From positions 1 through 64,000 of the forward strand of contig CANLWG010000022.1 in assembly GCA_947494715.1 (NCBI GenBank): a stretch of 64,000 nt of DNA. The letters run 5' to 3'. How positions within the stretch are numbered: the stretch's first letter is position 1; each line of letters opens with the position of its first letter. Below are positions 1 through 64,000 of the stretch, piece after piece. Made by a program: the position numbers and the translations under genes. The notes under the pieces are model-generated. The model had not been told where the DNA came from. It ran no database searches and saw nothing but the letters and a program-made list of their open reading frames with translations. The DNA comes from an uncultured Flavobacteriaceae bacterium. GTDB taxonomy: Bacteria > Bacteroidota > Bacteroidia > Flavobacteriales > Flavobacteriaceae.

Positions 1-80
1 TTGCATACCATAAGTTACCTATTTCCGAACGCTTATGAAAGCGAGAGTTGATGTAAATCAGAGTTGTGCAACGGCCAGGC
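1..80 (-). mobile_element. End of an IS1182-family insertion sequence (mostly outside window)
   Basis: Reverse-strand ATG at 6-4 followed by CAA would be the first two codons (Met-Gln) of a transposase lying beyond the left edge. The 80 bases align along their whole length with 19907-19986, which is the start codon, 5' leader and terminal repeat of the truncated IS1182-type transposase further right; both begin ttgcatacc and both contain tgcaac-gcca near the outer end (24 of 30 matches for 50-79 against 19957-19986). The two are related but not identical copies. Only the outer end is visible, so the family call rests on this alignment. Confidence 0.65.
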
Positions 81-112
81 CCGTTTTAAGGGATTAATAA
101 TTTAACGTATTA

Positions 113-147
113 TTGTATTTAAGCAAATGCTAAAATACATATCTTTG
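113..147 (+). promoter_or_regulatory. Promoter and ArsR-type operator of the mer-like operon
   Basis: A perfect Bacteroidota -7 box, TATCTTTG, lies at 140-147, with a TTG at 113-115 as a possible -33 element. The start codon of the ArsR gene at 152 is only 5 bases after the -7 box, so the transcript is probably leaderless or nearly so. Between the two elements, 115-138 is an imperfect inverted repeat (10 of 12 arm positions match, centre 126/127), the usual form of an ArsR/SmtB operator. A repressor bound there would block polymerase. Autoregulation is inferred. Confidence 0.6.
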
Positions 148-151
148 TTTT

Positions 152-520
152 ATGGGAAAACAGATATGTATAAGATTGGAAGCAGATGCAAAACAGATAA
201 TGGACTGTAGGTCCTCAATTAAGGAGTTGGATAGTTCATTAAGTTTTATTTCCGAAGTTCTAAACTTGGCAGGTAATAAGGTGCGGCTTCAAATTCTCTT
301 TTTGTTAGAAAGAGAGGAAAGACTATGTGTTTGTGATTTGAGCGATGTCCTGCAAATGAACGTATCCGCAATTTCACAACATCTAAGAAAACTAAAGGAT
401 AGGGATTTGATCTACGCCACGAAAGAGGCGCAAACCATCTTTTATGCGCTAAACAAAGATAAGATGACGATCTTAAGTCCAATCCTTAACTTATTGGAAA
501 ACGAAAATATAGCGGTATGA
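152..520 (+). CDS. ArsR/SmtB-family metal-sensing repressor
   Basis: Winged-helix repressor of 122 residues, normal length for the family. The dimer/HTH core covers about residues 35-95. The metal-sensing motif is LCVCDL, with C59 and C61 at the start of the recognition region, as in ArsR-type thiol sensors; C6 and C19 near the N-terminus could be additional ligands. It is first in a four-gene operon and its stop overlaps the next start by 4 bases (ATGA at 517-520), so the repressor is translationally coupled to the transporter. Neighbouring MerT-MerP points to Hg(II) or another soft thiophilic metal as inducer; the exact ion cannot be read from sequence. Confidence 0.88.
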   Translation: MGKQICIRLEADAKQIMDCRSSIKELDSSLSFISEVLNLAGNKVRLQILFLLEREERLCVCDLSDVLQMNVSAISQHLRKLKDRDLIYATKEAQTIFYALNKDKMTILSPILNLLENENIAV

Positions 521-1113
521 TCGGGAATAGCAAGTTGATAGGCACTTCGGTTCTGACAGCTTTGGCGGCGTCCATATGTTGCATAACACCAGTGCTTGCA
601 GTACTGGCAGGAACAACGGGTTTGGCCTCTACCTTTTCATGGATAGCACCTTTTAGACCGTATTTGATCGGCTTCACTATTTTGGTCCTGGCCTTTGCCT
701 GGTACCAAAAATTCAAGCCCAAAAGCAAAGCGGAAATTGATTGCGAATGCGAAGACGACAAACCTAAGTTCATCAACTCAAAGAGTCTTTTGTTTTTGGT
801 AACGCTATTTTCCGTAGTGATGTTGGCCTTTCCCCATTACTCCCATATTTTTTATTCCAATACCGATATCAATAGGGAAGTCGTGTATGTGGAGCAATCG
901 AATGTTAAGGAAATCAAGGTAACCATTGAAGGGATGACCTGTACAGGTTGCGAAGCACACATCGAAAGTGAAGTAAACAAGCTCGATGGAGTACTCAACG
1001 TCGATGCGGATTACAAAGCGGCAAATACGGTCATAAAATACAATGAAACCAAGGTTGACGTTCAAAAAATCGAAACTGCCATATTAAGCACCGGGTACAA
1101 AATAATCAAGTAA
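517..1113 (+). CDS. merTP: MerT-MerP fusion, mercuric ion transport protein
   Basis: 198-residue inner-membrane protein combining a MerT-like membrane part with a C-terminal MerP-like HMA domain. MerT hallmark is the vicinal pair C21-C22 in the first membrane helix (SICCITP); further helices lie at about 47-63 and 88-107, and a CEC motif (C76, C78) sits in the loop between them. The HMA domain spans about 131-198 with GMTCTGC (C142, C145). In mer systems this delivers Hg(II) to cytoplasmic MerA, but no merA is present in the window, so the imported ion's fate is unclear. The stop overlaps the next start by one base. Confidence 0.9.
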   Translation: MIGNSKLIGTSVLTALAASICCITPVLAVLAGTTGLASTFSWIAPFRPYLIGFTILVLAFAWYQKFKPKSKAEIDCECEDDKPKFINSKSLLFLVTLFSVVMLAFPHYSHIFYSNTDINREVVYVEQSNVKEIKVTIEGMTCTGCEAHIESEVNKLDGVLNVDADYKAANTVIKYNETKVDVQKIETAILSTGYKIIK

Positions 1114-1319
1114 TGGATATACAGTTGGAATCTACGATCACCTGCCCGGAGTGTGGACACAAAGCAAAAGAGGAGATGCCGACTACGGCATGCCAATTCT
1201 TTTATGAGTGTGAAAACTGTAAGACCCTGATGAAGCCAAGAGAAGGTGATTGCTGTGTATTTTGCTCCTATGGAACAGTCGCCTGCCCGCCAATTCAAGA
1301 AAACAAAAGTTGCTGTTGA
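1113..1319 (+). CDS. GDCCVxC-domain small Cys-rich protein
   Basis: 68-residue protein with 11 cysteines: C11/C14 and C33/C36 form two CxxC pairs resembling a zinc ribbon, then GDCCVFC (C47, C48, C51), C58 in a CPPIQ tail motif and a terminal CC. This is the GDCCVxC family seen beside merTP in Bacteroidota; in some members one Cys of the motif is selenocysteine, here it is an ordinary TGC/TGT codon. The biochemical role is not established; a thiol metal chaperone or Hg buffer for MerTP is a reasonable inference from position. It starts on the last base of merTP and is followed after 5 bases by the CDF gene. Confidence 0.8.
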   Translation: MDIQLESTITCPECGHKAKEEMPTTACQFFYECENCKTLMKPREGDCCVFCSYGTVACPPIQENKSCC

Positions 1320-1324
1320 CCATC

Positions 1325-2119
1325 ATGCAGAAGACAGTATTCAAAATCCCAAAAATGGACTGTCCGTCAGAGGAAAACCTGATCCGAATGAAACTCGACG
1401 GAATTTCAAGTATTGCGAATCTAGACTTTGACATTCCCAATCGAAAACTGACCGTATTTCATAACGGAGAAATTGACCACATTGAAAAATCCATCTTAGA
1501 ACTGAATTTGGGAGGGCATAAACAAATAACCGAACAAGCTGAACAAATCAAATTTGAGGATGGTTCCGATCAGAAACAGCTTCTTTGGACAGTCCTCGCC
1601 ATCAATTTTACTTTCTTCCTAATTGAAATCACAACAGGACTGATTTCAAAATCAATGGGATTGGTCGCGGACAGTTTGGATATGCTTGCGGATTCTTTCG
1701 TTTATGGGCTTAGCCTCTTTGCGGTTGGCGGAAGTTTGACCAAAAAAAAACGAGTTGCCAAACTGGCGGGATATTTCCAGATAACACTTGCGGTAATCGG
1801 ATTTATGGAAGTTTTAAGACGTTTCTTCGTTGAGGGGAAGCTTCCCGATTTCTCAACAATGATCATCGTTTCGATTTTTGCGCTTACCGCTAACGGAATT
1901 TGTTTGTACATACTCCAAAAATCAAAGAGCAAAGAAGAGGCCCATATGAAAGCAAGTATGATTTTCACATCGAATGATGTGATAATTAATTTAGGGGTTA
2001 TTGCAGCAGGCTTATTGGTTTTTTGGTCAAAATCCGGTGTACCGGACTTGATAATCGGAGCAATAGTCTTTTTGTTGGTAGTGCAAGGTGCATTTCGAAT
2101 ATTGAAATTGGGCAAGTGA
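1325..2119 (+). CDS. Cation diffusion facilitator transporter with N-terminal HMA-like domain
   Basis: Inner-membrane cation exporter of 264 residues. ATG 1325 is chosen over an upstream in-frame start inside the previous gene because the predicted protein then begins with a compact ferredoxin-like domain carrying MDCPSEE, a CxxE-type metal site. The transport part begins near residue 75 and contains the CDF signature DSLDMLADS in the second helix (acidic metal site), with about six helices in all. The cytoplasmic C-terminal domain of many CDFs is absent. It closes the ArsR-merTP-GDCCVxC operon and ends tail-to-tail with the copper operon. The ion may be Zn, Cd or Hg; not resolvable. Confidence 0.82.
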   Translation: MQKTVFKIPKMDCPSEENLIRMKLDGISSIANLDFDIPNRKLTVFHNGEIDHIEKSILELNLGGHKQITEQAEQIKFEDGSDQKQLLWTVLAINFTFFLIEITTGLISKSMGLVADSLDMLADSFVYGLSLFAVGGSLTKKKRVAKLAGYFQITLAVIGFMEVLRRFFVEGKLPDFSTMIIVSIFALTANGICLYILQKSKSKEEAHMKASMIFTSNDVIINLGVIAAGLLVFWSKSGVPDLIIGAIVFLLVVQGAFRILKLGK

Positions 2120-2185
2120 GAGGAAGACACTTACCACAACCTGCCCCACAATTCTTATATGATTTTTTACGGACAACCATAGAAA

Positions 2186-3466
2186 CTATTTCATCCCCTC
2201 GTGCCCTTCATGGCCGGTCATCGATTTTCCACCTTCTGAGTTCATCATGGATTTTTTCCCCTTTAATTGTGCCGCGGCATCTACGGTAAAAGCGCCATTG
2301 GTAACGATTTCATCTCCATACTGCAAGCCTGCAAGAACGATATATCCACCGTTAACAGCATCCCCAACGGTAATTTCGCGCATCTCAAAAACAGGATTGT
2401 TGGGGTCGGTCTTGATATATACCACCGAGCGTTTCCCTGTCCATAACACGGCACTTTCAGGGATGACCAGAGTATCGTCTCTTTTATCTGATGCCAGGGC
2501 CAAAGAACCTGCTACGAACATTCCCGGTTTTAACTGACCATTTGGATTATTCAAGACAGTGCGAACTTCAATAGTTCTTGTGGACGAATTCAATACAGGA
2601 TCTATAAAGGAAATCTTGGCCTTGAATTTTTTGTCGGGATAGGATTTGGCAACGATGTCGATATGCTGACCTTCCTTGAGAAGTGAGACCTGATTTTCGT
2701 AGGCATCAAAAATCGCCCATACCGTTCCCAGATCTGCTATTTTGAATAGGGGCGAACCTTTTTTTACATAGTCCCCCGTCTCGACCATGATTTTTGATAC
2801 TGTGCCGGAAACATTGGCATATACGGGAAAGTTTTCCTTTACCTGACCCGAGGCCTCGATTTGCGCTATCTGTTTTTCCGATAGTTTCCAAAGCTTCAAT
2901 TTATTGCGCACCGCTTTATACAGTTCGGGCTGCGATTCCTTCAGACCGGCAGCGGTAATCAGTTCCTGTTGTGCCGAGACCAGTTCAGGGGAATAAAGCG
3001 TAGCAAGTCGTTGTCCATTTCTAACTTCCTCGCCCTCAAAATTCACGAACAGTTTTTCAATGCGACCATCAAAATAGGAGGCTTGTGTCGCCACCGCTTT
3101 TTCATTTTCCCCGATAGTTCCCGAAAGGTTAAGGGTATTATCCGCCAAGCCTCCCGATTCTACTTTGGTCGTTCGAATATCGGCCAATGCCATTGCATTC
3201 TTGGTCATTTTGAACTGTCCCATATCCATGCCTTCATCGGTTGATTCGGCAGGAATCAAGTCCATACCACAGATTGGACAGTCTCCTGGCTCCGGTTGCA
3301 TTATCTGGGGATGCATCGAGCAGGTCCATATTTGGTTTTCTGACCCTGGGGTATGGTCATGTGTAGTTACTTCCATCTTGTTGGAAGTGGAACGTCCGAA
3401 AAGTAGGTAACCTACCCCCAATCCTATAATAGCAGCAATTCCGATATAAATTATGCGCTGTTTCAT
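2186..3466 (-). CDS. cusB: RND efflux periplasmic adaptor (CusB type) with heavy-metal-binding domain
   Basis: 426-residue membrane-fusion protein linking CusA to the TolC-type outer-membrane channel. An N-terminal membrane anchor (about 5-23) is followed by a short metal-binding zinc-ribbon-like domain at 48-72 (TCSMHPQ ... DCPICGMDL), then the CusB barrel-sandwich/lipoyl domain, alpha-hairpin and beta-barrel. The C-terminus is His/Met rich (HEGHEGMK), consistent with Cu(I)/Ag(I) handling. It is the last gene of the leftward copper operon and overlaps the PepSY gene by 4 bases. Adaptors usually sit next to CusA; here it is separated from CusA/CusC by five genes including copA. Confidence 0.9.
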   Translation of the reverse strand: MKQRIIYIGIAAIIGLGVGYLLFGRSTSNKMEVTTHDHTPGSENQIWTCSMHPQIMQPEPGDCPICGMDLIPAESTDEGMDMGQFKMTKNAMALADIRTTKVESGGLADNTLNLSGTIGENEKAVATQASYFDGRIEKLFVNFEGEEVRNGQRLATLYSPELVSAQQELITAAGLKESQPELYKAVRNKLKLWKLSEKQIAQIEASGQVKENFPVYANVSGTVSKIMVETGDYVKKGSPLFKIADLGTVWAIFDAYENQVSLLKEGQHIDIVAKSYPDKKFKAKISFIDPVLNSSTRTIEVRTVLNNPNGQLKPGMFVAGSLALASDKRDDTLVIPESAVLWTGKRSVVYIKTDPNNPVFEMREITVGDAVNGGYIVLAGLQYGDEIVTNGAFTVDAAAQLKGKKSMMNSEGGKSMTGHEGHEGMK

Positions 3467-4179
3467 CTCTTTGTTTTTAATCGTTTTTTCAGTTTAACAA
3501 TTGTGGGCGAACTGATATACCATAATACAAATCCACTTAAAACGGTAATCAATCCCATTAGGGAAAAAGCCCTGAGCAAGGTGGTATTAAAATCGTCCCG
3601 GTCCTCATAATCCATGGTATGGGTCATCCACAGAAAATCAAAAATGCGCCAATCTCTATGACGAACCGTTTGGAATTTTCCATCGATTGCAGAAACGTAG
3701 GCCTTCAAGTTATCAGCTCCCTGATATGAAATAACATAGGCAGGTAACAGTTTTTCCCGATATTCATGGTGTTTATCCACGTCTTCAATAAGCTTCACAG
3801 CGGCCACTTCGAGACCATCTTTCATGTAATTGTCGGCAACGGATAAGGCTTCCTCTTGGTTTATGGAAGATTTCACCTTACCGTCCAATGCATTGTACAA
3901 CTGGTTTTTGTTAACCCAGTAATATGGTGCCCCATTGAGGTCCCTGATTTCAATTGACCGTATTCCTTCCGGGATATTCAATTGAGATGGTGAAATTAAT
4001 CCCGAAAATCCTTGAGTCTCATATTCCATGTTTTTAAAATGATCGCCATGAATATCATCAATGTCCGTCCAGCTGAAATACAATCCGCTAACGGTCCACA
4101 TCAAGAACTGAATGCCCAGGAAAATACCAAGGTATCTATGGGATCTTCTTATCCATTTTGCTGTTTTTTTCTTTACCAT
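3463..4179 (-). CDS. PepSY-domain membrane protein
   Basis: 238-residue protein of the PepSY-associated membrane family. An N-terminal helix (about 17-33, IFLGIQFLMWTVSGLYFSW) is followed by a periplasmic PepSY-like region of about 35-200 and a C-terminal helix at about 205-225. The family is frequent in copper and iron operons of Bacteroidota, possibly acting in redox or folding control; the exact function is unknown. Start overlaps the copA stop by one base (TGATG) and its stop overlaps cusB by four, so it is coupled to both. Confidence 0.75.
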   Translation of the reverse strand: MVKKKTAKWIRRSHRYLGIFLGIQFLMWTVSGLYFSWTDIDDIHGDHFKNMEYETQGFSGLISPSQLNIPEGIRSIEIRDLNGAPYYWVNKNQLYNALDGKVKSSINQEEALSVADNYMKDGLEVAAVKLIEDVDKHHEYREKLLPAYVISYQGADNLKAYVSAIDGKFQTVRHRDWRIFDFLWMTHTMDYEDRDDFNTTLLRAFSLMGLITVLSGFVLWYISSPTIVKLKKRLKTKR

Positions 4180-6911
4180 CAGCTGTCAATTTTGGTGGAA
4201 CGCAGTCTTAGTGCATTGGCAATAACGGAAACCGAGCTAAAACTCATTGCCAAGGCCGCAATCATGGGCGATAGCAGTATTCCGAAAAAGGGATACAGCA
4301 CACCAGCGGCTATCGGTACGCCCAAGGTGTTATAAATGAGGGCGAAAAAAAGGTTTTGCTTGATGTTCCTCATTACGGCATCGCTCAGGTTCCGCGCCTT
4401 TACGATACCATGCAGATCACCTTTTACTAAGGTAATTGCCGCGCTTTCAATGGCCACATCGGTTCCCGTTCCCATCGCAATGCCGACATCGCTTTTTGCC
4501 AGGGAGGGGGCATCGTTGATGCCGTCACCGGCCATTGCCACTACCTTGCCTTTTTGCTGAAGCCCTTCCACTTCCTTGAGCTTGTCTTCCGGTAACATCC
4601 CTGCCTTGAAATCGGCGAGGTTCAATTCTCCCGCTACGGTCTGGGCAGTATTGTGGTTATCGCCCGTGAGCATGACCACATCGATGCTTTTTTCCTGAAG
4701 CTCCTTGATGGCCCTGGCGCTTGTTTCCTTAATCTTGTCCCCGATGACCACATAGCCCGATACCTTACCATCGACGGCGAGATAGGAAACCGTTTTTCCC
4801 TGCTTTTGAAAGGTCTCGGCCACATCCTGCATTTCGGATGATATGATCGCCTTGGCATGTTCCATCATCTTGGGATTGCCCAACTCCAATTTTTTGCCGT
4901 TGGCCTCTCCTTCCACACCCTTTCCGGTTACCGCACTGAACCCATCGACCTTAAAGGTTTCGGTATTCTGTTCCTTGCCATAACGGACCGTGGCCTCAGC
5001 CAAGGGATGCTCGCTATTGCTGTTCAATGAAACGATATATTGCAATATCGCCGCCTCGCTGAAGTCTTTGCCGAACGCACCTATTTTCTCCACGGTGGGC
5101 TTCCCCTCTGTAATCGTTCCCGTTTTGTCCACAATGAGGGTATCCACTTTGGCCATCTTTTCCAAGGCCTCGGCATTCTTGATGAGTACACCGTTCTGCG
5201 CGCCCTTTCCCACGCCGACCATCACGGACATCGGGGTTGCCAATCCCAGGGCACAGGGACAGGCAATAATGAGTACGGCAATGGCATTGACCAAGGCAAA
5301 CACATAGGCCGGTTCGGGCCCCCAAATGGCCCAAACAATAAAAGTGATGATCGAAATGACGACCACGACCGGGACGAAATATCCCGAAACGGTATCGGCC
5401 AGGTTTTGAATGGGCGCACGGCTACGGCTGGCATCGTTCACCATATGGATGATTTGGGAAAGCAGGGTATCGGAACCGACCTTTTCCGCCTTCATCAGAA
5501 AGGTCTGGTTGCCATTGATGGTACCGCTACTTATTTTATCGTCTACTGATTTGTTCACGGGAATGGGTTCCCCCGTGATCATCGATTCATACACGGAAGT
5601 GTCCCCCTCGGTAATTACGCCATCAACGGGGATCTTGTCCCCTGGTTTTACCTTTAGTATATCGCCAAGCTCGATTTTATCGATGCTCGTTTCCACTTCC
5701 TCGCCATCGACAATTTTAACGGCCTTGTTCGGGGCGAGTTTGAGCAGTTCCTTGACTGCCGAATTGGTCTTGCTATGGGCGCGGGCTTCCAACAGTTGCC
5801 CCAACAGTACCAAGGTCAAGATGACCGTTGCGGCCTCAAAATAAACGTGTACCGCCCCCAATCCCGTCTTGAACTCGGAAGGAAAAATATCGGGAACGAG
5901 CATCCCGACCACACTGAAGAGCCAGGCTACCCCGGCACCGATACCGATAAGCGTGAACATATTCAGGTTCCACGTTTTTATACTCTTATAGGCCCGTTCA
6001 AAGAACATCCAGGTGGCATGGAACACCACCGGAACGGACAACACGAACTGGATCCAGTTCCAATACTTCTGTTCCATCAAATCATACAGCGGATTATCGG
6101 GAATCATCTCGCTCATGGCGATCAGAAAAATCGGCAATGTGAACGCCACTGCGATCCAGAATTTTTTAAATAGCTTCCGGTATGTCTTTTCCTCCGCCGA
6201 AAGGTCGGGTTCCATCGGTACGAGATCCATTCCACAAATAGGACAGCTTCCCGGCCCTTCCCTTACGACTTCGGGATGCATTGGACAGGTCCATTGCCCT
6301 GAGGCCGTAATGGACAAATTTTGCTCCTCCACCAGATCCATCCCGCACACTGGGCAATCGCCCGGCTCTTCGTAGGTCCTGTCCCCCTCGCAGTGCATCG
6401 GACAGTAGAATACACCCGTTCCCTTACCTTTCGGTTCGGGCTCCTTTTTTTCATTTGCTTGATGATGGTGTTCCCCTGGCATATGGATGGTATAGTTGCC
6501 GCCCCCTTTTTCAAGCGCATCCGCAAACGTTTCGATAGGGATATGCCTTTCCATTTCAATGGTCGCTTCCGCTTTTTTGAGGTCTACGGATGTATGGATG
6601 ACCCCCTCGACAGCATTCAGTGTTTTTTCGACGTGGTTCCGGCATCCGTTGCAGGTCATGCCACGGATGAGATAGGTATGACTCATTTTATCCCCTTGAG
6701 TGGCAGAATGTATATGATACTTGGTGTTTTTTTCCTGTACCACTTTTTCAAAAGTGTCCAATGAAATATGATTTTCCATTTCAATAATTGCCGTTGAGGA
6801 CGATAGGTCGATTTGTACATGGGTAACCCCTTGGACACTGGACAATGCTGTTCTTACATTTCTCAGACAACCTTTACAGGTCATTCCCTCAATTTGATAT
6901 GTATGTTTCAT
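4179..6911 (-). CDS. copA: Copper-exporting P1B-type ATPase
   Basis: 910-residue Cu(I)/Ag(I) exporting ATPase. Two N-terminal HMA domains carry GMTCKGC (C12, C15) and GMTCNGC (C87, C90); a His-rich linker follows (148-150), then two heavy-metal-binding zinc-ribbon-like domains at about 169-193 and 208-232 (CPMHC..., CPMHPE..., each ending CGMDL). The catalytic core has eight membrane helices, the CPC metal motif in CPCALGLATP, the phosphorylation motif DKTGT, TGD and GDGIND, all intact. Length exceeds a standard CopA because of the four metal-binding modules. It is transcribed after the AraC-type regulator and before the PepSY and CusB genes, and would feed periplasmic CusBCA. Confidence 0.95.
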   Translation of the reverse strand: MKHTYQIEGMTCKGCLRNVRTALSSVQGVTHVQIDLSSSTAIIEMENHISLDTFEKVVQEKNTKYHIHSATQGDKMSHTYLIRGMTCNGCRNHVEKTLNAVEGVIHTSVDLKKAEATIEMERHIPIETFADALEKGGGNYTIHMPGEHHHQANEKKEPEPKGKGTGVFYCPMHCEGDRTYEEPGDCPVCGMDLVEEQNLSITASGQWTCPMHPEVVREGPGSCPICGMDLVPMEPDLSAEEKTYRKLFKKFWIAVAFTLPIFLIAMSEMIPDNPLYDLMEQKYWNWIQFVLSVPVVFHATWMFFERAYKSIKTWNLNMFTLIGIGAGVAWLFSVVGMLVPDIFPSEFKTGLGAVHVYFEAATVILTLVLLGQLLEARAHSKTNSAVKELLKLAPNKAVKIVDGEEVETSIDKIELGDILKVKPGDKIPVDGVITEGDTSVYESMITGEPIPVNKSVDDKISSGTINGNQTFLMKAEKVGSDTLLSQIIHMVNDASRSRAPIQNLADTVSGYFVPVVVVISIITFIVWAIWGPEPAYVFALVNAIAVLIIACPCALGLATPMSVMVGVGKGAQNGVLIKNAEALEKMAKVDTLIVDKTGTITEGKPTVEKIGAFGKDFSEAAILQYIVSLNSNSEHPLAEATVRYGKEQNTETFKVDGFSAVTGKGVEGEANGKKLELGNPKMMEHAKAIISSEMQDVAETFQKQGKTVSYLAVDGKVSGYVVIGDKIKETSARAIKELQEKSIDVVMLTGDNHNTAQTVAGELNLADFKAGMLPEDKLKEVEGLQQKGKVVAMAGDGINDAPSLAKSDVGIAMGTGTDVAIESAAITLVKGDLHGIVKARNLSDAVMRNIKQNLFFALIYNTLGVPIAAGVLYPFFGILLSPMIAALAMSFSSVSVIANALRLRSTKIDS

Positions 6912-6988
6912 TTTAATGACTATTTAATGTTCAACGGCACAAAATATGCATCGACAGGTTCATGGACTTTAATAATTTGGGGTAAAGC

Positions 6989-7546
6989 TTATACAATTTT
7001 GTCCAATGGTCTCCGGTTCCAATGCCGTAGTTTTCGATAGTCGCCCATCGACATTCCCGTAATCGTTTTAAACTGTTTTGCCAAATGGCTACTGCTGCTA
7101 TAATCCAGCTCGTAGGCTATCTCGGAAAAGGTCCTGTCCTCCATCTGGATCAACTCTTTTGCCCTCTCGATCTTCAACCGGATAAAATACTTCTCTATGG
7201 TAATGCCCTGATGCTTTCGGAACACCCTGCTTATCATGGAATATTCCCTGTTCAACTGCCTTGCCAGAAACCCGGATAGGTTGGCATTCATGGAACTGTT
7301 GGTCCTCAATTTCTCCAATAGGGATCTTTTGACATGTTCCACTGTCATGGCGTCCCTATCCCCGATCAATTCAAAACCGTGGTCCGTTAAGATTTCCTCG
7401 ATGCTCTTTAATCGGTTTTCACAACCTTCTGAAAATCGGATTTCCCCCAACCTGATCTCTTTCACTGGAATGCCCGCATTTGAAAATTCGTTCTTCAAAA
7501 CGCTCCTGCAACGGTCGCAGACCATATTTTTTACCATGAGCTTCAT
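6989..7546 (-). CDS. AraC-family regulator with N-terminal CxxC metal-binding-like domain
   Basis: 185 residues. The first about 75 residues resemble a small HMA-type fold starting MKLMVKNMVCDRC (C10, C13), and the C-terminal about 100 residues are a complete AraC/XylS double HTH (IERAKELIQMEDRTFSEIAYELDY...SSHLAKQFK). The N-terminal module is likely the metal sensor, so this is a candidate copper-responsive activator made by joining a chaperone-like domain to an AraC HTH. It overlaps the preceding gene by 4 bases (ATGA at 7543-7546) and is 77 bases upstream of copA. Metal binding is inferred from the CxxC and context only. Confidence 0.8.
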   Translation of the reverse strand: MKLMVKNMVCDRCRSVLKNEFSNAGIPVKEIRLGEIRFSEGCENRLKSIEEILTDHGFELIGDRDAMTVEHVKRSLLEKLRTNSSMNANLSGFLARQLNREYSMISRVFRKHQGITIEKYFIRLKIERAKELIQMEDRTFSEIAYELDYSSSSHLAKQFKTITGMSMGDYRKLRHWNRRPLDKIV

Positions 7547-8271
7547 AATCCCTGAAGCTTTAACGTCATTTTGTTTCCCAACACCAGCTTATCCACGTGG
7601 CCCGCTAAAGAGCCGTCCCGTGTTTTGAAGTGCATGTGCATTTGGGTCGTGTGATGGGTAAATACCCCTTTGTGCAAGGCCGAATAAAATCCCAGGACAT
7701 CTACCAATGTGGTATCCAAATTTCCACTCGCACCCGCTTCCCTATGCTTTTGATGATTGTGCACGGTATCATTTTCGGGCCAATCGATCACATGCCATTC
7801 CAAACGTTCCAATTCTCCTTCAACTAGAAAGGGAAACGGCTTTTCCGTATCCAATCCATATATTTTGGCAGTTTCAAATACAAACATTTCCAAATCGTCC
7901 ATAGTGGAAATGGAAGGTGGAACCGGATATACTTCCCAATCATCGACCTGGGCATATACCAACAAGGCGGCCTGAACCTCGAACGAGTTTGACACCTTAA
8001 TGTTCCCATTGTCCTTGCGACTTATAAAAGCTTCCCCTTCGAATACCTGAATCTCTCCCTTCAAGTCCTTTTCAGCGCCCAGGGCATAGAGATTTTTCTT
8101 TTGGGAAAGGGTATCCAGACTTATGGTAGCCTCCAGATCACCGGACATGATCGTGTTCAGCGCTCCGGTGTACCTTACCCCGATATTCGGATCCGGTCCA
8201 CAGGATACTGCGAGTAGCATGGTCAATACCAGAACGAACGGGCTCCTAATTTTTTGCATATATACTCTCAT
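7543..8271 (-). CDS. Acetolactate-decarboxylase-like lipoprotein
   Basis: 242 residues; ATG at 8259 is an alternative start. A lipoprotein signal peptide ends LLAVSC with C24 as the lipid-modified Cys. The rest resembles the alpha-acetolactate decarboxylase (AlsD/BudA) fold: the C-terminal segment has H212-x-H214 and H225, the same spacing as the zinc ligands H194, H196, H207 of the Brevibacillus enzyme. A lipid-anchored periplasmic location inside a copper operon makes butanediol metabolism unlikely; the metal-binding fold may have been reused. Extra His/Met (HNHQKH, HHTTQMHMH) support metal contact. The enzymatic role is not demonstrated. Confidence 0.65.
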   Translation of the reverse strand: MRVYMQKIRSPFVLVLTMLLAVSCGPDPNIGVRYTGALNTIMSGDLEATISLDTLSQKKNLYALGAEKDLKGEIQVFEGEAFISRKDNGNIKVSNSFEVQAALLVYAQVDDWEVYPVPPSISTMDDLEMFVFETAKIYGLDTEKPFPFLVEGELERLEWHVIDWPENDTVHNHQKHREAGASGNLDTTLVDVLGFYSALHKGVFTHHTTQMHMHFKTRDGSLAGHVDKLVLGNKMTLKLQGL

Positions 8272-8354
8272 CCATTTGTCTTTTTATGCCCATTAAGGGA
8301 AGGGCTAAACACTGACCATTGACTATAATTTCCCTTTCCCAAAACAGGACTTTC

Positions 8355-8912
8355 TTATTGTATCTCCTCGACCACTTTTCCACATTTCAACATTTTTTCT
8401 CCATAGTACGGATTACGGATCTCATCCACATTGGAGATCCAGTAACCGCCCTTACCGTCAAAGGCCATCGGACAGAATTGTTTGTAAATTGTACCTTCCG
8501 AAAGGGATTCCTTGAACATCGGTTCCACTTTGGCGGTAAATTCCGAGAACAGCTCACGTTGTGTTTCTAGGTCGTTTGCTTCCGCCATGGCCAAAGCATT
8601 TAATTTCATATTATCCCGTTCTACCGTAAAGCTCTCGGCCAAGTTTCCAGCAGCCGTTTGTACTTCATCCGCATCGGAATTGACCAAGGCCATGCGTATC
8701 CGTTGATAATTGTGGAATACCTTTCCGGTCATGCCATCGGAAAACGAGGCATCGGCAATATCGGCCGTACTTTCCTTGGCCTGTTCCAATTCCTCGGAGG
8801 TGCTTATTTTCGCATCCTGTCTGTTTTTCTTTTCCCCACACGATGTGAATATCATGGCAGCTGCCATACCTATCGCCAAAAATCCGTTGTAGTTCGATTT
8901 TCTCCTTTTCAT
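8355..8912 (-). CDS. DUF3347-domain lipoprotein
   Basis: About 185 residues from ATG 8912; an in-frame ATG at 8936 is possible but lengthens the signal peptide oddly. Signal peptide ends AAMIFTSC, so a lipoprotein. The C-terminal DUF3347 domain has the characteristic block QFCPMAF...GGYWIS...NPYYGEKMLKCG, with two Cys and Met residues that may bind copper. The family commonly accompanies CusA/CusB-like systems in Bacteroidota and is sometimes fused to CusB. It lies between the TolC gene and the AlsD-like gene in the leftward operon. Function is presumed periplasmic copper binding. Confidence 0.8.
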   Translation of the reverse strand: MKRRKSNYNGFLAIGMAAAMIFTSCGEKKNRQDAKISTSEELEQAKESTADIADASFSDGMTGKVFHNYQRIRMALVNSDADEVQTAAGNLAESFTVERDNMKLNALAMAEANDLETQRELFSEFTAKVEPMFKESLSEGTIYKQFCPMAFDGKGGYWISNVDEIRNPYYGEKMLKCGKVVEEIQ

Positions 8913-8964
8913 TTTTGTTGAATTTAGATTATACATTTATTTACAAGTGATCGCATTGCTTTTT

Positions 8965-10182
8965 TCATTGATCTGTTAGATAATTGATAATGGCCATCTG
9001 CGAATAATAATTTCTGACAGCCTCGATCTGGTTGAGCTGAAATTTCAATTGCAGTTCCTGAATGTCCAGCACATCGTTGAAATCGATGGTGCCGGTCTCA
9101 TAGTTCTTTATCAGGATTTCCTCGGCATTACTGGCCCGTTCCAGATTTTTGCGCTGGGTATTGTATTTAATCAAGGCCGATTCCTTGGCATTGACCGCTT
9201 CACTCAGGATAGTCTTTAATTGGTTCCTGCGCTCGATTTTCAGTACGCTGATTTCCTCTTGACGCAGTTCGTTCTGCAGCGAGCGTGATCTGTATTTGTT
9301 GTTGAAAATAGGAATCGAGAGCGATACCATGGGCATCAGGATATCCTTTCCGTTATCGCTGAAATCCATTCCCGCCCTGTCCGCCACGGGAATATAGTCC
9401 AGCCCGAAACCTATAATGGGATTGGCTTCCTTTTGGTTCAGGATTTCCGATTCGGCCGCGGATTCGTAAAGTCTATCGTACTTCTCCAGTTCGGGATGCA
9501 GTTCCAGTTCCGATGCCAAGGTTTCGGGATTGTCCAGAACGGGCAGGGAGTCCACAAGGGCAATATCCATGTTTTCCCCACGGTTCAACAGATTATTGAA
9601 CCGCACCTGTTCCGCTTCATATACGGTCTGCAATACCTCCTTTTGTTCCTGCAGTTCATTTTGGCGGATCTGCAGTCGTAGCACGTCCACCGCAGAGGCG
9701 TTCCCCGTTTCCAAGGAGGTCAGTGCCAACCGTTCATAGGTCTTCAGGAGCCGGATGTTCCCATCCAGTACTTCCTGTTTTTCAACAGTGGCGAACAGAC
9801 TATAATACGATTGCGAAACCGACAACCGGAGCTTTCGCCTTGTGATCACCATGTCCAGATAATCGACCTCGGCCAGGGAAGTGGCGTAATTCTCCCTTGC
9901 GGTAATGGTACCGAACCAGGGCAACATTTGTTTGATCGAAAACCGGGCCTTTTGTGCCCCCGTCCGTGTTTCCGGTTCGCTTGTGAAAATACCCGCACTG
10001 ATATCGGTATTGGGCAGGGCATCCGCTTCTTCCACTTTTTCTTTCGAAATGTTGTAGCGTATTTCAAATGCCCGTACCTCGGGATTATTGGCCTCCGCTT
10101 CTTGGATATACGATTCCAGGGTCTGGCCATGCACCGCACCCATGGTAATTAGCACTATCGTTATGCCCAATATTTTCTTCAT
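8965..10182 (-). CDS. cusC: TolC-family outer-membrane efflux channel (CusC type)
   Basis: 405 residues from ATG 10182. This start forms an ATGA overlap with the cusA stop (10179-10182) and begins directly with a signal peptide (KKILGITIVLITMGAVHG); an upstream in-frame start would run into cusA. The two OEP repeats of the TolC fold follow, rich in coiled-coil heptads. It provides the outer-membrane exit duct for CusA/CusB. No N-terminal lipid Cys is seen, unlike E. coli CusC. Confidence 0.88.
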   Translation of the reverse strand: MKKILGITIVLITMGAVHGQTLESYIQEAEANNPEVRAFEIRYNISKEKVEEADALPNTDISAGIFTSEPETRTGAQKARFSIKQMLPWFGTITARENYATSLAEVDYLDMVITRRKLRLSVSQSYYSLFATVEKQEVLDGNIRLLKTYERLALTSLETGNASAVDVLRLQIRQNELQEQKEVLQTVYEAEQVRFNNLLNRGENMDIALVDSLPVLDNPETLASELELHPELEKYDRLYESAAESEILNQKEANPIIGFGLDYIPVADRAGMDFSDNGKDILMPMVSLSIPIFNNKYRSRSLQNELRQEEISVLKIERRNQLKTILSEAVNAKESALIKYNTQRKNLERASNAEEILIKNYETGTIDFNDVLDIQELQLKFQLNQIEAVRNYYSQMAIINYLTDQ

Positions 10183-13100
10183 CGCTTTTCTCTTTTTAAT
10201 TGCCGTTCGCCTTTCCAACTGTACAGCACCGGTACCACCAATAGGGTTATCAGGGCGATGAACATGCCCCCGAACGAAGGAATCGCCATAGGGATCATAA
10301 TATCGCTTCCCCTTCCCGTGGATGTCAGTACGGGCAACAGTGCCAAAAGGGTCGTTGCCGTGGTCATCAAACAGGGCCGTATCCTTTTTTCCCCGGCCTC
10401 CACTACCGATGCCCGAACGGTTTCCAGCGTCTTGGGCCTGTTACGATCGAATGTCTGGGTCAGATAGGTGGCCATGACCACCCCGTCATCTGTGGCGATG
10501 CCGAAAAGGGCGATAAACCCGACCCATACGGCCACACTAAGGTTGATGGGGCGCATCTGGAACAATCCGCGAAGGTTCTCCCCGAAGAAATTGAAATTCA
10601 GGAACCAATCCTGACCATAGAGCCATATCATCAGGAACCCCCCTGCAAAGGCCACGGCTATTCCCGTAAAGACCATCAAAGAGGTGGACACCGAACGGAA
10701 CTGGAAATACAGGATCAGGAAAATGATCAGCAAAGCCAAGGGCACCACTACGGAAAGTGTCTTTTCGGCCCGAAGCTGGTTCTCGTAGGTTCCGGTAAAC
10801 TGGTAGTTGATGCCCTTGGGTACGACCAATTCCCCCTGATCGATTTTTTGTTGGATCAGTGCCTGTGCATTTTCCACAACGTTCACTTCCGCATAGCCGT
10901 CCAGCTTATCGAAAAGCACATAGCCCACCAAGAAGGTGTCCTCGCTCTTGATGACCTGTGGACCTTTTTCATATCGAATGGTGACCAGTTCGCTCAATGG
11001 GACCGGGCTTCCTTTTGACACAGGGACATAGATGTTCTTGATATCCGTTGGATTTTCCCTCAACTCCCGTGGGTAGCGAACACGGACCCCATAGCGCTCC
11101 CTGCCCTCCACGGTCTGGGTAAGGGTCATTCCGCCAACGGCCACTTCCAGGACCTGTTGCACGTCCTCGATCAGAATGCCGTACCGTGCCAGGGCCTCCC
11201 TATCAATGTCGATGAGCAGATAGGGTTTGCCCACAATCCTATCGGCGAAGACGGCCTCGTCCTTGACCCCATCGGCCTCTTTCAGAATGTTCTCCAATTG
11301 GATGCCAAAGGCTTCTATCTGTTTTAAGTCCTGTCCCTTGACCTTGATGCCCATAGGTGCCCGCATTCCCGTCTGGAGCATGACCAAGCGGGTCTCGATG
11401 GGCTGTAATTTGGGTGCGGACGTTACCCCCGGCAATCGGGTAACGCTTACGATCTCGTCCCAGATATCATCAGGGGACTTGATTTCGGGCCGCCATTGCC
11501 GGAAGTATTCCCCACGGGTATCGGGCACCAGATCGTTGTATGTTGTTTCGGAGAAACCATGGGTTTCAGCATCCGAATATTGGGATTTATCGTTATCTAC
11601 AATTGTATTTGGATTCACTACATAACTCCCATCCTTCAATGCAAAAAGACCATCCCCGTTGACCTTGAAACGTTGGCGTCCGCCTTCCTCGTTGCGCATG
11701 TATTCGGATTTGTACTGGATTACGTTCTCGTACATGGACATGGGGGCCGGATCTAGGGCGGATTCCGTTCGTCCCGCCTTACCGACTACCGTTTCGATTT
11801 CGGGAATACTGGCCACGGCCATATCCAACTGTTGCAATACCCTAGTGTTCTCTGCCACCCCTGCATGCGGAAGCGAGGTGGGCATCAACAGAAACGAGCC
11901 CTCGTTCAGAGCGGGCATAAATTCCTTGCCCGTATTCTGCATGATCAGCACCCCGAAAATGACGATTACCGTTGGTATGGAGAGAAATGCCAGTTTGTTG
12001 CGCAACGCCCAACGGAGTATTTGGGTGTAGTATTTCCTAAATACCGTGAATATGGCCAACAGTCCAAAACATATCAAACCTACAAAGACCAGGTTCATAA
12101 AAATGCTCCGGTCAAAGCCCAAGGGTCGCCAGTAGGTCGCCAAGAGGAATACGATGGCCGTGGCGGATATTACAATGTTCATTAGATTGGCCTGCTTGTC
12201 CGATAGGGAAAATCCACCAAATAACCGTCCGGCAAGTTCAGCGTTCTTCAAGGGCCTTATGGTTCCAAAGGCCATGAGCACCAGTCCCAGCCAATAACCG
12301 TATACCACGGCCATAAGCCCTGCCACGATGAGCAGGACACTGAACACATAGCCCGTGATGCTCTTGCTCCGTTTCTTCCGGAACAGAAAAGCGGCAAAGG
12401 GCGGTATCAAGAAAAGGGCAACGATGATGGAGGCCGTCAGCGCAAAGGTCTTGGTAAAGGCCAAAGGCCTGAACAGTTTTCCTTCGGCCCCTATCATGGT
12501 AAACACGGGAATAAAACTGATAATGGTGGTCATGACCGCGGTAAGGATGGCCCCTGAGACCTCGGCGGAGGCATTGTAAACTACCGTGTTTATCAGAAGC
12601 TTGTTATCATTCTCATCCAAATGCCGGATGATGTTTTCGGACAGGATGACCCCGACATCGACCATCGTTCCGATAGCAATGGCAATACCCGAAAGGGCCA
12701 CGATGTTGGCATCCACCCCAAAGAGTTTCATGGCAATGAAGACCATCAGGACGGCCACGGGCAACAGACCGGAAATCAGAACGGAGGCCCGCAGGTTGAA
12801 CACCATGATGACGATGACCAGGATCGTGACCAGGATTTCCAACGTCAAGGCCTCATTAAGGGTACCCAGGGTTTCCTGAATCAGTTCGGTTCGGTCGTAG
12901 AATGGAACAATGGTCAGTTGTGAAGTGCTGCCGTCACCCAATTCCTTGGATGGTAGTCCCGAGCTCAGTTCCTGTATCTTCTCCTTGACGTTGTTGATGA
13001 CCTCCAAGGGGTTTGCCCCGTATCTCGCAACGACCACGCCCCCGACGACTTCCGCACCCTCCTTATCGAGAATGCCACGCCGAACGGCAGGACCGAGGGA

Positions 13101-13946
13101 GACATTGGCAATATCCTTTATCCGGATGGAGGTATAGTCCTCCGAAGTAACGACCGCGTTTTTAATATCATCAAGCGATTCCACATAGCCCAGGCCACGT
13201 ACCAGATATTCCGCTTGGTTGATTTCCAAGGTCTGCGCCCCAATGTCCCTATTGCTCTGCTTCACGGCCCTGACCACCTGGCCTAGACCAATATTGTACT
13301 GTTTCATCAGTTCGGGGTCCACATCGATTTGGTATTCCTGAACATGACCACCAATGGAGGCCACTTCGGAAACCCCGCCCGCGGACGAAAGGGCATATTT
13401 CACATAGTAGTCCTGTATGGTGCGGAGTTCATGTAGGTCCCAGCCTTCGGTAACATTTCCGCTTTCGTCCCTACCTTCCAAGGTGTACCAGAAAATTTGC
13501 CCCAATCCGGTGGCATCGGGTCCCAAGGCAGGGTTCACCCCGTCCGGTAGCAGATTGCTGGGCAGGGAATTGAGTTTTTCAAGGATACGGCTACGGCTCC
13601 AATAGAATTCCACATCCTCCTCAAAAATGATATAGATACTGGAAAATCCGAACATGGAGGAGCTGCGTATCGTCCTGACCCCCGGAATGCCCAATAGCGA
13701 GGTCGTCAACGGATAGGAAATCTGGTCCTCGATGTCCTGTGGGGAGCGTCCCGGCCACTTGGTAAAGACGATCTGTTGGTTTTCGCCAATATCGGGAATT
13801 GCATCCACGGGAACGGGGTCACTGGGCAGGATGCCCGTTTCCCAATTAAAGGGTGCATTCACGGTGCCCCAACCCACGAACAGGAGCAGTAACAATACGG
13901 CCACCAATTTGTTCTCGATAAGGAATTTTATGCCTTTGTTCAGCAT
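10179..13946 (-). CDS. cusA: Heavy-metal efflux RND pump, CusA/CzcA family
   Basis: 1255-residue inner-membrane proton/metal antiporter. The N-terminal helix, porter domains with the VDAIPDI/WPGRSPQDIEDQ signature, and the helix-4 motif AIGTMVDVGVILSEN with its conserved Asp are present. It is about 200 residues longer than E. coli CusA because of an added hydrophobic block at about 535-650 in mid-protein, carrying four to five extra helices, typical of Bacteroidota homologues. Periplasmic methionines support Cu(I)/Ag(I). First large gene of the leftward operon, 108 bases after the HYC_CC_PP gene, coupled to cusC by a 4-base overlap. Confidence 0.93.
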   Translation of the reverse strand: MLNKGIKFLIENKLVAVLLLLLFVGWGTVNAPFNWETGILPSDPVPVDAIPDIGENQQIVFTKWPGRSPQDIEDQISYPLTTSLLGIPGVRTIRSSSMFGFSSIYIIFEEDVEFYWSRSRILEKLNSLPSNLLPDGVNPALGPDATGLGQIFWYTLEGRDESGNVTEGWDLHELRTIQDYYVKYALSSAGGVSEVASIGGHVQEYQIDVDPELMKQYNIGLGQVVRAVKQSNRDIGAQTLEINQAEYLVRGLGYVESLDDIKNAVVTSEDYTSIRIKDIANVSLGPAVRRGILDKEGAEVVGGVVVARYGANPLEVINNVKEKIQELSSGLPSKELGDGSTSQLTIVPFYDRTELIQETLGTLNEALTLEILVTILVIVIMVFNLRASVLISGLLPVAVLMVFIAMKLFGVDANIVALSGIAIAIGTMVDVGVILSENIIRHLDENDNKLLINTVVYNASAEVSGAILTAVMTTIISFIPVFTMIGAEGKLFRPLAFTKTFALTASIIVALFLIPPFAAFLFRKKRSKSITGYVFSVLLIVAGLMAVVYGYWLGLVLMAFGTIRPLKNAELAGRLFGGFSLSDKQANLMNIVISATAIVFLLATYWRPLGFDRSIFMNLVFVGLICFGLLAIFTVFRKYYTQILRWALRNKLAFLSIPTVIVIFGVLIMQNTGKEFMPALNEGSFLLMPTSLPHAGVAENTRVLQQLDMAVASIPEIETVVGKAGRTESALDPAPMSMYENVIQYKSEYMRNEEGGRQRFKVNGDGLFALKDGSYVVNPNTIVDNDKSQYSDAETHGFSETTYNDLVPDTRGEYFRQWRPEIKSPDDIWDEIVSVTRLPGVTSAPKLQPIETRLVMLQTGMRAPMGIKVKGQDLKQIEAFGIQLENILKEADGVKDEAVFADRIVGKPYLLIDIDREALARYGILIEDVQQVLEVAVGGMTLTQTVEGRERYGVRVRYPRELRENPTDIKNIYVPVSKGSPVPLSELVTIRYEKGPQVIKSEDTFLVGYVLFDKLDGYAEVNVVENAQALIQQKIDQGELVVPKGINYQFTGTYENQLRAEKTLSVVVPLALLIIFLILYFQFRSVSTSLMVFTGIAVAFAGGFLMIWLYGQDWFLNFNFFGENLRGLFQMRPINLSVAVWVGFIALFGIATDDGVVMATYLTQTFDRNRPKTLETVRASVVEAGEKRIRPCLMTTATTLLALLPVLTSTGRGSDIMIPMAIPSFGGMFIALITLLVVPVLYSWKGERQLKREKR

Positions 13947-14054
13947 AGGCTTTGATGATCAAACATTAGAAATAGTGCCGGTCGAAACCAACAGCAAATA
14001 GGTCTGGCCCAAAAACAGCACATACCGTTGGGCTTAATTTCTAAAGTCTAAAAA

Positions 14055-14477
14055 TCAAATGAGGAAGGTCTGGTCCAAAATCTGGATATCCCGTATCAGT
14101 GGAGGGGGCGAATAGTCCTTGAAGGGAACTACGTTTTCATCGAATCCTTCAAAGAGGTCGATATAGGAACAAACAAAAGAGGCAACGAACACTTGTTGGT
14201 CGAAGGAAAGCTGGTCAAAGGATACTTTAAGATCTTCCTGACCTTCGAAAACAATTTCGACATCCGAGCAACAGTCCATTTCCATTTCCATCACGGTGCA
14301 TGCCGAAGAGGATTCGGTCATTTCGGCCTTCATGATGCAGGTATCCACCTTTTGGGAAAAGCTGAAATCCACCAAATGGTCCCCACAATAGTGCATGTCC
14401 ACCGAAAAGGACATGGTGGAGAACAGCACTATAAATGCCATGGAAAGGGACGCTATTTTACGAAAGGCTTCTTTCAT
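14055..14477 (-). CDS. HYC_CC_PP family protein
   Basis: 140-residue secreted or membrane-anchored protein, probably first gene of the copper operon. A hydrophobic N-terminal segment (9-24) precedes the family hallmarks: HYC at 29-31, vicinal CC at 69-70 and a PPP near residue 127. Additional Cys (C47, C60) and Met/Asp clusters (MEMEMDCC) suit Cu(I) binding. The family is known only from context beside Bacteroidota copper genes; its role is not established. Reverse-strand sequence just upstream of the start contains TAATTTCG, one mismatch from the -7 consensus. Confidence 0.75.
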   Translation of the reverse strand: MKEAFRKIASLSMAFIVLFSTMSFSVDMHYCGDHLVDFSFSQKVDTCIMKAEMTESSSACTVMEMEMDCCSDVEIVFEGQEDLKVSFDQLSFDQQVFVASFVCSYIDLFEGFDENVVPFKDYSPPPLIRDIQILDQTFLI

Positions 14478-14788
14478 TCGTTCTGCGAAATTACGAAATT
14501 TTAAGATTCGTTTTTTTGCTTTAAGGAAAATTTAGGTAGCCCGATCGATTAGAAGTGGGTCGGGAAATGATGTGTTTCAGAAAAGGAACCCATTTTAGGA
14601 CGTTGCTATTCCTTCTATCTTGTTTTGTAAACCGGCCGTTTAAATGAACTCATGTAGTCTTTCGATTTTAGGTAATATAAAGATATCGCGTTACAAATAT
14701 TTGTAAACGCATATTAACCGTTTACAACAACTTCTTCTCCCTAAGAATGGGATAATTGAGATTATTTATTACTTACAGCTAAAATAGA
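14478..14788. other. Non-coding junction between copper operon and cassette
   Basis: AT-rich spacer with no convincing gene. The left part should hold the leftward copper-operon promoter (possible TAATTTCG near the start of the HYC_CC_PP gene on the reverse strand). Short self-complementary tracts occur around 14685-14715 (ttacaaatatttgtaa), of unknown meaning. Confidence 0.4.
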
Positions 14789-14826
14789 GATAAACGTACC
14801 AAGGTGCGTTTATCCAATTGTTAGGC
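14789..14826 (+). repeat. attC-like right half: hairpin plus GTTAGGC core
   Basis: A stem of 12 bases with one mismatch (14789-14800 with 14803-14814) is followed by GTTAGGC at 14820-14826, matching the integron R' core GTTRRRY. The sequence then reads acaatt. Together with GCCTAAC after the third following gene it brackets a block of three codirectional genes. No integrase gene is in the window, so true attC status is inferred. Confidence 0.4.
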
Positions 14827-14963
14827 ACAATTAAGATTACTTTTTCGCAAATTCCATTTCTGCAATTTCATTTAGCCTTTCGTTAAAATCCTTTAGTAAC
14901 CTTATTTGCACAGACGTACTTTGAGTCTTGATTAGATTTTATGAATCTCAAAATATAAGTATC

Positions 14964-15713
14964 ATGAGCAAAATACAGAAAAGGCATGCAGTGAATGCTA
15001 CAAATAAAAAGAAAATCTTAATGATCGTGTCGAACCCCGCGATGCTGAAGGGTTTTCCTGTAGGCTTCTACGCAGAAGAGTTCACGCGACCTTTCTTTGA
15101 ATTTATTAAAGCTGGCCACCAAGTAAAATTGGTATCTCCTAAAGGCGGTAAAGTCACTTATGACCTTATGTCTGATCCGGGGCATGAACACACGCAAGCC
15201 CCTGATGACCTGATAACCATCGGCTTCAATCATCACAAAGAATACAGCAAATTACTGGAAAACACTCCGTCAATCCAAAACGTAAATGTGGATGAATATG
15301 ATGCAGTCTTCTTGGCGGGCGGTGGCGCTCCATTAATCACTTTTAAAGACGATGATAAGCTGCATCAACTGGTGAGCGACTTCTACGAGCAAGGTAAATT
15401 TGTTGCCACCGTTTGTCATGCTTCATGCCTATTACTCTGGACGAAATTGAGTAACGGAGAACTTTTGGCTAAAGGCAAAACATGGACCGGCTTTTCAGAC
15501 GCAGAAGAAAAAATAAGCGATGAAATGGTTGGGGTAAAAGTTTTTGAGGAAACGATTGAGTCCGAAGCGCGAAAAATACCGGATACAACTTTCGAAGCTG
15601 CCGGCCCATTCGAAGCTTTTGGGATAAGAGACGGGCGATTGATCACTGGACAACAGCAGCAGAGCAGCTTTTTTGTAGCAGCAATGCTCCTGGATGCACT
15701 ATCGGAAAACTGA
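14964..15713 (+). CDS. DJ-1/PfpI-family (class I GATase-like) protein
   Basis: 249 residues from ATG 14964; a TTG start at 14928 is possible but less likely. DJ-1/Hsp31-type fold: GFYAEEFTRPF with the acidic residue near the active site, and the nucleophile elbow VCHASC in which the first Cys is the expected catalytic Cys, followed by a His. Family members act as glyoxalase III, chaperone or stress proteins. Gene is followed after 26 bases by a quinone-oxidoreductase-like gene and then an AraC regulator, all rightward, suggesting a small electrophile/oxidative stress unit. Confidence 0.85.
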   Translation: MSKIQKRHAVNATNKKKILMIVSNPAMLKGFPVGFYAEEFTRPFFEFIKAGHQVKLVSPKGGKVTYDLMSDPGHEHTQAPDDLITIGFNHHKEYSKLLENTPSIQNVNVDEYDAVFLAGGGAPLITFKDDDKLHQLVSDFYEQGKFVATVCHASCLLLWTKLSNGELLAKGKTWTGFSDAEEKISDEMVGVKVFEETIESEARKIPDTTFEAAGPFEAFGIRDGRLITGQQQQSSFFVAAMLLDALSEN

Positions 15714-15739
15714 AAACTAATTGGTAAAAAAATCAAGTA

Positions 15740-16759
15740 ATGAAGAAGACAATGAAAGCAGCGGTAATGCTTAAGAAAGGCTCCCCTACCTCGGATGAGG
15801 TATTAGTGGTCAAGGATGATGTTCAGGTACCGACCCTTCGTAAGGGTGAGATTCTAATTAAGGTTGCTGCATCTTCCGTCAACCCCGTGGACTGGAAAAT
15901 AATCAAAGGGATTTTTCCCCTGCAGCGAAAAGGGCTGGTGGGTGTTGATGCAAGCGGAACAGTTGTAAAAATTGCAGAAGGCACCCAAACGGATTTAAAA
16001 ATAGGCGATAAAGTGTATGGCGATCCGGGAGAAACCAGGCCCGGCAGTTTTGCAGAGTACCTGCGCATACGTGCAGATAATGCCACCAGAATCCCAGAAA
16101 ACCTCGATTTTATACAAGCAGCTTCCCTGCCTGCTGTAGGTTTGACTGCCGTTCAGGGTCTGCTGAAGAGTGGCAATCTTATACTCGGGAACAAAATATG
16201 CATTAATGGGGGTTCGGGGGGTGTAGGTTCCATAGCCATTCAAGTAGCAAAAGCGATGGGCGCAGCTGAAATTTGGGCCACCGGCAGCTCAGTGGAATTT
16301 ATAAAAGAGTTGGGTGCGGATAAAGTGATAAATTATAAGGAAGAGTCCGTCTTTGAAGCTCTTAAAGGTCAACAGTTTGATATTATTTTTGATACGGTCG
16401 GGGGCCTAGATCCGTGGAAAGCGGCCAAGAAAGGTGGGCTCAAAAAGGGTGGAAAATATGTCACAACAGCCGGTGACGGTGATGACAGTATCCTGCGACT
16501 TATTCGAAACTGGAGCTGGCGTTACCTCAAATATAAATTGGGGCTCGGTCCGCATTATACTTTTTTCAGAATTAATACAAAACCTCCTGAAGTGGCAGAA
16601 GACATGAAAAAGCTTTCAGAATTAGTAGAATCCGGGTACGTTAGGCCCATTATCATTCCTCGGTCATTTGAACTAAATACCAAGTCCCTACATGCAATTA
16701 TGGAGGCCAGCATGTCCAATCGCAGCAAAGGAAAACTTGTGATGAAAATCGATAATTAA
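15740..16759 (+). CDS. NAD(P)-dependent zinc-free MDR oxidoreductase (quinone oxidoreductase-like)
   Basis: 339-residue medium-chain dehydrogenase/reductase. GroES-like N-terminal domain with SSVNPVDWKI, and Rossmann domain with the dinucleotide motif GGSGGVGSIA at about residue 157. Structural and catalytic zinc cysteines of alcohol dehydrogenases are lacking, as in NADPH:quinone oxidoreductases and enone reductases. Substrate is unknown; the link with DJ-1 suggests reactive carbonyls. Confidence 0.87.
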   Translation: MKKTMKAAVMLKKGSPTSDEVLVVKDDVQVPTLRKGEILIKVAASSVNPVDWKIIKGIFPLQRKGLVGVDASGTVVKIAEGTQTDLKIGDKVYGDPGETRPGSFAEYLRIRADNATRIPENLDFIQAASLPAVGLTAVQGLLKSGNLILGNKICINGGSGGVGSIAIQVAKAMGAAEIWATGSSVEFIKELGADKVINYKEESVFEALKGQQFDIIFDTVGGLDPWKAAKKGGLKKGGKYVTTAGDGDDSILRLIRNWSWRYLKYKLGLGPHYTFFRINTKPPEVAEDMKKLSELVESGYVRPIIIPRSFELNTKSLHAIMEASMSNRSKGKLVMKIDN

Positions 16760-16822
16760 ATGAAATTAATAGTTAGGAGGCTTGAATTAAGAATGTATAT
16801 TTAGGTTATCAACTTATGCTTT

Positions 16823-17737
16823 ATGTCGAAAACGCTGGTCATAAATTCAATTCATGAAGCCCACAAATTGCTGGGACTGAACAAGCCCAAACACCCCTTA
16901 GTATCTGTTTTTAAAGCAAAGGACTATGAGGGTGAGCAGGTCTTCGAAGGTGTAAAAGTAGTCATCGGTTTATATCGAATAATCTTAAAATCGTCCAGCT
17001 ACAGTGGCAGGATAAAATATGGGAGAAACTCATACGATTACGAAGAAGGCACTTTGATTTTTTCTGCACCCGGTCAGGTCATGCAATATGGTATTGAGAC
17101 TGAACCCGTTGAAGGAATTGAAGGATGGACGCTGGCTTTTCATCCTGACCTGATCAGAAGTCATCAGTTATCCGATAAAATTAGTCAATACTCTTTTTTC
17201 AATTACGAATTGACAGAAGCACTACATCTATCCGATGATGAGCAAAGAACTATCGAGGAGCTCGTAGAAAAAATAATCAAAGAATACTGTCAAAACCTAG
17301 ATCAGCACAGTCAACATCTGATCATTTCGAACATTGAGTTGCTACTCGATTATTGCTTACGGTTCTACGATAGACAGTTTTACACCCGAACCAATCTAAA
17401 TAATGATATCGTTTCAAAGTTTGAGAAGTTACTCATTTCGTACTATAAGTCAGATAACCATATACAGAATGGAATACCAACTGTGGTGTATTGCGGTAAA
17501 GCCCTGAATATCTCCCCTCATTATCTAAGTGACCTGCTCAAGAAAGAAACAGGCAAGACGGCCAAGGAACATATCCATTCATTTATTATAGACAAAGCAA
17601 AAAACAACTTACTCAATTCCGCTAAATCAATTAGTCAAGTTGGATATGAATTAGGTTTTGAGTATCCTCAACATTTCAGTAACTTGTTTAAGGCGAAGAC
17701 AGGTTTTAGCCCAAGCGAGTTTAGAAATTTGAATTAA
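16823..17737 (+). CDS. AraC-family transcriptional regulator
   Basis: 304 residues: an N-terminal cupin-like sensing domain (about 20-170) and a C-terminal AraC double HTH (about 205-300, ISQVGYELGFEYPQHFSNLFKAKTG). It probably controls the two upstream redox genes and ends 10 bases before the GCCTAAC element that closes the cassette-like block. Such AraC-oxidoreductase pairs are common in Bacteroidota. Ligand unknown. Confidence 0.85.
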   Translation: MSKTLVINSIHEAHKLLGLNKPKHPLVSVFKAKDYEGEQVFEGVKVVIGLYRIILKSSSYSGRIKYGRNSYDYEEGTLIFSAPGQVMQYGIETEPVEGIEGWTLAFHPDLIRSHQLSDKISQYSFFNYELTEALHLSDDEQRTIEELVEKIIKEYCQNLDQHSQHLIISNIELLLDYCLRFYDRQFYTRTNLNNDIVSKFEKLLISYYKSDNHIQNGIPTVVYCGKALNISPHYLSDLLKKETGKTAKEHIHSFIIDKAKNNLLNSAKSISQVGYELGFEYPQHFSNLFKAKTGFSPSEFRNLN

Positions 17738-17746
17738 AACAACTGT

Positions 17747-17795
17747 GCCTAACAAAGAGCTGAGTTAATCCCCTATTTTCAATAGTCCCATAAAA
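17747..17795 (+). repeat. attC-like left half and copy 1 of the 22-base direct repeat
   Basis: GCCTAAC at 17747-17753 matches the integron R'' core RYYYAAC and is the reverse complement of GTTAGGC at 14820. Next, 17774-17795 (tattttcaatagtccc, then a, then taaaa) recurs at 27372-27393 with one mismatch. Between them AAAGAGCTGAG is complementary to CTTAGCTCTTT at about 27428-27438, as if one hairpin had been split by the intervening 9.6 kb. Confidence 0.4.
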
Positions 17796-18016
17796 TGGCC
17801 GTGGCTGTTGCAGAAGTAGTCTGCACGCAGGATATTGAACAAGTAGGCTTATTTTTACGGAGTCTTAAAGAGAACCGGTCTCGGTTGGATTTGCAGGAGA
17901 AAAATGGTCAGGTAGCTTTGGAAAGTATCTATAATGGTCTTGAAAATGCCAAGAGAGGGTTTCCCACCTCCTTTCTTAAGGTACTCCTGCCCGTATTCTA
18001 AGGTTTATCCAAATTT

Positions 18017-19009
18017 TTAAGCTGCAAATTTATATATGTCCACATATGGAGATTTTCTTCGGGCAACCGCGAAGATTCTGCTGACCAGTTTATTTCTAAT
18101 GACGTTCAAGGTAGCCATTTTTGATTTTCCTTCACCTACTCTGCGGTTGTAATAGGTCTTCATCTCCGCATTATGTAAAATGGCCGTTGCAGCAGCTTGG
18201 GAGAGCAGGCATTTGATTTGCCGATTGCCTAAAGTGCTCACCCTGGTCTTGCCCTTGTAGCTGATTCCCGAACGGTGTTCGAACGGTGCAATTCCGGCAT
18301 AGCAAGCAAACTGTCTCCAGGTATTGAAGGCCTCAAAGTTATTGGTCCGTGCAATCAATGTGGAGGCTAGGATGAGTCCTACTCCTTTGATCGATCTGAT
18401 GTTCCGATGTGTCTGTTCCAGACTTTCATCCTCTTCGATGAGGGTTTTAAGCTGTTTTTCAATTGTTCTTAGCTGTTCTTCGAGTACCATGATCATCCGC
18501 TGTGAAGACTCTCGGATCAAAGGATCTCCTTCCGGGCCCAACACAGCCTTCATTTCGGTCAGTGACGCTTTGTGCGCAGCGGCCTGCCGAACCAGTTTCG
18601 AACGATAGGTAAGCAATGTTCGGAGTTTTAAAATGGATCTTGCCGGCAGGTCATACGGTTTTAACTCCTCCCGATAGAGATACGCATACCTGGCTATTCC
18701 CTCTGCATCGATCTTGTCGTTCTTTCCCCTGCGTATCCCCAGAGACCGCTTGATCTGAAGGCCGGAGACCAGATGATAGGTGATGGTCCTCTCCTGCAGG
18801 AAGGCACATGGACCAAGGGAATAAATCCCAGTATGTTCAAAGCAGAAAACCGGAGCTGCTTCACTGGAACCGCTTTGCTTACCGACCCAATTGAGCAATG
18901 CATCGAATCCACTTTGAGAGTTGGCAAAGACCTTGTGGGCCTTTAGGTGATACAGACTCACATCCAAGGTGTTCTTGGATACGTCGATACCGACAAATTC
19001 TTTTTTCAT
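18017..19009 (-). CDS. IS110-family transposase (DEDD/serine recombinase)
   Basis: 330 residues, normal for IS110 (IS621 is about 326). N-terminal RuvC-like DEDD domain with GIDVSK (D9), E58 in CFEHTGIY, and D98/D101 in GKNDKIDAEG; C-terminal Transposase_20 domain with IKGVGLILAST and the serine-containing RSGISYKGKT (S247). All expected catalytic residues are present and the frame is open, so it may be active. The short downstream end and long upstream non-coding end fit the IS110 subgroup, in which the upstream end encodes a bridge RNA. Confidence 0.92.
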   Translation of the reverse strand: MKKEFVGIDVSKNTLDVSLYHLKAHKVFANSQSGFDALLNWVGKQSGSSEAAPVFCFEHTGIYSLGPCAFLQERTITYHLVSGLQIKRSLGIRRGKNDKIDAEGIARYAYLYREELKPYDLPARSILKLRTLLTYRSKLVRQAAAHKASLTEMKAVLGPEGDPLIRESSQRMIMVLEEQLRTIEKQLKTLIEEDESLEQTHRNIRSIKGVGLILASTLIARTNNFEAFNTWRQFACYAGIAPFEHRSGISYKGKTRVSTLGNRQIKCLLSQAAATAILHNAEMKTYYNRRVGEGKSKMATLNVIRNKLVSRIFAVARRKSPYVDIYKFAA

Positions 19010-19205
19010 CTTATCTTTGATTTTAGTAGTTAGCTGCCTGTGGACTAAGACTCTTAATAGACCTCGAAGTCTAAAATTCCAATTGGTCGCAGGCAGTTTT
19101 CAATTTAAAGGATGGGACTAATACAGGCAATGGATCTTATCTAGCCGCAGGCAAAGTTCACCCATCCTTTTCCATTGAAATTTACTCTAACTAATGATAA
19201 AACAA
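19010..19205 (-). ncRNA. Candidate IS110 bridge RNA region
   Basis: About 190 non-coding bases upstream of the IS110 transposase, the position and size of the bridge-RNA-encoding end in the IS110 subgroup. It is dense in stem-forming pairs: 19098-19116 with 19161-19180 (tttcaat...aaggatggg), ctgcctg at 19034-19040 with caggcag at 19090-19096, and agacctcgaagtct near 19060. Guide loops were not assigned. Evidence is position plus structure, not a covariance match. Confidence 0.4.
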
Positions 19206-19243
19206 ACCTAAGAGCCGGCAGGCAGGAAACGCTAGGCTTATTT

Positions 19244-19912
19244 TCAGTTTCTAGAAATCGTGCCTATTTCCAAGGCCGCACCGGCAGGGCGTACCGGACT
19301 GTCCCGTAGATTCCGGTGGTGTTTCTCCACGCGCTTCAGCTCGTGCGCAGGAGCTGAGACATGTCCGGGGGATACGGTTCCCCCGTTTTCTTCCGACACT
19401 TTCTTCAAGTGGCCGTCTATCGTAGTGGCCGGCATTTTCGGGACTACGCTTTCCATTGACGCGTTCGCCTTTATCGGGGCCGAATCCACCGCCTGGGAAT
19501 GGCCGGACACCATCCCGCTGTCGACACAAAGGGTAAATACCTTGTTGAACAATTTCTCAAAAAGGGATGCCGGATAAAGTTGCCTCGTCCTGCTGATCGT
19601 CAAGTACCATGGCAGTTCCTCGTCCAGGTCATAGCCCAGAAAGTAGAGCACGTCCATTCGCATACTGCAATGTTCCACCAGTTTTCGGTCGGAGGTTACG
19701 TTCTCAAGATATCCCGTGAGCAGTAGCTTAAAGAAGACCACGGGGTCGATCGAGGGGTTGCCGGTCCTGCCATAAAGGTCTTTCGTATCCCTGTAAAGAA
19801 AACTCAGGTCGAGCGTTTCGCGGAGCCTTCTGTAAAGATTTTCCTTTGGGATTCGGTCCGACAGCTGGAAACTGAGGAAGAGTTTTTCGGTATAGTTCTT
19901 TCTGCCTTGCAT
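19244..19912 (-). pseudogene. Truncated IS1182-family transposase
   Basis: 222 residues of the N-terminal region: the DUF772-like segment (KLLLTGYLENVTSDRKLVEHCS ... FLGYDLDEELPW) and the start of the DDE domain (VDSAPIKANAS, containing the first catalytic Asp). Related transposases run to about 450-550 residues; here the frame ends at ISRN-stop, just where family members continue toward the second catalytic Asp, so it cannot be active. The junction falls at the edge of the IS110 element. Start codon and leader match the partial element at the left edge of the window. Confidence 0.8.
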
Positions 19913-19992
19913 ACCTTTAATTTACGGATTTCCGCACTTTGGTAAAAGCAAAAACTGATGTTTATCGGAGTTCTGCAACAGCCACGAACGGT

Positions 19993-21081
19993 TTATCGGA
20001 ACCATATTTTGGTCGTTTTCATTTTTCCATCCACGATCATAACAGTTGCACTGACTAGAACAACAAAAAATGTTACTCCCAAAATGACCGATGTAGGTGA
20101 TAGAGAATGATAAAAGAACCTACTTAGTCCAAATCCTGTAACACTTCCATAGAGCATTATAGAATGCAATACATAAATAGGCAAGGTCTTTTGCCCGATT
20201 TTTAAGAGCAGCTTGCTTTTGAAATATTGGCGAAAGAGAACAAAAAATGCGAAAACAAACAGTATAACACCTAAACGGGCAAAAAGATAGGTGTTTTGTA
20301 AGGTGTCTTGGAAATATTGTAAACCGATCAATTCCTTAAGGTCCCTGATAATTTCATAGGAGTTGGCCACCAAAACAAATCCCGTACAAACGATGGTTAT
20401 AATTGCGTTCCTATAAAAATTAGGTTTGGTATGGTGATTTGAGAAAACTACCGCTAAAAAGCCACCAAAGGAAGCAAACCCGAACCAAGGTGCTATCGTA
20501 AAGACCGAACCATTCGCCTTTGTAAAATAGTTGGAGAGAAATTCAGGGATGAAAGAATAATCCCATTGGTCGTAACTGGATTTGAAAATAAACAGCAGAA
20601 TGGTCATTGAACACAAAAGCACGGAAAAGACCGCTCTTTTGAATTTAAAGGAAACCAGATAAACCAGTACAATCAATATTATGGACAAACCCAGACATTG
20701 TAATACATGTACTATATCATAAGAATCGTTGATACCCCCTTTAAATACCATAGCGAAGCGTATTTGCAACAGATATCCTATGGCCATGAGCTGAACACCT
20801 CTTTTAATCCCTTTTTTAACCCGGGGGTTAGAAAGACCTTGGTCATATTCCCGCACAAGTAAGAAGGTGAAGATGAAGCCTGAAACTGTAAAGAACAAGG
20901 GCGCCGTAAGCCCGCGAAAATAACTCCAAATGGAAAAAAAAAGGTTACCCTTGTCTCGATATACGTCCGCTAATAGGGCCGTCACGAAATGGCCTTGCAA
21001 CATCATTAAAATTGCCCAAGCTCTAATGGCGTCTATGAAATAAAGTCTGTCGATTTTTTCCCCTTTTGTCATTGTAGCCAT
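19993..21081 (-). CDS. Membrane acyltransferase-like protein (heparan-alpha-glucosaminide N-acetyltransferase/DUF1624-type)
   Basis: 362-residue polytopic membrane protein with about ten helices. The N-terminal DAIRAWAILMMLQGHF motif with a His at the end of the first helix, followed by FTVSGFIFTFLL, is the pattern of the YeiB/HGSNAT/acyltransferase-3 superfamily, which move acetyl groups across membranes onto sugars. Its stop codon lies 7 bases from the IS1182 terminal repeat, so the final residues could have been altered by insertion. Acceptor unknown. Confidence 0.7.
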   Translation of the reverse strand: MATMTKGEKIDRLYFIDAIRAWAILMMLQGHFVTALLADVYRDKGNLFFSIWSYFRGLTAPLFFTVSGFIFTFLLVREYDQGLSNPRVKKGIKRGVQLMAIGYLLQIRFAMVFKGGINDSYDIVHVLQCLGLSIILIVLVYLVSFKFKRAVFSVLLCSMTILLFIFKSSYDQWDYSFIPEFLSNYFTKANGSVFTIAPWFGFASFGGFLAVVFSNHHTKPNFYRNAIITIVCTGFVLVANSYEIIRDLKELIGLQYFQDTLQNTYLFARLGVILFVFAFFVLFRQYFKSKLLLKIGQKTLPIYVLHSIMLYGSVTGFGLSRFFYHSLSPTSVILGVTFFVVLVSATVMIVDGKMKTTKIWFR

Positions 21082-21294
21082 GCAAGGCCCCTATGGCCTA
21101 ATTTGTTTGAGAACGAAGTTACATCCATTATGCCCAACATCACATGAGAAATCGATGAACTTACCAATTTTAAAAATATGTTGACCATCTTGACCCATGC
21201 TAGAGATAGGCCCAAATATTGAACCTTTTTTGGGAATCATTTATCGGCATATTTATAAAGCCAAAAAGTTCGAATAAAGGAATATTATGTCCAT

Positions 21295-21648
21295 TCATTG
21301 GCTATTTTCCGTTATTTCGAAGAAATCCGCACAAATATCTTCGTTTTCAAATAATTCGTAAACATATCCACTGAAGACTACGTTCGCCCCGTCAAACTGA
21401 AAATCATTTGTAGGATTGCAAGGAAGGAACAATCCAAGTGGGCGGCCCTCCACTTTCTCCTCGGGCCCAATGGTATATGAGTTTCCGCAAAAGCCAGGTG
21501 TTGGTCCTTGAATCGTGCGCTTTGCACTGTTTATAGTGGCCACTATCCTTCTGTTCTCTTCTTGAAAACAGCTTGGTTCGGGGTCATCATCAGAGCATTC
21601 GGTAAAGATACTTTGGACAAGGAATAAAATAAACAGTGTTTTAAAAAT
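21295..21648 (-). CDS. Small putative lipoprotein with no conventional start codon
   Basis: The frame open from about 21669 to 21295 encodes a lipoprotein-like N-terminus, IFKTLFILFLVQSIFTECSDDD, then a Cys-containing domain (C in SCFQEE, GFCGNS, LPCNP, DICADF). The best start, by signal-peptide position, is ATT at 21648-21646; no ATG, GTG or TTG is available upstream of the signal peptide, and the first GTG (21543) lies after it. Either ATT is used, or the start codon was mutated and the gene is dead. About 117 residues; no family recognised. It lies just downstream of the LRR gene on the same strand. Confidence 0.55.
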   Translation of the reverse strand: MFKTLFILFLVQSIFTECSDDDPEPSCFQEENRRIVATINSAKRTIQGPTPGFCGNSYTIGPEEKVEGRPLGLFLPCNPTNDFQFDGANVVFSGYVYELFENEDICADFFEITENSQ

Positions 21649-21678
21649 CCGTGCTACTTTTAGGGAAGGCTACGATCC

Positions 21679-22584
21679 TCAATTATCATCCACATCCTCG
21701 AACTTGGTATCCGCCATGCGGGTCCGGGCACCGTTCACATTTCCAAATTCCTTTTTTGCCTCCTCCCGATCATAATCGAACACGAGCATTTTTTTGGTGT
21801 CCATGAACCGAAGGTTCCCGTAGGAATCGAAGCGGTTGTTCTGGATCTGGAATATCTCCAGTCCGGCCAGCTGGCCGAGTTCCCTGGGGATCTCGCCGTC
21901 GAGGCGGTTGTTGGCCATGACCAGTTCCCTTAGATGGACAAGGTTGCCCAGTTCCCTGGGAATGGCGCCTTCCAGGGAATTTTCGAAAAGGCCCAAGTTC
22001 TCCAATCGGGTCAGGTTCCCAAGACTTTCAGGGATCGCCCCCTTGAAATTGTTGCTCGAAAGGTTCAATATTTTAAGCTCACTTAACATGCCTATACTTG
22101 CCGGGATGTTCCCGGTAAGGAAGTTATTGTAAAGGGAAAGTTTCCACAGGCCCTTCATCTTTCCGATATCCTCGGGCAGCTTGCCCCTTATACGGTTCAT
22201 TTCCAGTATCAATATCCTCAATCGGGTCAGCTCCGTGATACTTGCGGGCAGTTCCCCGCTCAGTTCATTAAAGGCAAGGTTAAGTACCGTAAGCCGTTCG
22301 AGGTTGCCTATACTCTCCGGGATATGGCCCACCAAGTTGTTCATGAACAGCTCTATGGCCACCACCTTCCCATCCTTTATCCCGATCCCGTGCCATTCGG
22401 AAACCGGCTTCTCCAGATCCCATATATCCGTCCATTGTCCCCCATTGGTACTTTCATAAAGGTCGACAAGGACCTCCCGGTCGTGCCGGTCGACCGGGTC
22501 CTGGCCGAAGGATCCGACGCTGAACAGACAAAATACGATAAATACACTTTTTTTCCTTCCCAAAAACAACTTCATACGTCCCAT
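21679..22584 (-). CDS. Secreted leucine-rich-repeat protein
   Basis: 301 residues. Signal peptide (about 12-27, ending SFGQ), an N-terminal cap with LVDLYESTNGGQW (plant-like LRR N-cap), then about eight 24-residue repeats of the form LxxLxLxxNxLxGxIPxxIGxL at about 75-260, and a short C-terminal acidic tail. Such plant-type LRR proteins in marine Bacteroidota are thought to mediate adhesion or protein contacts. It sits just downstream of a wrecked paralogue, indicating tandem duplication. Confidence 0.85.
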   Translation of the reverse strand: MGRMKLFLGRKKSVFIVFCLFSVGSFGQDPVDRHDREVLVDLYESTNGGQWTDIWDLEKPVSEWHGIGIKDGKVVAIELFMNNLVGHIPESIGNLERLTVLNLAFNELSGELPASITELTRLRILILEMNRIRGKLPEDIGKMKGLWKLSLYNNFLTGNIPASIGMLSELKILNLSSNNFKGAIPESLGNLTRLENLGLFENSLEGAIPRELGNLVHLRELVMANNRLDGEIPRELGQLAGLEIFQIQNNRFDSYGNLRFMDTKKMLVFDYDREEAKKEFGNVNGARTRMADTKFEDVDDN

Positions 22585-22594
22585 AGCCCTTTAT

Positions 22595-22896
22595 TTAATC
22601 ATCTTCACCCTCGAACAGCGTGTTCGCCGTTCGGACCTCTCCCTGTACCGAAAAATTTCCGGGACTTTTCCTTTTTCTAAGATCTATGATCTCCCCTTCG
22701 AACTCGAACAGGGCCAAATCCGTATTGCCATGGCCGGTCATGGGCGCCGCCCTATCAAGATCGTTGTTCTGGAATTGGCATAACCTAAGCTTTGGTATCG
22801 ATAGGATGCCCTCGGGAATAGTTCCCGAAAACCGGTTCTCGGACAGAATAAGGTAGCGCAGAACGACAGTACTATAGCGTAAAAATGCTTTCCCAT
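22595..22896 (-). pseudogene. Remnant of a second LRR gene
   Basis: ATG at 22896 opens a signal-peptide-like stretch (MGKHFYAIVLSFCATLF) but the LRR tail (LRYLILSENRFSGTIPEG ... FEGEIIDLRKRK ... LFEGEDD-stop at 22595) is in another frame and only one repeat survives. The pieces fit an internal deletion that joined the 5' and 3' ends out of frame. The C-terminal tail resembles that of the intact neighbour (acidic -EDDN/-EGEDD end). Confidence 0.7.
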
Positions 22897-23163
22897 GGGC
22901 CTAAATATATGTCTTACGGTTCGGAATCGACTCTACTTATATATAGAATATGAATTACCTTACAAATAAAACAAAAAAATCGTATCAAGGATAAAGCTTA
23001 TCGGCGAAATGATGTGTAAAGACCGGTCTTTGTTGTGAAAACCCTTTAAGCTGTGGTGAAGGAACATCAAAAAAAGTATCCCCGGGAAAAAGTCCTGTTT
23101 TTCGTTCTATAGGGGAACGCATGCCCTATTTCCTTTCCCAAAGGTTCTTGTATTCCGGGGGCC

Positions 23164-25263
23164 CTATACCTGATATAACCGTCTCGGCCGTGCACTCCTA
23201 TCGAACACCAGGGTGAAGACGGATCCCATGTCCGGTTCGCTTTCCACCTGGATTTGGCCGTTCATGGTCTCCACCTGTGTCCTTACCAAATAAAGGCCCA
23301 TGCCCTTTCCCTTGGAGGCACCGCTCAACCTTCCGTACATATCGAAGATCTTCTTGCGCTTTTCCCGGTTCAGGGCCATTCCCAGCCCGTTGTCCACGAC
23401 CACGATCTCCGCACCGCCCGTCGGGGTAGGCCTCGACGACACCGTGATATGGGGGTCCCTGGTCTCCGCCCTGTAATCTATGGCGTTCGAGATCAGGTTG
23501 AACAGGATATTCGCAAAATAGCTTTTTATCCCGATGAGCTTGGGCGCCTTTGAAAGATTATATTCCACCTTGACATTGTTCGCGAGGATATCGCCTGCCA
23601 GAAGGAGCTCGATATCCTTCAGGATTTCCAACAGGTCCACTTCCTCGAAAGTGTCCCTGGAGACGTTCCGCAGCGAAAGTGCATGGTTCAGGTCCTTGAT
23701 GGTCCTGTCCAGGGCATCCACGGTGGTCCCGATGTGGGCGATGATCTCCCCGTCCCGTTCCCCGTTACGGGGCTCGAAGATATCGACAAGGCTCTGAAGG
23801 GTAGCTATGGGCGCCCTGACATTATGGGAAATGATGTATACGAAGTTCTGTAGGTCGTCATATTGTTTCATTATCCGTTCCTTGGCGTTTTCCAGTACCG
23901 TTACATCCTGTGAGGTTCCGGCCATGCGCACCGGCTTGTTGTGGGTATCATAGAACACCTTGCCCATCTGATGTATGTAGCGTATGTCCCCGTCCCCTAG
24001 GACGATACGGTGTACGATGTCGTGGGGCCGGTCGTTTTCGATGGCGTCCCTTACATCATTGTCGAAGGCTTCCCTGTCCTCCGGGTGGATTATGTCCATG
24101 AGCCCCTGGTAATCGGCCTCGAAGGTCTTGCGATCCTGCCCGAATACCTTGTACAACTGGTCGGACCATTCTATTTTGTTCCCGACCATGTCCCAGTTCC
24201 AGTTGCCCATATTGGCGATCTCCTGGGCCTCTTTCAGGTAGGCCTCGCTTTTTTGGAGCTCCTGTAGGATCTTGACACGACGTGTAACGTCCATACGGTT
24301 CACACTGCAGCCCGTTATTCTACCTTGATTTCCATATATGGGGTTGAAGGACAGTTCATGGTAGGTCGTCCTGCCCTGTTTTTTCATTTCGTATTCTGTC
24401 CGGAAACTCTCCCCTTTAAATGCCCGGTCGTACAGTTTTTTTCTTTTCAGGGTGTTCCTGCCCAGTACGCTTTCCCCTATCTTGGGAACTTTTCCCTGTT
24501 CCTCCGATGTCCTTTTTGAGAATGCCATGTTATGGGCGATAAGATTGTAATCGAGATCGACCGACCATATGGGGTTCGGGGTGTTCTCCAGGATGGAATG
24601 GATGTGCCGGGCCTGCTTTTCCCTTTCCTCGGAATGGAACCGCACCCCCTTGATGATGGGCTTTACAAAAAACTTGTACAGTCCGAAGATGAACAGCACG
24701 AAAAATGCCATCAAGAGCGATACCATATACTTAAAGGTCGCCGTATTTTTTTCGGCATCCGCCCTTAATTCTCCCACTAATCTATCCATACCGTCCATGA
24801 AGCCCTCTTCCCAGGCCCGCAGTTTCGCAGGCCCGGTCGGGTCCAGTTCACCTGGATTCTGTTGTTCCGTAAATCGATACAACTTTTTCCGGTAGAGAGA
24901 AATATCCTCTAATATATTCTTCGTCCCGGGATTCGTGGGTTCTTGGATTCCCAGTTCCCAGTTCCCGTATCGGAGTATTCTCTGGACACTGTCCCATAGC
25001 TCGGTATCCCGATCGATTTCATCATAGGTGGACATATCGACCTGCAGGGCGTATATGTCCGTGATGATTTTTTGGCCGAGTACGCGCTGTCGATTGGCCA
25101 GGTCGATGGTCTTTGAATCGTTTTCCCTGTTTTCTATCAAAAAAAGGATGCATCCTACCAGTATGACCGCGAAGATGGTCGTAATGACGAAGCTGGAGAT
25201 GATTGACCTCCGTATATTGTAAAAGGACAGTGTATCGCTATCGGGGAGTATTTTTATTTTCAT
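23164..25263 (-). CDS. Membrane PAS-domain sensor histidine kinase
   Basis: 699 residues: membrane helix at about 20-43, a periplasmic PilJ-like helical sensor beginning LANRQRVLGQKI (nitrate/nitrite-sensor-like type IV pili transducer motif), second helix near 182-202, two PAS domains (about 215-330 and 345-455, the second with PAC), HisKA-like H-box ISHNVRAP with the phospho-acceptor H480, N-box NLISNAIDYRAE, and G-boxes DNGLGM and GKGMGL. All kinase motifs are intact. Three receiver genes lie immediately upstream on the same strand and are the obvious partners. GC content appears higher than in the sugar locus. Confidence 0.9.
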   Translation of the reverse strand: MKIKILPDSDTLSFYNIRRSIISSFVITTIFAVILVGCILFLIENRENDSKTIDLANRQRVLGQKIITDIYALQVDMSTYDEIDRDTELWDSVQRILRYGNWELGIQEPTNPGTKNILEDISLYRKKLYRFTEQQNPGELDPTGPAKLRAWEEGFMDGMDRLVGELRADAEKNTATFKYMVSLLMAFFVLFIFGLYKFFVKPIIKGVRFHSEEREKQARHIHSILENTPNPIWSVDLDYNLIAHNMAFSKRTSEEQGKVPKIGESVLGRNTLKRKKLYDRAFKGESFRTEYEMKKQGRTTYHELSFNPIYGNQGRITGCSVNRMDVTRRVKILQELQKSEAYLKEAQEIANMGNWNWDMVGNKIEWSDQLYKVFGQDRKTFEADYQGLMDIIHPEDREAFDNDVRDAIENDRPHDIVHRIVLGDGDIRYIHQMGKVFYDTHNKPVRMAGTSQDVTVLENAKERIMKQYDDLQNFVYIISHNVRAPIATLQSLVDIFEPRNGERDGEIIAHIGTTVDALDRTIKDLNHALSLRNVSRDTFEEVDLLEILKDIELLLAGDILANNVKVEYNLSKAPKLIGIKSYFANILFNLISNAIDYRAETRDPHITVSSRPTPTGGAEIVVVDNGLGMALNREKRKKIFDMYGRLSGASKGKGMGLYLVRTQVETMNGQIQVESEPDMGSVFTLVFDRSARPRRLYQV

Positions 25264-25396
25264 GCTATCTTTTATCTCCAGATTATGTAAACGCGGTTTA
25301 AAGCGGTCACGGATATCCTAAGTGCTCCCTGGATCATCCGATCGGAATCGCCAAAAATTCGAGTTTGGCGGAAGGGAAGGGGTATCGGCCCGATAT

Positions 25397-25801
25397 CTAT
25401 GCGGTCATCAGGGAACGGTCGCGTATAAGATCACGTATGACATCCTTTTTGAGCGGCTTGCTGATATAGTACTGCACCAAGGGATGTGTCCTGGCCTTTT
25501 CCCTGTCCCTGGGGTCGATCGAGGAACTCACCATGATAATGTCGGTATGGACGTCGACCCCTGGAAAAAGTGATGCCTTGTCCAGGAACTCGAAACCGCT
25601 CATCTCCGGCATGTTGATATCCAATAGCACCAATAGGCGTTTGTCGCACTTGGGGAGTTCCTCGCGCAATTCTTTCAAGGCCTTCCCCGGATCGGTAAAT
25701 GTTCTGATATCCTTGGCCATTGAAATCTTCTTGACGAGGTGTTTATGGACAAGATTGATGGTGGGGTCATCATCCACTATGAATACGGCATCGTAGGTCA
25801 T
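25397..25801 (-). CDS. Stand-alone receiver (CheY-like response regulator) 1
   Basis: About 134 residues from ATG 25801; an ATG five codons upstream (25816) is also possible. Receiver fold only, no output domain: acidic pocket VDDD, phospho-acceptor Asp in LLDINMPEMSG, S/T switch in MVSSS and the Lys of SKPLK. It is the most divergent of three tandem receivers and nearest to the histidine kinase gene (133 bases upstream of it). Likely a phosphorelay shuttle or protein-contact regulator. Confidence 0.87.
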   Translation of the reverse strand: MTYDAVFIVDDDPTINLVHKHLVKKISMAKDIRTFTDPGKALKELREELPKCDKRLLVLLDINMPEMSGFEFLDKASLFPGVDVHTDIIMVSSSIDPRDREKARTHPLVQYYISKPLKKDVIRDLIRDRSLMTA

Positions 25802-25860
25802 GTTATCTCGCTGCATCTGAATCGTTTTAATGCTTTTACGGATTTGGTAGCGGTATCGTA

Positions 25861-26262
25861 CTATATGGCCCTGTACACGGGTTGCACAATGGCCCTCAAT
25901 CCCTCCATCTTTAAAGGTTTGGTTATAAAGTCCCTGACAAATTGGGGATATTCCCCCGCCCTCGCCCGGTCCTTATCGGAAATGGAAGAGGTCACTATGA
26001 CGACATCGATGTCCGCGGCCAGGTCCTCCTTTACCAGATGTTCCAGAAACTCGAACCCGTTCATCTCGGGCATGTTGATGTCCAACAGGATCAATACGGG
26101 TCCCGATCTTTCCTTTTTGGACCGTAGGTCGTCCAGTGCCTTTTCGGGGTCGGTAAAGGTCCTTGCCCTATCCTCCAGGCCCAGGCCCCTCAACAGTATC
26201 CGATGCAATACGTTCACCATTTCAAAATCGTCGACCAAATAGATCTCGGAATATCGCTCCAT
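25861..26262 (-). CDS. Stand-alone receiver 2
   Basis: 133 residues from ATG 26262, giving MERYSEIYLVDD; the longer open frame to 26364 adds a non-receiver-like N-terminus and is rejected. D11/D12 form the acidic pocket, D61 in LLDINMPEMNG is the phospho-acceptor, T91 and K115 complete the site. It is clearly paralogous to receiver 3 (shared FEMVNVLHR/FEVVNVLHR, FTDPEKA, QFVRDF.TKPLK). No output domain. Confidence 0.87.
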   Translation of the reverse strand: MERYSEIYLVDDFEMVNVLHRILLRGLGLEDRARTFTDPEKALDDLRSKKERSGPVLILLDINMPEMNGFEFLEHLVKEDLAADIDVVIVTSSISDKDRARAGEYPQFVRDFITKPLKMEGLRAIVQPVYRAI

Positions 26263-26690
26263 AATTTTTCTAAATTTAAACTGTTCGTTCTTCAAGTTGG
26301 TCCCTACACATTGGCAGGTCGTCCCATTTTTGAAAAAACCGCGTTCCTTAAGGAAACGGCGCAAATATTATTCAAAACAGCAGGATTTTTCCTATAGGGC
26401 TAACGTAGGAATACACAGAATAGTATGTTTTAACGATTTTTTTGCCCTTTCACCGATGCTCATGGCATCGCCTTGGAAATCCGGCCCGGTCGGATGAAGT
26501 TTTTCCCAGGACCTTTTCAATATATGCATCCCCTGTCCGATAGGATTATCTTTCACGGGGCATATTTAGGTCCATCGGGCAGCCGTTCCGATTGCCGTCC
26601 ATGGCATTATGGTACCCTGTTCCAAAAGTTCGTTTTTCAGGGTCCTATCCAAGGGGATCGGAACCATATGTCGTTCCGCAACGGCCACTT
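26263..26690. other. Gap between receiver genes 2 and 3
   Basis: About 430 bases with no supported gene on either strand and no clear receiver remnant. It presumably holds the promoter of receiver 2; no TAnnTTTG box was identified with confidence. Confidence 0.3.
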
Positions 26691-27098
26691 TTATCGGCTG
26701 TAGGCCCTCGCCGTGATCCTTTCAAGGGTCTCGAGCTTCAAGGGCTTGGTAACAAAATCCCGTACGAATTGTGGATATTGTTCCGCAAGGGCCTTGTCAT
26801 TGTCCGAAATGGAAGAAGTAACGAGCACTACGTCCATACATAAGGGGAAGGATTCCGATATCATACGCTCCAGGAACTCAAAGCCGCTCATCTCGGGCAT
26901 ATTGATGTCCAATAGGATCAATATGGGCCCGGGATCGTCGACAATGGAACGCAGTTCGTCAAAGGCCTTTTCGGGGTCGGTGAATGCCCTGGTCCTGTCC
27001 TCCAGCCCTAATTTGCCCAAGAGTACCCGGTGAAGAACGTTCACCACTTCAAAATCGTCGATTAAATAAACTGCCCTGTACATAAAATCATTGATCAT
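26691..27098 (-). CDS. Stand-alone receiver 3
   Basis: 135 residues; ATG at 27083 (MYRAVYLIDD) is an equally good start. Complete receiver site: IDDFE, Asp in LLDINMPEMSG, T in VTSSIS, K in VTKPLK. Paralogue of receiver 2 by tandem duplication; first of the leftward group receiver 3, 2, 1, kinase. Confidence 0.87.
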   Translation of the reverse strand: MINDFMYRAVYLIDDFEVVNVLHRVLLGKLGLEDRTRAFTDPEKAFDELRSIVDDPGPILILLDINMPEMSGFEFLERMISESFPLCMDVVLVTSSISDNDKALAEQYPQFVRDFVTKPLKLETLERITARAYSR

Positions 27099-27371
27099 CT
27101 CTCCACTTTTTTAGTTCGGTAACAACATCACGTGCAACATTCCTGTTGGCCCGTTCCGTCTATGTGATCGGACCTGACCGTGGCATATACGGCGGGATTC
27201 AAAAAAGAGTCGTCATTTAACAAATATTTGTGTCCGATGGCCATATTTTAACAGGGCTTGGGGATTTGGGCACGTTTTGGCCGGCCTTGCCTTTTTTCAA
27301 TCCCAACGGCCTAATGGGGAACCGTCGGTCCAGGTCGGCCATGGAGCGTACCCTTTGAATGGACAACTATA
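27099..27371. other. Non-coding, GC-rich spacer
   Basis: No gene is supported. GC-rich sequence of the kinase/receiver block continues to about 27370, then composition drops sharply at the second copy of the 22-base repeat, marking the likely right border of the inserted segment. Confidence 0.35.
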
Positions 27372-27393
27372 TATTTTCAATAGTCCCTTAAAA
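27372..27393 (+). repeat. Copy 2 of the 22-base direct repeat
   Basis: Matches 17774-17795 at 21 of 22 positions, same orientation. It sits at a composition change and 207 bases before a cassette-like acetyltransferase gene. Together the copies bracket about 9.6 kb holding the nested insertion sequences, acyltransferase, LRR, kinase and receivers. Confidence 0.45.
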
Positions 27394-27501
27394 CGAAGGT
27401 TTCTTGGTACTTGACTTATCCCTTCGCTTAGCTCTTTTAATTGGCCATTATAAGGCACTTTCTATGATATTGAGAAAGTTTAAATTCGTAATACGGATAA
27501 T

Positions 27502-27540
27502 AGAAATATGCGTACCAGTATATTTCTATAATTGTCGGGC
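27502..27540 (+). repeat. attC-like right half upstream of acetyltransferase cassette
   Basis: Hairpin arms agaaatat (27502-27509) and atatttct (27520-27527) are followed by aattGTCGGGCacaatt, with the core-like heptamer at 27534-27540 (one mismatch from GTTRRRY). The layout, including a gtacc in the loop and the acaatt after the core, copies the element at 14789-14826. Confidence 0.38.
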
Positions 27541-27599
27541 ACAATTTTACAATCTGGTATACATAAAATACATCACAATAATAGTAATTTGGAACAAAC

Positions 27600-28094
27600 A
27601 TGATAGGTTTAGAAACGGACAGATTGATTTTTAGACAATGGCAGAATTCAGATTATGAAATATTTGCTAAATTCTACTCCATTGAAGAGAACGCCCGCTT
27701 TGTTGGAGGAATAAAGACCCCCGAAGAATCTTGGAGATTGATGTCTACTTACATTGGTCACTATGTCCTTAAAGGATATTCATACCTTGCTATTGGTGAA
27801 AAAGGTACTGGAAATCTAATCGGCACTGTAGGACTTTGGAATTCCGACCCTTGGCCCGAACCTGAATTGGGTTATTGGTTGTTACCCGATTCGCAAGGTA
27901 ATGGATATGGCCTGGAAGCTGGTCTTGCCGTTAAAAATTTTGCGCTTGATACCCTGAATATAAATTCTTTGGTCAGTTATATTGATCCTTCGAACGAGGC
28001 ATCTAAGAAATTGGCATTGCGACTTGGTGCTGAAATAGATTTTATTATCAGTTTACTAGATTTTGGCCCTCATGAAGTTTATAGATATAAGTAA
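27600..28094 (+). CDS. GNAT-family N-acetyltransferase (RimJ/RimL type)
   Basis: 164 residues, GNAT fold of the RimJ/RimL subgroup: begins IGLETDRLIFRQWQNSDYE, has the PEPELGYWLLPDSQGNGYGLEA acetyl-CoA block (Q/RxxGxG/A-like QGNGYG) and the C-terminal NxxSxxLAxxLGA equivalent NEASKKLALRLGAE. Substrate unknown. It is a single gene between attC-like half sites, the usual form of an integron-type cassette. Confidence 0.85.
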   Translation: MIGLETDRLIFRQWQNSDYEIFAKFYSIEENARFVGGIKTPEESWRLMSTYIGHYVLKGYSYLAIGEKGTGNLIGTVGLWNSDPWPEPELGYWLLPDSQGNGYGLEAGLAVKNFALDTLNINSLVSYIDPSNEASKKLALRLGAEIDFIISLLDFGPHEVYRYK

Positions 28095-28116
28095 GTACAA
28101 AATTTGACCAAAAAGT

Positions 28117-28497
28117 GCCCAACAATTGTATCCCATGAAAAACCCAAATCCTGTAAAACCAACAATTTATAAGACTCGAACAATTTTCTAAATCGGATTC
28201 TGAATGTGGTTATTATTTAACATCAACTTTTTCTTAATGAAGCGGTCATAGCGGAGTGTTTAGTAAGGTTATTATTGATTAAAGTAGTAGTGTTTTTAAA
28301 ATGATTCTATTTCCAGTGATTTTGGTATTATAGCTAACTCAATATACTAATTGAGCTCTTTTATAGGTATATTTAAAAGACAAAGTTGGAAATAAGATAC
28401 AGAAAAAATAAATCAAAAAATTAAGAGACTAGTTATTTGAGCAGTTATTGTATTTTATTACCATTTTTTTAATTTCAATAATCTATTCAGAATAATT
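28117..28497 (+). other. AT-rich spacer beginning with GCCCAAC core-like element
   Basis: GCCCAAC at 28117-28123 (RYYYAAC) followed by aattg closes the acetyltransferase cassette; no matching right half was found beyond it. The remaining about 370 bases are strongly AT-rich, with no gene and no clear promoter box for the following gene. Confidence 0.35.
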
Positions 28498-29502
28498 ATG
28501 CGATTGGTACAACTAATACACAAAAGTCATGGACGAAAAGTAGCTCTGGTAGAAGAACCAAAACTGAGACTTATCTCAGGTTGTGAATCGGTATATGAGC
28601 TTGTCATGAAAGCAATACCTGATGGCGGGAGTCTAAAGAACTTAGTGATACAAAATCTTACAGAAAGTGAATTGGATTATGATGCTATTTATAAAGGAAG
28701 TTCGGATTGGAATTTACTTCCCTCCTTTGATCATCCGGCTGACCCATCAAAATTAATGCTATCCGGTACAGGATTGACCCATAAGGCCAGTGCGGAAAAT
28801 CGTCAAAAGATGCACGAGGCCATAAACGAAAAAGACCTTACCGATAGTATGAAAATGTATTTATGGGGTGTGGATAAGGGACATCCAAAAAAAGGGGAGA
28901 TTGGAGTTCAACCTGAATGGTTTTACAAAGGAAATGGTTCAATACTCATGCCTCATGGAGCACCTCTCGAGATTCCGCCTTACGGACTTGATGGCGGGGA
29001 AGAACCTGAAATTGCCGGAGTTTATTTCAACGATATGGAAGGAAACCCTTGGAGGGTCGGTTTTACCACAGCGAATGAATTCTCAGATCATATCATGGAA
29101 AGAAAAAACTATTTGTACCTAGCTCCCTCAAAAATAAGAAACTGCTCCATAGGTCCGGAATTGGTAATTACCTCCACTTTTCAGAACATTCAAGGAAAAG
29201 TTAGCATTTTCAGAAATGATAAGGTTTTATGGGAAAAGAGCATACATACGGGAGAAAAAAATATGGCGCATAGCCTCATAAATCTAGAACACCATCATTT
29301 TAAATATTCCAACCATAGGTTACCTGACCGGGCCCATATTCACTTTTTCGGAGCGGACGCTTTCAGTTTTGGCGAACAGATAACACTTGAGGAAAATGAT
29401 ATTATGGAGGTTGGATGGGAAGGTATGGGAAGACCTCTTAGAAACCTATTGGTTCAAAACAAAAAAAGTGAAAAGCCAGTACGGATAGGTGTCCTCAAAT
29501 AA
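28498..29502 (+). CDS. AraD1/GguC-family protein (FAH superfamily)
   Basis: 334 residues of the AraD1/GguC group in the fumarylacetoacetate hydrolase superfamily. Visible features: N-terminal MRLVQL..HGRKVALVEEP, the segment SGTGLTHKASAENRQKMHE, and the FAH-like PEWFYKGNG and EPEIAGVYF blocks with acidic metal ligands. Members act on 2-keto-3-deoxy sugar acids such as L-arabinonate derivatives, which fits the nearby uronate/sugar genes. It is alone on its strand, upstream of a pseudogene and the leftward sugar cluster. Confidence 0.8.
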   Translation: MRLVQLIHKSHGRKVALVEEPKLRLISGCESVYELVMKAIPDGGSLKNLVIQNLTESELDYDAIYKGSSDWNLLPSFDHPADPSKLMLSGTGLTHKASAENRQKMHEAINEKDLTDSMKMYLWGVDKGHPKKGEIGVQPEWFYKGNGSILMPHGAPLEIPPYGLDGGEEPEIAGVYFNDMEGNPWRVGFTTANEFSDHIMERKNYLYLAPSKIRNCSIGPELVITSTFQNIQGKVSIFRNDKVLWEKSIHTGEKNMAHSLINLEHHHFKYSNHRLPDRAHIHFFGADAFSFGEQITLEENDIMEVGWEGMGRPLRNLLVQNKKSEKPVRIGVLK

Positions 29503-29545
29503 CAATGTAGTATTATCTTCGCTTTTTTGGCCATTGCAAAAATCG

Positions 29546-30572
29546 TCATGCAAAAAGCTTCGCTTGCGCTATCAAAAGGTTGGCGAATTCCAACGAATCC
29601 ATACCTTTATTTCCTCGTATTTCCAATGTTAGTGTTTTTATATTAGGACTATTTTTTATGACTTTTTTGGTTAGCCGTAAAATAAGTTGGGACAGCTCAT
29701 TTCCTTTGGTAAATGGTAGGTGTCCATCGGTATAGCCATCCTGTGGGTTTCCCTTAGGAACGTTCACGGGTATTTGGGATACTTTATCACCTATGACTTG
29801 AAGTAGTTCTTCAAAATAGTCCGTTATTGATCCGTTAAATTCCCTCTGATGAATTTTTGTGTAGGTCGTTATAAAAACATGGCTATATCAAATAAAAAAC
29901 CAAGGGGAAGAATGCCCTTATTTTCCAAGTTTTGATAAAGATCCCGATAAAAATCAATATCGCACACCCAGTGTAAAGTGGCATTTGTTCCTAATTTTTC
30001 CAAAGCCTTTTCTATTTCGGATTTGTGTACTTTAACTTCATCGGATTGTATTCCCTAATTTATGGGCCTATGACACGTATAGTCCATGAGCTCCAATAAT
30101 ACCTGTTTTCACAATTCCGGTGGAGTGGTCTTGTTCAATAATCTTTTAAAACCCAAATGTTATCACAAAAAACAGAAAATAGCCGCTCTCTTGATTTAAA
30201 CCGTGAGGAAATTTCTGAGGCGTCGGGAAAAGCCCGCATTTTGTAAACCTTTTCCGCGGAGAATCCACAATGAAAAGCAACCACGAGAGAATCCGTGTTT
30301 CTAATTAAATCCAATACCTTTCTACCTTGGGGGCTTTTAAAAATGGATAGCCAGTGAGGGTTGCCCAAATTATTCATCTCAAAAACCAACGGATCATGTG
30401 CTGCGCATTTTAATCCTGATTTTTTGATGGGTTCATTGTGCCGTGCAAGGCTATATACCTCAATGCCAGAAATAATTCCATATTTTCTAAGGATATCGAG
30501 GGCTTTTGGGTCGGAAAGTAGTCCATCAAATATTGAGATATAGATATCAGTCGCTTGGAGTTTAAGAGTGAT
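29546..30572 (-). pseudogene. Decayed gene of unrecognised family
   Basis: Reverse-strand coding-like pieces in shifting frames: from 30572 an open piece without start (DIYISIFDGLLSDPKALDIL ... VVAFHCGFSAEKVYKMRAF) to a stop at 30135; a piece around 29960-30080 (LHWVCDIDFYRDLYQNLENK) with stops before and after; and a C-terminal piece 29767-29546 (NVPKGNPQDGYTDGHLPF ... LTLEIRGNKGMDSLEFANLL). Laid end to end they give about 330 residues of one protein. At least three inactivating changes are visible. It lies in the same orientation as, and downstream of, the symporter gene, so it may once have belonged to that operon. Confidence 0.65.
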
Positions 30573-30603
30573 TTAAAATTTGTTCACGAAAATATGAACC
30601 TGT

Positions 30604-32187
30604 TTACCATAATAGGGCGTAGATCGCAACATAGGTCAAAATCAGAATTACTATCCAAAACCAAACCTGCATGTAAAAAGGTAAGCTTTCCGCAAATAAG
30701 TCTTTGGGCAATTTTCCCATTTTCTTGCTCCATACATAATCGGACGAATTGGGATTTATACTGGCTGTGGTAGCTCTACTGAACAATATGGCAGCCACGA
30801 AAATGAATATTCCAAGGATACCCGCGACGATATAGCCATTCATGGAAACATTAAACAGGGTAAGTATAAAGGGTAGGACGAACATTGGAAAGGTCAAACA
30901 GAGAATCCAAAAAGCCGCTTGGTTACTAAACTTTTTCCATGAAACGCCTAGAACAAATACAATCATGGACGGTACGGCCACAAAAGCCCAACATTTTTGA
31001 AAATATTCAAAGATTTGATCAAATTGTTCCACTACAGGAGCCCATAACGCTCCAAAAATGAGTAATAATCCACCAACTATACGACCTATGCGTATAAGTT
31101 TTTTATCATCGGCTTTCTTATTGATCATCCGTTGATAAATATCAAAGGTAAAAATTGTGGAACAGGCATTGGTAATCGCCTCTATCGTTGAGATAATAGC
31201 CCCGGTAAGACCTGCAAAGACAATTCCCTTCATTCCACTGGGGATGAGATGATTTACTACAAGTAAATAGGATTCATCGGCATTGTTCGAAACAAAGTCC
31301 AGATGAAGGGCTCTTGTAATCAACCCTGGAAATACATCTGCCAGTGGAATAAGAATGGCAAGAAACCCTGCGAACAATACACCCATTTTAGCATGCCATT
31401 CGTTCTTAGCTCCCAAAGCAGCCTGATTGATAGATTGGTTTGTACAAAAAAACCAAATGTTGGTCGATAGCATTAAAACAATAAGTGCCGGCCATGGTAT
31501 TTCGGGATGATCTGCCGGTAAGATCAGATGGGCCCTTTCACCTGTACCTATAATTTCCTTAATCCCACCCGGAACTTCTATAACGCCAAGTATAAATACC
31601 AATATACCGCCTCCGATCAACAATATGGATTGGAACATGTTTGTCCATGCAACTGACTCCATTCCCCCGTAAATTGAAATAACCCCTGCCACAATGGTCA
31701 GTATCCATATTCCAAAGTGAATGTTGTCAAGTTCAAAGATTACTTTAATGGCAAACGCTCCTGAATAAAGCACCCCGGCAAGATTGATGAACACATAAAT
31801 CAAGATGGAGATAATTGCAAATAAAGTTCGAGTACGGGGCTCGAACCTCATTTCTAAAAAATGGGGCATTGTAATTACCTTTTTGCGGATATAAAAGGGA
31901 ATGAATACAAGGACCAACAAAATTATGGCGGGTCCATTGAGCCATTCCCAATTGGCAACGGAAATACCGTATTGATACGAGTAGCCCACCGCGCCAAGAA
32001 AATGCTCCGAGCTTATTCCCGCGGCAATTATCGAAAATCCGACGGCATACCACGGCAAGGTCTTACTGGTCAAAAAGAAATCCTTTGCGACCTCATTGCT
32101 TTTCTTTCTTCCGGAAACAAAACCAATAATCAAAAGAATAACAATATAGCCGACAAAAATTAAGGTGTCAAGAGCGTTTAATTCCAT
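30604..32187 (-). CDS. Sodium/solute symporter (SSS family)
   Basis: 527 residues, about 13-14 membrane helices, SSS family with the early signature FFLTSKTLPWYAVGFSIIAAGISSEHFLG and the conserved GxxxSxxE-like IYGGMESVAWT region. In Bacteroidota glycan loci such symporters import mono- or disaccharides or uronates after periplasmic cleavage. Downstream partner of a galactokinase-type gene (124 bases apart), so a hexose or hexuronate is the likely cargo; not proven. Confidence 0.88.
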   Translation of the reverse strand: MELNALDTLIFVGYIVILLIIGFVSGRKKSNEVAKDFFLTSKTLPWYAVGFSIIAAGISSEHFLGAVGYSYQYGISVANWEWLNGPAIILLVLVFIPFYIRKKVITMPHFLEMRFEPRTRTLFAIISILIYVFINLAGVLYSGAFAIKVIFELDNIHFGIWILTIVAGVISIYGGMESVAWTNMFQSILLIGGGILVFILGVIEVPGGIKEIIGTGERAHLILPADHPEIPWPALIVLMLSTNIWFFCTNQSINQAALGAKNEWHAKMGVLFAGFLAILIPLADVFPGLITRALHLDFVSNNADESYLLVVNHLIPSGMKGIVFAGLTGAIISTIEAITNACSTIFTFDIYQRMINKKADDKKLIRIGRIVGGLLLIFGALWAPVVEQFDQIFEYFQKCWAFVAVPSMIVFVLGVSWKKFSNQAAFWILCLTFPMFVLPFILTLFNVSMNGYIVAGILGIFIFVAAILFSRATTASINPNSSDYVWSKKMGKLPKDLFAESLPFYMQVWFWIVILILTYVAIYALLW

Positions 32188-32310
32188 GATAGAAGAGGTT
32201 ATGCAATCATATCAGTTAAGTCTTGAACATAATCAATTGACTATTTATTATCATGGAAAGGGGTATGATAAAGCATCCCAAATCCACGGTCAAACTATTC
32301 ATCACCCTTT

Positions 32311-33594
32311 TCAAAAATCAACTTTCTGTGTTCCTGTAGGCCGAATAAATATTTCGTGGCATGAGTTCTTCCCAAAGACACTTTCCATTAGTTTAGTGTA
32401 CATTTCAATTTTTTCGTTCGAAAGAAAAACTTGGATAGTACCGGCAAAACCTCCCCCGTGCACTCGCCAGGCACCTTCCTCTAAAACCTGATCCGTCATA
32501 GCCAGGGCAATACTGATTCCCTGTTCCTCTACATTTTTGACGGAATAGCAATTTTGACAAAGCATCCAGGAACTCTCACCGGACTCTTTTATCAAAAGAA
32601 GAAAATCATCGATTTTATCATTTTTTAAGGCTTCTACCTGTTTTACCACCCGCAGGTCATCATTCAGAAAATGGAATGCCCTAAGAATGGCTCTATCACT
32701 AACTTTAGTTCTTAAAAAACTTAGGTTTTCCAGTATTTGTAAATCTGTAAATTCACGGAGAACACTTCCGCCCAGATGTTTGGCCACATTTTTCATTTCA
32801 TTTTCTAGAGCCTCGTAATCTTCGTTCAAATCGGCGTGATCTCCCCCTGTTTCAACAATCATTAGGGCCAAACCCTTATTTGAAAAATCATAGTTTACGA
32901 CCTCGATAATCGTATTACTGAAATCCTTGAAATCTATAAAAACCAATCCGCCATAAGCACATGTCGTTTGATCCATAAGCCCACAAGGCTTTCCAAAGTA
33001 ATTGTTTTCTGCAAACTGTGCGATTTGAGCTATGTTCGTGTTGTCCAAGGCACCTTGGTTGTAAAAGTGATTCAAGATGGTGGCGATAAGTACTTCAAAA
33101 GCAGCGGATGAACTGAGTCCAGCCGCTTTGGGGACATTGCCGTTTAAGCATGCCCTAAAACCACCAATTTTATGGCCCAGCTGGACGAATCTGGCACACA
33201 CTCCCTTGACCAAAGCCGTTGAGGTAAACTTTTCTCCTTCTTTTGGCTCAAGGTCAGTAATGTTGACCTTTATTTCATCATAACCACTGGATTGGACAAC
33301 AACGCTATCGTCATTCGTGGGCGCGCAAACGGCTATGATATCCAAATCGACCGACGCAGCCAATACCCTACCCGCATTATGATCGGTATGGTTACCCCCT
33401 ACTTCAGTTCTTCCAGGAGTCGAAAACAATGACAGGTCGTTAAAATCAGGAAAGCAGGTCTCAAAATTTTGGACCAATGCCTTATAACGCTTTCTCTGTC
33501 CCGTAATCTTTGCAGGTTTGTTGCCATATAGTTGCTTAAAAAGATTTGTTGCCTTGTCCGACTCAATCTTTTTCGTTAATTGCTCGGCATTCAT
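32311..33594 (-). CDS. Galactokinase-family GHMP kinase
   Basis: 427 residues. GHMP motif 1 is PGRTEVGGNHTDHNAG (the galactokinase signature in the form seen in anaerobe and Bacteroidota enzymes), motif 2 PKAAGLSSSAAFEV binds the ATP phosphates, motif 3 lies in the C-terminal part (WRVHGGGFAGTIQVF). An N-terminal extension of about 55 residues precedes the galactokinase core. It would phosphorylate the C1 of galactose or a related sugar; with GH28-like enzymes nearby galacturonate is an alternative. Start overlaps the upstream aminotransferase stop by 4 bases. Confidence 0.85.
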   Translation of the reverse strand: MNAEQLTKKIESDKATNLFKQLYGNKPAKITGQRKRYKALVQNFETCFPDFNDLSLFSTPGRTEVGGNHTDHNAGRVLAASVDLDIIAVCAPTNDDSVVVQSSGYDEIKVNITDLEPKEGEKFTSTALVKGVCARFVQLGHKIGGFRACLNGNVPKAAGLSSSAAFEVLIATILNHFYNQGALDNTNIAQIAQFAENNYFGKPCGLMDQTTCAYGGLVFIDFKDFSNTIIEVVNYDFSNKGLALMIVETGGDHADLNEDYEALENEMKNVAKHLGGSVLREFTDLQILENLSFLRTKVSDRAILRAFHFLNDDLRVVKQVEALKNDKIDDFLLLIKESGESSWMLCQNCYSVKNVEEQGISIALAMTDQVLEEGAWRVHGGGFAGTIQVFLSNEKIEMYTKLMESVFGKNSCHEIFIRPTGTQKVDF

Positions 33595-34805
33595 TCTGAA
33601 ACCACCTTTACTTTCTTGCTAAATTCAATAATACAATTTGCCATATATTCAATTGCTTCATTGTTTAGACGGGGATGAATGGGAAGAGTGATCAAAGTGT
33701 CAATAATATTTTCCATAACGGGACATTCCCCTTCCCCGTGCCCTTGTCTTAAATAAGGTTCGGTCAAATGAATAGGCATATAGTGCGACCAGCACTTAAT
33801 TCCCTTTTTGGTATACATTTCCCACATAAAATCACGCTTGCTCATTGGAAAATGTTTGGTAAGGCGAAACATAAAGACATGCCAAACATGTTTGCCTTGG
33901 GAATCCTCTTCAGGAAGTATAATACCTTTTACATCGTCCAATTTAGAGTGAAGCTGTTTGGCTAGTTCAGTTCTACGGGCATTGTGTGCAGGTAGTTTTT
34001 TTAATTGCTCTATCCCCACAGCGGCCTGTGCATCGGTCATTCTAAAGTTATATCCTATATTGTTAAAATACAATTTCCAGTATTCCTTGTTCATTGGATA
34101 TTCAGATTCATCAATTGGTAGATACTTTGTACTGCCACCATATGTCCTACAACATAAGGAACGATAGCTCAATACAGTTTCAAAGAGTTTCTTGTCATTT
34201 GTCGTCACCATTCCGCCCTCACCCAAAGTGGACATGTTTTTTTGTTGGTGAAAACTGAACACACCCATGTGACCCAGGTTCCCTGATTTTTTGCCCTTAT
34301 ACTCCCCGCCTGGATTATGTGCGCAATCTTCAATGACGCGAACGTTGTATTTTTTGGCAATATCTATGATTTTATCCATTTCACAGCACCGACCAAATAA
34401 ATGAACTGGAACTATGGCCTTTGTTTTATCCGTTATGAGTGCCTCCAACTTGTTGGGATCCATATTGATGGTATCCTCGGTTACATCACAGAATACAATC
34501 TTTGCTCCAAGAACCGAAAAGGCGGTAGCTGTGGCAATCCAACTATTGGGCGTAGTAATAACCTCATCTCCCGGTTCTACTCCCGCGGCTATTCCGGCCA
34601 GGGTAAGGCCGGTAGTCGCCGAAGTGACCGTCAAGGCATATTTTGTTCCACAATACTTCGCAAAGGCCTCTTCAAACTGCTTTACTTTTACTCCACATGA
34701 TGGGGCACCGTTTCGTACCACTTGAAGCAGGGCATCCTCTTCTTCCTTACCGTAGATTGATCCGTTGGCGATTTCTAGTTCATATTTAATTGTCGGTTTG
34801 ACCAT
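33591..34805 (-). CDS. DegT/DnrJ/EryC1/StrS-family sugar aminotransferase
   Basis: 404 residues, PLP-dependent fold type I. Visible: APSCGVKVKQFEEAFAKYCG, substrate/PLP region VIEDCAHNPGGEYKG with the Asp that contacts the pyridine nitrogen, and FSFHQQKNMSTLGEGGM containing the Schiff-base Lys. These enzymes aminate keto-sugars (often nucleotide-linked) or inosose. Its place between a sugar kinase and an RmlD-like reductase, in a catabolic-looking operon with a symporter, is unusual; it may work in reverse or on a modified sugar. Confidence 0.87.
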   Translation of the reverse strand: MVKPTIKYELEIANGSIYGKEEEDALLQVVRNGAPSCGVKVKQFEEAFAKYCGTKYALTVTSATTGLTLAGIAAGVEPGDEVITTPNSWIATATAFSVLGAKIVFCDVTEDTINMDPNKLEALITDKTKAIVPVHLFGRCCEMDKIIDIAKKYNVRVIEDCAHNPGGEYKGKKSGNLGHMGVFSFHQQKNMSTLGEGGMVTTNDKKLFETVLSYRSLCCRTYGGSTKYLPIDESEYPMNKEYWKLYFNNIGYNFRMTDAQAAVGIEQLKKLPAHNARRTELAKQLHSKLDDVKGIILPEEDSQGKHVWHVFMFRLTKHFPMSKRDFMWEMYTKKGIKCWSHYMPIHLTEPYLRQGHGEGECPVMENIIDTLITLPIHPRLNNEAIEYMANCIIEFSKKVKVVSE

Positions 34806-34808
34806 TTT

Positions 34809-35705
34809 TCAAATTTTAGTTTCGATTCGGCTAGCTGCATTTTCTATAGTTTCTTTCAAGGTAGGCATCTTCGTTTTTAAGACTTTGTTGGCTTTGGATA
34901 CATCCAAAACCCCCATTTGATGACGCAAAGCCTTGTTTTTCGTTGCATTTTTGGAAGTGTCCTCCACTATTTTTTCTGTGGGATAACCTAACTTTTCGGC
35001 AAGCATTTGGGTAAGTCTAAGCCGGTTAACAGGTTCTGTACATCCAATATGAAAGATGCCTTCGAATTCTGATGAGGATATCTCCAAAATGACATTCGCC
35101 AATGTCCGTACATCAATAGGTGTCCTTATAATAGCAGTAGGGGCCGTTATACGTTCCCCCGCCATTAGTTTTTTTTCCAAGCCTGCAACAAAGGAATTAC
35201 CGGAATCCAAAGGATATCCTAATATGAGGGATACCCGTAGAACGACACCTTCAGGATATTCCCTTAGAATTGATTTTTCTGCTTCTGCCTTGGTTTGGCC
35301 ATAATAGTTGAGAGGGGCAACGGCATCCTCTTCCGTATACGATCCGCTCCTTCCGTTGAACACGGCGTCGGTGGATAAGAATATGTATTTGATTTTTTTG
35401 TCGGCACATATTCGTGCGATATTTATCGCACCCAATGTATTTACCTTGTAGGCCGTTTCTTGATGAAATTCTGCATAATCAATATTGGCTATTGCAGCAG
35501 CGTTTACTACAACATTGGGCGCAAACGAATCTATAAGTCCCTCAAGGGCAATAAAATCTGTGATGTCCACGGTATGCATATCTAACCCTTCTAAAAGTTT
35601 TTTAGTGCTTCTAGAGGCCACACTTACCTCCCAGCCCTTTCTAAGTGCCAGTGCAGCAATATTACTACCGACAAATCCATTCCCCCCAAAAACCAATAGT
35701 TTCAT
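34809..35705 (-). CDS. RmlD-like NAD(P)-dependent sugar reductase/epimerase
   Basis: 298-residue extended short-chain dehydrogenase. Nucleotide motif GGNGFVGS at 8-15, catalytic YxxxK in YYGQTKAEAE, and the STDAVFNG segment typical of dTDP-4-dehydrorhamnose reductases. The substrate is probably a keto-sugar shared with the adjacent DegT aminotransferase, 3 bases downstream. No thymidylyltransferase or dehydratase genes are nearby, so a full dTDP-rhamnose pathway is not implied. Confidence 0.8.
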   Translation of the reverse strand: MKLLVFGGNGFVGSNIAALALRKGWEVSVASRSTKKLLEGLDMHTVDITDFIALEGLIDSFAPNVVVNAAAIANIDYAEFHQETAYKVNTLGAINIARICADKKIKYIFLSTDAVFNGRSGSYTEEDAVAPLNYYGQTKAEAEKSILREYPEGVVLRVSLILGYPLDSGNSFVAGLEKKLMAGERITAPTAIIRTPIDVRTLANVILEISSSEFEGIFHIGCTEPVNRLRLTQMLAEKLGYPTEKIVEDTSKNATKNKALRHQMGVLDVSKANKVLKTKMPTLKETIENAASRIETKI

Positions 35706-35986
35706 AAACAGTTATATAGTATTGTTCTGATATGTTGGCATTTGATTTTTAAGTTGATGTCCACATTTGTGACCAAAATACTTAAAAATAATTAATAAAA
35801 GTAAATAAAAGATAATAAAAAGAAATCTTTAGTTTACTTTTTATCTGATTCTCAAAAAACCTACATTCAGAAACAGATTCCTTTATTTCGGAATGCACTT
35901 CGTCTAGTATTGGGCAAAATATTATCTTCAATCACTTGATATTCGATTTGCACAACAGCTATTAGTTGGCACTAAAACACTTATGA
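35706..35986. other. AT-rich spacer, probable promoter of the kinase/aminotransferase operon
   Basis: No gene. The segment 35770-35840 is very AT-rich with repeated aataaaa tracts. I could not find a perfect reverse-strand TAnnTTTG box. Confidence 0.3.
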
Positions 35987-37801
35987 TTAATCTGGCCCGA
36001 TATCACTTGAAAGCTGAAAGAAACCCTCAAAAGGCGGTACGGCGACTATTTTATGGGCTATTGTATTGTCCTCGTCCTGAAATATGTAAAAGTAGGTTTC
36101 AACATCGGTACTACCGGTAAAATCAACGGTTATAGTATTATTTTCATGCTTAAAGTTTTCAATTTTGGAAGTAGTATGGGCCCTGACAATTCTCAAGGCA
36201 TCATCTGTAAGCATGTACCAAGGTTCATAGCCGGCTAGAGCCTCGTTTATTTTTTTAAGTTCTTCCTCCCAGTTTTTGGGTTTTATCAGATAGATAAAAT
36301 CGGTTTCATGGGTAAATAGTGTGGCCAGTCCCAAACCATCCAAGGATCTGGTCAGTTGTTCCACAGCGCGATCTACCGTGGCTCCAACATCATTATCAGG
36401 CTCCCATTCATAACCCGTGACATCCCGGACAACCACACGGGAATTAAAAAATTCGTATCCTGAAAAATTGACAAAACCATTATAATATTCCGGCCTATCG
36501 CCCATCAAATCAGGATTTAGGCCTATCGTACCTTTTATACCATTTATGCGAAAAGGGCCACATTGAAGCCATGGTGTTTTATCTGACCAAGGGAGGTCGG
36601 GCTCCAGACCGATCCCCAAGAATTCTATGCCCCATTTCTCCTTTATATGTGGAAGTGCCTTGATTGCAATCTCACCATGATGGGGAACCAGATAATTTGA
36701 GATAGGCAGCGGTGCGTTGGCATCGTACCATTTGTCGACTGCCTCTAAATTTTCCTGCAATATATCGTCGGAAAAATTTTTTCTTTCTTGATGATTGTAG
36801 AAAATGAATTCATCATATTCCTTTGCACGATATTCCAGGGCATCAGGATAATAGTAGAAATCAATGTCAGCTGTTCGTGGCGGTCTTCCCAGAGCATGGG
36901 GCGAAGCGGTTCCTTTACCTTCCTTAATGATTTGTCGTAATTCTTGTATGCCATCGGGAGTAACATTGTAGATAAACAAGGACATCCAAGGTTTGAAACC
37001 ATATTTGTTTGCAATGTGCACCCAATAAAATGCACTTTCATTCCACAAATGGCCCCGGCCTGCCACATCGTCGACTCGCATGGTAACCAGAGGAGGTAGG
37101 CTCTGCATGACAAAAGGTTTTTTTGCCGCCCAAACCATGGAGCGCCACAGGCAGTCGTCCAATCCTGCCCAGGGTCCCAATATTTGTGGCCTAGCCCATC
37201 CCAAACTTGTCCATTGTACCACTTTTCCCGCTTCCTTCTCGAAGACCGCCAAAAGAGGTGCACCAGTTATGTTTATTAGGTTCTTGCCACTTTCATAGGA
37301 ATTATTGGCAATATTCAAAGCATTGAAAAGTCGCATTTTCTCGCCGGGTTTGTGCCATTCGGTAATATAGTGCTTCTCATTGGCGAAGTGGACACTATCA
37401 TTGCCAACCGACATGTTGGCCATGGATTTCGGCTTGTAAGGTATGGCCTCATCAAAACTTACTACTCCCGTACCGGATTGTATTTCCTTTTTTAAAAAAG
37501 CTTTCAACTGTTCACTTTCTTGATTGGCGCCATCAAGGAATTTCATATGTGAGATGATGATGAGGCTCCATTCACCTGTTATCTCCAATAATCTACTTCT
37601 ATTGATATCCTGAGCTACGTAAGGAATCCCAAAATGTTCCAGATATGGTACTAGCAGTTCTTCATGTTGATCCACTTCATTTGAGTTACTGTTATATAAT
37701 ACCAAAACCTGCTGTGTACCTGTAGTCGATTTTTTACAACTGAAGTTGAAACTTAAAATTGCGAGAAACAGAATAAACGTGTTCCGTGTTAATTGAATCA
37801 T
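35987..37801 (-). CDS. NodB/polysaccharide-deacetylase-like lipoprotein
   Basis: 604 residues. Lipoprotein signal ending ILSFNFSC. Residues about 35-240 look like a GATase/flavodoxin-like alpha/beta domain (QVLVLYNSNSNEVDQHEELL). The second half has TMRVDDVAGRGH, with the paired Asp typical of NodB motif 1, then SPHALGRPP and LVPHHGE as possible His metal motifs. This suggests a metal-dependent carbohydrate esterase or hydrolase acting in the periplasm on the glycan of this locus. The exact NodB second motif is altered, so enzyme activity is uncertain. Transcribed divergently from the GH28 genes. Confidence 0.55.
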   Translation of the reverse strand: MIQLTRNTFILFLAILSFNFSCKKSTTGTQQVLVLYNSNSNEVDQHEELLVPYLEHFGIPYVAQDINRSRLLEITGEWSLIIISHMKFLDGANQESEQLKAFLKKEIQSGTGVVSFDEAIPYKPKSMANMSVGNDSVHFANEKHYITEWHKPGEKMRLFNALNIANNSYESGKNLINITGAPLLAVFEKEAGKVVQWTSLGWARPQILGPWAGLDDCLWRSMVWAAKKPFVMQSLPPLVTMRVDDVAGRGHLWNESAFYWVHIANKYGFKPWMSLFIYNVTPDGIQELRQIIKEGKGTASPHALGRPPRTADIDFYYYPDALEYRAKEYDEFIFYNHQERKNFSDDILQENLEAVDKWYDANAPLPISNYLVPHHGEIAIKALPHIKEKWGIEFLGIGLEPDLPWSDKTPWLQCGPFRINGIKGTIGLNPDLMGDRPEYYNGFVNFSGYEFFNSRVVVRDVTGYEWEPDNDVGATVDRAVEQLTRSLDGLGLATLFTHETDFIYLIKPKNWEEELKKINEALAGYEPWYMLTDDALRIVRAHTTSKIENFKHENNTITVDFTGSTDVETYFYIFQDEDNTIAHKIVAVPPFEGFFQLSSDIGPD

Positions 37802-38228
37802 GGATAATATTTTTGTTCGTCAACATTTCTTAAACTGGCACATTTGGAATTCTTTGCCTTACAACTTCCCCTATTTTACAAATTAGTATGCATTACACGT
37901 GGCGCAGTGCACAAAAGCGCAAGTGATTTTTCGAAAATAGAATTTTTCTTTTGTTTTTGAAAATTTTTGTTTCTTTTCGTATATATTTGTTTTTAAGCTA
38001 TTCGAAGATTAGAGACTCTGGAAAAGCTTCTTTGAAATTTTAGGATTCCAAAAGGACAGTAATAGTATAAGTTCAATAAATTCATTCTTTTATTGCAGGA
38101 AGGTTCAATCCCTTGAGACCCGCTAATGTTATTTGCTGAACATTGATAATACACAACATAATTGGTGTCTTCATCAGAATAGAAGTCCATCCGCAATGGA
38201 AATAAAGTGAATTCAAAAAAGTATTGAC
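37802..38228 (+). promoter_or_regulatory. Divergent promoter region of the glycan locus
   Basis: 427 bases between the divergent deacetylase-like and GH28-like genes. A perfect -7 box TATATTTG lies at 37982-37989 on the plus strand, preceded by several TTTG tracts, so the rightward transcript would have a leader of about 230 bases. No known riboswitch was recognised in that leader. No perfect box was found for the leftward gene. Confidence 0.45.
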
Positions 38229-39935
38229 ATGAAAAAAAAGTATCATAAAGCAATTTTTAGTATCGCCTTTTTTTTACAGTCCTGTTTCGTTTTCTCCCAA
38301 AACGTGAACTATAATATCAGGGATTATGGTGCGAAAGGAGATGGAACTACCATGAATACGATTGCCATACAAAATGCAATTGATGAATGCCATCAAAATG
38401 GCGGGGGAGTTGTAGTTGTTCCGGCAGGTAAATATCTATCAGGGCCCATCTATTTAAAAAGTAACATTAATCTGTATTTGGCTCCAGGTTCCTTAATCAT
38501 AGGTAGCGGAAAATTAGACGATTATCGACTGGAGTTGGACGGGATGATCGGAGATCAAAAAAATACTCTGGGAAGTATTAATACAGGGGAAAAGACAATT
38601 AGCGGAGAATCGGATAGAACAGGTTTGGTAACAGCTTTTAATGCCAATAATGTATCCATTTCCGGACAGGGAATTATCGATGGCAATGCCATGGCCTTTC
38701 ATGACAAGAACAAAATGCATTGGGGCAAGGAAGGTGCGGCATACAAGAATACGCGACAAGGGGATGTCTATAAAGATCCCAAGTTTGCCTTGCACGATCC
38801 CCTAGCACATGATGAACGCCCGGGAAATCTTATCCGACTCATCAATTGTGTGGATGCACGCGTTAATGATGTTACCTTTCAAAACTCACCTACCTGGACC
38901 TTTCAAATCCAATCGTGTGAAAACGTTACGGTTTCGGGAATCAGGGTCAATAGTTTTGAAAGTAACCTGAGGGTGCCTAATGATGACGGAATCAATATAC
39001 AATCCTCTACTCTAGTCCGTATCTCCGATAGCGATATTCATACCGGAGACGACTGTATTGCCAATTTCAATGTAAAAAAACTAACGGTAACGAATTGCAC
39101 TTTATCTTCAAGATCATCCGCTATCCGTGTTGGGGATACCCGCGGGGATGTAGAAGACCTTACCTTTTCCAACCTGATTATTTATTCTGCCAATAGAGCC
39201 CTGGGGGTTTACGTTCGAGCATCAGGTTCTGTCTCCAATGTTCTGTTTTCCGACATTATTATTAAGAATCAATTATTCACCGGTCATTGGTGGGGCCAGG
39301 GAGAGCCGATACATGTATCCGCACTTCCATCGAACTTTTTTGGGTTCGAGGAAAAATTGGGGACAATTTCAAATGTTCGGTTCAAGAATATTATTGCCGA
39401 AACCCAAAATGGCGCCATCGTATATGGAAGTGAAGAAAGTATCATTAAAGATGTGTCCTTTGAAAATGTGAAACTGATTATCAACGATAGCCCCATAAAT
39501 GATCAGTTTGGTGGGAATTTTGATCTTAGGCATACTACGGAAATGGAACAAGCCCTTTTTGCCCACGAAATCCCTGGAATTTTTACCAGGTATACGGATG
39601 GCCTCGAGCTCATCGATTTCAGCGTGGAATGGAAAGAAGATTTACCCGAGTTTTTTACCAATGCCATTCATTGTGAAGAATTCAATGATCTTACCATAGA
39701 TGGATTCAAGGGCCAATCCCGAAATCCCACATTACACCCATCAATATCCCTTAAGGATGGTAGAGAGGTTACCATACGAAACAGTAAGGCCACAAAGGGC
39801 ACCGTAAACTTTTTGAAGCACAATAATATTTCCGATTACCGATTGTTTGGCGGGAATGATCTTTCCGACGCGAAAAAGGCATTCGTTCCCGAAACTACCG
39901 GATTCGCGATGTGTGGGAACTTAATGCCTAAATAG
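38229..39935 (+). CDS. GH28-like right-handed beta-helix protein 1
   Basis: 568 residues, signal peptide ending SCFVFSQ, then the polygalacturonase/pectin-lyase fold: YNIRDYGAKGDGTTMNT, LYLKSNINLYLAPGS, and NDDGINI ... TGDDCIANF, which keep three acidic residues of the GH28 catalytic triad. The family's GHG motif is replaced by SRSSAIRVG and the RIK motif by LGVYVRA. The loop at 530-660 (MHWGKEGAAYKN) adds extra residues. Likely a periplasmic hydrolase of galacturonan-type or other uronate chains; the changed motifs leave activity open. Confidence 0.8.
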   Translation: MKKKYHKAIFSIAFFLQSCFVFSQNVNYNIRDYGAKGDGTTMNTIAIQNAIDECHQNGGGVVVVPAGKYLSGPIYLKSNINLYLAPGSLIIGSGKLDDYRLELDGMIGDQKNTLGSINTGEKTISGESDRTGLVTAFNANNVSISGQGIIDGNAMAFHDKNKMHWGKEGAAYKNTRQGDVYKDPKFALHDPLAHDERPGNLIRLINCVDARVNDVTFQNSPTWTFQIQSCENVTVSGIRVNSFESNLRVPNDDGINIQSSTLVRISDSDIHTGDDCIANFNVKKLTVTNCTLSSRSSAIRVGDTRGDVEDLTFSNLIIYSANRALGVYVRASGSVSNVLFSDIIIKNQLFTGHWWGQGEPIHVSALPSNFFGFEEKLGTISNVRFKNIIAETQNGAIVYGSEESIIKDVSFENVKLIINDSPINDQFGGNFDLRHTTEMEQALFAHEIPGIFTRYTDGLELIDFSVEWKEDLPEFFTNAIHCEEFNDLTIDGFKGQSRNPTLHPSISLKDGREVTIRNSKATKGTVNFLKHNNISDYRLFGGNDLSDAKKAFVPETTGFAMCGNLMPK

Positions 39936-39984
39936 ATTATGGATTTTACTACAAAAAATTTTTCAAGTCAATATAGAAGCTAAG

Positions 39985-41739
39985 GTGCTATTTTCAAAAT
40001 TCACTTTTCAATGTCTTATTAAGAAGATAGTGATTGTAAACAGCTTTCTATTCTTTTTAATTTTTCAATCGCAACTGCTGTATCCACAAAATAAGGAATA
40101 CAATATTGCCACATACGGGGACGTAAACGATGGTCTTACAATGGCTACACAGGCCATTCAGGCCGCTATTGATGATTGCCATAAGGATGGTGGTGGAATC
40201 GTAGTTGTCCCACCGGGGGAGTATATTTCCGCTCCTATTTATTTAAAGAGCAATATTACTTTATATCTGGCTCCTGGAGCAGTACTTAAGGGGAGTAGAA
40301 ATTTGAAAGACTACCGTCTCGAATTGGATGGAATGATCGGCAATCAAAAAAACACTTTAAAAAATACGATCAATACTGGAGAGCGAACCATTAGCGGAGA
40401 ATCGGATAGGGCCGGGCTTATCACGGCCTACAATGCCAATAATATATCCATAATTGGGGAAGGTATCGTTGACGGCAATGCAATGGCCTATCATGATGAA
40501 AATAAAATGCATTGGGGAGGAGATAGGGAGGCCAATACCTTTACAAATACCCGACAGGGGAAAGATTATGTGAATCCAAAATATAACGTTCATGGCCCGT
40601 TGGCCCATGGTGAACGCCCAGGTAATTTAGTCAGGTTGATCAATTGTGAAGATGTCAGGGTACGGGATATTACGTTTCAAAATTCTCCAACTTGGACATT
40701 CCAGATAAATACCTGTAAGAATGTTACCATTTCAGGAATCAGGATCAACAGTTTTGCGAGCGACTTGAAAATCCCCAATGACGATGGTATCAATATTCAA
40801 GCTTCTACACTTGTGCGTATTTCGGATAGCGATATCCGTACCGGAGATGATGCAATTGCAGTTTTTGATGTCACCAAACTCGTAGTTACAAATTGTTCGC
40901 TTTCATCACGATCTGCCGCAGTGCGAATCGGTGATACGGGTATGGGCAGGGTGACGGAAGATTGTATTTTTAAAAACATAATCATATATGCTTCCAACAG
41001 GGCATTGGGTGTATTTCTACGAAGGGCGGGATCTATATCAAACGTGCTTTTTTCCGATATCATAATTAAAAACCAATTGTTTACGGGACACTGGTGGGGG
41101 CAGGGAGAGCCCATACATGTCTCCGCACTTCCGTACGATGAAAATGGCACAATTGCAAAATTCGGGACTATTTCCAATGTTCGTTTTAAAAATATTATTG
41201 CTGAATCCCAACATGGGGCCGTGGTCTACGGTTGTCCAGAAAGTATTATCAAAAATGTGTCTTTCAGCAATGTAAAGCTGTTTATAAAAAACAGTCCGAT
41301 CAATGAACAGTTTGGGGGAAACTTTGATTTTAGATATACGACACGAATAGATCCCGCACTTTTCGCCCATGATATTCCAGCAGTTTTTACCCGATATACC
41401 TATGGGTTGGAATTAAAGGATATCAGGGTGAAATGGGCCAAGAATTTGCCGGATTTTTTTACGAACGCCATTCACTGTGAAGAATTTACCGACCTTACTA
41501 TTGATGGTTTCAAGGGCATAGGGAACAATCCTACCCTTTACCCTACGCTATCATTAGTAAACGGAAAGGGATTGACTGTCAAAAATAGCAAAGCCTTGAG
41601 GGGTACAATGCATTTTTTGGAACATAGTAACGTGAAGGAACATCTAGTATTCAGCGGAAACGACCTTTTAAATGCAAAAAAAACCTTTACCCCTTCTTCA
41701 TCCAACTTTACCATGTTCGGGAACATTTTATCCGAATAA
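39985..41739 (+). CDS. GH28-like right-handed beta-helix protein 2
   Basis: 584 residues from GTG 39985; a second GTG at 40030 is an alternative start. Signal peptide NSFLFFLIFQSQLLYPQ. Close tandem paralogue of the preceding gene over its full length, with PNDDGINIQ and TGDDAIAVF acidic motifs and the same replacement of GHG (SRSAAVRIGDTG) and RIK (LGVFLRRAG). Duplicates with retained open frames suggest distinct bond specificities in one glycan. Confidence 0.8.
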   Translation: MLFSKFTFQCLIKKIVIVNSFLFFLIFQSQLLYPQNKEYNIATYGDVNDGLTMATQAIQAAIDDCHKDGGGIVVVPPGEYISAPIYLKSNITLYLAPGAVLKGSRNLKDYRLELDGMIGNQKNTLKNTINTGERTISGESDRAGLITAYNANNISIIGEGIVDGNAMAYHDENKMHWGGDREANTFTNTRQGKDYVNPKYNVHGPLAHGERPGNLVRLINCEDVRVRDITFQNSPTWTFQINTCKNVTISGIRINSFASDLKIPNDDGINIQASTLVRISDSDIRTGDDAIAVFDVTKLVVTNCSLSSRSAAVRIGDTGMGRVTEDCIFKNIIIYASNRALGVFLRRAGSISNVLFSDIIIKNQLFTGHWWGQGEPIHVSALPYDENGTIAKFGTISNVRFKNIIAESQHGAVVYGCPESIIKNVSFSNVKLFIKNSPINEQFGGNFDFRYTTRIDPALFAHDIPAVFTRYTYGLELKDIRVKWAKNLPDFFTNAIHCEEFTDLTIDGFKGIGNNPTLYPTLSLVNGKGLTVKNSKALRGTMHFLEHSNVKEHLVFSGNDLLNAKKTFTPSSSNFTMFGNILSE

Positions 41740-41804
41740 AAAGCTCCTATGCCAAAAGACTTATAGAAGAGCATAACAAATTGAAACAACTAAACAGCCA
41801 TCCA

Positions 41805-44795
41805 ATGAAAAATTATCGAATAGTCCGGGTATGTTTTATGCTAATGACGACTTTTATTTTTTCCCAAAATAATGAAGGCATATATATTCCCGTCCCTAAG
41901 GAAGTTTCCGGGGTTTCAAACCCAAAGGTAAGTTTGAACGGGCAATGGAAGTTTTCCTTGGAACCACCCATCAATTTTTGGGAGAAAGGAATTAACCTTT
42001 CGTCATGGGATGCTATTATGGTTCCAGGGGAGATACGGACGCAGGGGTTTGCCATTGAACATGATAGGGAAGTTGCTTATAGAAAGGACATAGAGATACC
42101 TGAGGATTTTAAAGGCAAGTCCATTTTACTCCGTTTCGATGGTGTTTATAACTATGCCCGGGTATGGGTGAACGGCAATTTTGTAAAGGAACATTATGGG
42201 GGCTTCACCACTTGGTATTGTGATATTACAAAATGGGTCAAGGCCGGAAAAACAGTCACCGTAACATTGGGCGTAACCGATCGTGAAAATGACATTTCAA
42301 TGGCCAGCGGTTATGCCAAACATGTAATTGGAGGAATTATTCGGGATGTCTACGTTTTGGCACTACCGAAGACGTACATCAATGGCATCAAAATAGATAC
42401 CGATTTTGACGAAAATTATAAGAATGCCGAGCTGGTCTTGCAACTTTCCGGGCATTTTGATAAAGTCAAAAATGTAGAAGTACAAATTGAACTTTTCTCA
42501 CCGGAAGGTATCCCCGTAAAACTTCCGTATGATAATATCGCCATATCCAAAGAAGAAAATCCGGTTACCAAAAGAATTGGAGTTACTTCGCCCAAAAAAT
42601 GGGATGCCGAACATCCCAATCTATATACGCTGAACCTAAATGTTCTTGCCAACGGTAAGGTTTTGGAAAAAATCTCAAAAAAAATCGGTTTTAGGGAAAT
42701 AATGCAAAGCGGAAAAAACCTGTTCGTAAATCGAAAGGAGATAAAATTGCGGGGCGCGAACCATCATTCCACACACCCATTGACCGGAAGGACGGTCACC
42801 AGGGAATTGGAAAAAACCGATGTCCTACTAGCCAAGGAAGCCAATATGAATTTTCTACGAACCTCCCATTATCCTCCTACCCATGCCTTTTTGGATTACT
42901 GTGACGAATATGGTATTTATGTTGAGGACGAATCCGCAGTAACCTTTGTAGATGTAAATCATCATGCGACACAAGATAACCCTAAGTTCGCAGATAGATA
43001 TTTAGGTCAATTAAAGGAGATGGTGTGGGCGCATTACAACCACCCCTCTGTACTTATGTGGTCCATTGCCAATGAAAGTGTATATGGCTCCAATTTTCAA
43101 TTGTGCTATGATTGGTTAAAACAAATGGACAAGACGCGCCCTGTGGCCTTTAGCTATCCCAGCACCGTAAAAGGTAATACGGCCTATGACATTATAAGTA
43201 TCCATTATCCACATTTTGACCAAATTTCCAATAGTATTGAAGGTCTTTTTGACCCCAAGCTAAAAAAACGGGTTCCCTATGTCCGTGAAAATCTTCCGGT
43301 ATTGTATGACGAGTGGGCGCATGTTCCCACGTACAATGCGGAAACGATAAAGGAAGACCCCAACGTCAGAAACTTTTGGGGCCATAGCATCCAGGCCATG
43401 TGGGATCAAAGTTTTAACGAAAACGGTGTGCTGGGCGGAGCCATATGGTGTATGGTAGATGACGTGTTCTTGCTGCCTAAAACCGAAAAAGATGCCTCAC
43501 AAAGAATTTCCAAATTCGGAACTGGCGAATGGGGCATCGTGGATGCATGGAGAAGAAAAAAGCCTGAATTTTGGCATACCCGTAAGGGATATTCCCCCAT
43601 AAAAATTTTGGACAGGGAATTCGAAATTCAGGAAACAAAATCGACACTGCAAATTGCCGTGCAAAACCGTTTTGACCATACCAATTTCAATGAACTGGTC
43701 ATCAAATGGAAGGTAGGGGAAAAATCCAGCCAATTACAAAACATCGACATCCCTCCACATTCTTTTGGAATACTTGGCATTCCCGAGCAGGATTGGGGAC
43801 CAAACGATAGCCTTGAACTTAAATTCTATAAAAATGACAATTTGGTCGACGAGTTTAGATTAAATATAAACCCCAAGGAAACGTTGAAGGATCAAGATAG
43901 GGAATATAAGGAAGCCGCGCCCAAGATTGTAGACAATGGTACGGAACTTACAGTGAGCTCGGGTAATTTTAAATTGGTCATTGATAAATCGAAAGGTTTA
44001 ATTTCCGAAGGCAGCTATTATGGGAGCCGGGTAATTATGAGTGGGCCCCATCTTCAACTCTCCCCGATTGAACTCAAGGAATGGACATTAAAAAATCTGA
44101 ATTATCAGAAAAGGGAGCATGAAGTGCTGGTGCACATTTCGGGAAGTTACGATTCCATAAACGTAAATTACCATTTATCCATTAAAGGAAATGGAACCCT
44201 GATTACGGAGTTTGAAATTGAAAATCCTCCGCCTCCACCTCCCAATGGTGATGAATGGTGGCCAAAAGAAGGGTATAAGGAAGTAGGTGTGGCTTACGTA
44301 TTGGATGGATCGATCAATCTCAATTCTTGGGAAAGAAGGGCATTATGGACCGTTTATCCGGAAAATCATATGGGAAGAATTCAAGGAACGGCTAGAAGAA
44401 TCAGTAAAGCGACTAAAGAAGTGATACGAGAAAAACCTGATTGGGCATACGAAATGGACATGCAAAATGTATACGCCAATAAAGGAACTGCAGTACCTTT
44501 TGGCGCATCCAATGACTTTAGGGGAACCAAGGAAAACATTTACAGGTCCTCTGTATATTCGTCCGTTACCAATTCCGGTGTAACCGTGGAATCCGATGGC
44601 GATTTGGCCGTCAGGCTAAAGGCTGCAACCATGGAAACGGATTCACCGATAAAAATGTATATAAACACTTTATGGGACTACCCTGCCCTTGGATGGGGTT
44701 GTTACATGAAGGAAGCGATAGAACTACCCAATAATTATAAAGAAAAAGTTGTTATAAAGGCTTTTAAAAGAAGGGATGTGAATGTCCAAAAATAA
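41805..44795 (+). CDS. Glycoside hydrolase family 2 enzyme
   Basis: 996 residues from ATG 41805, which places the start at a signal peptide (IVRVCFMLMTTFIFSQ). GH2 architecture: sugar-binding jelly-roll domain (about 30-190), immunoglobulin-like domain, TIM barrel with LRGANHHSTHP, general acid/base Glu in SIANESVYG and nucleophile Glu in LYDEWAHV, plus a long C-terminal beta-sandwich. Specificity (beta-galactosidase, glucuronidase or galacturonidase) cannot be fixed. 66 bases after GH28-like 2 and 9 bases before the gamma-glutamyltransferase gene, so one operon. Confidence 0.9.
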   Translation: MKNYRIVRVCFMLMTTFIFSQNNEGIYIPVPKEVSGVSNPKVSLNGQWKFSLEPPINFWEKGINLSSWDAIMVPGEIRTQGFAIEHDREVAYRKDIEIPEDFKGKSILLRFDGVYNYARVWVNGNFVKEHYGGFTTWYCDITKWVKAGKTVTVTLGVTDRENDISMASGYAKHVIGGIIRDVYVLALPKTYINGIKIDTDFDENYKNAELVLQLSGHFDKVKNVEVQIELFSPEGIPVKLPYDNIAISKEENPVTKRIGVTSPKKWDAEHPNLYTLNLNVLANGKVLEKISKKIGFREIMQSGKNLFVNRKEIKLRGANHHSTHPLTGRTVTRELEKTDVLLAKEANMNFLRTSHYPPTHAFLDYCDEYGIYVEDESAVTFVDVNHHATQDNPKFADRYLGQLKEMVWAHYNHPSVLMWSIANESVYGSNFQLCYDWLKQMDKTRPVAFSYPSTVKGNTAYDIISIHYPHFDQISNSIEGLFDPKLKKRVPYVRENLPVLYDEWAHVPTYNAETIKEDPNVRNFWGHSIQAMWDQSFNENGVLGGAIWCMVDDVFLLPKTEKDASQRISKFGTGEWGIVDAWRRKKPEFWHTRKGYSPIKILDREFEIQETKSTLQIAVQNRFDHTNFNELVIKWKVGEKSSQLQNIDIPPHSFGILGIPEQDWGPNDSLELKFYKNDNLVDEFRLNINPKETLKDQDREYKEAAPKIVDNGTELTVSSGNFKLVIDKSKGLISEGSYYGSRVIMSGPHLQLSPIELKEWTLKNLNYQKREHEVLVHISGSYDSINVNYHLSIKGNGTLITEFEIENPPPPPPNGDEWWPKEGYKEVGVAYVLDGSINLNSWERRALWTVYPENHMGRIQGTARRISKATKEVIREKPDWAYEMDMQNVYANKGTAVPFGASNDFRGTKENIYRSSVYSSVTNSGVTVESDGDLAVRLKAATMETDSPIKMYINTLWDYPALGWGCYMKEAIELPNNYKEKVVIKAFKRRDVNVQK

Positions 44796-44803
44796 TACGC
44801 AAA

Positions 44804-46486
44804 GTGAAAAAACTGTTTTTATTGTTGGTATTCTTAGGGTCATTTGCCCGTCCCCAGGATAGGATTTCCGGTTCAAATAGCGTAAGTCGATCTGTGGTTT
44901 TGGCCCAAAATGGCATGGCATGTACTTCCCAGCCCTTGGCAACACAGGCAGCATTGGATATTCTAAAACAAGGAGGAAGTGCCATTGATGCGGCCATAGC
45001 GGCCAATGCGGTCAATTCCGTCGTTGAACCTGCTAATTGTGGTATAGGCGGAGACTTGTTTGCCATTGTATGGGATGCCAAGACCAAAAAACTATATGGG
45101 CTCAATGCCAGTGGTAAATCTCCTAAATCCTTGACCTTGGAAGCCATGAAAAAGATGGGGCACACCAAGGTGCCATTTTTTGGTCCTTTGGCGGTTTCGG
45201 TTCCCGGTTGTGTGGATGGCTGGGCAGAACTTCACGGAAAATTTGGAAAGCTGCCCTTTGAAAAACTATTCGATTTGGCGATCGGATATGCCGAAAACGG
45301 TTTTCCGGTAACGGAAATTATAGCCCATGAGTGGAAGGCCAATGCCGATTATTTTCCTGAAAATAGTGATTTTGAAAGGGTTTTTGTCAAGGATGGAAAA
45401 ACTCCCGCCCAAGGTGAGGTTTTCAAAAACCAGGCTTTGGCGAATTCCTTGAAACAGATTGCCAAAGGTGGGCGGGATGCCTTTTATAATGGAAAGATTG
45501 CAAAAGAAATAGAAGTCTATATGGCGAATAATGGAGGATATTTAAAAGCCTCCGACCTAAAAGAACACAGATCGGAATGGGTAGAACCGGTGTCCACCAA
45601 TTACAGAGGTTACGATCTTTGGGAACTTCCGCCGAACGGGCAGGGTATTGCCGCCCTGCAGATGTTGAACATTCTTGAAGAATACGACATTAAAAGCATG
45701 GGGTATGGCAGTCCCGAATATCTCCATCTACTGATAGAAGCAAAAAAAATGGCCTTTGAGGACAGGGCCAAGTACTATGCGGATCCCAATTTCAATAAAA
45801 TCCCTGTAGAGGAATTAATTTCCAAGGAATATGCGGCCAAAAGAAGAAAACTAATCGATTCCAATAAAGCAGCGGAAGAATATGCACCGGGAGTTTTAGA
45901 GTCAGGTGAAACCATTTACTTGACAGTAGCCGATAAAGAGGGAAATATGATCAGTTTAATACAAAGTCTCTTCAATGGATTTGGATCCACCGTGACCCCT
46001 CCCAAGCTGGGCTTTCCTTTGCAAAACAGGGGTGAACTTTTCACCTTTGAGGAAGGTCATTTTAATAAGTATGAGCCTGGGAAAAGGCCATTTCATACCA
46101 TAATACCCGCCTTCGTCACAAAAGATGGTGAGCCGTTCATGAGCTATGGGGTTATGGGTGGGGCCATGCAACCACAAGGCCATGTACAAATATTGATCAA
46201 CATGGTCGATTTTGGAATGAACATTCAGGAGGCAGGAGATGTGCCACGCATTCGCCATTCCGGATCCTCGCAACCTACAGGTTCAAGAATGGAATCTGGT
46301 GGCATCGTTAATTTTGAACATGGCTTTGAACAGGAAACCCTCAGAGGGCTTGTTCAAAAAGGCCATTTTATGAAATTTAGTGTTGGAGGCTTCGGGGGCT
46401 ATCAGGCCATCATGTACGATTCAAAAAACAAAGTCTACCACGGGGCATCGGAGTCGAGATTGGACGGTCAGGCATCAGGTTATTGA
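44804..46486 (+). CDS. Gamma-glutamyltransferase homologue
   Basis: 560 residues, N-terminal signal peptide, Ntn-hydrolase fold. GGT features: GMACTSQPLATQAAL, GGSAIDAAIAANA, the large/small subunit junction and NALDTT-equivalent GETIYLTVADKEGN in which the Thr after GE aligns with the autocatalytic nucleophile of E. coli GGT; the following Thr-His are Ile-Tyr here. The glycine-rich GGFGGYQAIM tail is present. GGTs cleave gamma-glutamyl amides or transfer them; within a glycan operon it may remove amide-linked amino acids from sugar acids. Activity unproven because of the altered motif. Confidence 0.8.
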   Translation: MKKLFLLLVFLGSFARPQDRISGSNSVSRSVVLAQNGMACTSQPLATQAALDILKQGGSAIDAAIAANAVNSVVEPANCGIGGDLFAIVWDAKTKKLYGLNASGKSPKSLTLEAMKKMGHTKVPFFGPLAVSVPGCVDGWAELHGKFGKLPFEKLFDLAIGYAENGFPVTEIIAHEWKANADYFPENSDFERVFVKDGKTPAQGEVFKNQALANSLKQIAKGGRDAFYNGKIAKEIEVYMANNGGYLKASDLKEHRSEWVEPVSTNYRGYDLWELPPNGQGIAALQMLNILEEYDIKSMGYGSPEYLHLLIEAKKMAFEDRAKYYADPNFNKIPVEELISKEYAAKRRKLIDSNKAAEEYAPGVLESGETIYLTVADKEGNMISLIQSLFNGFGSTVTPPKLGFPLQNRGELFTFEEGHFNKYEPGKRPFHTIIPAFVTKDGEPFMSYGVMGGAMQPQGHVQILINMVDFGMNIQEAGDVPRIRHSGSSQPTGSRMESGGIVNFEHGFEQETLRGLVQKGHFMKFSVGGFGGYQAIMYDSKNKVYHGASESRLDGQASGY

Positions 46487-46516
46487 TCGGTCGAAATCTA
46501 CAAATCCCATGATTCT

Positions 46517-47917
46517 ATGAAAACAAAACGCCAATCCTTTTACAACTCATATGGAATAACGCTCATTGCATTGCTAACCTTACTCCTTACATACAATTGC
46601 AAGCCGTACAACAAAGACCTGAATCAAACCATAAGGGAACATATAGAAAATATTAAGGTGATAAGCACCCATGAGCATCAACTGGATCCTTCCAAACATG
46701 GGATAAAAACAATAAGCTTTTTTGAACAGTTGAAAAGTAGTTACTTATATGATGACCTCATATCAGCAGGAGCGAGTAGAAATAGTACTGCGGAAAAAAA
46801 CCTGGATTCGGATTCGTTGTGGAACTATTACGAGCCATTTTTGAATAGTACCCGTACAACTAGCTACTACCGGCAATTGATCAAGGGGTATCAAAAGCTG
46901 TATGATTTTGAAGGGCCTTATTTTACAAAGGACAATGTCTCAAAACTCAATGAACAATTAGCGGAGAACTACAACAACTACGACTCCTGGTTCAACAAAG
47001 CTTTTGAACTTTCCGGGTTTGATCTAATGTTAGTGGACCAATATTGGAATCCATATGAATTAGATCGTAATACCGGGCAATTTGCATTGGCATCGCAAGT
47101 AAACCAAATGATAATGGCACCACTTTTTAAGGAAAAAGTTCCACCAGAATATTCCTGGATTCATACGGATTATTGGAAAATGGCAAAAAGCCACAACTTC
47201 TCAATGCAAACATTGGAGGAATATTTGACTTTTTCCAATTTTGTGTTTGAAAACTATTTCGCAAAGAATTCCGTTTGTCTCAAAAACTCACAGGGCTACG
47301 ATAGATCTTTGTATTTTGAGGAAGTGTCTTTTGAGGAAGCTGCCGAACTATATCTTAAGGAGCCATCGACCCACACCGAGAGTGAAAAGAAAAAGTTGAT
47401 GGATTTTATGTTTCATTGGATCATCCAAAAAGCCATTCAATACGACATTCCAATCCAAATTCACACCGGATATTTAGCCGGTACGGGAAGGGTTCTGGAA
47501 AATAGCCGGCCATCGCTCTTAAACAATCTATTTATCAAATATCCAAAGGCTAAATTCATTCTTTTTCACGGCGGATATCCATATACTTCCGAATGGATAG
47601 CCTTGGGGAAGATGTTCCCAAATGTTTACCTAGATTTTAGCTGGTTGCCCCAAATATCCCAAATAGTTGCGAAGCGGGTATTGGAAGAATGTTTGGACAC
47701 CGTGCCTTACAACAAAATCCTCTGGGGCGGTGATGAGGTGTATATCGAAGGTTCTGTCGGAGCCCTTGAACTAACTAAGGAAGTTATTGCCGAAGTTCTT
47801 ATAGCCCGAGTAAAAAGAGGCTCACTGACTGTTGATATGGCACTTCTAATAGCCGATCATATTTTCAGAAACAACGCAATTCTACTTTTAGATCTAGAAT
47901 ATAATTTGACCGAATAA
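46517..47917 (+). CDS. Amidohydrolase-superfamily (amidohydrolase_2) lipoprotein
   Basis: 466 residues. Lipoprotein-like signal ending LLTYNC. TIM-barrel metal hydrolase signature: STHEHQ (HxH on strand 1), IQIHTGY (strand 5 His), LFHGGYP (strand 6 His) and WGGDE (strand 8 Asp). Members include decarboxylases, glucuronate-isomerase-like enzymes and amidases; the long insert at about 40-180 resembles the uronate isomerase group. Follows the GGT gene by 30 bases in the rightward operon. Confidence 0.75.
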   Translation: MKTKRQSFYNSYGITLIALLTLLLTYNCKPYNKDLNQTIREHIENIKVISTHEHQLDPSKHGIKTISFFEQLKSSYLYDDLISAGASRNSTAEKNLDSDSLWNYYEPFLNSTRTTSYYRQLIKGYQKLYDFEGPYFTKDNVSKLNEQLAENYNNYDSWFNKAFELSGFDLMLVDQYWNPYELDRNTGQFALASQVNQMIMAPLFKEKVPPEYSWIHTDYWKMAKSHNFSMQTLEEYLTFSNFVFENYFAKNSVCLKNSQGYDRSLYFEEVSFEEAAELYLKEPSTHTESEKKKLMDFMFHWIIQKAIQYDIPIQIHTGYLAGTGRVLENSRPSLLNNLFIKYPKAKFILFHGGYPYTSEWIALGKMFPNVYLDFSWLPQISQIVAKRVLEECLDTVPYNKILWGGDEVYIEGSVGALELTKEVIAEVLIARVKRGSLTVDMALLIADHIFRNNAILLLDLEYNLTE

Positions 47918-47992
47918 AGAGTATTTATTCCATAATTCGAATAATCAAAACTTCATAATCAATAATTATTTTTTTCTTTTTATTTTCTTTTT

Positions 47993-48023
47993 TTTGTTAT
48001 TATTGCTTTTTTTTATTACTTTG
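47993..48023 (+). promoter_or_regulatory. Promoter of the susC-susD pair
   Basis: TTTG at 47993-47996 and TTACTTTG at 48016-48023 (one mismatch from TAnnTTTG) are 19 bases apart, the usual Bacteroidota spacing, within a T-rich tract after the amidohydrolase gene. The susC start follows 25 bases later. Confidence 0.55.
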
Positions 48024-48048
48024 AAAGACTAACTTAAACATAACCAAT

Positions 48049-51000
48049 ATGAAAATTACTCTTTTGAAAAAAATTGTGATGGTTCTCACAGTTTTTGCGT
48101 CCATCAATTTATGGGGGCAGGATGGCAGTGTAACAGGAATCGTTACCGATTCCGACGGCGTACCCCTTCCAGGAGCGAGTGTGGTAGTTAAAGGAACTTC
48201 CACCGGTACCCAAACCGATTTCGATGGTAACTTCGCCATCAATGCTGATTCCAATGCCACCTTGATCTTCAGTTATGTGGGTTTTGCCACGCAGGAAATC
48301 CCCGTTAATGCTCAATCCTCTATTAACGTTTCCCTAATGGCAGATGCGGCGGCACTGGATGAGGTGGTCGTTTTGGGGTATGCCACCCAAACCAGGGGGG
48401 ATCTTACCGGAGCTGTATCCTCTGTGGATATCTCCGAAGCTACCAAGGCACCAATCGTAAATGCGGCTGAGGCTCTCGAAGGTAGGGTTTCCGGGGTCAG
48501 TGTAGTCAATAATGCCCAACCAGGTGGGGCTCCGACCGTACGTATCAGGGGTTTTGGAACTAGTAATAGTAATAATCCATTATATATTATAGATGGTATC
48601 CAAACGGATGATCCATCTATATTGAACAGTATCAACCCGGCCGACATTGATCAGATGAACGTCTTAAAGGATGGAGCGGCAGCTATTTATGGGGCAAGGG
48701 CATCCAATGGGGTAGTGATTATCACTACCAAAGGTGGGGGCTATTACATGGATAAGCCAAGGGTTTCCCTTGAAATGTATACCGGTTTTTCGCGTGCACA
48801 AAACTTACCCGACCTATTAAATCCCCAACAATTCGGGGACGTAATCTGGGAAAGCCTACAAAATGACGGCGTACCTATAGAGCATCCACAATTTGGCAAT
48901 GGGCCGACTCCCGTAGTTCCAAGTCAATTACAGGGTGTACCAGCTAGTGTCACGGTACGTCCAGAAGGGACCAAATGGTTGGAAGAGCTTTATAGGACCG
49001 CGGTTACCTCAAATATTTCCGCGACCATACAAAACGGAACGGAAAGTGGCAAATATCTTTTGTCCATGGGCTATCTGAACAGGCAAGGTATACAGTTGGG
49101 CACAGGGTTCAAAAGAGGGGCTACCCGGCTGAATTCCGAATTCAAGATTTCCGATAGGATCACTGTCGGCCAGCACCTTAACATTTCCTTTTCAAATACC
49201 AAGGGAGATGGTACTAGTAGGGTTCAGGGAGCAATGATAATCAACCCTTTGATACCGGTTTACGATGATGATGGTGAATTTGCCGGTACATATTTGGCAG
49301 GAGCCCAATTGGGCAACTCACGTAATCCTGTAGCCCAAACGTTACGGTCCGCTGATGACTATCGCAAATCACTCCGGGTTTTCGGTGATGTTTACGCCCA
49401 GCTCCAAATTCTCGATGGATTAAGTTTTAAAACCTCCATAGGAGGTGATATACAGGCCTATAATGATAGAAGGTTTCAGCCTTTGGATCCCGAAAATGCA
49501 GAATCGCGAGCCTCCGCACAGTTGGACGAGGAGGACTTTGACCGTTACGAATGGGTATGGAACAATACCTTGAACTATAACAAAAGTTTTGGTGAACATT
49601 CCATTAATGCCCTGGTGGGTATCGAAGCCTTAAGTTTTCGTAGAAGAGGCAAGGATATCAGAAGAACCGACTTTTTGTTCGAGACCCCTGATTTTTATCT
49701 GTTGAGCACGGGAACGGGTACACCCATTGTCGATGACGGTTACGATGAACAATCCTCCCTGTTCTCCATTTTCGGTACGGCAAATTATTCCTACGCCGAC
49801 AAATACCTTCTCACCGCTACGGTCCGCCGGGACAAATCCTCACGATTTAGGGGCGATAACCAAAGTGATATATTTCCATCCTTCAGTGCAGGTTGGGTCG
49901 TTAGCAACGAGGACTTCTTTCCACAGGATGCTCTTGTAAGTAGGTTAAAACTTTACGGTTCATGGGGACAATTGGGCAATCAGTCGCTACCTTCGGATAA
50001 CCCTACGGTAAATATTTCCGAGCTTGGTGAGACTTTCGCAAATTATTCGTTTGATGGAGGCAACTCGATTAGAACAGGAGCTTTTCTAAGTCAGGTGGGC
50101 AACCCAGATCTTCGATGGGAGACCAGTGAATCTACCAACATAGGAGTTGAATTTGGACTCTTTGACAATAAACTTTCATTGAATGCAGAGTATTTTGATA
50201 TAGTTACCAAGGATCTGATTTCCAGGGATAATAGTTTGATAAGCACTACCGCTATCGACGCCGAGGCACCCTTGGTCAACTTGGGGTCTTTTAAGAATAC
50301 CGGTATGGATTTGAGCATTGGATATCAAAACACTACTAAAGGTGGATTTTCCTATGGAATACAGGCGAATATCTCGCATTATAAGAACGAGGTGACCGAA
50401 CTGATCAGTGATTTCCAAATAGGTTGGCCAGACTTTAGGGGGGGTGCCGTTACCCGCACCGCCGTGGGACAGCCTCTATCCTCTTTCTTTGGACGTGTGG
50501 TAGAAGGTATTTTCGCAACAGAAGCAGAGGTTTCGGCCCACGCCGATCAAGGATTTGAAAATCCGGCAGATGGCATAGGAAGATTTAAATATACGGATGT
50601 AAATGGCGATGGTTCCATCAACGATGACGATAGAACCTTTATCGGTTCACCCCATCCCGACTTTACCTATGGCGTCAACTTTAATTTTGCATATAAGGGA
50701 TTTGACCTTTCGGCATTTTTTGCCGGTTCCCAAGGGAATGATATCTACAATTACACCAAGATCTTCACGGATATGCCCAGTTTTTCCAATACCCAACGTA
50801 GTGTTCGTGTTTTGGACTCTTGGAGGCCCGATAACCTTGATGCCACAATCCCGAGGTTAAGTTTTGCGGTACCGAACAACGAGACCCAACCCAACTCTTT
50901 CTTTGTGGAGGACGGTTCGTTCATGCGCCTGAAGAACCTACAGATAGGCTACACCCTCTCAGATAGTATCGTGAATAAGTTAGGCTTGGATACTTTACGG

Positions 51001-51165
51001 TTCTATGTCCAGGGATCTAACCTGTTTACCATTACCGGGTATGATGGTATTGACCCTGAACTTGGCCCAAGGGATAATGGAAACGACAACCTTACCATTG
51101 GTGTGGACAACCAACAGTATCCTTTAGCAGCAATATACACTTTAGGTCTTAACTTAAATTTCTAA
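48049..51165 (+). CDS. SusC/RagA-type TonB-dependent outer-membrane transporter
   Basis: 1038 residues. Signal peptide, then a carboxypeptidase-D-like regulatory domain (GIVTDSDGVPLPGASVVVKGTSTGT, about 25-100), TonB-box-like ALDEVVVLGYATQ, plug domain (ALEGRVSGVSVVNNAQPGG, YIIDG) and the 22-strand barrel ending LNLNF with a terminal aromatic. It forms a lid-and-barrel importer with SusD for oligosaccharides. No STN domain is seen, so no direct anti-sigma signalling. Confidence 0.95.
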   Translation: MKITLLKKIVMVLTVFASINLWGQDGSVTGIVTDSDGVPLPGASVVVKGTSTGTQTDFDGNFAINADSNATLIFSYVGFATQEIPVNAQSSINVSLMADAAALDEVVVLGYATQTRGDLTGAVSSVDISEATKAPIVNAAEALEGRVSGVSVVNNAQPGGAPTVRIRGFGTSNSNNPLYIIDGIQTDDPSILNSINPADIDQMNVLKDGAAAIYGARASNGVVIITTKGGGYYMDKPRVSLEMYTGFSRAQNLPDLLNPQQFGDVIWESLQNDGVPIEHPQFGNGPTPVVPSQLQGVPASVTVRPEGTKWLEELYRTAVTSNISATIQNGTESGKYLLSMGYLNRQGIQLGTGFKRGATRLNSEFKISDRITVGQHLNISFSNTKGDGTSRVQGAMIINPLIPVYDDDGEFAGTYLAGAQLGNSRNPVAQTLRSADDYRKSLRVFGDVYAQLQILDGLSFKTSIGGDIQAYNDRRFQPLDPENAESRASAQLDEEDFDRYEWVWNNTLNYNKSFGEHSINALVGIEALSFRRRGKDIRRTDFLFETPDFYLLSTGTGTPIVDDGYDEQSSLFSIFGTANYSYADKYLLTATVRRDKSSRFRGDNQSDIFPSFSAGWVVSNEDFFPQDALVSRLKLYGSWGQLGNQSLPSDNPTVNISELGETFANYSFDGGNSIRTGAFLSQVGNPDLRWETSESTNIGVEFGLFDNKLSLNAEYFDIVTKDLISRDNSLISTTAIDAEAPLVNLGSFKNTGMDLSIGYQNTTKGGFSYGIQANISHYKNEVTELISDFQIGWPDFRGGAVTRTAVGQPLSSFFGRVVEGIFATEAEVSAHADQGFENPADGIGRFKYTDVNGDGSINDDDRTFIGSPHPDFTYGVNFNFAYKGFDLSAFFAGSQGNDIYNYTKIFTDMPSFSNTQRSVRVLDSWRPDNLDATIPRLSFAVPNNETQPNSFFVEDGSFMRLKNLQIGYTLSDSIVNKLGLDTLRFYVQGSNLFTITGYDGIDPELGPRDNGNDNLTIGVDNQQYPLAAIYTLGLNLNF

Positions 51166-51169
51166 AAAA

Positions 51170-52930
51170 ATGAAAAAGAGATTATTTACTTACACAACGC
51201 TATTTATAGTTTTGCTAGCCTGTAGCGATGATTTTACGGAGATAGCCCCGGTCGGTGCTCTGGCAGATGAGGCACTTGCCAACGAGACCGGGGTCGACCT
51301 ATTGCTAACGGGTGCCTATTCCGCCCTGGATGGTATTAGAAACAATCAAGGTGCCCCGGATTGGGCAGTTTCCGGTGATAACTGGTGGTTCGACGTGATT
51401 TCGGATGATGCCCACAAAGGGAGTACGGATGGTGACCAGCCTGATCTATTTGCACTGGAAATTTTCGATTGGGCCACTGCCAATCCTTATATTTTTGGAA
51501 AATGGAATGGCTTGTATGCAGGGGTAAACAGGGCCAACGCCGTAATTTCATTGATTAACTCCAGTGAGGAAGGTGACCTTACGGCAAAATTGGCCGAAGC
51601 TCGATTTTTAAGAGGTCATTTCAATTTTGAGCTTCAAAAGATTTACGGAAACCCTGCCTATATATCCGATGAAAATTATGCTGCGACTGAATTCAATCAG
51701 CCAAATCCAGGACCAATATGGGAACAGATAGAGGCCGATTTTCAATTTGCCATTGATAATCTGCCCGCAAGCCAAGATGATGATGGGCGGCCCGATTCAT
51801 GGACCGCCAAGGCCTTTTTGGGCAAGGCCCATTTGTTCCAAGCCGATTGGGCACCGGCCTTGGCTTTGCTGAAAGATGTTATAGACAATGGTCCTTACGC
51901 CCTAAACACGGAGTTTGTGGACAACTTTAACGCTGCAGGAGAAAATGGACCGGAATCTGTTTTTGCCATTCAGTTTGCCGCAGATGACGGCCAGTCCTTC
52001 AATGGTAACCGGGGCGGAACGCTCAATTTTCCAGGAGGTGGTCCATTTAATCCTGAAACCTGTTGTGGTTTTTATCAGCCTACGCAGGATTTGGCCAATG
52101 CATACAAGACCGACGGTAGTGGTCTGCCCTTGTTGGACACCTTCAATCAAAGTGATATCGCCAACGATGCCGGCGTAGATACGAATGACACGGCGTATGA
52201 CGCGGACACCAAAACGTATGACCCAAGTCTTGACCCTTTTGTCACCGAACAGGGTCCTCTTGATCCCAGACTGGACTATACCGTAGGTCGTAGAAAAATT
52301 GACTATAACGGTTTTGGAGCTCATCCAGGTAAAATTTGGATTCGAGCCACTTTTGGCGACATCTCCGGGCCTTACTTGCCCAAAAAGAATGTCTATCAAG
52401 CAGGTGAGTTGGGCAACAATCAAGGAACTGGTGCGTGGGGTGAACAACGCTCGGGCATCAACTACAACATCATGCGATTTGCCGATGTGTTGTTGATGGC
52501 AGCAGAGGCCGCAGTAGAAACCAATGATTTGGTCTTGGCCTTGGATTATGTGAACCGAGTTAGGAACAGGGCGAAGAATATGACCTATGTACAGGCACGC
52601 GGTGCTGAGGACGAGGTCATAGAGGGAACCCCTGCCGCCGACTATCAAATTGAACCTTATGCATCCTTTGCCAGTCAGGACTTTGCCAGAAAGGCGGTAC
52701 GTTTTGAGCGTCGTCTGGAACTAGGTATGGAAGGTCATCGGTTATTCGACCTTAGAAGATGGGGCGTAGCGCTGGAAACTATAAATACCTATGCGGAGAA
52801 CGAGGCTCGTACCATACCCAATTTTGGTGACAAGTTTAGGGCCTACGAACCCAAGCATGACTTATTGCCCCTTCCGCTGAACGCCATAGATTTAAGTGGT
52901 GGAATCTTGAATCAGAATGATGGATTTTAA
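51170..52930 (+). CDS. SusD/RagB-type glycan-binding lipoprotein
   Basis: 586 residues, surface lipoprotein with signal ending IVLLACS. SusD-like N-terminal TPR region (FLRGHFNFELQKIYGN) and C-terminal RagB segment (FERRLELGMEGHRLFDLRRWG), both typical. It starts 5 bases after susC and is followed by a strong terminator, so the pair forms a transcript end. Confidence 0.93.
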   Translation: MKKRLFTYTTLFIVLLACSDDFTEIAPVGALADEALANETGVDLLLTGAYSALDGIRNNQGAPDWAVSGDNWWFDVISDDAHKGSTDGDQPDLFALEIFDWATANPYIFGKWNGLYAGVNRANAVISLINSSEEGDLTAKLAEARFLRGHFNFELQKIYGNPAYISDENYAATEFNQPNPGPIWEQIEADFQFAIDNLPASQDDDGRPDSWTAKAFLGKAHLFQADWAPALALLKDVIDNGPYALNTEFVDNFNAAGENGPESVFAIQFAADDGQSFNGNRGGTLNFPGGGPFNPETCCGFYQPTQDLANAYKTDGSGLPLLDTFNQSDIANDAGVDTNDTAYDADTKTYDPSLDPFVTEQGPLDPRLDYTVGRRKIDYNGFGAHPGKIWIRATFGDISGPYLPKKNVYQAGELGNNQGTGAWGEQRSGINYNIMRFADVLLMAAEAAVETNDLVLALDYVNRVRNRAKNMTYVQARGAEDEVIEGTPAADYQIEPYASFASQDFARKAVRFERRLELGMEGHRLFDLRRWGVALETINTYAENEARTIPNFGDKFRAYEPKHDLLPLPLNAIDLSGGILNQNDGF

Positions 52931-52965
52931 AATTTAGTTGAGTTAGTTTGTTAGTTTATTTTTAA

Positions 52966-53000
52966 GGCAGGACACCCGTTGCGGTATCCTGCCTTTCATT
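52966..53000 (+). terminator. Rho-independent terminator after susD
   Basis: Stem arms ggcaggacacc (52966-52976) and ggtatcctgcc (52983-52993) pair with one mismatch across a 6-base loop and are followed by tttcattt. It lies 36 bases after the susD stop. Confidence 0.8.
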
Positions 53001-53207
53001 TAATCTTTATTGATTATGTAATACAAGGTGGCTTTGGTTTAGTACAAAGTCCAGTTATGAAGGCATACAACCAAATAGAAAAGCCTTCAAAAAAGCTATA
53101 CTAAAAATAATAGACTGCATGGCAGGCTTAACTTGATAAATCTAAAATCGCCTTTTAAAATCGAAAGGGCTGTATCTATTGTTTAACTTTATAGTATATG
53201 AGGTAAA

Positions 53208-56200
53208 ATGAAAAAGCAATATTTCTTTTTATATATGGTACTGGTTTCCATGCTTTCCTGTAAAGAAGAAAAAACCACCTTATTCTCAAAAGTTTCCTCT
53301 TCGCACTCGGGAATAACTTTCAACAATCGAATCATGGAAACGGATTCTTTTAATATTTTGACTAGTGAATATATATTCAATGGTGGCGGTGTGGCCCTCG
53401 GAGATTTTAATAACGATAGCAAACCCGATATTTTTTTTACTGGAAATCAAGTCCCAAACAAGTTGTATTTAAATAGAGGAAGCTTTAAGTTCAAAGATGT
53501 AAGTGCACTGGCAGAAATCGAAGCAGAGAAAAAATGGGCCACTGGAGTGACCGTGGTCGACATAAACAATGATAATTTCCTAGATATATATGTTTGTGCC
53601 GCAATGCTCTCTTCCGAAAGTGAAAAGGCCAACATGCTCTTTGTCAATCAGGGTCCGGATAAATCAGGTGTTCCCAAGTTTAAGGAAATGGCCCATGAAT
53701 ATGGAATAGCGGATTCGGGAAATAGTATGAATGCTACTTTTTTCGATTACGACAACGATGGTTTTTTGGATCTTTATGTGTTGAACAATGTTGAAATTCA
53801 TGAACTACCTACCAACTATAGGGAAAAAATTACTGACGGATCCGCATTAAGCAACGATAGATTGTACCGTAACAACGGAGATGGGACTTTTACTGATGTA
53901 ACGCTATCGGCTGGGATTACACTTGAAGGTTTTGGTCTTGGACTTGCAATAGCTGATCTGAATTATGATGGATGGAGCGATATTTATGTAAGCAATGATT
54001 ATCTAACAAATGATATACTTTATATAAACAATAAAGATGGTACGTTCTCTAACCGGATTGATAAACTGATAAAACATCAAAGCAAGTTTTCCATGGGTTC
54101 TGATATATCCGATTTCAACAATGATGGCTTTTTGGACATCTTTACCTTGGATATGTTGGGAGAAACAAACCATAGATTAAAAACAACCATCGGCAATAAT
54201 AAATATACATCATATATTCTCAACGAAAAGTATGGATATGGATACCAATATATGAGAAACATGCTTCAAATGGGAAATGGGATAGGCCTTCCCTATAGTG
54301 AAATCGGCCTTATGGCAGGGGTATCCAGAACAGATTGGAGTTGGTCACCTTTATTTGTGGATATGGACAATGATGGTGTAAGGGATTTGTTGATTACCAA
54401 CGGTTTTCCCCGAGATATTACGGATATGGATTTTGGCGACTTTAACTTTAATGTCCGTAGATATTTGGGTCCTTCCAAAATCTTGGATTCAATTCCAATC
54501 GTTAAAATACCAAATTATGCCTACAGCTATTCCGGTAATGGACACTTTAAGGACGTCGGGAAAGAATGGGGCTTAAATATCCCGTCCTTTTCCAATGGTG
54601 CAGCATTTGCCGATCTGGATACTGATGGTGATATGGACTATATTATAAACAATATTAACGAAGAAGCGTTTGTTTTTGAAAATCAACTCGATAAACAGGA
54701 CAAAGAAAATCATTTTCTGCTGGTCAATTTAAACGGGCCAAAAACCAATACCTCAGGTATAGGAGCCAAAATAGTAGTTAGATTTAAAGATGACACCTTC
54801 CAATATCATGAACATCATCTGAGTAGAGGTTATATGTCTTCAGTACAGGACATTGTTCATTTTGGTTTGGGAAATAAGAAGGATAAAATTAAATCGCTGG
54901 AAATTTTATGGCCGGATGGCAAATACCAAAAAAAGCAAAATATATCGGAAAACCATACCATTACCTTAAATTACGATGAGGCCCTTTCTAATTATGAAAA
55001 TGCCTTTTTTCCATTAGTTCCAAAAAAGACCAATCCCATCTATGAGGAAATATCCAATGAATTGGGAGTCAATTATGTACATCAGGAAAAAGATGTAGTT
55101 GATTATGATGTACAGAGAATCTTGCCACATAAATTGACCCAAAATGGTCCCTGTCTGGCCAAGGGAGACTTAAACGGTGACGGAATCGAAGACTTCATAG
55201 TGGGTAGCTCACATAATTACGCCCCACAAATGTTCTTTCAACAGAAGGATGGGACTTTTGAACGCAAATTGTTATATCAGGATAAGGAAAACCTAAGATA
55301 TGAGGAAGAAGCAATTGTACTTTTCGATCTCGAAAATGATGGGGATTTGGACATGTATTTGGTTTCAGGGAGTAACGAGTTTGTATCGGAAAGCAATTTG
55401 TATGTAGATAGATTAATGATTAATGACGGCAGCGGTAGTTTTACAATCGATAAGAGCTCAATTCCAGAAATCAAAGCAAGTGGATCAACGGTAAAAGCAC
55501 ATGATTTTGATGGAGATGGGTATGTGGATCTCTTCGTAGGAGGAAGAACACCATATGCCCAATACCCAATCCCTGAAGAGAGTTATCTGTTAAAGAATGA
55601 AGGGGGAAAGCTCAAAGACATTACGGAAGAATACGCAGAGGAACTCAGGAATGTGGGTATGATTACAGATGCTGTCTGGGCAGATATCGATAATGATAGC
55701 TTTAGCGATCTAATAGTATTGGGCCAGTTTATGCCTATAACTATTTTCAAAAATCAAGGAACTTCCTTTGAAAAATTGAAGAACAAAAAAATCGATAGTC
55801 TTTTGGGGTGGTGGGAAAGCATCCTTGCAGAAGATTTTGATAACGATGGTGACGTGGATTTAGTAGCTGGAAATTTAGGAGCTAACAACCTTTACCAGCC
55901 CTCCCAAGACAGGCCGATTACTATGTTGGCAAAAGATTTTGACAATAACGGCAATATGGATCCTTTGATGTTTGCTTATTTTAAAAATGATTTTGAGAAT
56001 ACTGATTACAAATCGTTCCCTGTACATTTTTGGGGAGATCTTGTTGGGCAAAGCCCATTATTCAGATCAAAATTTGATTATTATAAAGAGTATGGGAAGG
56101 CAACCCAGCATACCTTGTTGAGTAAAGAAGAATTGAATGGGGCCCTAAAATTAACCGGTAATTGTGATAGAACAGTTTATTTGGAAAATACGGGCAACGG

Positions 56201-56537
56201 AAAATTTGAAATTAGACAATTACCTTGGCAGGTCCAAATAGCCCCCATCAATCGTATGGTGGCCACTGACTTTGATGAAGACGGCCAAAAAGATCTTCTC
56301 CTGATCGGTAATAATTATGGTAATGAGATATTTGTTGGAAGATATGATGCCCTTAACGGAGCTTTACTAAAAGGTAATGGCAACGGTAATTTTACCTTTG
56401 TTCGGTCACAAGAGAGCGGATTTGTTGTAACGGGAGACGCCAAGGATATTGTAAAGATAAAAAATTCCAAGAATGGGGACCCATATATTGTGGTCACTCA
56501 GAATAGGGGAAAAATCAGGATATTCCAAAAAAAGTAG
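53208..56537 (+). CDS. FG-GAP/VCBS-repeat lipoprotein with ASPIC/UnbV domain
   Basis: 1109 residues. Lipoprotein signal ending SMLSC. Many FG-GAP/VCBS-type beta-propeller repeats with Ca-binding DxDxDG-like loops (DFNNDSKPDIFF, DYDNDGFLDLY, DFDNDGDVDLV) at about 55-430 and 620-1080, and an ASPIC/UnbV domain (SRGYMSSVQDIVHFGLG) near 540-600. Such proteins often follow SusCD in marine Bacteroidota glycan loci and may bind carbohydrate on the cell surface. Possible promoter TAACTTTA about 30 bases before the start. Confidence 0.85.
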   Translation: MKKQYFFLYMVLVSMLSCKEEKTTLFSKVSSSHSGITFNNRIMETDSFNILTSEYIFNGGGVALGDFNNDSKPDIFFTGNQVPNKLYLNRGSFKFKDVSALAEIEAEKKWATGVTVVDINNDNFLDIYVCAAMLSSESEKANMLFVNQGPDKSGVPKFKEMAHEYGIADSGNSMNATFFDYDNDGFLDLYVLNNVEIHELPTNYREKITDGSALSNDRLYRNNGDGTFTDVTLSAGITLEGFGLGLAIADLNYDGWSDIYVSNDYLTNDILYINNKDGTFSNRIDKLIKHQSKFSMGSDISDFNNDGFLDIFTLDMLGETNHRLKTTIGNNKYTSYILNEKYGYGYQYMRNMLQMGNGIGLPYSEIGLMAGVSRTDWSWSPLFVDMDNDGVRDLLITNGFPRDITDMDFGDFNFNVRRYLGPSKILDSIPIVKIPNYAYSYSGNGHFKDVGKEWGLNIPSFSNGAAFADLDTDGDMDYIINNINEEAFVFENQLDKQDKENHFLLVNLNGPKTNTSGIGAKIVVRFKDDTFQYHEHHLSRGYMSSVQDIVHFGLGNKKDKIKSLEILWPDGKYQKKQNISENHTITLNYDEALSNYENAFFPLVPKKTNPIYEEISNELGVNYVHQEKDVVDYDVQRILPHKLTQNGPCLAKGDLNGDGIEDFIVGSSHNYAPQMFFQQKDGTFERKLLYQDKENLRYEEEAIVLFDLENDGDLDMYLVSGSNEFVSESNLYVDRLMINDGSGSFTIDKSSIPEIKASGSTVKAHDFDGDGYVDLFVGGRTPYAQYPIPEESYLLKNEGGKLKDITEEYAEELRNVGMITDAVWADIDNDSFSDLIVLGQFMPITIFKNQGTSFEKLKNKKIDSLLGWWESILAEDFDNDGDVDLVAGNLGANNLYQPSQDRPITMLAKDFDNNGNMDPLMFAYFKNDFENTDYKSFPVHFWGDLVGQSPLFRSKFDYYKEYGKATQHTLLSKEELNGALKLTGNCDRTVYLENTGNGKFEIRQLPWQVQIAPINRMVATDFDEDGQKDLLLIGNNYGNEIFVGRYDALNGALLKGNGNGNFTFVRSQESGFVVTGDAKDIVKIKNSKNGDPYIVVTQNRGKIRIFQKK

Positions 56538-56640
56538 ATATTTGCTTTTGAGTTTTTTCATTTTAATACGACATTAATCTAGTCGAATTTCAAATCCGAA
56601 GTTAGGGCATGCTTTTAATTCATCATAAACTTTAGACACT

Positions 56641-56648
56641 TATATTTG
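56641..56648 (+). promoter_or_regulatory. -7 box of the DeoR regulator gene
   Basis: TATATTTG, a perfect TAnnTTTG, lies 94 bases upstream of the regulator start in the gap after the VCBS gene. No convincing -33 element was found at the usual distance. Confidence 0.4.
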
Positions 56649-56742
56649 TAAAAATTAAGAAAAAAAGAAGCAAAAAAGAGATAAAAAAGGTTTTGAAATA
56701 AACACCAGGCTCTGCTTACATTGAAAAATTAAATATTTTAAA

Positions 56743-57504
56743 ATGCTTTCAAATCTCAGAAGAAAAAAGATAGTAGACCGCCTAGACGAGAATGGGTCGG
56801 TGAGAGTAAAGGAGCTATCAAGAATTCTTAAGGTTACCGAGGCGACCATTAGGCAAGATCTCGAAAAGCTAGAAAAAAAGGGGGTTTTACAAAAGGTGCA
56901 TGGAGGTGCTGTGCTTAACAGGCCTAAAATTGATTTATTGGCCTTTGACCGTAGATTATCTGAAAATTCAGACAAGAAAAATCGTTTAGGAAAACTTGCA
57001 GCTGATTTCGTTAAGGATAATGATGTGATTTTTATTGACTGTGGTACGACGCTATACTCAATGCATAATTATCTAAAAAATAAAAAGAATTTGATAGTAA
57101 TATCCAATTCACTTCCAATAATCTTTCAATTGTCTAATCATCCAGGAATCAAGACCGTAGTGGTGGGTGGAGAGGTGGATACTGACCGAAAAGCTATTTA
57201 TGGTCCGATTGCGGAAAAAAATGTAGAAGAGTACCATGCCTCAAAGGCTTTTATTGGTTCAGATGGGGTTACTTTGAAACATGGGCTTAGTTCGGATGAG
57301 ATTAAGGAGTCCGTTATCACGACAAAGATGGCCGAAAACTCGGATGAGGTATTCTTAGTAGTTACTTCGGAAAAGATAGAACGCGAAGCATTTATTAAAG
57401 TCGCCCCATTGGGAATTGTGGATCATATAATAACCAATTCAGATGTTCCGCAGCAAATACAAGATAAATATAGGGGAAAGGCAGATTTGATTACAGATCA
57501 ATAA
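56743..57504 (+). CDS. DeoR/GlpR-family transcriptional regulator
   Basis: 253 residues: N-terminal DeoR winged HTH (RRKKIVDRLDENGSVRVKELSRILKVTEATIRQDL) and C-terminal sugar-phosphate sensor domain (about 80-245) with FIDCGTTLYSM and GSDGV. The family senses phosphorylated sugars made by kinases such as the galactokinase-type enzyme of this locus, so it is the likely repressor of the glycan genes. Confidence 0.9.
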   Translation: MLSNLRRKKIVDRLDENGSVRVKELSRILKVTEATIRQDLEKLEKKGVLQKVHGGAVLNRPKIDLLAFDRRLSENSDKKNRLGKLAADFVKDNDVIFIDCGTTLYSMHNYLKNKKNLIVISNSLPIIFQLSNHPGIKTVVVGGEVDTDRKAIYGPIAEKNVEEYHASKAFIGSDGVTLKHGLSSDEIKESVITTKMAENSDEVFLVVTSEKIEREAFIKVAPLGIVDHIITNSDVPQQIQDKYRGKADLITDQ

Positions 57505-57673
57505 CCTTTTCCCCTGCCTTTCCTAGCCCTATAGCCATGGCCATTCCCAAACCATTGGCAAACAAAAAACTTGAAGACTCGAAAAGCGGTAATAGCGTTT
57601 CTTGTTTCGTATCGGCCGGTGGAAAAATGCTGGGTTTTGGCGAATGGGGCAATAGTTTATTCGTTTGAGACAA
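57491..57673 (-). pseudogene. Possible 3' remnant of a gene on the reverse strand
   Basis: A 60-codon frame, overlapping the end of the deoR gene by 14 bases, ends with a protein-like stretch (SSSFLFANGLGMAMAIGLGKAGEKVIDL) resembling a dinucleotide- or cofactor-binding glycine-rich segment. No start with a ribosome site and no continuation upstream. Family not recognised; may be chance. Confidence 0.25.
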
Positions 57674-58055
57674 GGAATCAAGAGTCGTAAATGGATATTT
57701 GAATCCATAAGTAAGTTAAGTAAATACCTCCACTTCTTGAGGTCAATTTACAAAAAGGAAAAGGGAACGTCCCCACGTTCCCTTTTTAGCTCATATTCAA
57801 ATTTTAAGTTCAGAGGTTTCAATTTAGGCTGGTCACCATCTTATGAAATAGGTCAAAGCCTTTTTCATATGAGTAAAGCTTTTTGGTAATCCGTCTTTAC
57901 CTTTGAGGAAATCAGGTTTGGGATTCATTGTATTGGTATTAATTCAATAGTGTATACAGCAATCAAAATGTTGTTTAGCAGTCCGGATAGGATTAGGGTA
58001 TAGTCCAGCCAAACGTAAAAAAGCAAACAAACACAAGAACTAAAAAATCAGGAAA
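57674..58055. other. Intergenic region with strong hairpin terminator
   Basis: No gene supported. Perfect hairpin 57760-57770/57775-57785 (see terminator). The remainder, 57790-58055, is AT-rich and should hold the promoter of the GH3-type gene; no clear -7 box was found. Confidence 0.4.
57758..57788 (+). terminator. Rho-independent terminator
   Basis: Perfect 11-base stem aaagggaacgt / acgttcccttt with a CCCC loop and a T run (tttttag) on the plus strand, preceded by an A run, so it could also stop reverse-strand transcripts. It lies 255 bases after the deoR stop with no gene in between. Confidence 0.75.
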
Positions 58056-59579
58056 ATGCCTATACTAGGAAGTCTTATTAAAGGAGTTATTGATGTTACG
58101 GATAAATTTAGCCAAGAGCGAAATCCGGTGGAAGAGCAAAATGAGGTGCTCAAAAATTTACTCAAAACTGCTTCCGACACTGATTTTGGCAGGCATTATA
58201 AATTTCACGATATTTTAGATGAAGAAAACGTAGCCAAGACCTTTGCATCCAAAGTGCCTTATTTTGATTATGAAAAAATCAATATGGAATGGTGGGCGAA
58301 GCTTCATAAAAACCAAACTGATGTGACATGGCCCGGGAATCCCGATTATTTTGCCCTTAGCTCGGGTACCACAGGAAAGACCAGTAAGCGGATTCCCGTG
58401 ACGGAAGACATGATCTACTCCATAAAAAAAGCGGGAATCAAACAGGTTTTGGCCCTAAGTAATTTTGATCTTCCACCGAATTTTTTTGAAAAGGGAATAC
58501 TCATGTTGGGAAGCTCAACGGACCTAATCGAAAAACTTAATCATGCCGAGGGGGAAATCAGTGGTGTCAGTGCTAGTAATATTCCTTCCTGGTTTCAGGG
58601 TTATTACAAACCGGGAAAGGAAATTGCAAAAATAGACGATTGGGATAGTCGTGTAAAAAGAATCGTGGAGGAAGCGCCCAATTGGGATATTGGGGCCTTA
58701 AGTGGAATTCCTTCGTGGCTGGAATTGATGCTCAAGGAAGTAATCAACGCCCATGGACTGAAAAACATCCATGAAATTTGGCCCAATTTACAGGTGTACA
58801 CCTCGGGAGGTGTTGCTTTTGGGCCTTATGAAAAAAGCTTTAATGCACTTATGGGCAAACCCATTACGATTATTGACACCTATTTGGCCTCAGAAGGGTT
58901 TATTGCCTTTCAAAGTCGACCGGAGACCGATGCGATGCAGTTGATAACGGACAGCGGTATTTATTTTGAATTCGTACCCTTTGAACCGAATTATATCAAT
59001 CCCGATGGTTCCTTGTTGGATGATGCCCCTTCTAAAACTTTGGCAGAAGTAGAACTGGGACAGGATTATGTGCTTATCATGAGCACGGTTTCTGGGGCAT
59101 GGAGATATATGATCGGAGATACGATTGAATTTACCGATATCGAACGGGCTGAAATCAAAATTACGGGTAGAACCAAATTCTTTCTAAATACGGTAGGCTC
59201 ACAACTCTCCGTAAACAAGCTGAACGATGCCGTTAACTTTTTGGAAAAAGAATTCAATATACAAATTCCTGAATACACCCTTTGTGCCAAAAAATATAAA
59301 GATGGCTTTTATCATACCTGGTATTTGGGCACGAATACGGATGTATCGGAAAAGAAACTCTCCGAATCCCTGGACCTTTCTTTAAAGGAGGCCAATAAGA
59401 ACTATAAAGTAGCGCGCACCAAGGCCCTGAGAGGAGTAAAAGTTAAGAAAACGGATCCTGAAGTATTTTATGAGTGGAGCGGCGAGAACAAGAAAAAAGG
59501 GGGACAGGTGAAAATGGAGCGCGTAATGGGCGAAGAAAAATTTATGGAGTGGGAGGAGTTCGTAACTTCAAAAAGCTGA
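58056..59579 (+). CDS. GH3 auxin-responsive-promoter-family acyl-adenylating enzyme
   Basis: 507 residues of the bacterial GH3 family (ANL superfamily), with the ATP-binding SSGTTGKTSKRIPVTE motif 1 and later ITGRTKFFLNTVG. In plants such enzymes conjugate amino acids to acyl hormones; bacterial members have undefined acyl acceptors. Normal full length, own promoter, convergent with the protease gene (4 bases between stops). Confidence 0.85.
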   Translation: MPILGSLIKGVIDVTDKFSQERNPVEEQNEVLKNLLKTASDTDFGRHYKFHDILDEENVAKTFASKVPYFDYEKINMEWWAKLHKNQTDVTWPGNPDYFALSSGTTGKTSKRIPVTEDMIYSIKKAGIKQVLALSNFDLPPNFFEKGILMLGSSTDLIEKLNHAEGEISGVSASNIPSWFQGYYKPGKEIAKIDDWDSRVKRIVEEAPNWDIGALSGIPSWLELMLKEVINAHGLKNIHEIWPNLQVYTSGGVAFGPYEKSFNALMGKPITIIDTYLASEGFIAFQSRPETDAMQLITDSGIYFEFVPFEPNYINPDGSLLDDAPSKTLAEVELGQDYVLIMSTVSGAWRYMIGDTIEFTDIERAEIKITGRTKFFLNTVGSQLSVNKLNDAVNFLEKEFNIQIPEYTLCAKKYKDGFYHTWYLGTNTDVSEKKLSESLDLSLKEANKNYKVARTKALRGVKVKKTDPEVFYEWSGENKKKGGQVKMERVMGEEKFMEWEEFVTSKS

Positions 59580-59583
59580 TTGC

Positions 59584-60195
59584 CTAAGGTAATTCTGACT
59601 CTATATCTGAATTCCTATCCTGTACCAGAACCATGATTTCCTCCGGGGATAAGTAAAGTTCCCTGATTCTACTTTTGTATTTTTCCGAAATATCCGATCT
59701 GTTGAGAATAAAATCCTTCGTTTCCAAAACATAGTCTTCCATACCATGTGCCACGGCATAGGTATCCGCTGTACGTTCGGCTTTTTTGATAAAACTCTTG
59801 GAGAATAAATAACCTATCCCAAAACCTAGAAGATCAATACTACTACGATTCTTGTAATCCATGATGTGTCCCAATTCATGCCCCAACCACCCTATTAAAA
59901 TATTGCTGGGCATATCTTTGGTATAATAAGTAGTATCCGCTATTTTCACCTTTTCACTGATAAGTATCAAATATTTTCTTTTATCCTTGGGTTTAAAAAG
60001 GCTGCCAAATACAGGTTGTGCTTGCATCGTGGACTTATGAATGTTTTTTTTGAATTTGAAGTTTATCTGGATATCCCTTAATTCCGGGTAATGCGACAGG
60101 GCGATTTTTGTTTCTTCTTCTATACTTTTAGGAATGGTATTTTGGGGATAGGAAAGCGAAAGCGACATAATTAATAGTAAGGTTATTTTTTGCAT
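59584..60195 (-). CDS. M48-like zinc metallopeptidase, secreted
   Basis: 203 residues, signal peptide (LLIMSLSLSYPQ). Zinc motif GHELGHIMD (HExxH) and a downstream ERTADTYAVAHGM supplying the third ligand Glu plus Asp, as in gluzincins. Small for the family and not otherwise assigned; periplasmic or surface role. 13 bases downstream of the cardiolipin synthase gene, same strand. Confidence 0.65.
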   Translation of the reverse strand: MQKITLLLIMSLSLSYPQNTIPKSIEEETKIALSHYPELRDIQINFKFKKNIHKSTMQAQPVFGSLFKPKDKRKYLILISEKVKIADTTYYTKDMPSNILIGWLGHELGHIMDYKNRSSIDLLGFGIGYLFSKSFIKKAERTADTYAVAHGMEDYVLETKDFILNRSDISEKYKSRIRELYLSPEEIMVLVQDRNSDIESELP

Positions 60196-60208
60196 TCAAC
60201 AAAACATT

Positions 60209-61624
60209 TTAAAGCAGAGGACTAAAAAACCTGGCGAGACCCTCTTTGAATTTTTGAATTGAGGAGCGATTTTTGAATTCTTCATAAACCAATTGAGTCG
60301 CTTCTTTACATTCTTTATCAAATTCATCAGAAATGTTGGTGGCCACCCTTTCGTCATATATTACGGCATTGGACTCAAAATTATGCTCAAAACTCCGGTA
60401 ATCGAAGTTCCCTGAACCAACGGATGCTATTTTCCCATCTACAATGATCAATTTACTATGGGAAAAGTCATTTCTCAGATATATTTTTATACCTACAGAA
60501 AGCAAGTCTTCAAAATTGGCATACATACTGTATTTCGCCAAAAATGAATCGGAAATTTTTGGAAAGAGTAATTGTATGGCCGTGCCACCAAGCGCAGCGA
60601 TCTTTAGGGCGTTCAGCACCACCGGACCTGGAATAAAATAGGGATTGGCAATGGATATGCTTTCCTTGGCCAAATTGATCATGGAGACATATTGGTGTAA
60701 AATGGCGGGTTGATTGGAATCTGGACCACTTGCAATTATCTGGACTATTGAAGTGCCCACTTCGCTTAGCGTTGGAAGATATTTGGGCGTTAATAGAGCC
60801 TTTTCCCTACTGGCAAAATGATAGTCCTTGATAAATATTTTATGGAGGCTACTGACCGCCGGCCCTTCCAATTTTAAATGTATATCCTCCCATACGCCCA
60901 GCTCCGATACCGATTTTATATATTTATCGGAAACGTTCATACCGCCAACAAAGCCCACCATTCCATCCACTACAATAATTTTTCTGTGATTGCGATAATT
61001 AAGGGTATACATAAAACTACCTATCCGTAAAGGCATCATGGGGTAGGCCTTTACTCCTATTTTGCGAAACTGTTTTTTTAATTTGCCCTTAAAGGACATG
61101 CTGCCAAGGGAATCGTACATCATTCTTACCTCCACTCCTTCCTGGATCTTTTTTTTGAAAACTTTATAAAACCTGTCCTGAAGCTCTCCCTCCTCAAAAA
61201 TATAGTACTGCACATGTATAAACTCCTTTGCTTGTTCCATAGCTTCAAAAATCCTTTCAAAGGCCTCAAGCCCGGCATGCAGTACCTCTACCTTATTTCC
61301 AGCATAGGGAAAGGAGCCTGAACTGTTCTTGAGCATTTTGGCCAGTCTTCCATGAGTTTCCAGTGCATCCTGGTTTTCACGAATTAGGGATTCCTTGTAC
61401 ATTTCATCATATAGTTTTCTTTTTAAGTTGCCCTTTAATCTGTAGAATTTGAATTTCCTTCGGTTGACACCGAAAAGATAATACAACAGGGGGCCTAGAA
61501 AGGGAAACAACAACACGGCCAATACCCAACTAATGGAGCGGCTAGGTCTTGTACCGTGGAAGATGATACTTACCAATGCCCACACGGTTATGGCCAAATA
61601 GAAGAATAGGAACAGGGTACGCAT
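60209..61624 (-). CDS. cls: Cardiolipin synthase
   Basis: 471 residues, phospholipase-D superfamily. Two N-terminal membrane helices (5-25 and 31-52), then two HKD motifs HRKIIVVDGMVGFVGGMN and HSKLIIVDGKIASVGSGNFD, both complete. Transfers phosphatidyl groups between phosphatidylglycerol molecules at the inner membrane. Confidence 0.93.
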   Translation of the reverse strand: MRTLFLFFYLAITVWALVSIIFHGTRPSRSISWVLAVLLFPFLGPLLYYLFGVNRRKFKFYRLKGNLKRKLYDEMYKESLIRENQDALETHGRLAKMLKNSSGSFPYAGNKVEVLHAGLEAFERIFEAMEQAKEFIHVQYYIFEEGELQDRFYKVFKKKIQEGVEVRMMYDSLGSMSFKGKLKKQFRKIGVKAYPMMPLRIGSFMYTLNYRNHRKIIVVDGMVGFVGGMNVSDKYIKSVSELGVWEDIHLKLEGPAVSSLHKIFIKDYHFASREKALLTPKYLPTLSEVGTSIVQIIASGPDSNQPAILHQYVSMINLAKESISIANPYFIPGPVVLNALKIAALGGTAIQLLFPKISDSFLAKYSMYANFEDLLSVGIKIYLRNDFSHSKLIIVDGKIASVGSGNFDYRSFEHNFESNAVIYDERVATNISDEFDKECKEATQLVYEEFKNRSSIQKFKEGLARFFSPLL

Positions 61625-61765
61625 TTAGGTAGCGACTTTGTTTCTAAGATAATGCTTTAGATGCTAGGAGCAAACTCTTCTTGCGATTGTGTTAGTATCT
61701 GTGCTATAAGAGCAAAGAAAGACATTTTCGTTACCTTATTTTTATAAGGACTTATAAAACTAAAG

Positions 61766-62179
61766 ATGGGAACTATTGCTAAGGATAAAAGGGAAATTAG
61801 ATTGTACTATCATTCAGGGACAAGCCTTGGAAAACAAACACAGGCCTATGTAGAATCTTCTGAAAAGGAAATTCTGGCCATCAACCTTGCGCACACCCAA
61901 ATAACTGGTACACAATGGGCCGAGCTTGCTTCTGGGCTCAATAAAAAGATTTCAAATTTGGTCAATACGGAACACCCTCATTTTGTGGAGGTGTACGGTT
62001 CGCAAAATCCAAATCTGGATGAACACGATTGGTTACGGGTCTTGGAGAAACATCCGGAGACCCTTGCCCATCCAATTGTGATTGTTGGTTCGGACTTTTA
62101 TGCCCTAAATACACCTTCCGAATTTTTGGAACACATGGAGGCGGACAGTATGGGCAAATCAAAACCGTATAATGCATAA
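61766..62179 (+). CDS. ArsC/Spx-like thioredoxin-fold protein without catalytic Cys
   Basis: 137 residues resembling ArsC/Spx proteins: beta-strand REIRLYYHSGTSLGKQTQAYV in place of the usual NxxCSKSRxAL loop, a helix-rich middle, and LAHPIVIVGSDFYALNTPSEFLE corresponding to the RPI/V segment. There is no Cys anywhere in the protein, so it cannot be an arsenate reductase; a regulatory or structural role is possible. Confidence 0.6.
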   Translation: MGTIAKDKREIRLYYHSGTSLGKQTQAYVESSEKEILAINLAHTQITGTQWAELASGLNKKISNLVNTEHPHFVEVYGSQNPNLDEHDWLRVLEKHPETLAHPIVIVGSDFYALNTPSEFLEHMEADSMGKSKPYNA

Positions 62180-62200
62180 AAATAGTAGAGACAACAAGGT

Positions 62201-62728
62201 TTGGTAAAAATCAGCAGATATACTAAAAGAGCCATAACGGGAGGGGTAATATCTCTCTTTGTCATGTTGTTGGGTACGTTTCTTCTGGGGGAACTAAGCG
62301 GATATGAGGCCAAAGTGCTCATCAAAAACTCTATTGCCGGTATCAATACGTTATGCAACACCATTGCCCTGGCCTCTGCCACAATATTGGCGCTTTTATT
62401 GACAGCGCTGGGTATAAGCACTGGAGCCCAATCAAAGTTGAAAAAAGACCACTACAAACATATTTTACAGATAGCAAAAGTAGATACCGCAATTTTTATA
62501 GCTGCTATTATTTCTTTCCTTCTCTTTAACTTACCAGTAACGGAATCCGAGAACGTGCCCAATGATTGGTTCAGTATAGTCTATTATGTTTCTCTTGGTA
62601 TCTCCAGTGTGCTCAGTGCAGCCCTTATAATTGTCGTAATCATGTTATATAACACTGTGGTCAACATTATTAAAATTGTAGGGCTGGGCGTAACCGATCA
62701 TCCGCTAACGGAAAATGACAACCACTAA
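62201..62728 (+). CDS. Conserved-type integral membrane protein, function unknown
   Basis: 175 residues from a TTG start at 62201 (no ATG near the N-terminus). Four predicted helices at about 12-32, 48-70, 93-112 and 126-155 with a short charged loop between the second and third. No family recognised. Lies 21 bases after the ArsC-like gene and 16 before the next, so probably cotranscribed. Confidence 0.6.
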   Translation: MVKISRYTKRAITGGVISLFVMLLGTFLLGELSGYEAKVLIKNSIAGINTLCNTIALASATILALLLTALGISTGAQSKLKKDHYKHILQIAKVDTAIFIAAIISFLLFNLPVTESENVPNDWFSIVYYVSLGISSVLSAALIIVVIMLYNTVVNIIKIVGLGVTDHPLTENDNH

Positions 62729-62744
62729 CTAATCTGGGCTGCCC

Positions 62745-64000
62745 ATGACATTTCGGAAGAAAACAATTATTGGAATCTTGGGGTCATTCCTGATTTTGAT
62801 CATTGTATCAACATGTATTCTACAATGGAGGGCACAGCATATGGTAGCAGATTTTCTTTTCCGAAAGATACCAAATCACATTACCCTTTCCTATTCCGAC
62901 ATAGAAACCAATGTTTTATTGGGCAATGTTGTTCTTCAGGATATCACTTTGAAAATATCCAATCGAGACACGGTTTTGGATCATACGTTCTTTGAGGCCA
63001 AAAGCCTTAAAATAAACGGAATTGACTATGGGAAGCTATTTTTCAACAAAACTATAGACCTCGAATCCCTTACGCTGGGAGAACCTGTTTTAAAATATCG
63101 TCCCTATAACTATCATCCAAAAGCAGAATATGCGGAAAAAGGAATGGTAAGCCTTTTAAAAACCATTTCTATAAAAAAATCCGTATAGACCAAGGAAGTT
63201 TTTATCTGCTCAAAAAGGGAAGGGATAGTATAAAAATTGCTGTAGAATCGTATAATTTTCTGCTTTCGGAAGGGAAAACCGGTCCCAAGCTTATCACCAA
63301 AAAAATGCCCTTTTCCTATGAAGATTATAGTCTGGAAGTACAAGGGGTATCTGTAGATCTTGGAACTTACGAGACATTACACGCTTCCGATATCTTAATT
63401 TCCCCAAAACACTCCAGGTTGAACAATGTTATTTTAGCTTCAAAATATGATAAGCAAGAACTGAGTTCGCATCTAACCGTAGAGCGGGATTTCGTTGATT
63501 TTAGAATTCCAGAATTGGAAATAAAAGATCTGGATTTTGGGTTTAAATCCAATACATTCATGGTCGCGGTTTTCGAAATCGTACTAAATAAACCTTCGTT
63601 GGAAATGTATAGGGATAAACGGCTTCCAGATGATTCGCGAATAAAGCCACTTTATAGTAAACTATTAAGGGAATTGCCCATAGATATTGACATTACCAGC
63701 CTATCCATCACTGATGGGTATATTGCATACGAGGAAAAAATAGAGGATACAAAGCAAGCCGGAAAACTGTTTTTTGAACACCTCAATACCCAAATTAGCA
63801 ATATCAACAACACCCTTAATAATAAAGAAAAGACAATGATCAAAACCACCGCTGAAATTTTGGGCGAGGGACAAATGCATTTGGAATGGGAGTTCCAGGC
63901 CAACGACCGCAACGATGCTTTTGTGGTATCCGGTTCGTTGAAGAATTTGGAGAGCGAAAAGCTTAACGCTTTCCTTAAACCAAATCTTCGGGCCAGGGCG
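62745..64000 (+). CDS. Large membrane-anchored AsmA/DUF748-like protein, frameshifted, runs off window
   Basis: Starts at ATG 62745 with an N-terminal membrane helix (7-27), followed by AsmA/DUF748-like beta-strand repeats (HITLSYSDIETNVLLGNVVLQDITLKI). The frame stops at TAG 63186-63188, but coding continues without break in the -1 frame (IRIDQGSFYLLKKGRDSIKIAV ... to 64000 and beyond). The frame change falls at an A7 run, 63173-63179, read as A AAA AAA in frame, which is a classic slippery heptamer. Either a one-base deletion (mutation or sequencing error) or real slippage. Family call is from overall pattern and is moderate. Confidence 0.65.

Follow-up and report, generated by a model that had tools for sequence, protein, structure and literature searches.

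A SusCD-type locus pairing a GGT-family hydrolase with a FluG-type metallohydrolase as a candidate PUL for an amide-decorated acidic glycan

Among the systems described in Bacteroidota, PULs of the SusCD type come closest to the locus analysed here. GH28 and GH2 glycosidases occur in those of the pectin or rhamnogalacturonan type, GHG and RIK being the usual motifs of GH28 polygalacturonases, and the known substrates of GH28 enzymes are, to our knowledge, uronates or rhamnogalacturonan. We know of no described route for removing amide groups during glycan degradation, a subject that few of our literature searches touch. The available passages of one paper describe a polysaccharide of the marine bacterium Microbulbifer that contains an aminoacylated uronate, as well as amino sugars N-acylated with amino acids in marine bacteria (PMC3210612), bearing out the preliminary description of this locus where it took uronates with amino-acid amides to be known from such polysaccharides. 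Colwellia polymers also bear amino acids, the bond not being named in the passages available (PMC5852497). In the literature searched for the GGT name together with PUL terms no PUL with a GGT-family enzyme is described, and to that extent the earlier statement that no described locus pairing these families was known holds; in the part of PMC11669647 seen, the GGT word is confined to the reference list, and passages searched in PMC9912281 do not touch the topic. Literature searches on PUL with amidohydrolase and GH28, on amide-linked marine uronates and on Ulvibacterium marinum gave no match.

The window, a stretch of 64,000 nucleotides from contig CANLWG010000022.1 of an uncultured Flavobacteriaceae bacterium, contains the following genes:

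38229..39935, + strand: GH28-like enzyme a (GH28a), PF00295 E=2.4e-20, signal peptide by eye
39985..41739, + strand: GH28-like enzyme b (GH28b), PF00295 E=7.4e-21
41805..44795 (ATG; TTG at 41781 possible), + strand: GH2 glycosidase of LacZ/glucuronidase type, PF02836 E=3e-43
44804..46486 (GTG start), + strand: GGT-family Ntn hydrolase, PF01019 E=3.9e-159
46517..47917, + strand: metallohydrolase of 2QPX/FluG-N type (Amidohydro_2), PF04909 E=2.4e-15
48049..51165, + strand: SusC-like TonB-dependent transporter, TIGR04056 E=1.6e-260
51170..52930, + strand: SusD-like lipoprotein, PF07980 E=4.9e-45
53208..56537, + strand: FG-GAP / UnbV-ASPIC protein, PF13517 E=5e-73 and PF07593 E=2e-19
56743..57504, + strand: DeoR-family regulator, PF00455 E=2.3e-46

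Between 38229 and 52930 the genes from GH28a to SusD follow one another on the + strand as one tight run with intergenic gaps of 4-131 bases, namely 49 between GH28a and GH28b, 41 (from the TTG start) or 65 (from the ATG start) before GH2, 8 between GH2 and GGT, 30 before the metallohydrolase, 131 before SusC and 4 between SusC and SusD. The FG-GAP / UnbV-ASPIC gene begins 277 bases after SusD. Profile searches match the genes of the run to their Pfam or NCBIfam families far beyond chance, and adjacent susC and susD genes in one run with carbohydrate-active enzymes (two GH28, one GH2) mark the locus as a PUL. The rightward, operon-like order ahead of SusCD given in the preliminary description is thereby confirmed, while the gap before SusC, at 131 bases, needs correcting, and its GH28-like member is present as two genes rather than one, both outside the span 41805-47917. 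A scan with a Bacteroidota promoter consensus found 6 promoter-like sites in the window, whereas simulated sequence gave 9.3 on average. The site preceding GH28a is no better than chance, as 11% of simulated intergenic stretches also carry one. The window contains no tRNA genes. The best model for the regulator is AgaR (NF040755), below cut-off with 181.8 of 260 bits.

The two GH28-like proteins are 68% identical to each other, and each matches five NCBIfam function models below cut-off. Both match the GH28 polygalacturonase profile but lack GHG; where GHG and RIK are usual, GH28a shows SRSSAIRVG and GVYVR, and GHG is absent from nine aligned relatives as well. Since every GH28 function model stays below cut-off, it is uncertain that the glycan contains even a uronate. 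The GH2 protein matches 11 NCBIfam models, none reaching cut-off, and its nearest PDB chains are named beta-galactosidase. Those of the rhamnogalacturonan enzymes BT4146, BT4153, BT4155 and BT4156 are among the NCBIfam models matched below cut-off.

The GGT-family protein, whose N-terminus has the look of a signal peptide by eye, passes TIGR00066, the NCBI gamma-glutamyltransferase equivalog (432.9 bits, cut-off 357.85), and keeps the nucleophile Thr370, which aligns with residue 1 of the mature small chain in GGT-family enzymes of solved structure. The gamma-glutamate pocket is altered: R114, N411, D433 and S462-S463 of the E. coli enzyme, which we take to hold gamma-glutamate by its alpha-carboxylate and alpha-amine, are replaced by S, F, L and H-T, respectively, and the classical paralogue in the same genome (L001) retains R, N, D, S and S. 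Thus, the GGT homologue of the preliminary description stands as a family member, and its identity as a classical gamma-glutamyltransferase is not supported by the pocket residues despite the TIGR00066 pass, which in turn counts against a changed specificity. The non-classical features are common, together with QNRG or QDRG, to the 31 close non-PUL homologues listed and are therefore no adaptation to the PUL; few changes are peculiar to the PUL copy. The tree groups the PUL pair with two others (88/45), with a set of ten at 100/99; it does not join the PUL copy to the genus's other copy and so does not support a recent duplication of the latter.

The metallohydrolase, a lipoprotein by eye, carries H52, H54, K256, Y261, H316, H351 and D406, which are invariant across 17 aligned proteins and match the residues given for 2QPX in the passages seen of the FluG paper (PMC6478659). 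They comprise the H-x-H motif, the lysine to be carbamylated, the tyrosine, two histidines and the aspartate of 2QPX/FluG-N. As these seven residues are present, the protein is likely to be a hydrolase. Its structure model (pLDDT 89) matches 4i6v with Z 36.2 and 2qpx with Z 35.0. Identity as a uronate isomerase is not supported, as PF04909 is the sole Pfam family listed, with no UxaC match, and the binuclear-centre lysine is present. The earlier suggestion of amide cleavage is supported as far as both non-glycosidase proteins keep hydrolase catalytic residues, but the amidohydrolase name is insufficient for it given that uronate isomerases share the fold. Clustering of neighbours within 6 kb shows no constant neighbour of metallohydrolase relatives, each family recurring in at most 3 of the 24 loci; in L023 and L034 a GH2 gene lies immediately upstream of the relative.

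Divergent genes lie on the opposite strand, the last four of those listed here making up the divergent operon:

35987..37801, - strand: P0001 protein, lipoprotein by eye, no Pfam match at E 0.001 and a weak one to DUF2194 (E=0.0059, below cut-off)
34809..35705, - strand: RmlD-like reductase, PF04321 E=1.3e-55, TIGR01214 below cut-off
33591..34805, - strand: DegT-family PLP sugar aminotransferase, PF01041 E=3e-107
32311..33594, - strand: galactokinase-like GHMP kinase, PF00288 and PF10509, galactokinase models below cut-off
30604..32187, - strand: SSF sodium:solute symporter, PF00474 E=2e-54, TIGR00813 above cut-off

The DegT protein retains in its motif FHQQKNMSTLGEGG what we take to be the lysine of aminotransferases. 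Among 249 family genomes (U. marinum being outside the draw) and 116 phylum genomes P0001 finds only itself; it is present in L108, and its structure model (pLDDT 35) is too poor to use. Relatives of the kinase at E <= 1e-60 occur in 7 of 247 phylum genomes, its own included, and no DegT, RmlD or SSF match was found near them in 6 loci, one of which is shortened by a contig end.

Both operons are contained in one segment, given here without strand:

28155..57555: 29.4-kb segment shared with Ulvibacterium marinum, 97.9% DNA identity, abrupt ends on both sides

The segment holds the PUL run and the divergent operon in both species. Because identity to U. marinum is only 85-87% in the single house-keeping region compared, the segment was probably exchanged recently between the species as one block, and the U. 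marinum copy is accordingly weak independent evidence. The two GGT genes differ by 3 replacement and 0 silent changes and are so nearly identical that selection cannot be judged; the GGT gene is kept in this only relative, so that its loss there, which would have spoken against the preliminary description, is not seen, yet the near-identical copy makes this a weak test. In G402, a third genus member, the gene that borders the segment on the right has a best match of only 34% identity, and no empty site can be named.

The GGT-metallohydrolase pairing in a PUL was seen in the window and in U. marinum, the latter being the only recurrence found in searches by way of the metallohydrolase, GH28 and GGT. 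The co-occurrence in other genomes that the preliminary description proposed to search for did not recur in the other contexts examined. GH28a occurs in at least 2 of 397 family genomes, this and similar tallies being lower bounds, since the whole-genome searches scored only a handful of top candidates in each genome (three for GH28 and GGT). L102 was rejected as a recurrence: its GH28 is 40% identical, and a GGT-family match of 77 bits lies 5.6 kb away at the contig end, with intervening genes. Some contexts end at contig ends (e.g. L123, L126, L141, L152, L153).

We propose that the locus is a PUL for an acidic glycan carrying amide-linked groups, with a probability of roughly 0.4 for the proposed course as a whole. 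Oligosaccharides would be taken up by SusCD and trimmed in the periplasm by the exported GH28-like enzymes and GH2. The GGT-family Ntn amidase, with a pocket no longer fitting gamma-glutamate, would strip an amide-linked group so that the glycosidases can proceed. If the sugar is a uronic acid amide, an amino acid or ammonia would be released; if it is an amino sugar, an acyl group. A second bond in the same decoration, whether amide, ester or lactone, might be cut by the metallohydrolase. Sugars would be imported via the SSF symporter and processed by the DegT aminotransferase, the RmlD-like reductase and the galactokinase-like kinase of the divergent operon. This proposal draws on the tight + run with SusCD, the hydrolase catalytic residues kept in both proteins, the changed gamma-glutamate pocket with its 2NLZ/5HFT-like motifs, peptidases among some neighbours of both proteins' relatives, the joint presence of both operons in a segment near-identical in a second species, and the amide-decorated uronate polymer described from a marine bacterium. 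Against it count the pairing in two genomes only, with nearly identical copies, and the metallohydrolase relatives' lack of a constant neighbour. Amide hydrolysis on the glycan can reasonably be inferred, and an aminoacylated uronate is one among several possible substrates; the earlier placing of the amide specifically on a uronate is not supported over an amino sugar or a peptide. Likewise, we infer the export and co-expression of the enzymes, the identity of the glycan and the role of the divergent operon.

It is somewhat unlikely that the GGT-family enzyme and the metallohydrolase are peptide-scavenging or house-keeping hydrolases carried into the PUL, acting on peptides or small amides. 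In favour of this, GGT homologues (E <= 1e-120) occur in at least 49 of 397 family genomes, and a SusD, GH28, GH2 or metallohydrolase match stands beside them in 0 of 51 non-PUL contexts; the labels came from phmmer searches using the proteins of the window, by which distant SusD or GH relatives may be missed. Some homologues lie near peptidases (M24 and M1, both at L083, and M14 and M20, both at L147, each pair being two of ten neighbours annotated), and three of ten annotated neighbours of metallohydrolase relatives are M3, S9 and S9 peptidases. The position of both genes mid-run with 8- and 30-base gaps, within a segment nearly unchanged in a second species, speaks against this, as does the tree, which does not join the PUL GGT to the other copy of the genus.

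The single divergent run of DegT, RmlD-like, GHMP and SSF genes inside the shared segment would be explained if the amide sat on an amino sugar: the exported hydrolases would free the amine, the symporter would import the sugar, and DegT would deaminate, RmlD reduce and the GHMP kinase phosphorylate it. AgaR as the best, though below cut-off, regulator model and the N-aminoacylated amino sugars of marine bacteria noted above are consistent with this course. We consider it distinctly unlikely, however, as DegT enzymes are known mainly for biosynthetic roles, the kinase's relatives show no such neighbours in the 6 loci read, and GH28 enzymes are not known to act on substrates other than uronates or rhamnogalacturonan. 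Somewhat less likely still is an ordinary pectin- or rhamnogalacturonan-type PUL, in which the metallohydrolase would be isomerase-like, a lactonase or an esterase, and the GGT-family protein would act on the peptide part of plant or algal glycoprotein. GH28 with GH2, the BT models below cut-off and a metallohydrolase fold also near uronate isomerases (Z 27-31) would fit it, but pectate lyase, rhamnosidase and carbohydrate esterase are absent among the ten proteins annotated, and neither the metallohydrolase, with its lysine and lack of a UxaC match, nor the GH28 proteins, lacking GHG, conform to it.

The amide-glycan proposal can be taken further, to a mobile, self-contained module for eating such a glycan. 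There, the Ntn amidase and the FluG-type metallohydrolase would strip amide-linked groups from periplasmic oligosaccharides, and the transporter, aminotransferase, reductase and kinase would make up a new route for amino sugars or uronates. This whole reading is unlikely; if true, it would provide the first described GGT-family PUL enzyme within the literature searched. If both hydrolases remove amide groups, glycan breakdown would gain two new types of enzyme, and organisms that consume aminoacylated or amidated polymers could be found by using them as a marker.

Compared with known enzymes, the GGT-family protein shares with 2NLZ and 5HFT, a grouping defined in the present analysis, the motifs QNRG, [FY]HT and MGG..QPQ, which replace the gamma-glutamate pocket. 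2NLZ, a cephalosporin acylase by its PDB name, is its best solved relative (454.5 bits); 5HFT (gamma-glutamyltranspeptidase in the PDB) is presumably the oxamate amidohydrolase HpxW. A literature search on the oxamate enzyme gave no match. Unlike both, the window protein sits in a PUL and has the loop IQSLFNGFGS and SGK for SGR. The metallohydrolase shares metal-binding residues and fold with 2QPX and the N-terminal half of FluG, and differs from them as a lipoprotein by eye that is encoded beside glycosidases; no activity is assigned to 2QPX in the passages seen of PMC6478659. The fold of UxaC is similar (Z 27.3-30.6 over 379-417 residues, 12-15% identity), with the binuclear-centre lysine setting the window protein apart. 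Finally, the locus has the SusC-SusD pair, GH28, GH2 and a nearby regulator in common with Bacteroidota SusCD-type PULs, to which it adds the Ntn hydrolase of the GGT family and the metallohydrolase of 2QPX type.

Re-annotation of the window yields a + strand run with the gene content of a polysaccharide utilisation locus (PUL) and a divergent - strand run coding for P0001, an RmlD-like reductase, a DegT aminotransferase, a galactokinase-like GHMP kinase and an SSF symporter. The genes and neighbouring features are:

38229-52930 (+): GH28a, GH28b, GH2, GGT-family, amidohydrolase, SusC and SusD genes, in that order
44804-46486 (+): GGT-family gene
46517-47917 (+): amidohydrolase (metallohydrolase) gene
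35987-37801 (-): P0001, 604 aa, no known family matched; among the genomes searched, relatives in Ulvibacterium marinum alone
29549-30554 (-): gene split over three frames, possibly by assembly error; the U. marinum counterpart (L108:7220-8230) is intact, 336 aa, with a weak xylose-isomerase-like TIM barrel match
58056-59579: GH3-superfamily (auxin-conjugase-like) protein, akin to the lyso-ornithine lipid synthetase OlsH and below the OlsH cut-off

SusD is followed after 277 bases by an FG-GAP/UnbV gene and after a further 205 by a DeoR-family gene, and most products of the run carry an N-terminal signal peptide or lipobox as judged by eye. From gene calls and profile matches, the operon reported in the preliminary description is real and unusual, and its coordinates, gene order and short gaps were correct. 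GH28 is present as claimed, but as two genes rather than one, both upstream of 41805, where the operon was said to begin.

The amide-linked substrate proposed for this operon is reasonable, but supported only in part. Because of the position of the genes, their catalytic residues and the accompanying glycosidases, our best reading, to which we give a probability of roughly 40%, is a PUL that would degrade an acidic glycan decorated by amides. Marine examples of candidate substrates are a Microbulbifer capsule, reported as a homopolymer of a galactosaminuronic acid amide with D-alanine (PMC3210612), and Colwellia polymers bearing threonine or alanine (PMC5852497). On account of the divergent DegT-RmlD-GHMP-SSF operon, an amino-sugar variant of the same idea deserves equal attention.

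In profile searches the GGT-family protein passes PF01019 and the NCBI equivalog TIGR00066, and its Thr370 aligns with residue 1 of the mature small chains of solved structures. Despite the TIGR00066 pass, it does not align as the classical gamma-glutamyltransferase that its first naming implied: the positions of the classical gamma-glutamate pocket are altered, while L001, a classical paralogue that this genome also encodes, keeps them. The top solved relative is 2NLZ (454.5 bits versus 260.5 for E. coli GGT, 2e0w), and the small chain matches 2NLZ and 5HFT at QNRG, [FY]HT and MGG..QPQ. We take 5HFT to be HpxW, an oxamate amidohydrolase; its name in the PDB copy is gamma-glutamyltranspeptidase. 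The altered pocket together with these motifs makes hydrolysis of a non-gamma-glutamyl amide the likeliest predicted chemistry. These features are subfamily-wide, being found also in the 31 close non-PUL homologues aligned, with QNRG or QDRG. The PUL copy deviates at nine positions that are conserved in 95% or more of 51 homologues; the loop IQSLFNGFGS occurs in two of the sequences compared, both PUL copies, and SGK replaces SGR here and in homologues of genomes G297 and G312. Judged by alignment, few features set the PUL copy apart.

The tallies that follow are lower bounds, because genome searches scored just a few top candidates in each genome and contexts were labelled by phmmer using proteins of the window as queries. 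Of 397 family genomes, at least 2 have a GH28a match at E <= 1e-80, namely the source genome of the window and U. marinum (G558, NZ_RBCJ01000003.1; 99% identical), and G402 of the same genus has none; at E <= 1e-60 it was found in at least 13 of 395 phylum genomes including its own, and no match outside the genus exceeds 45% identity. None of the eight GH28-relative contexts read (L099, L101-L107) holds a close GGT homologue; the end of L102 has a distant one (77 bits), GH2 is matched in L104 and L107, and SusD in L101. The metallohydrolase is matched in at least 4 of 196 order genomes (its own, one at 29% identity and two weak matches). Among its 24 loci in the species collection, the PUL accompanies one, in U. 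marinum. No GGT, GH28, SusC or SusD match was obtained in the remaining 23, which include several short fragments; a GH2 match is present in two of these. For GGT homologues at E <= 1e-120 there are at least 53 matches in at least 49 of 397 family genomes. All contexts except the window's own were read (52 stretches, some shortened by contig ends): one is the U. marinum PUL, and the other 51 gave no SusD, GH28, GH2 or metallohydrolase match with the window proteins by phmmer. SusC was matched in two of the 51, L148 (243 bits, ~3.7 kb off) and L095 (61 bits, opposite strand). At least five of the 51 gave a weak FG-GAP match, two gave weak RmlD and GHMP matches, and two an SSF match. A Sortilin-Vps10/BNR protein of ~1000 aa is encoded close to the other GGT-family homologue in L009, L083, L087 and L088, and close to a metallohydrolase relative in L025.

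Window positions 28155-57555 (29.4 kb) share 97.9% DNA identity with U. marinum and the similarity stops abruptly on both sides, the U. marinum contig having been examined for 10 kb past the left break and extending ~216 bases past the right. A control region around the other GGT, one house-keeping region rather than a genome-wide value, gave 85-87%, which makes recent exchange of the segment, both operons included, between the two species most likely. Within the genome sets searched the segment, which includes the GGT-family and 2QPX/FluG-kind genes, was found in these two genomes only, and it appears to have moved as one block. Identity per kb varies inside it from 87% to 99.9%. Silent/replacement changes are mostly silent in GH28a (33/8), SusC (7/1), SusD (17/0) and DegT (16/5); the GGT gene has 0 silent and 3 replacement changes, too few to judge selection. 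A maximum-likelihood tree with 56 rows places the PUL GGT apart from the genus's other GGT (L009, L092, L133), within a set of ten (support 100/99) where its nearest neighbours are weakly supported. In U. marinum a phage-integrase-family gene (L108:10857-12110) lies outside the segment, ~1.2 kb from its left break; in the window there are two transposase genes, IS110-type and DUF772 (window 18017-19912), ~8 kb left of the segment. The ten letters AAGACTCGAA occur at 28171-28180, just inside the left end, and at 57574-57583, just outside the right; their reverse complement resembles a tRNA T-arm, possibly by chance, and a tRNA gene search of the window found none.

The biggest change to the preliminary description is one of naming: the GGT is non-classical by its pocket, and the amidohydrolase is, by residues and model fold, of the 2QPX/FluG kind. 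PF04909 matches just part of the latter. Its H52, H54, K256, Y261, H316, H351 and D406 are invariant across 17 aligned proteins (that of the window plus those from 16 of the 24 species-collection loci, leaving out the near-identical U. marinum copy, fragments and L022, which has a stop codon) and correspond to 2QPX H17, H19, K166, Y171, H227, H263 and D317, metal- or substrate-contacting according to the FluG paper (PMC6478659). For five of these (Lys, Tyr, Asp and the two later His) a direct alignment shows the match. The same paper gives the activity of the 2QPX enzyme as unknown and assigns FluG to a pathway with a gamma-glutamylated intermediate. The amide cleavage implied by the first naming would thus be plausible. 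The AlphaFold model (pLDDT 89) is closest to 4i6v (Z 36.2) and 2qpx (Z 35.0), other amidohydrolases reaching Z <=20.2. Uronate isomerases come next to the model after 4i6v and 2qpx (Z 27.3-30.6), but in this superfamily the lysine points to a binuclear hydrolase more than to an isomerase.
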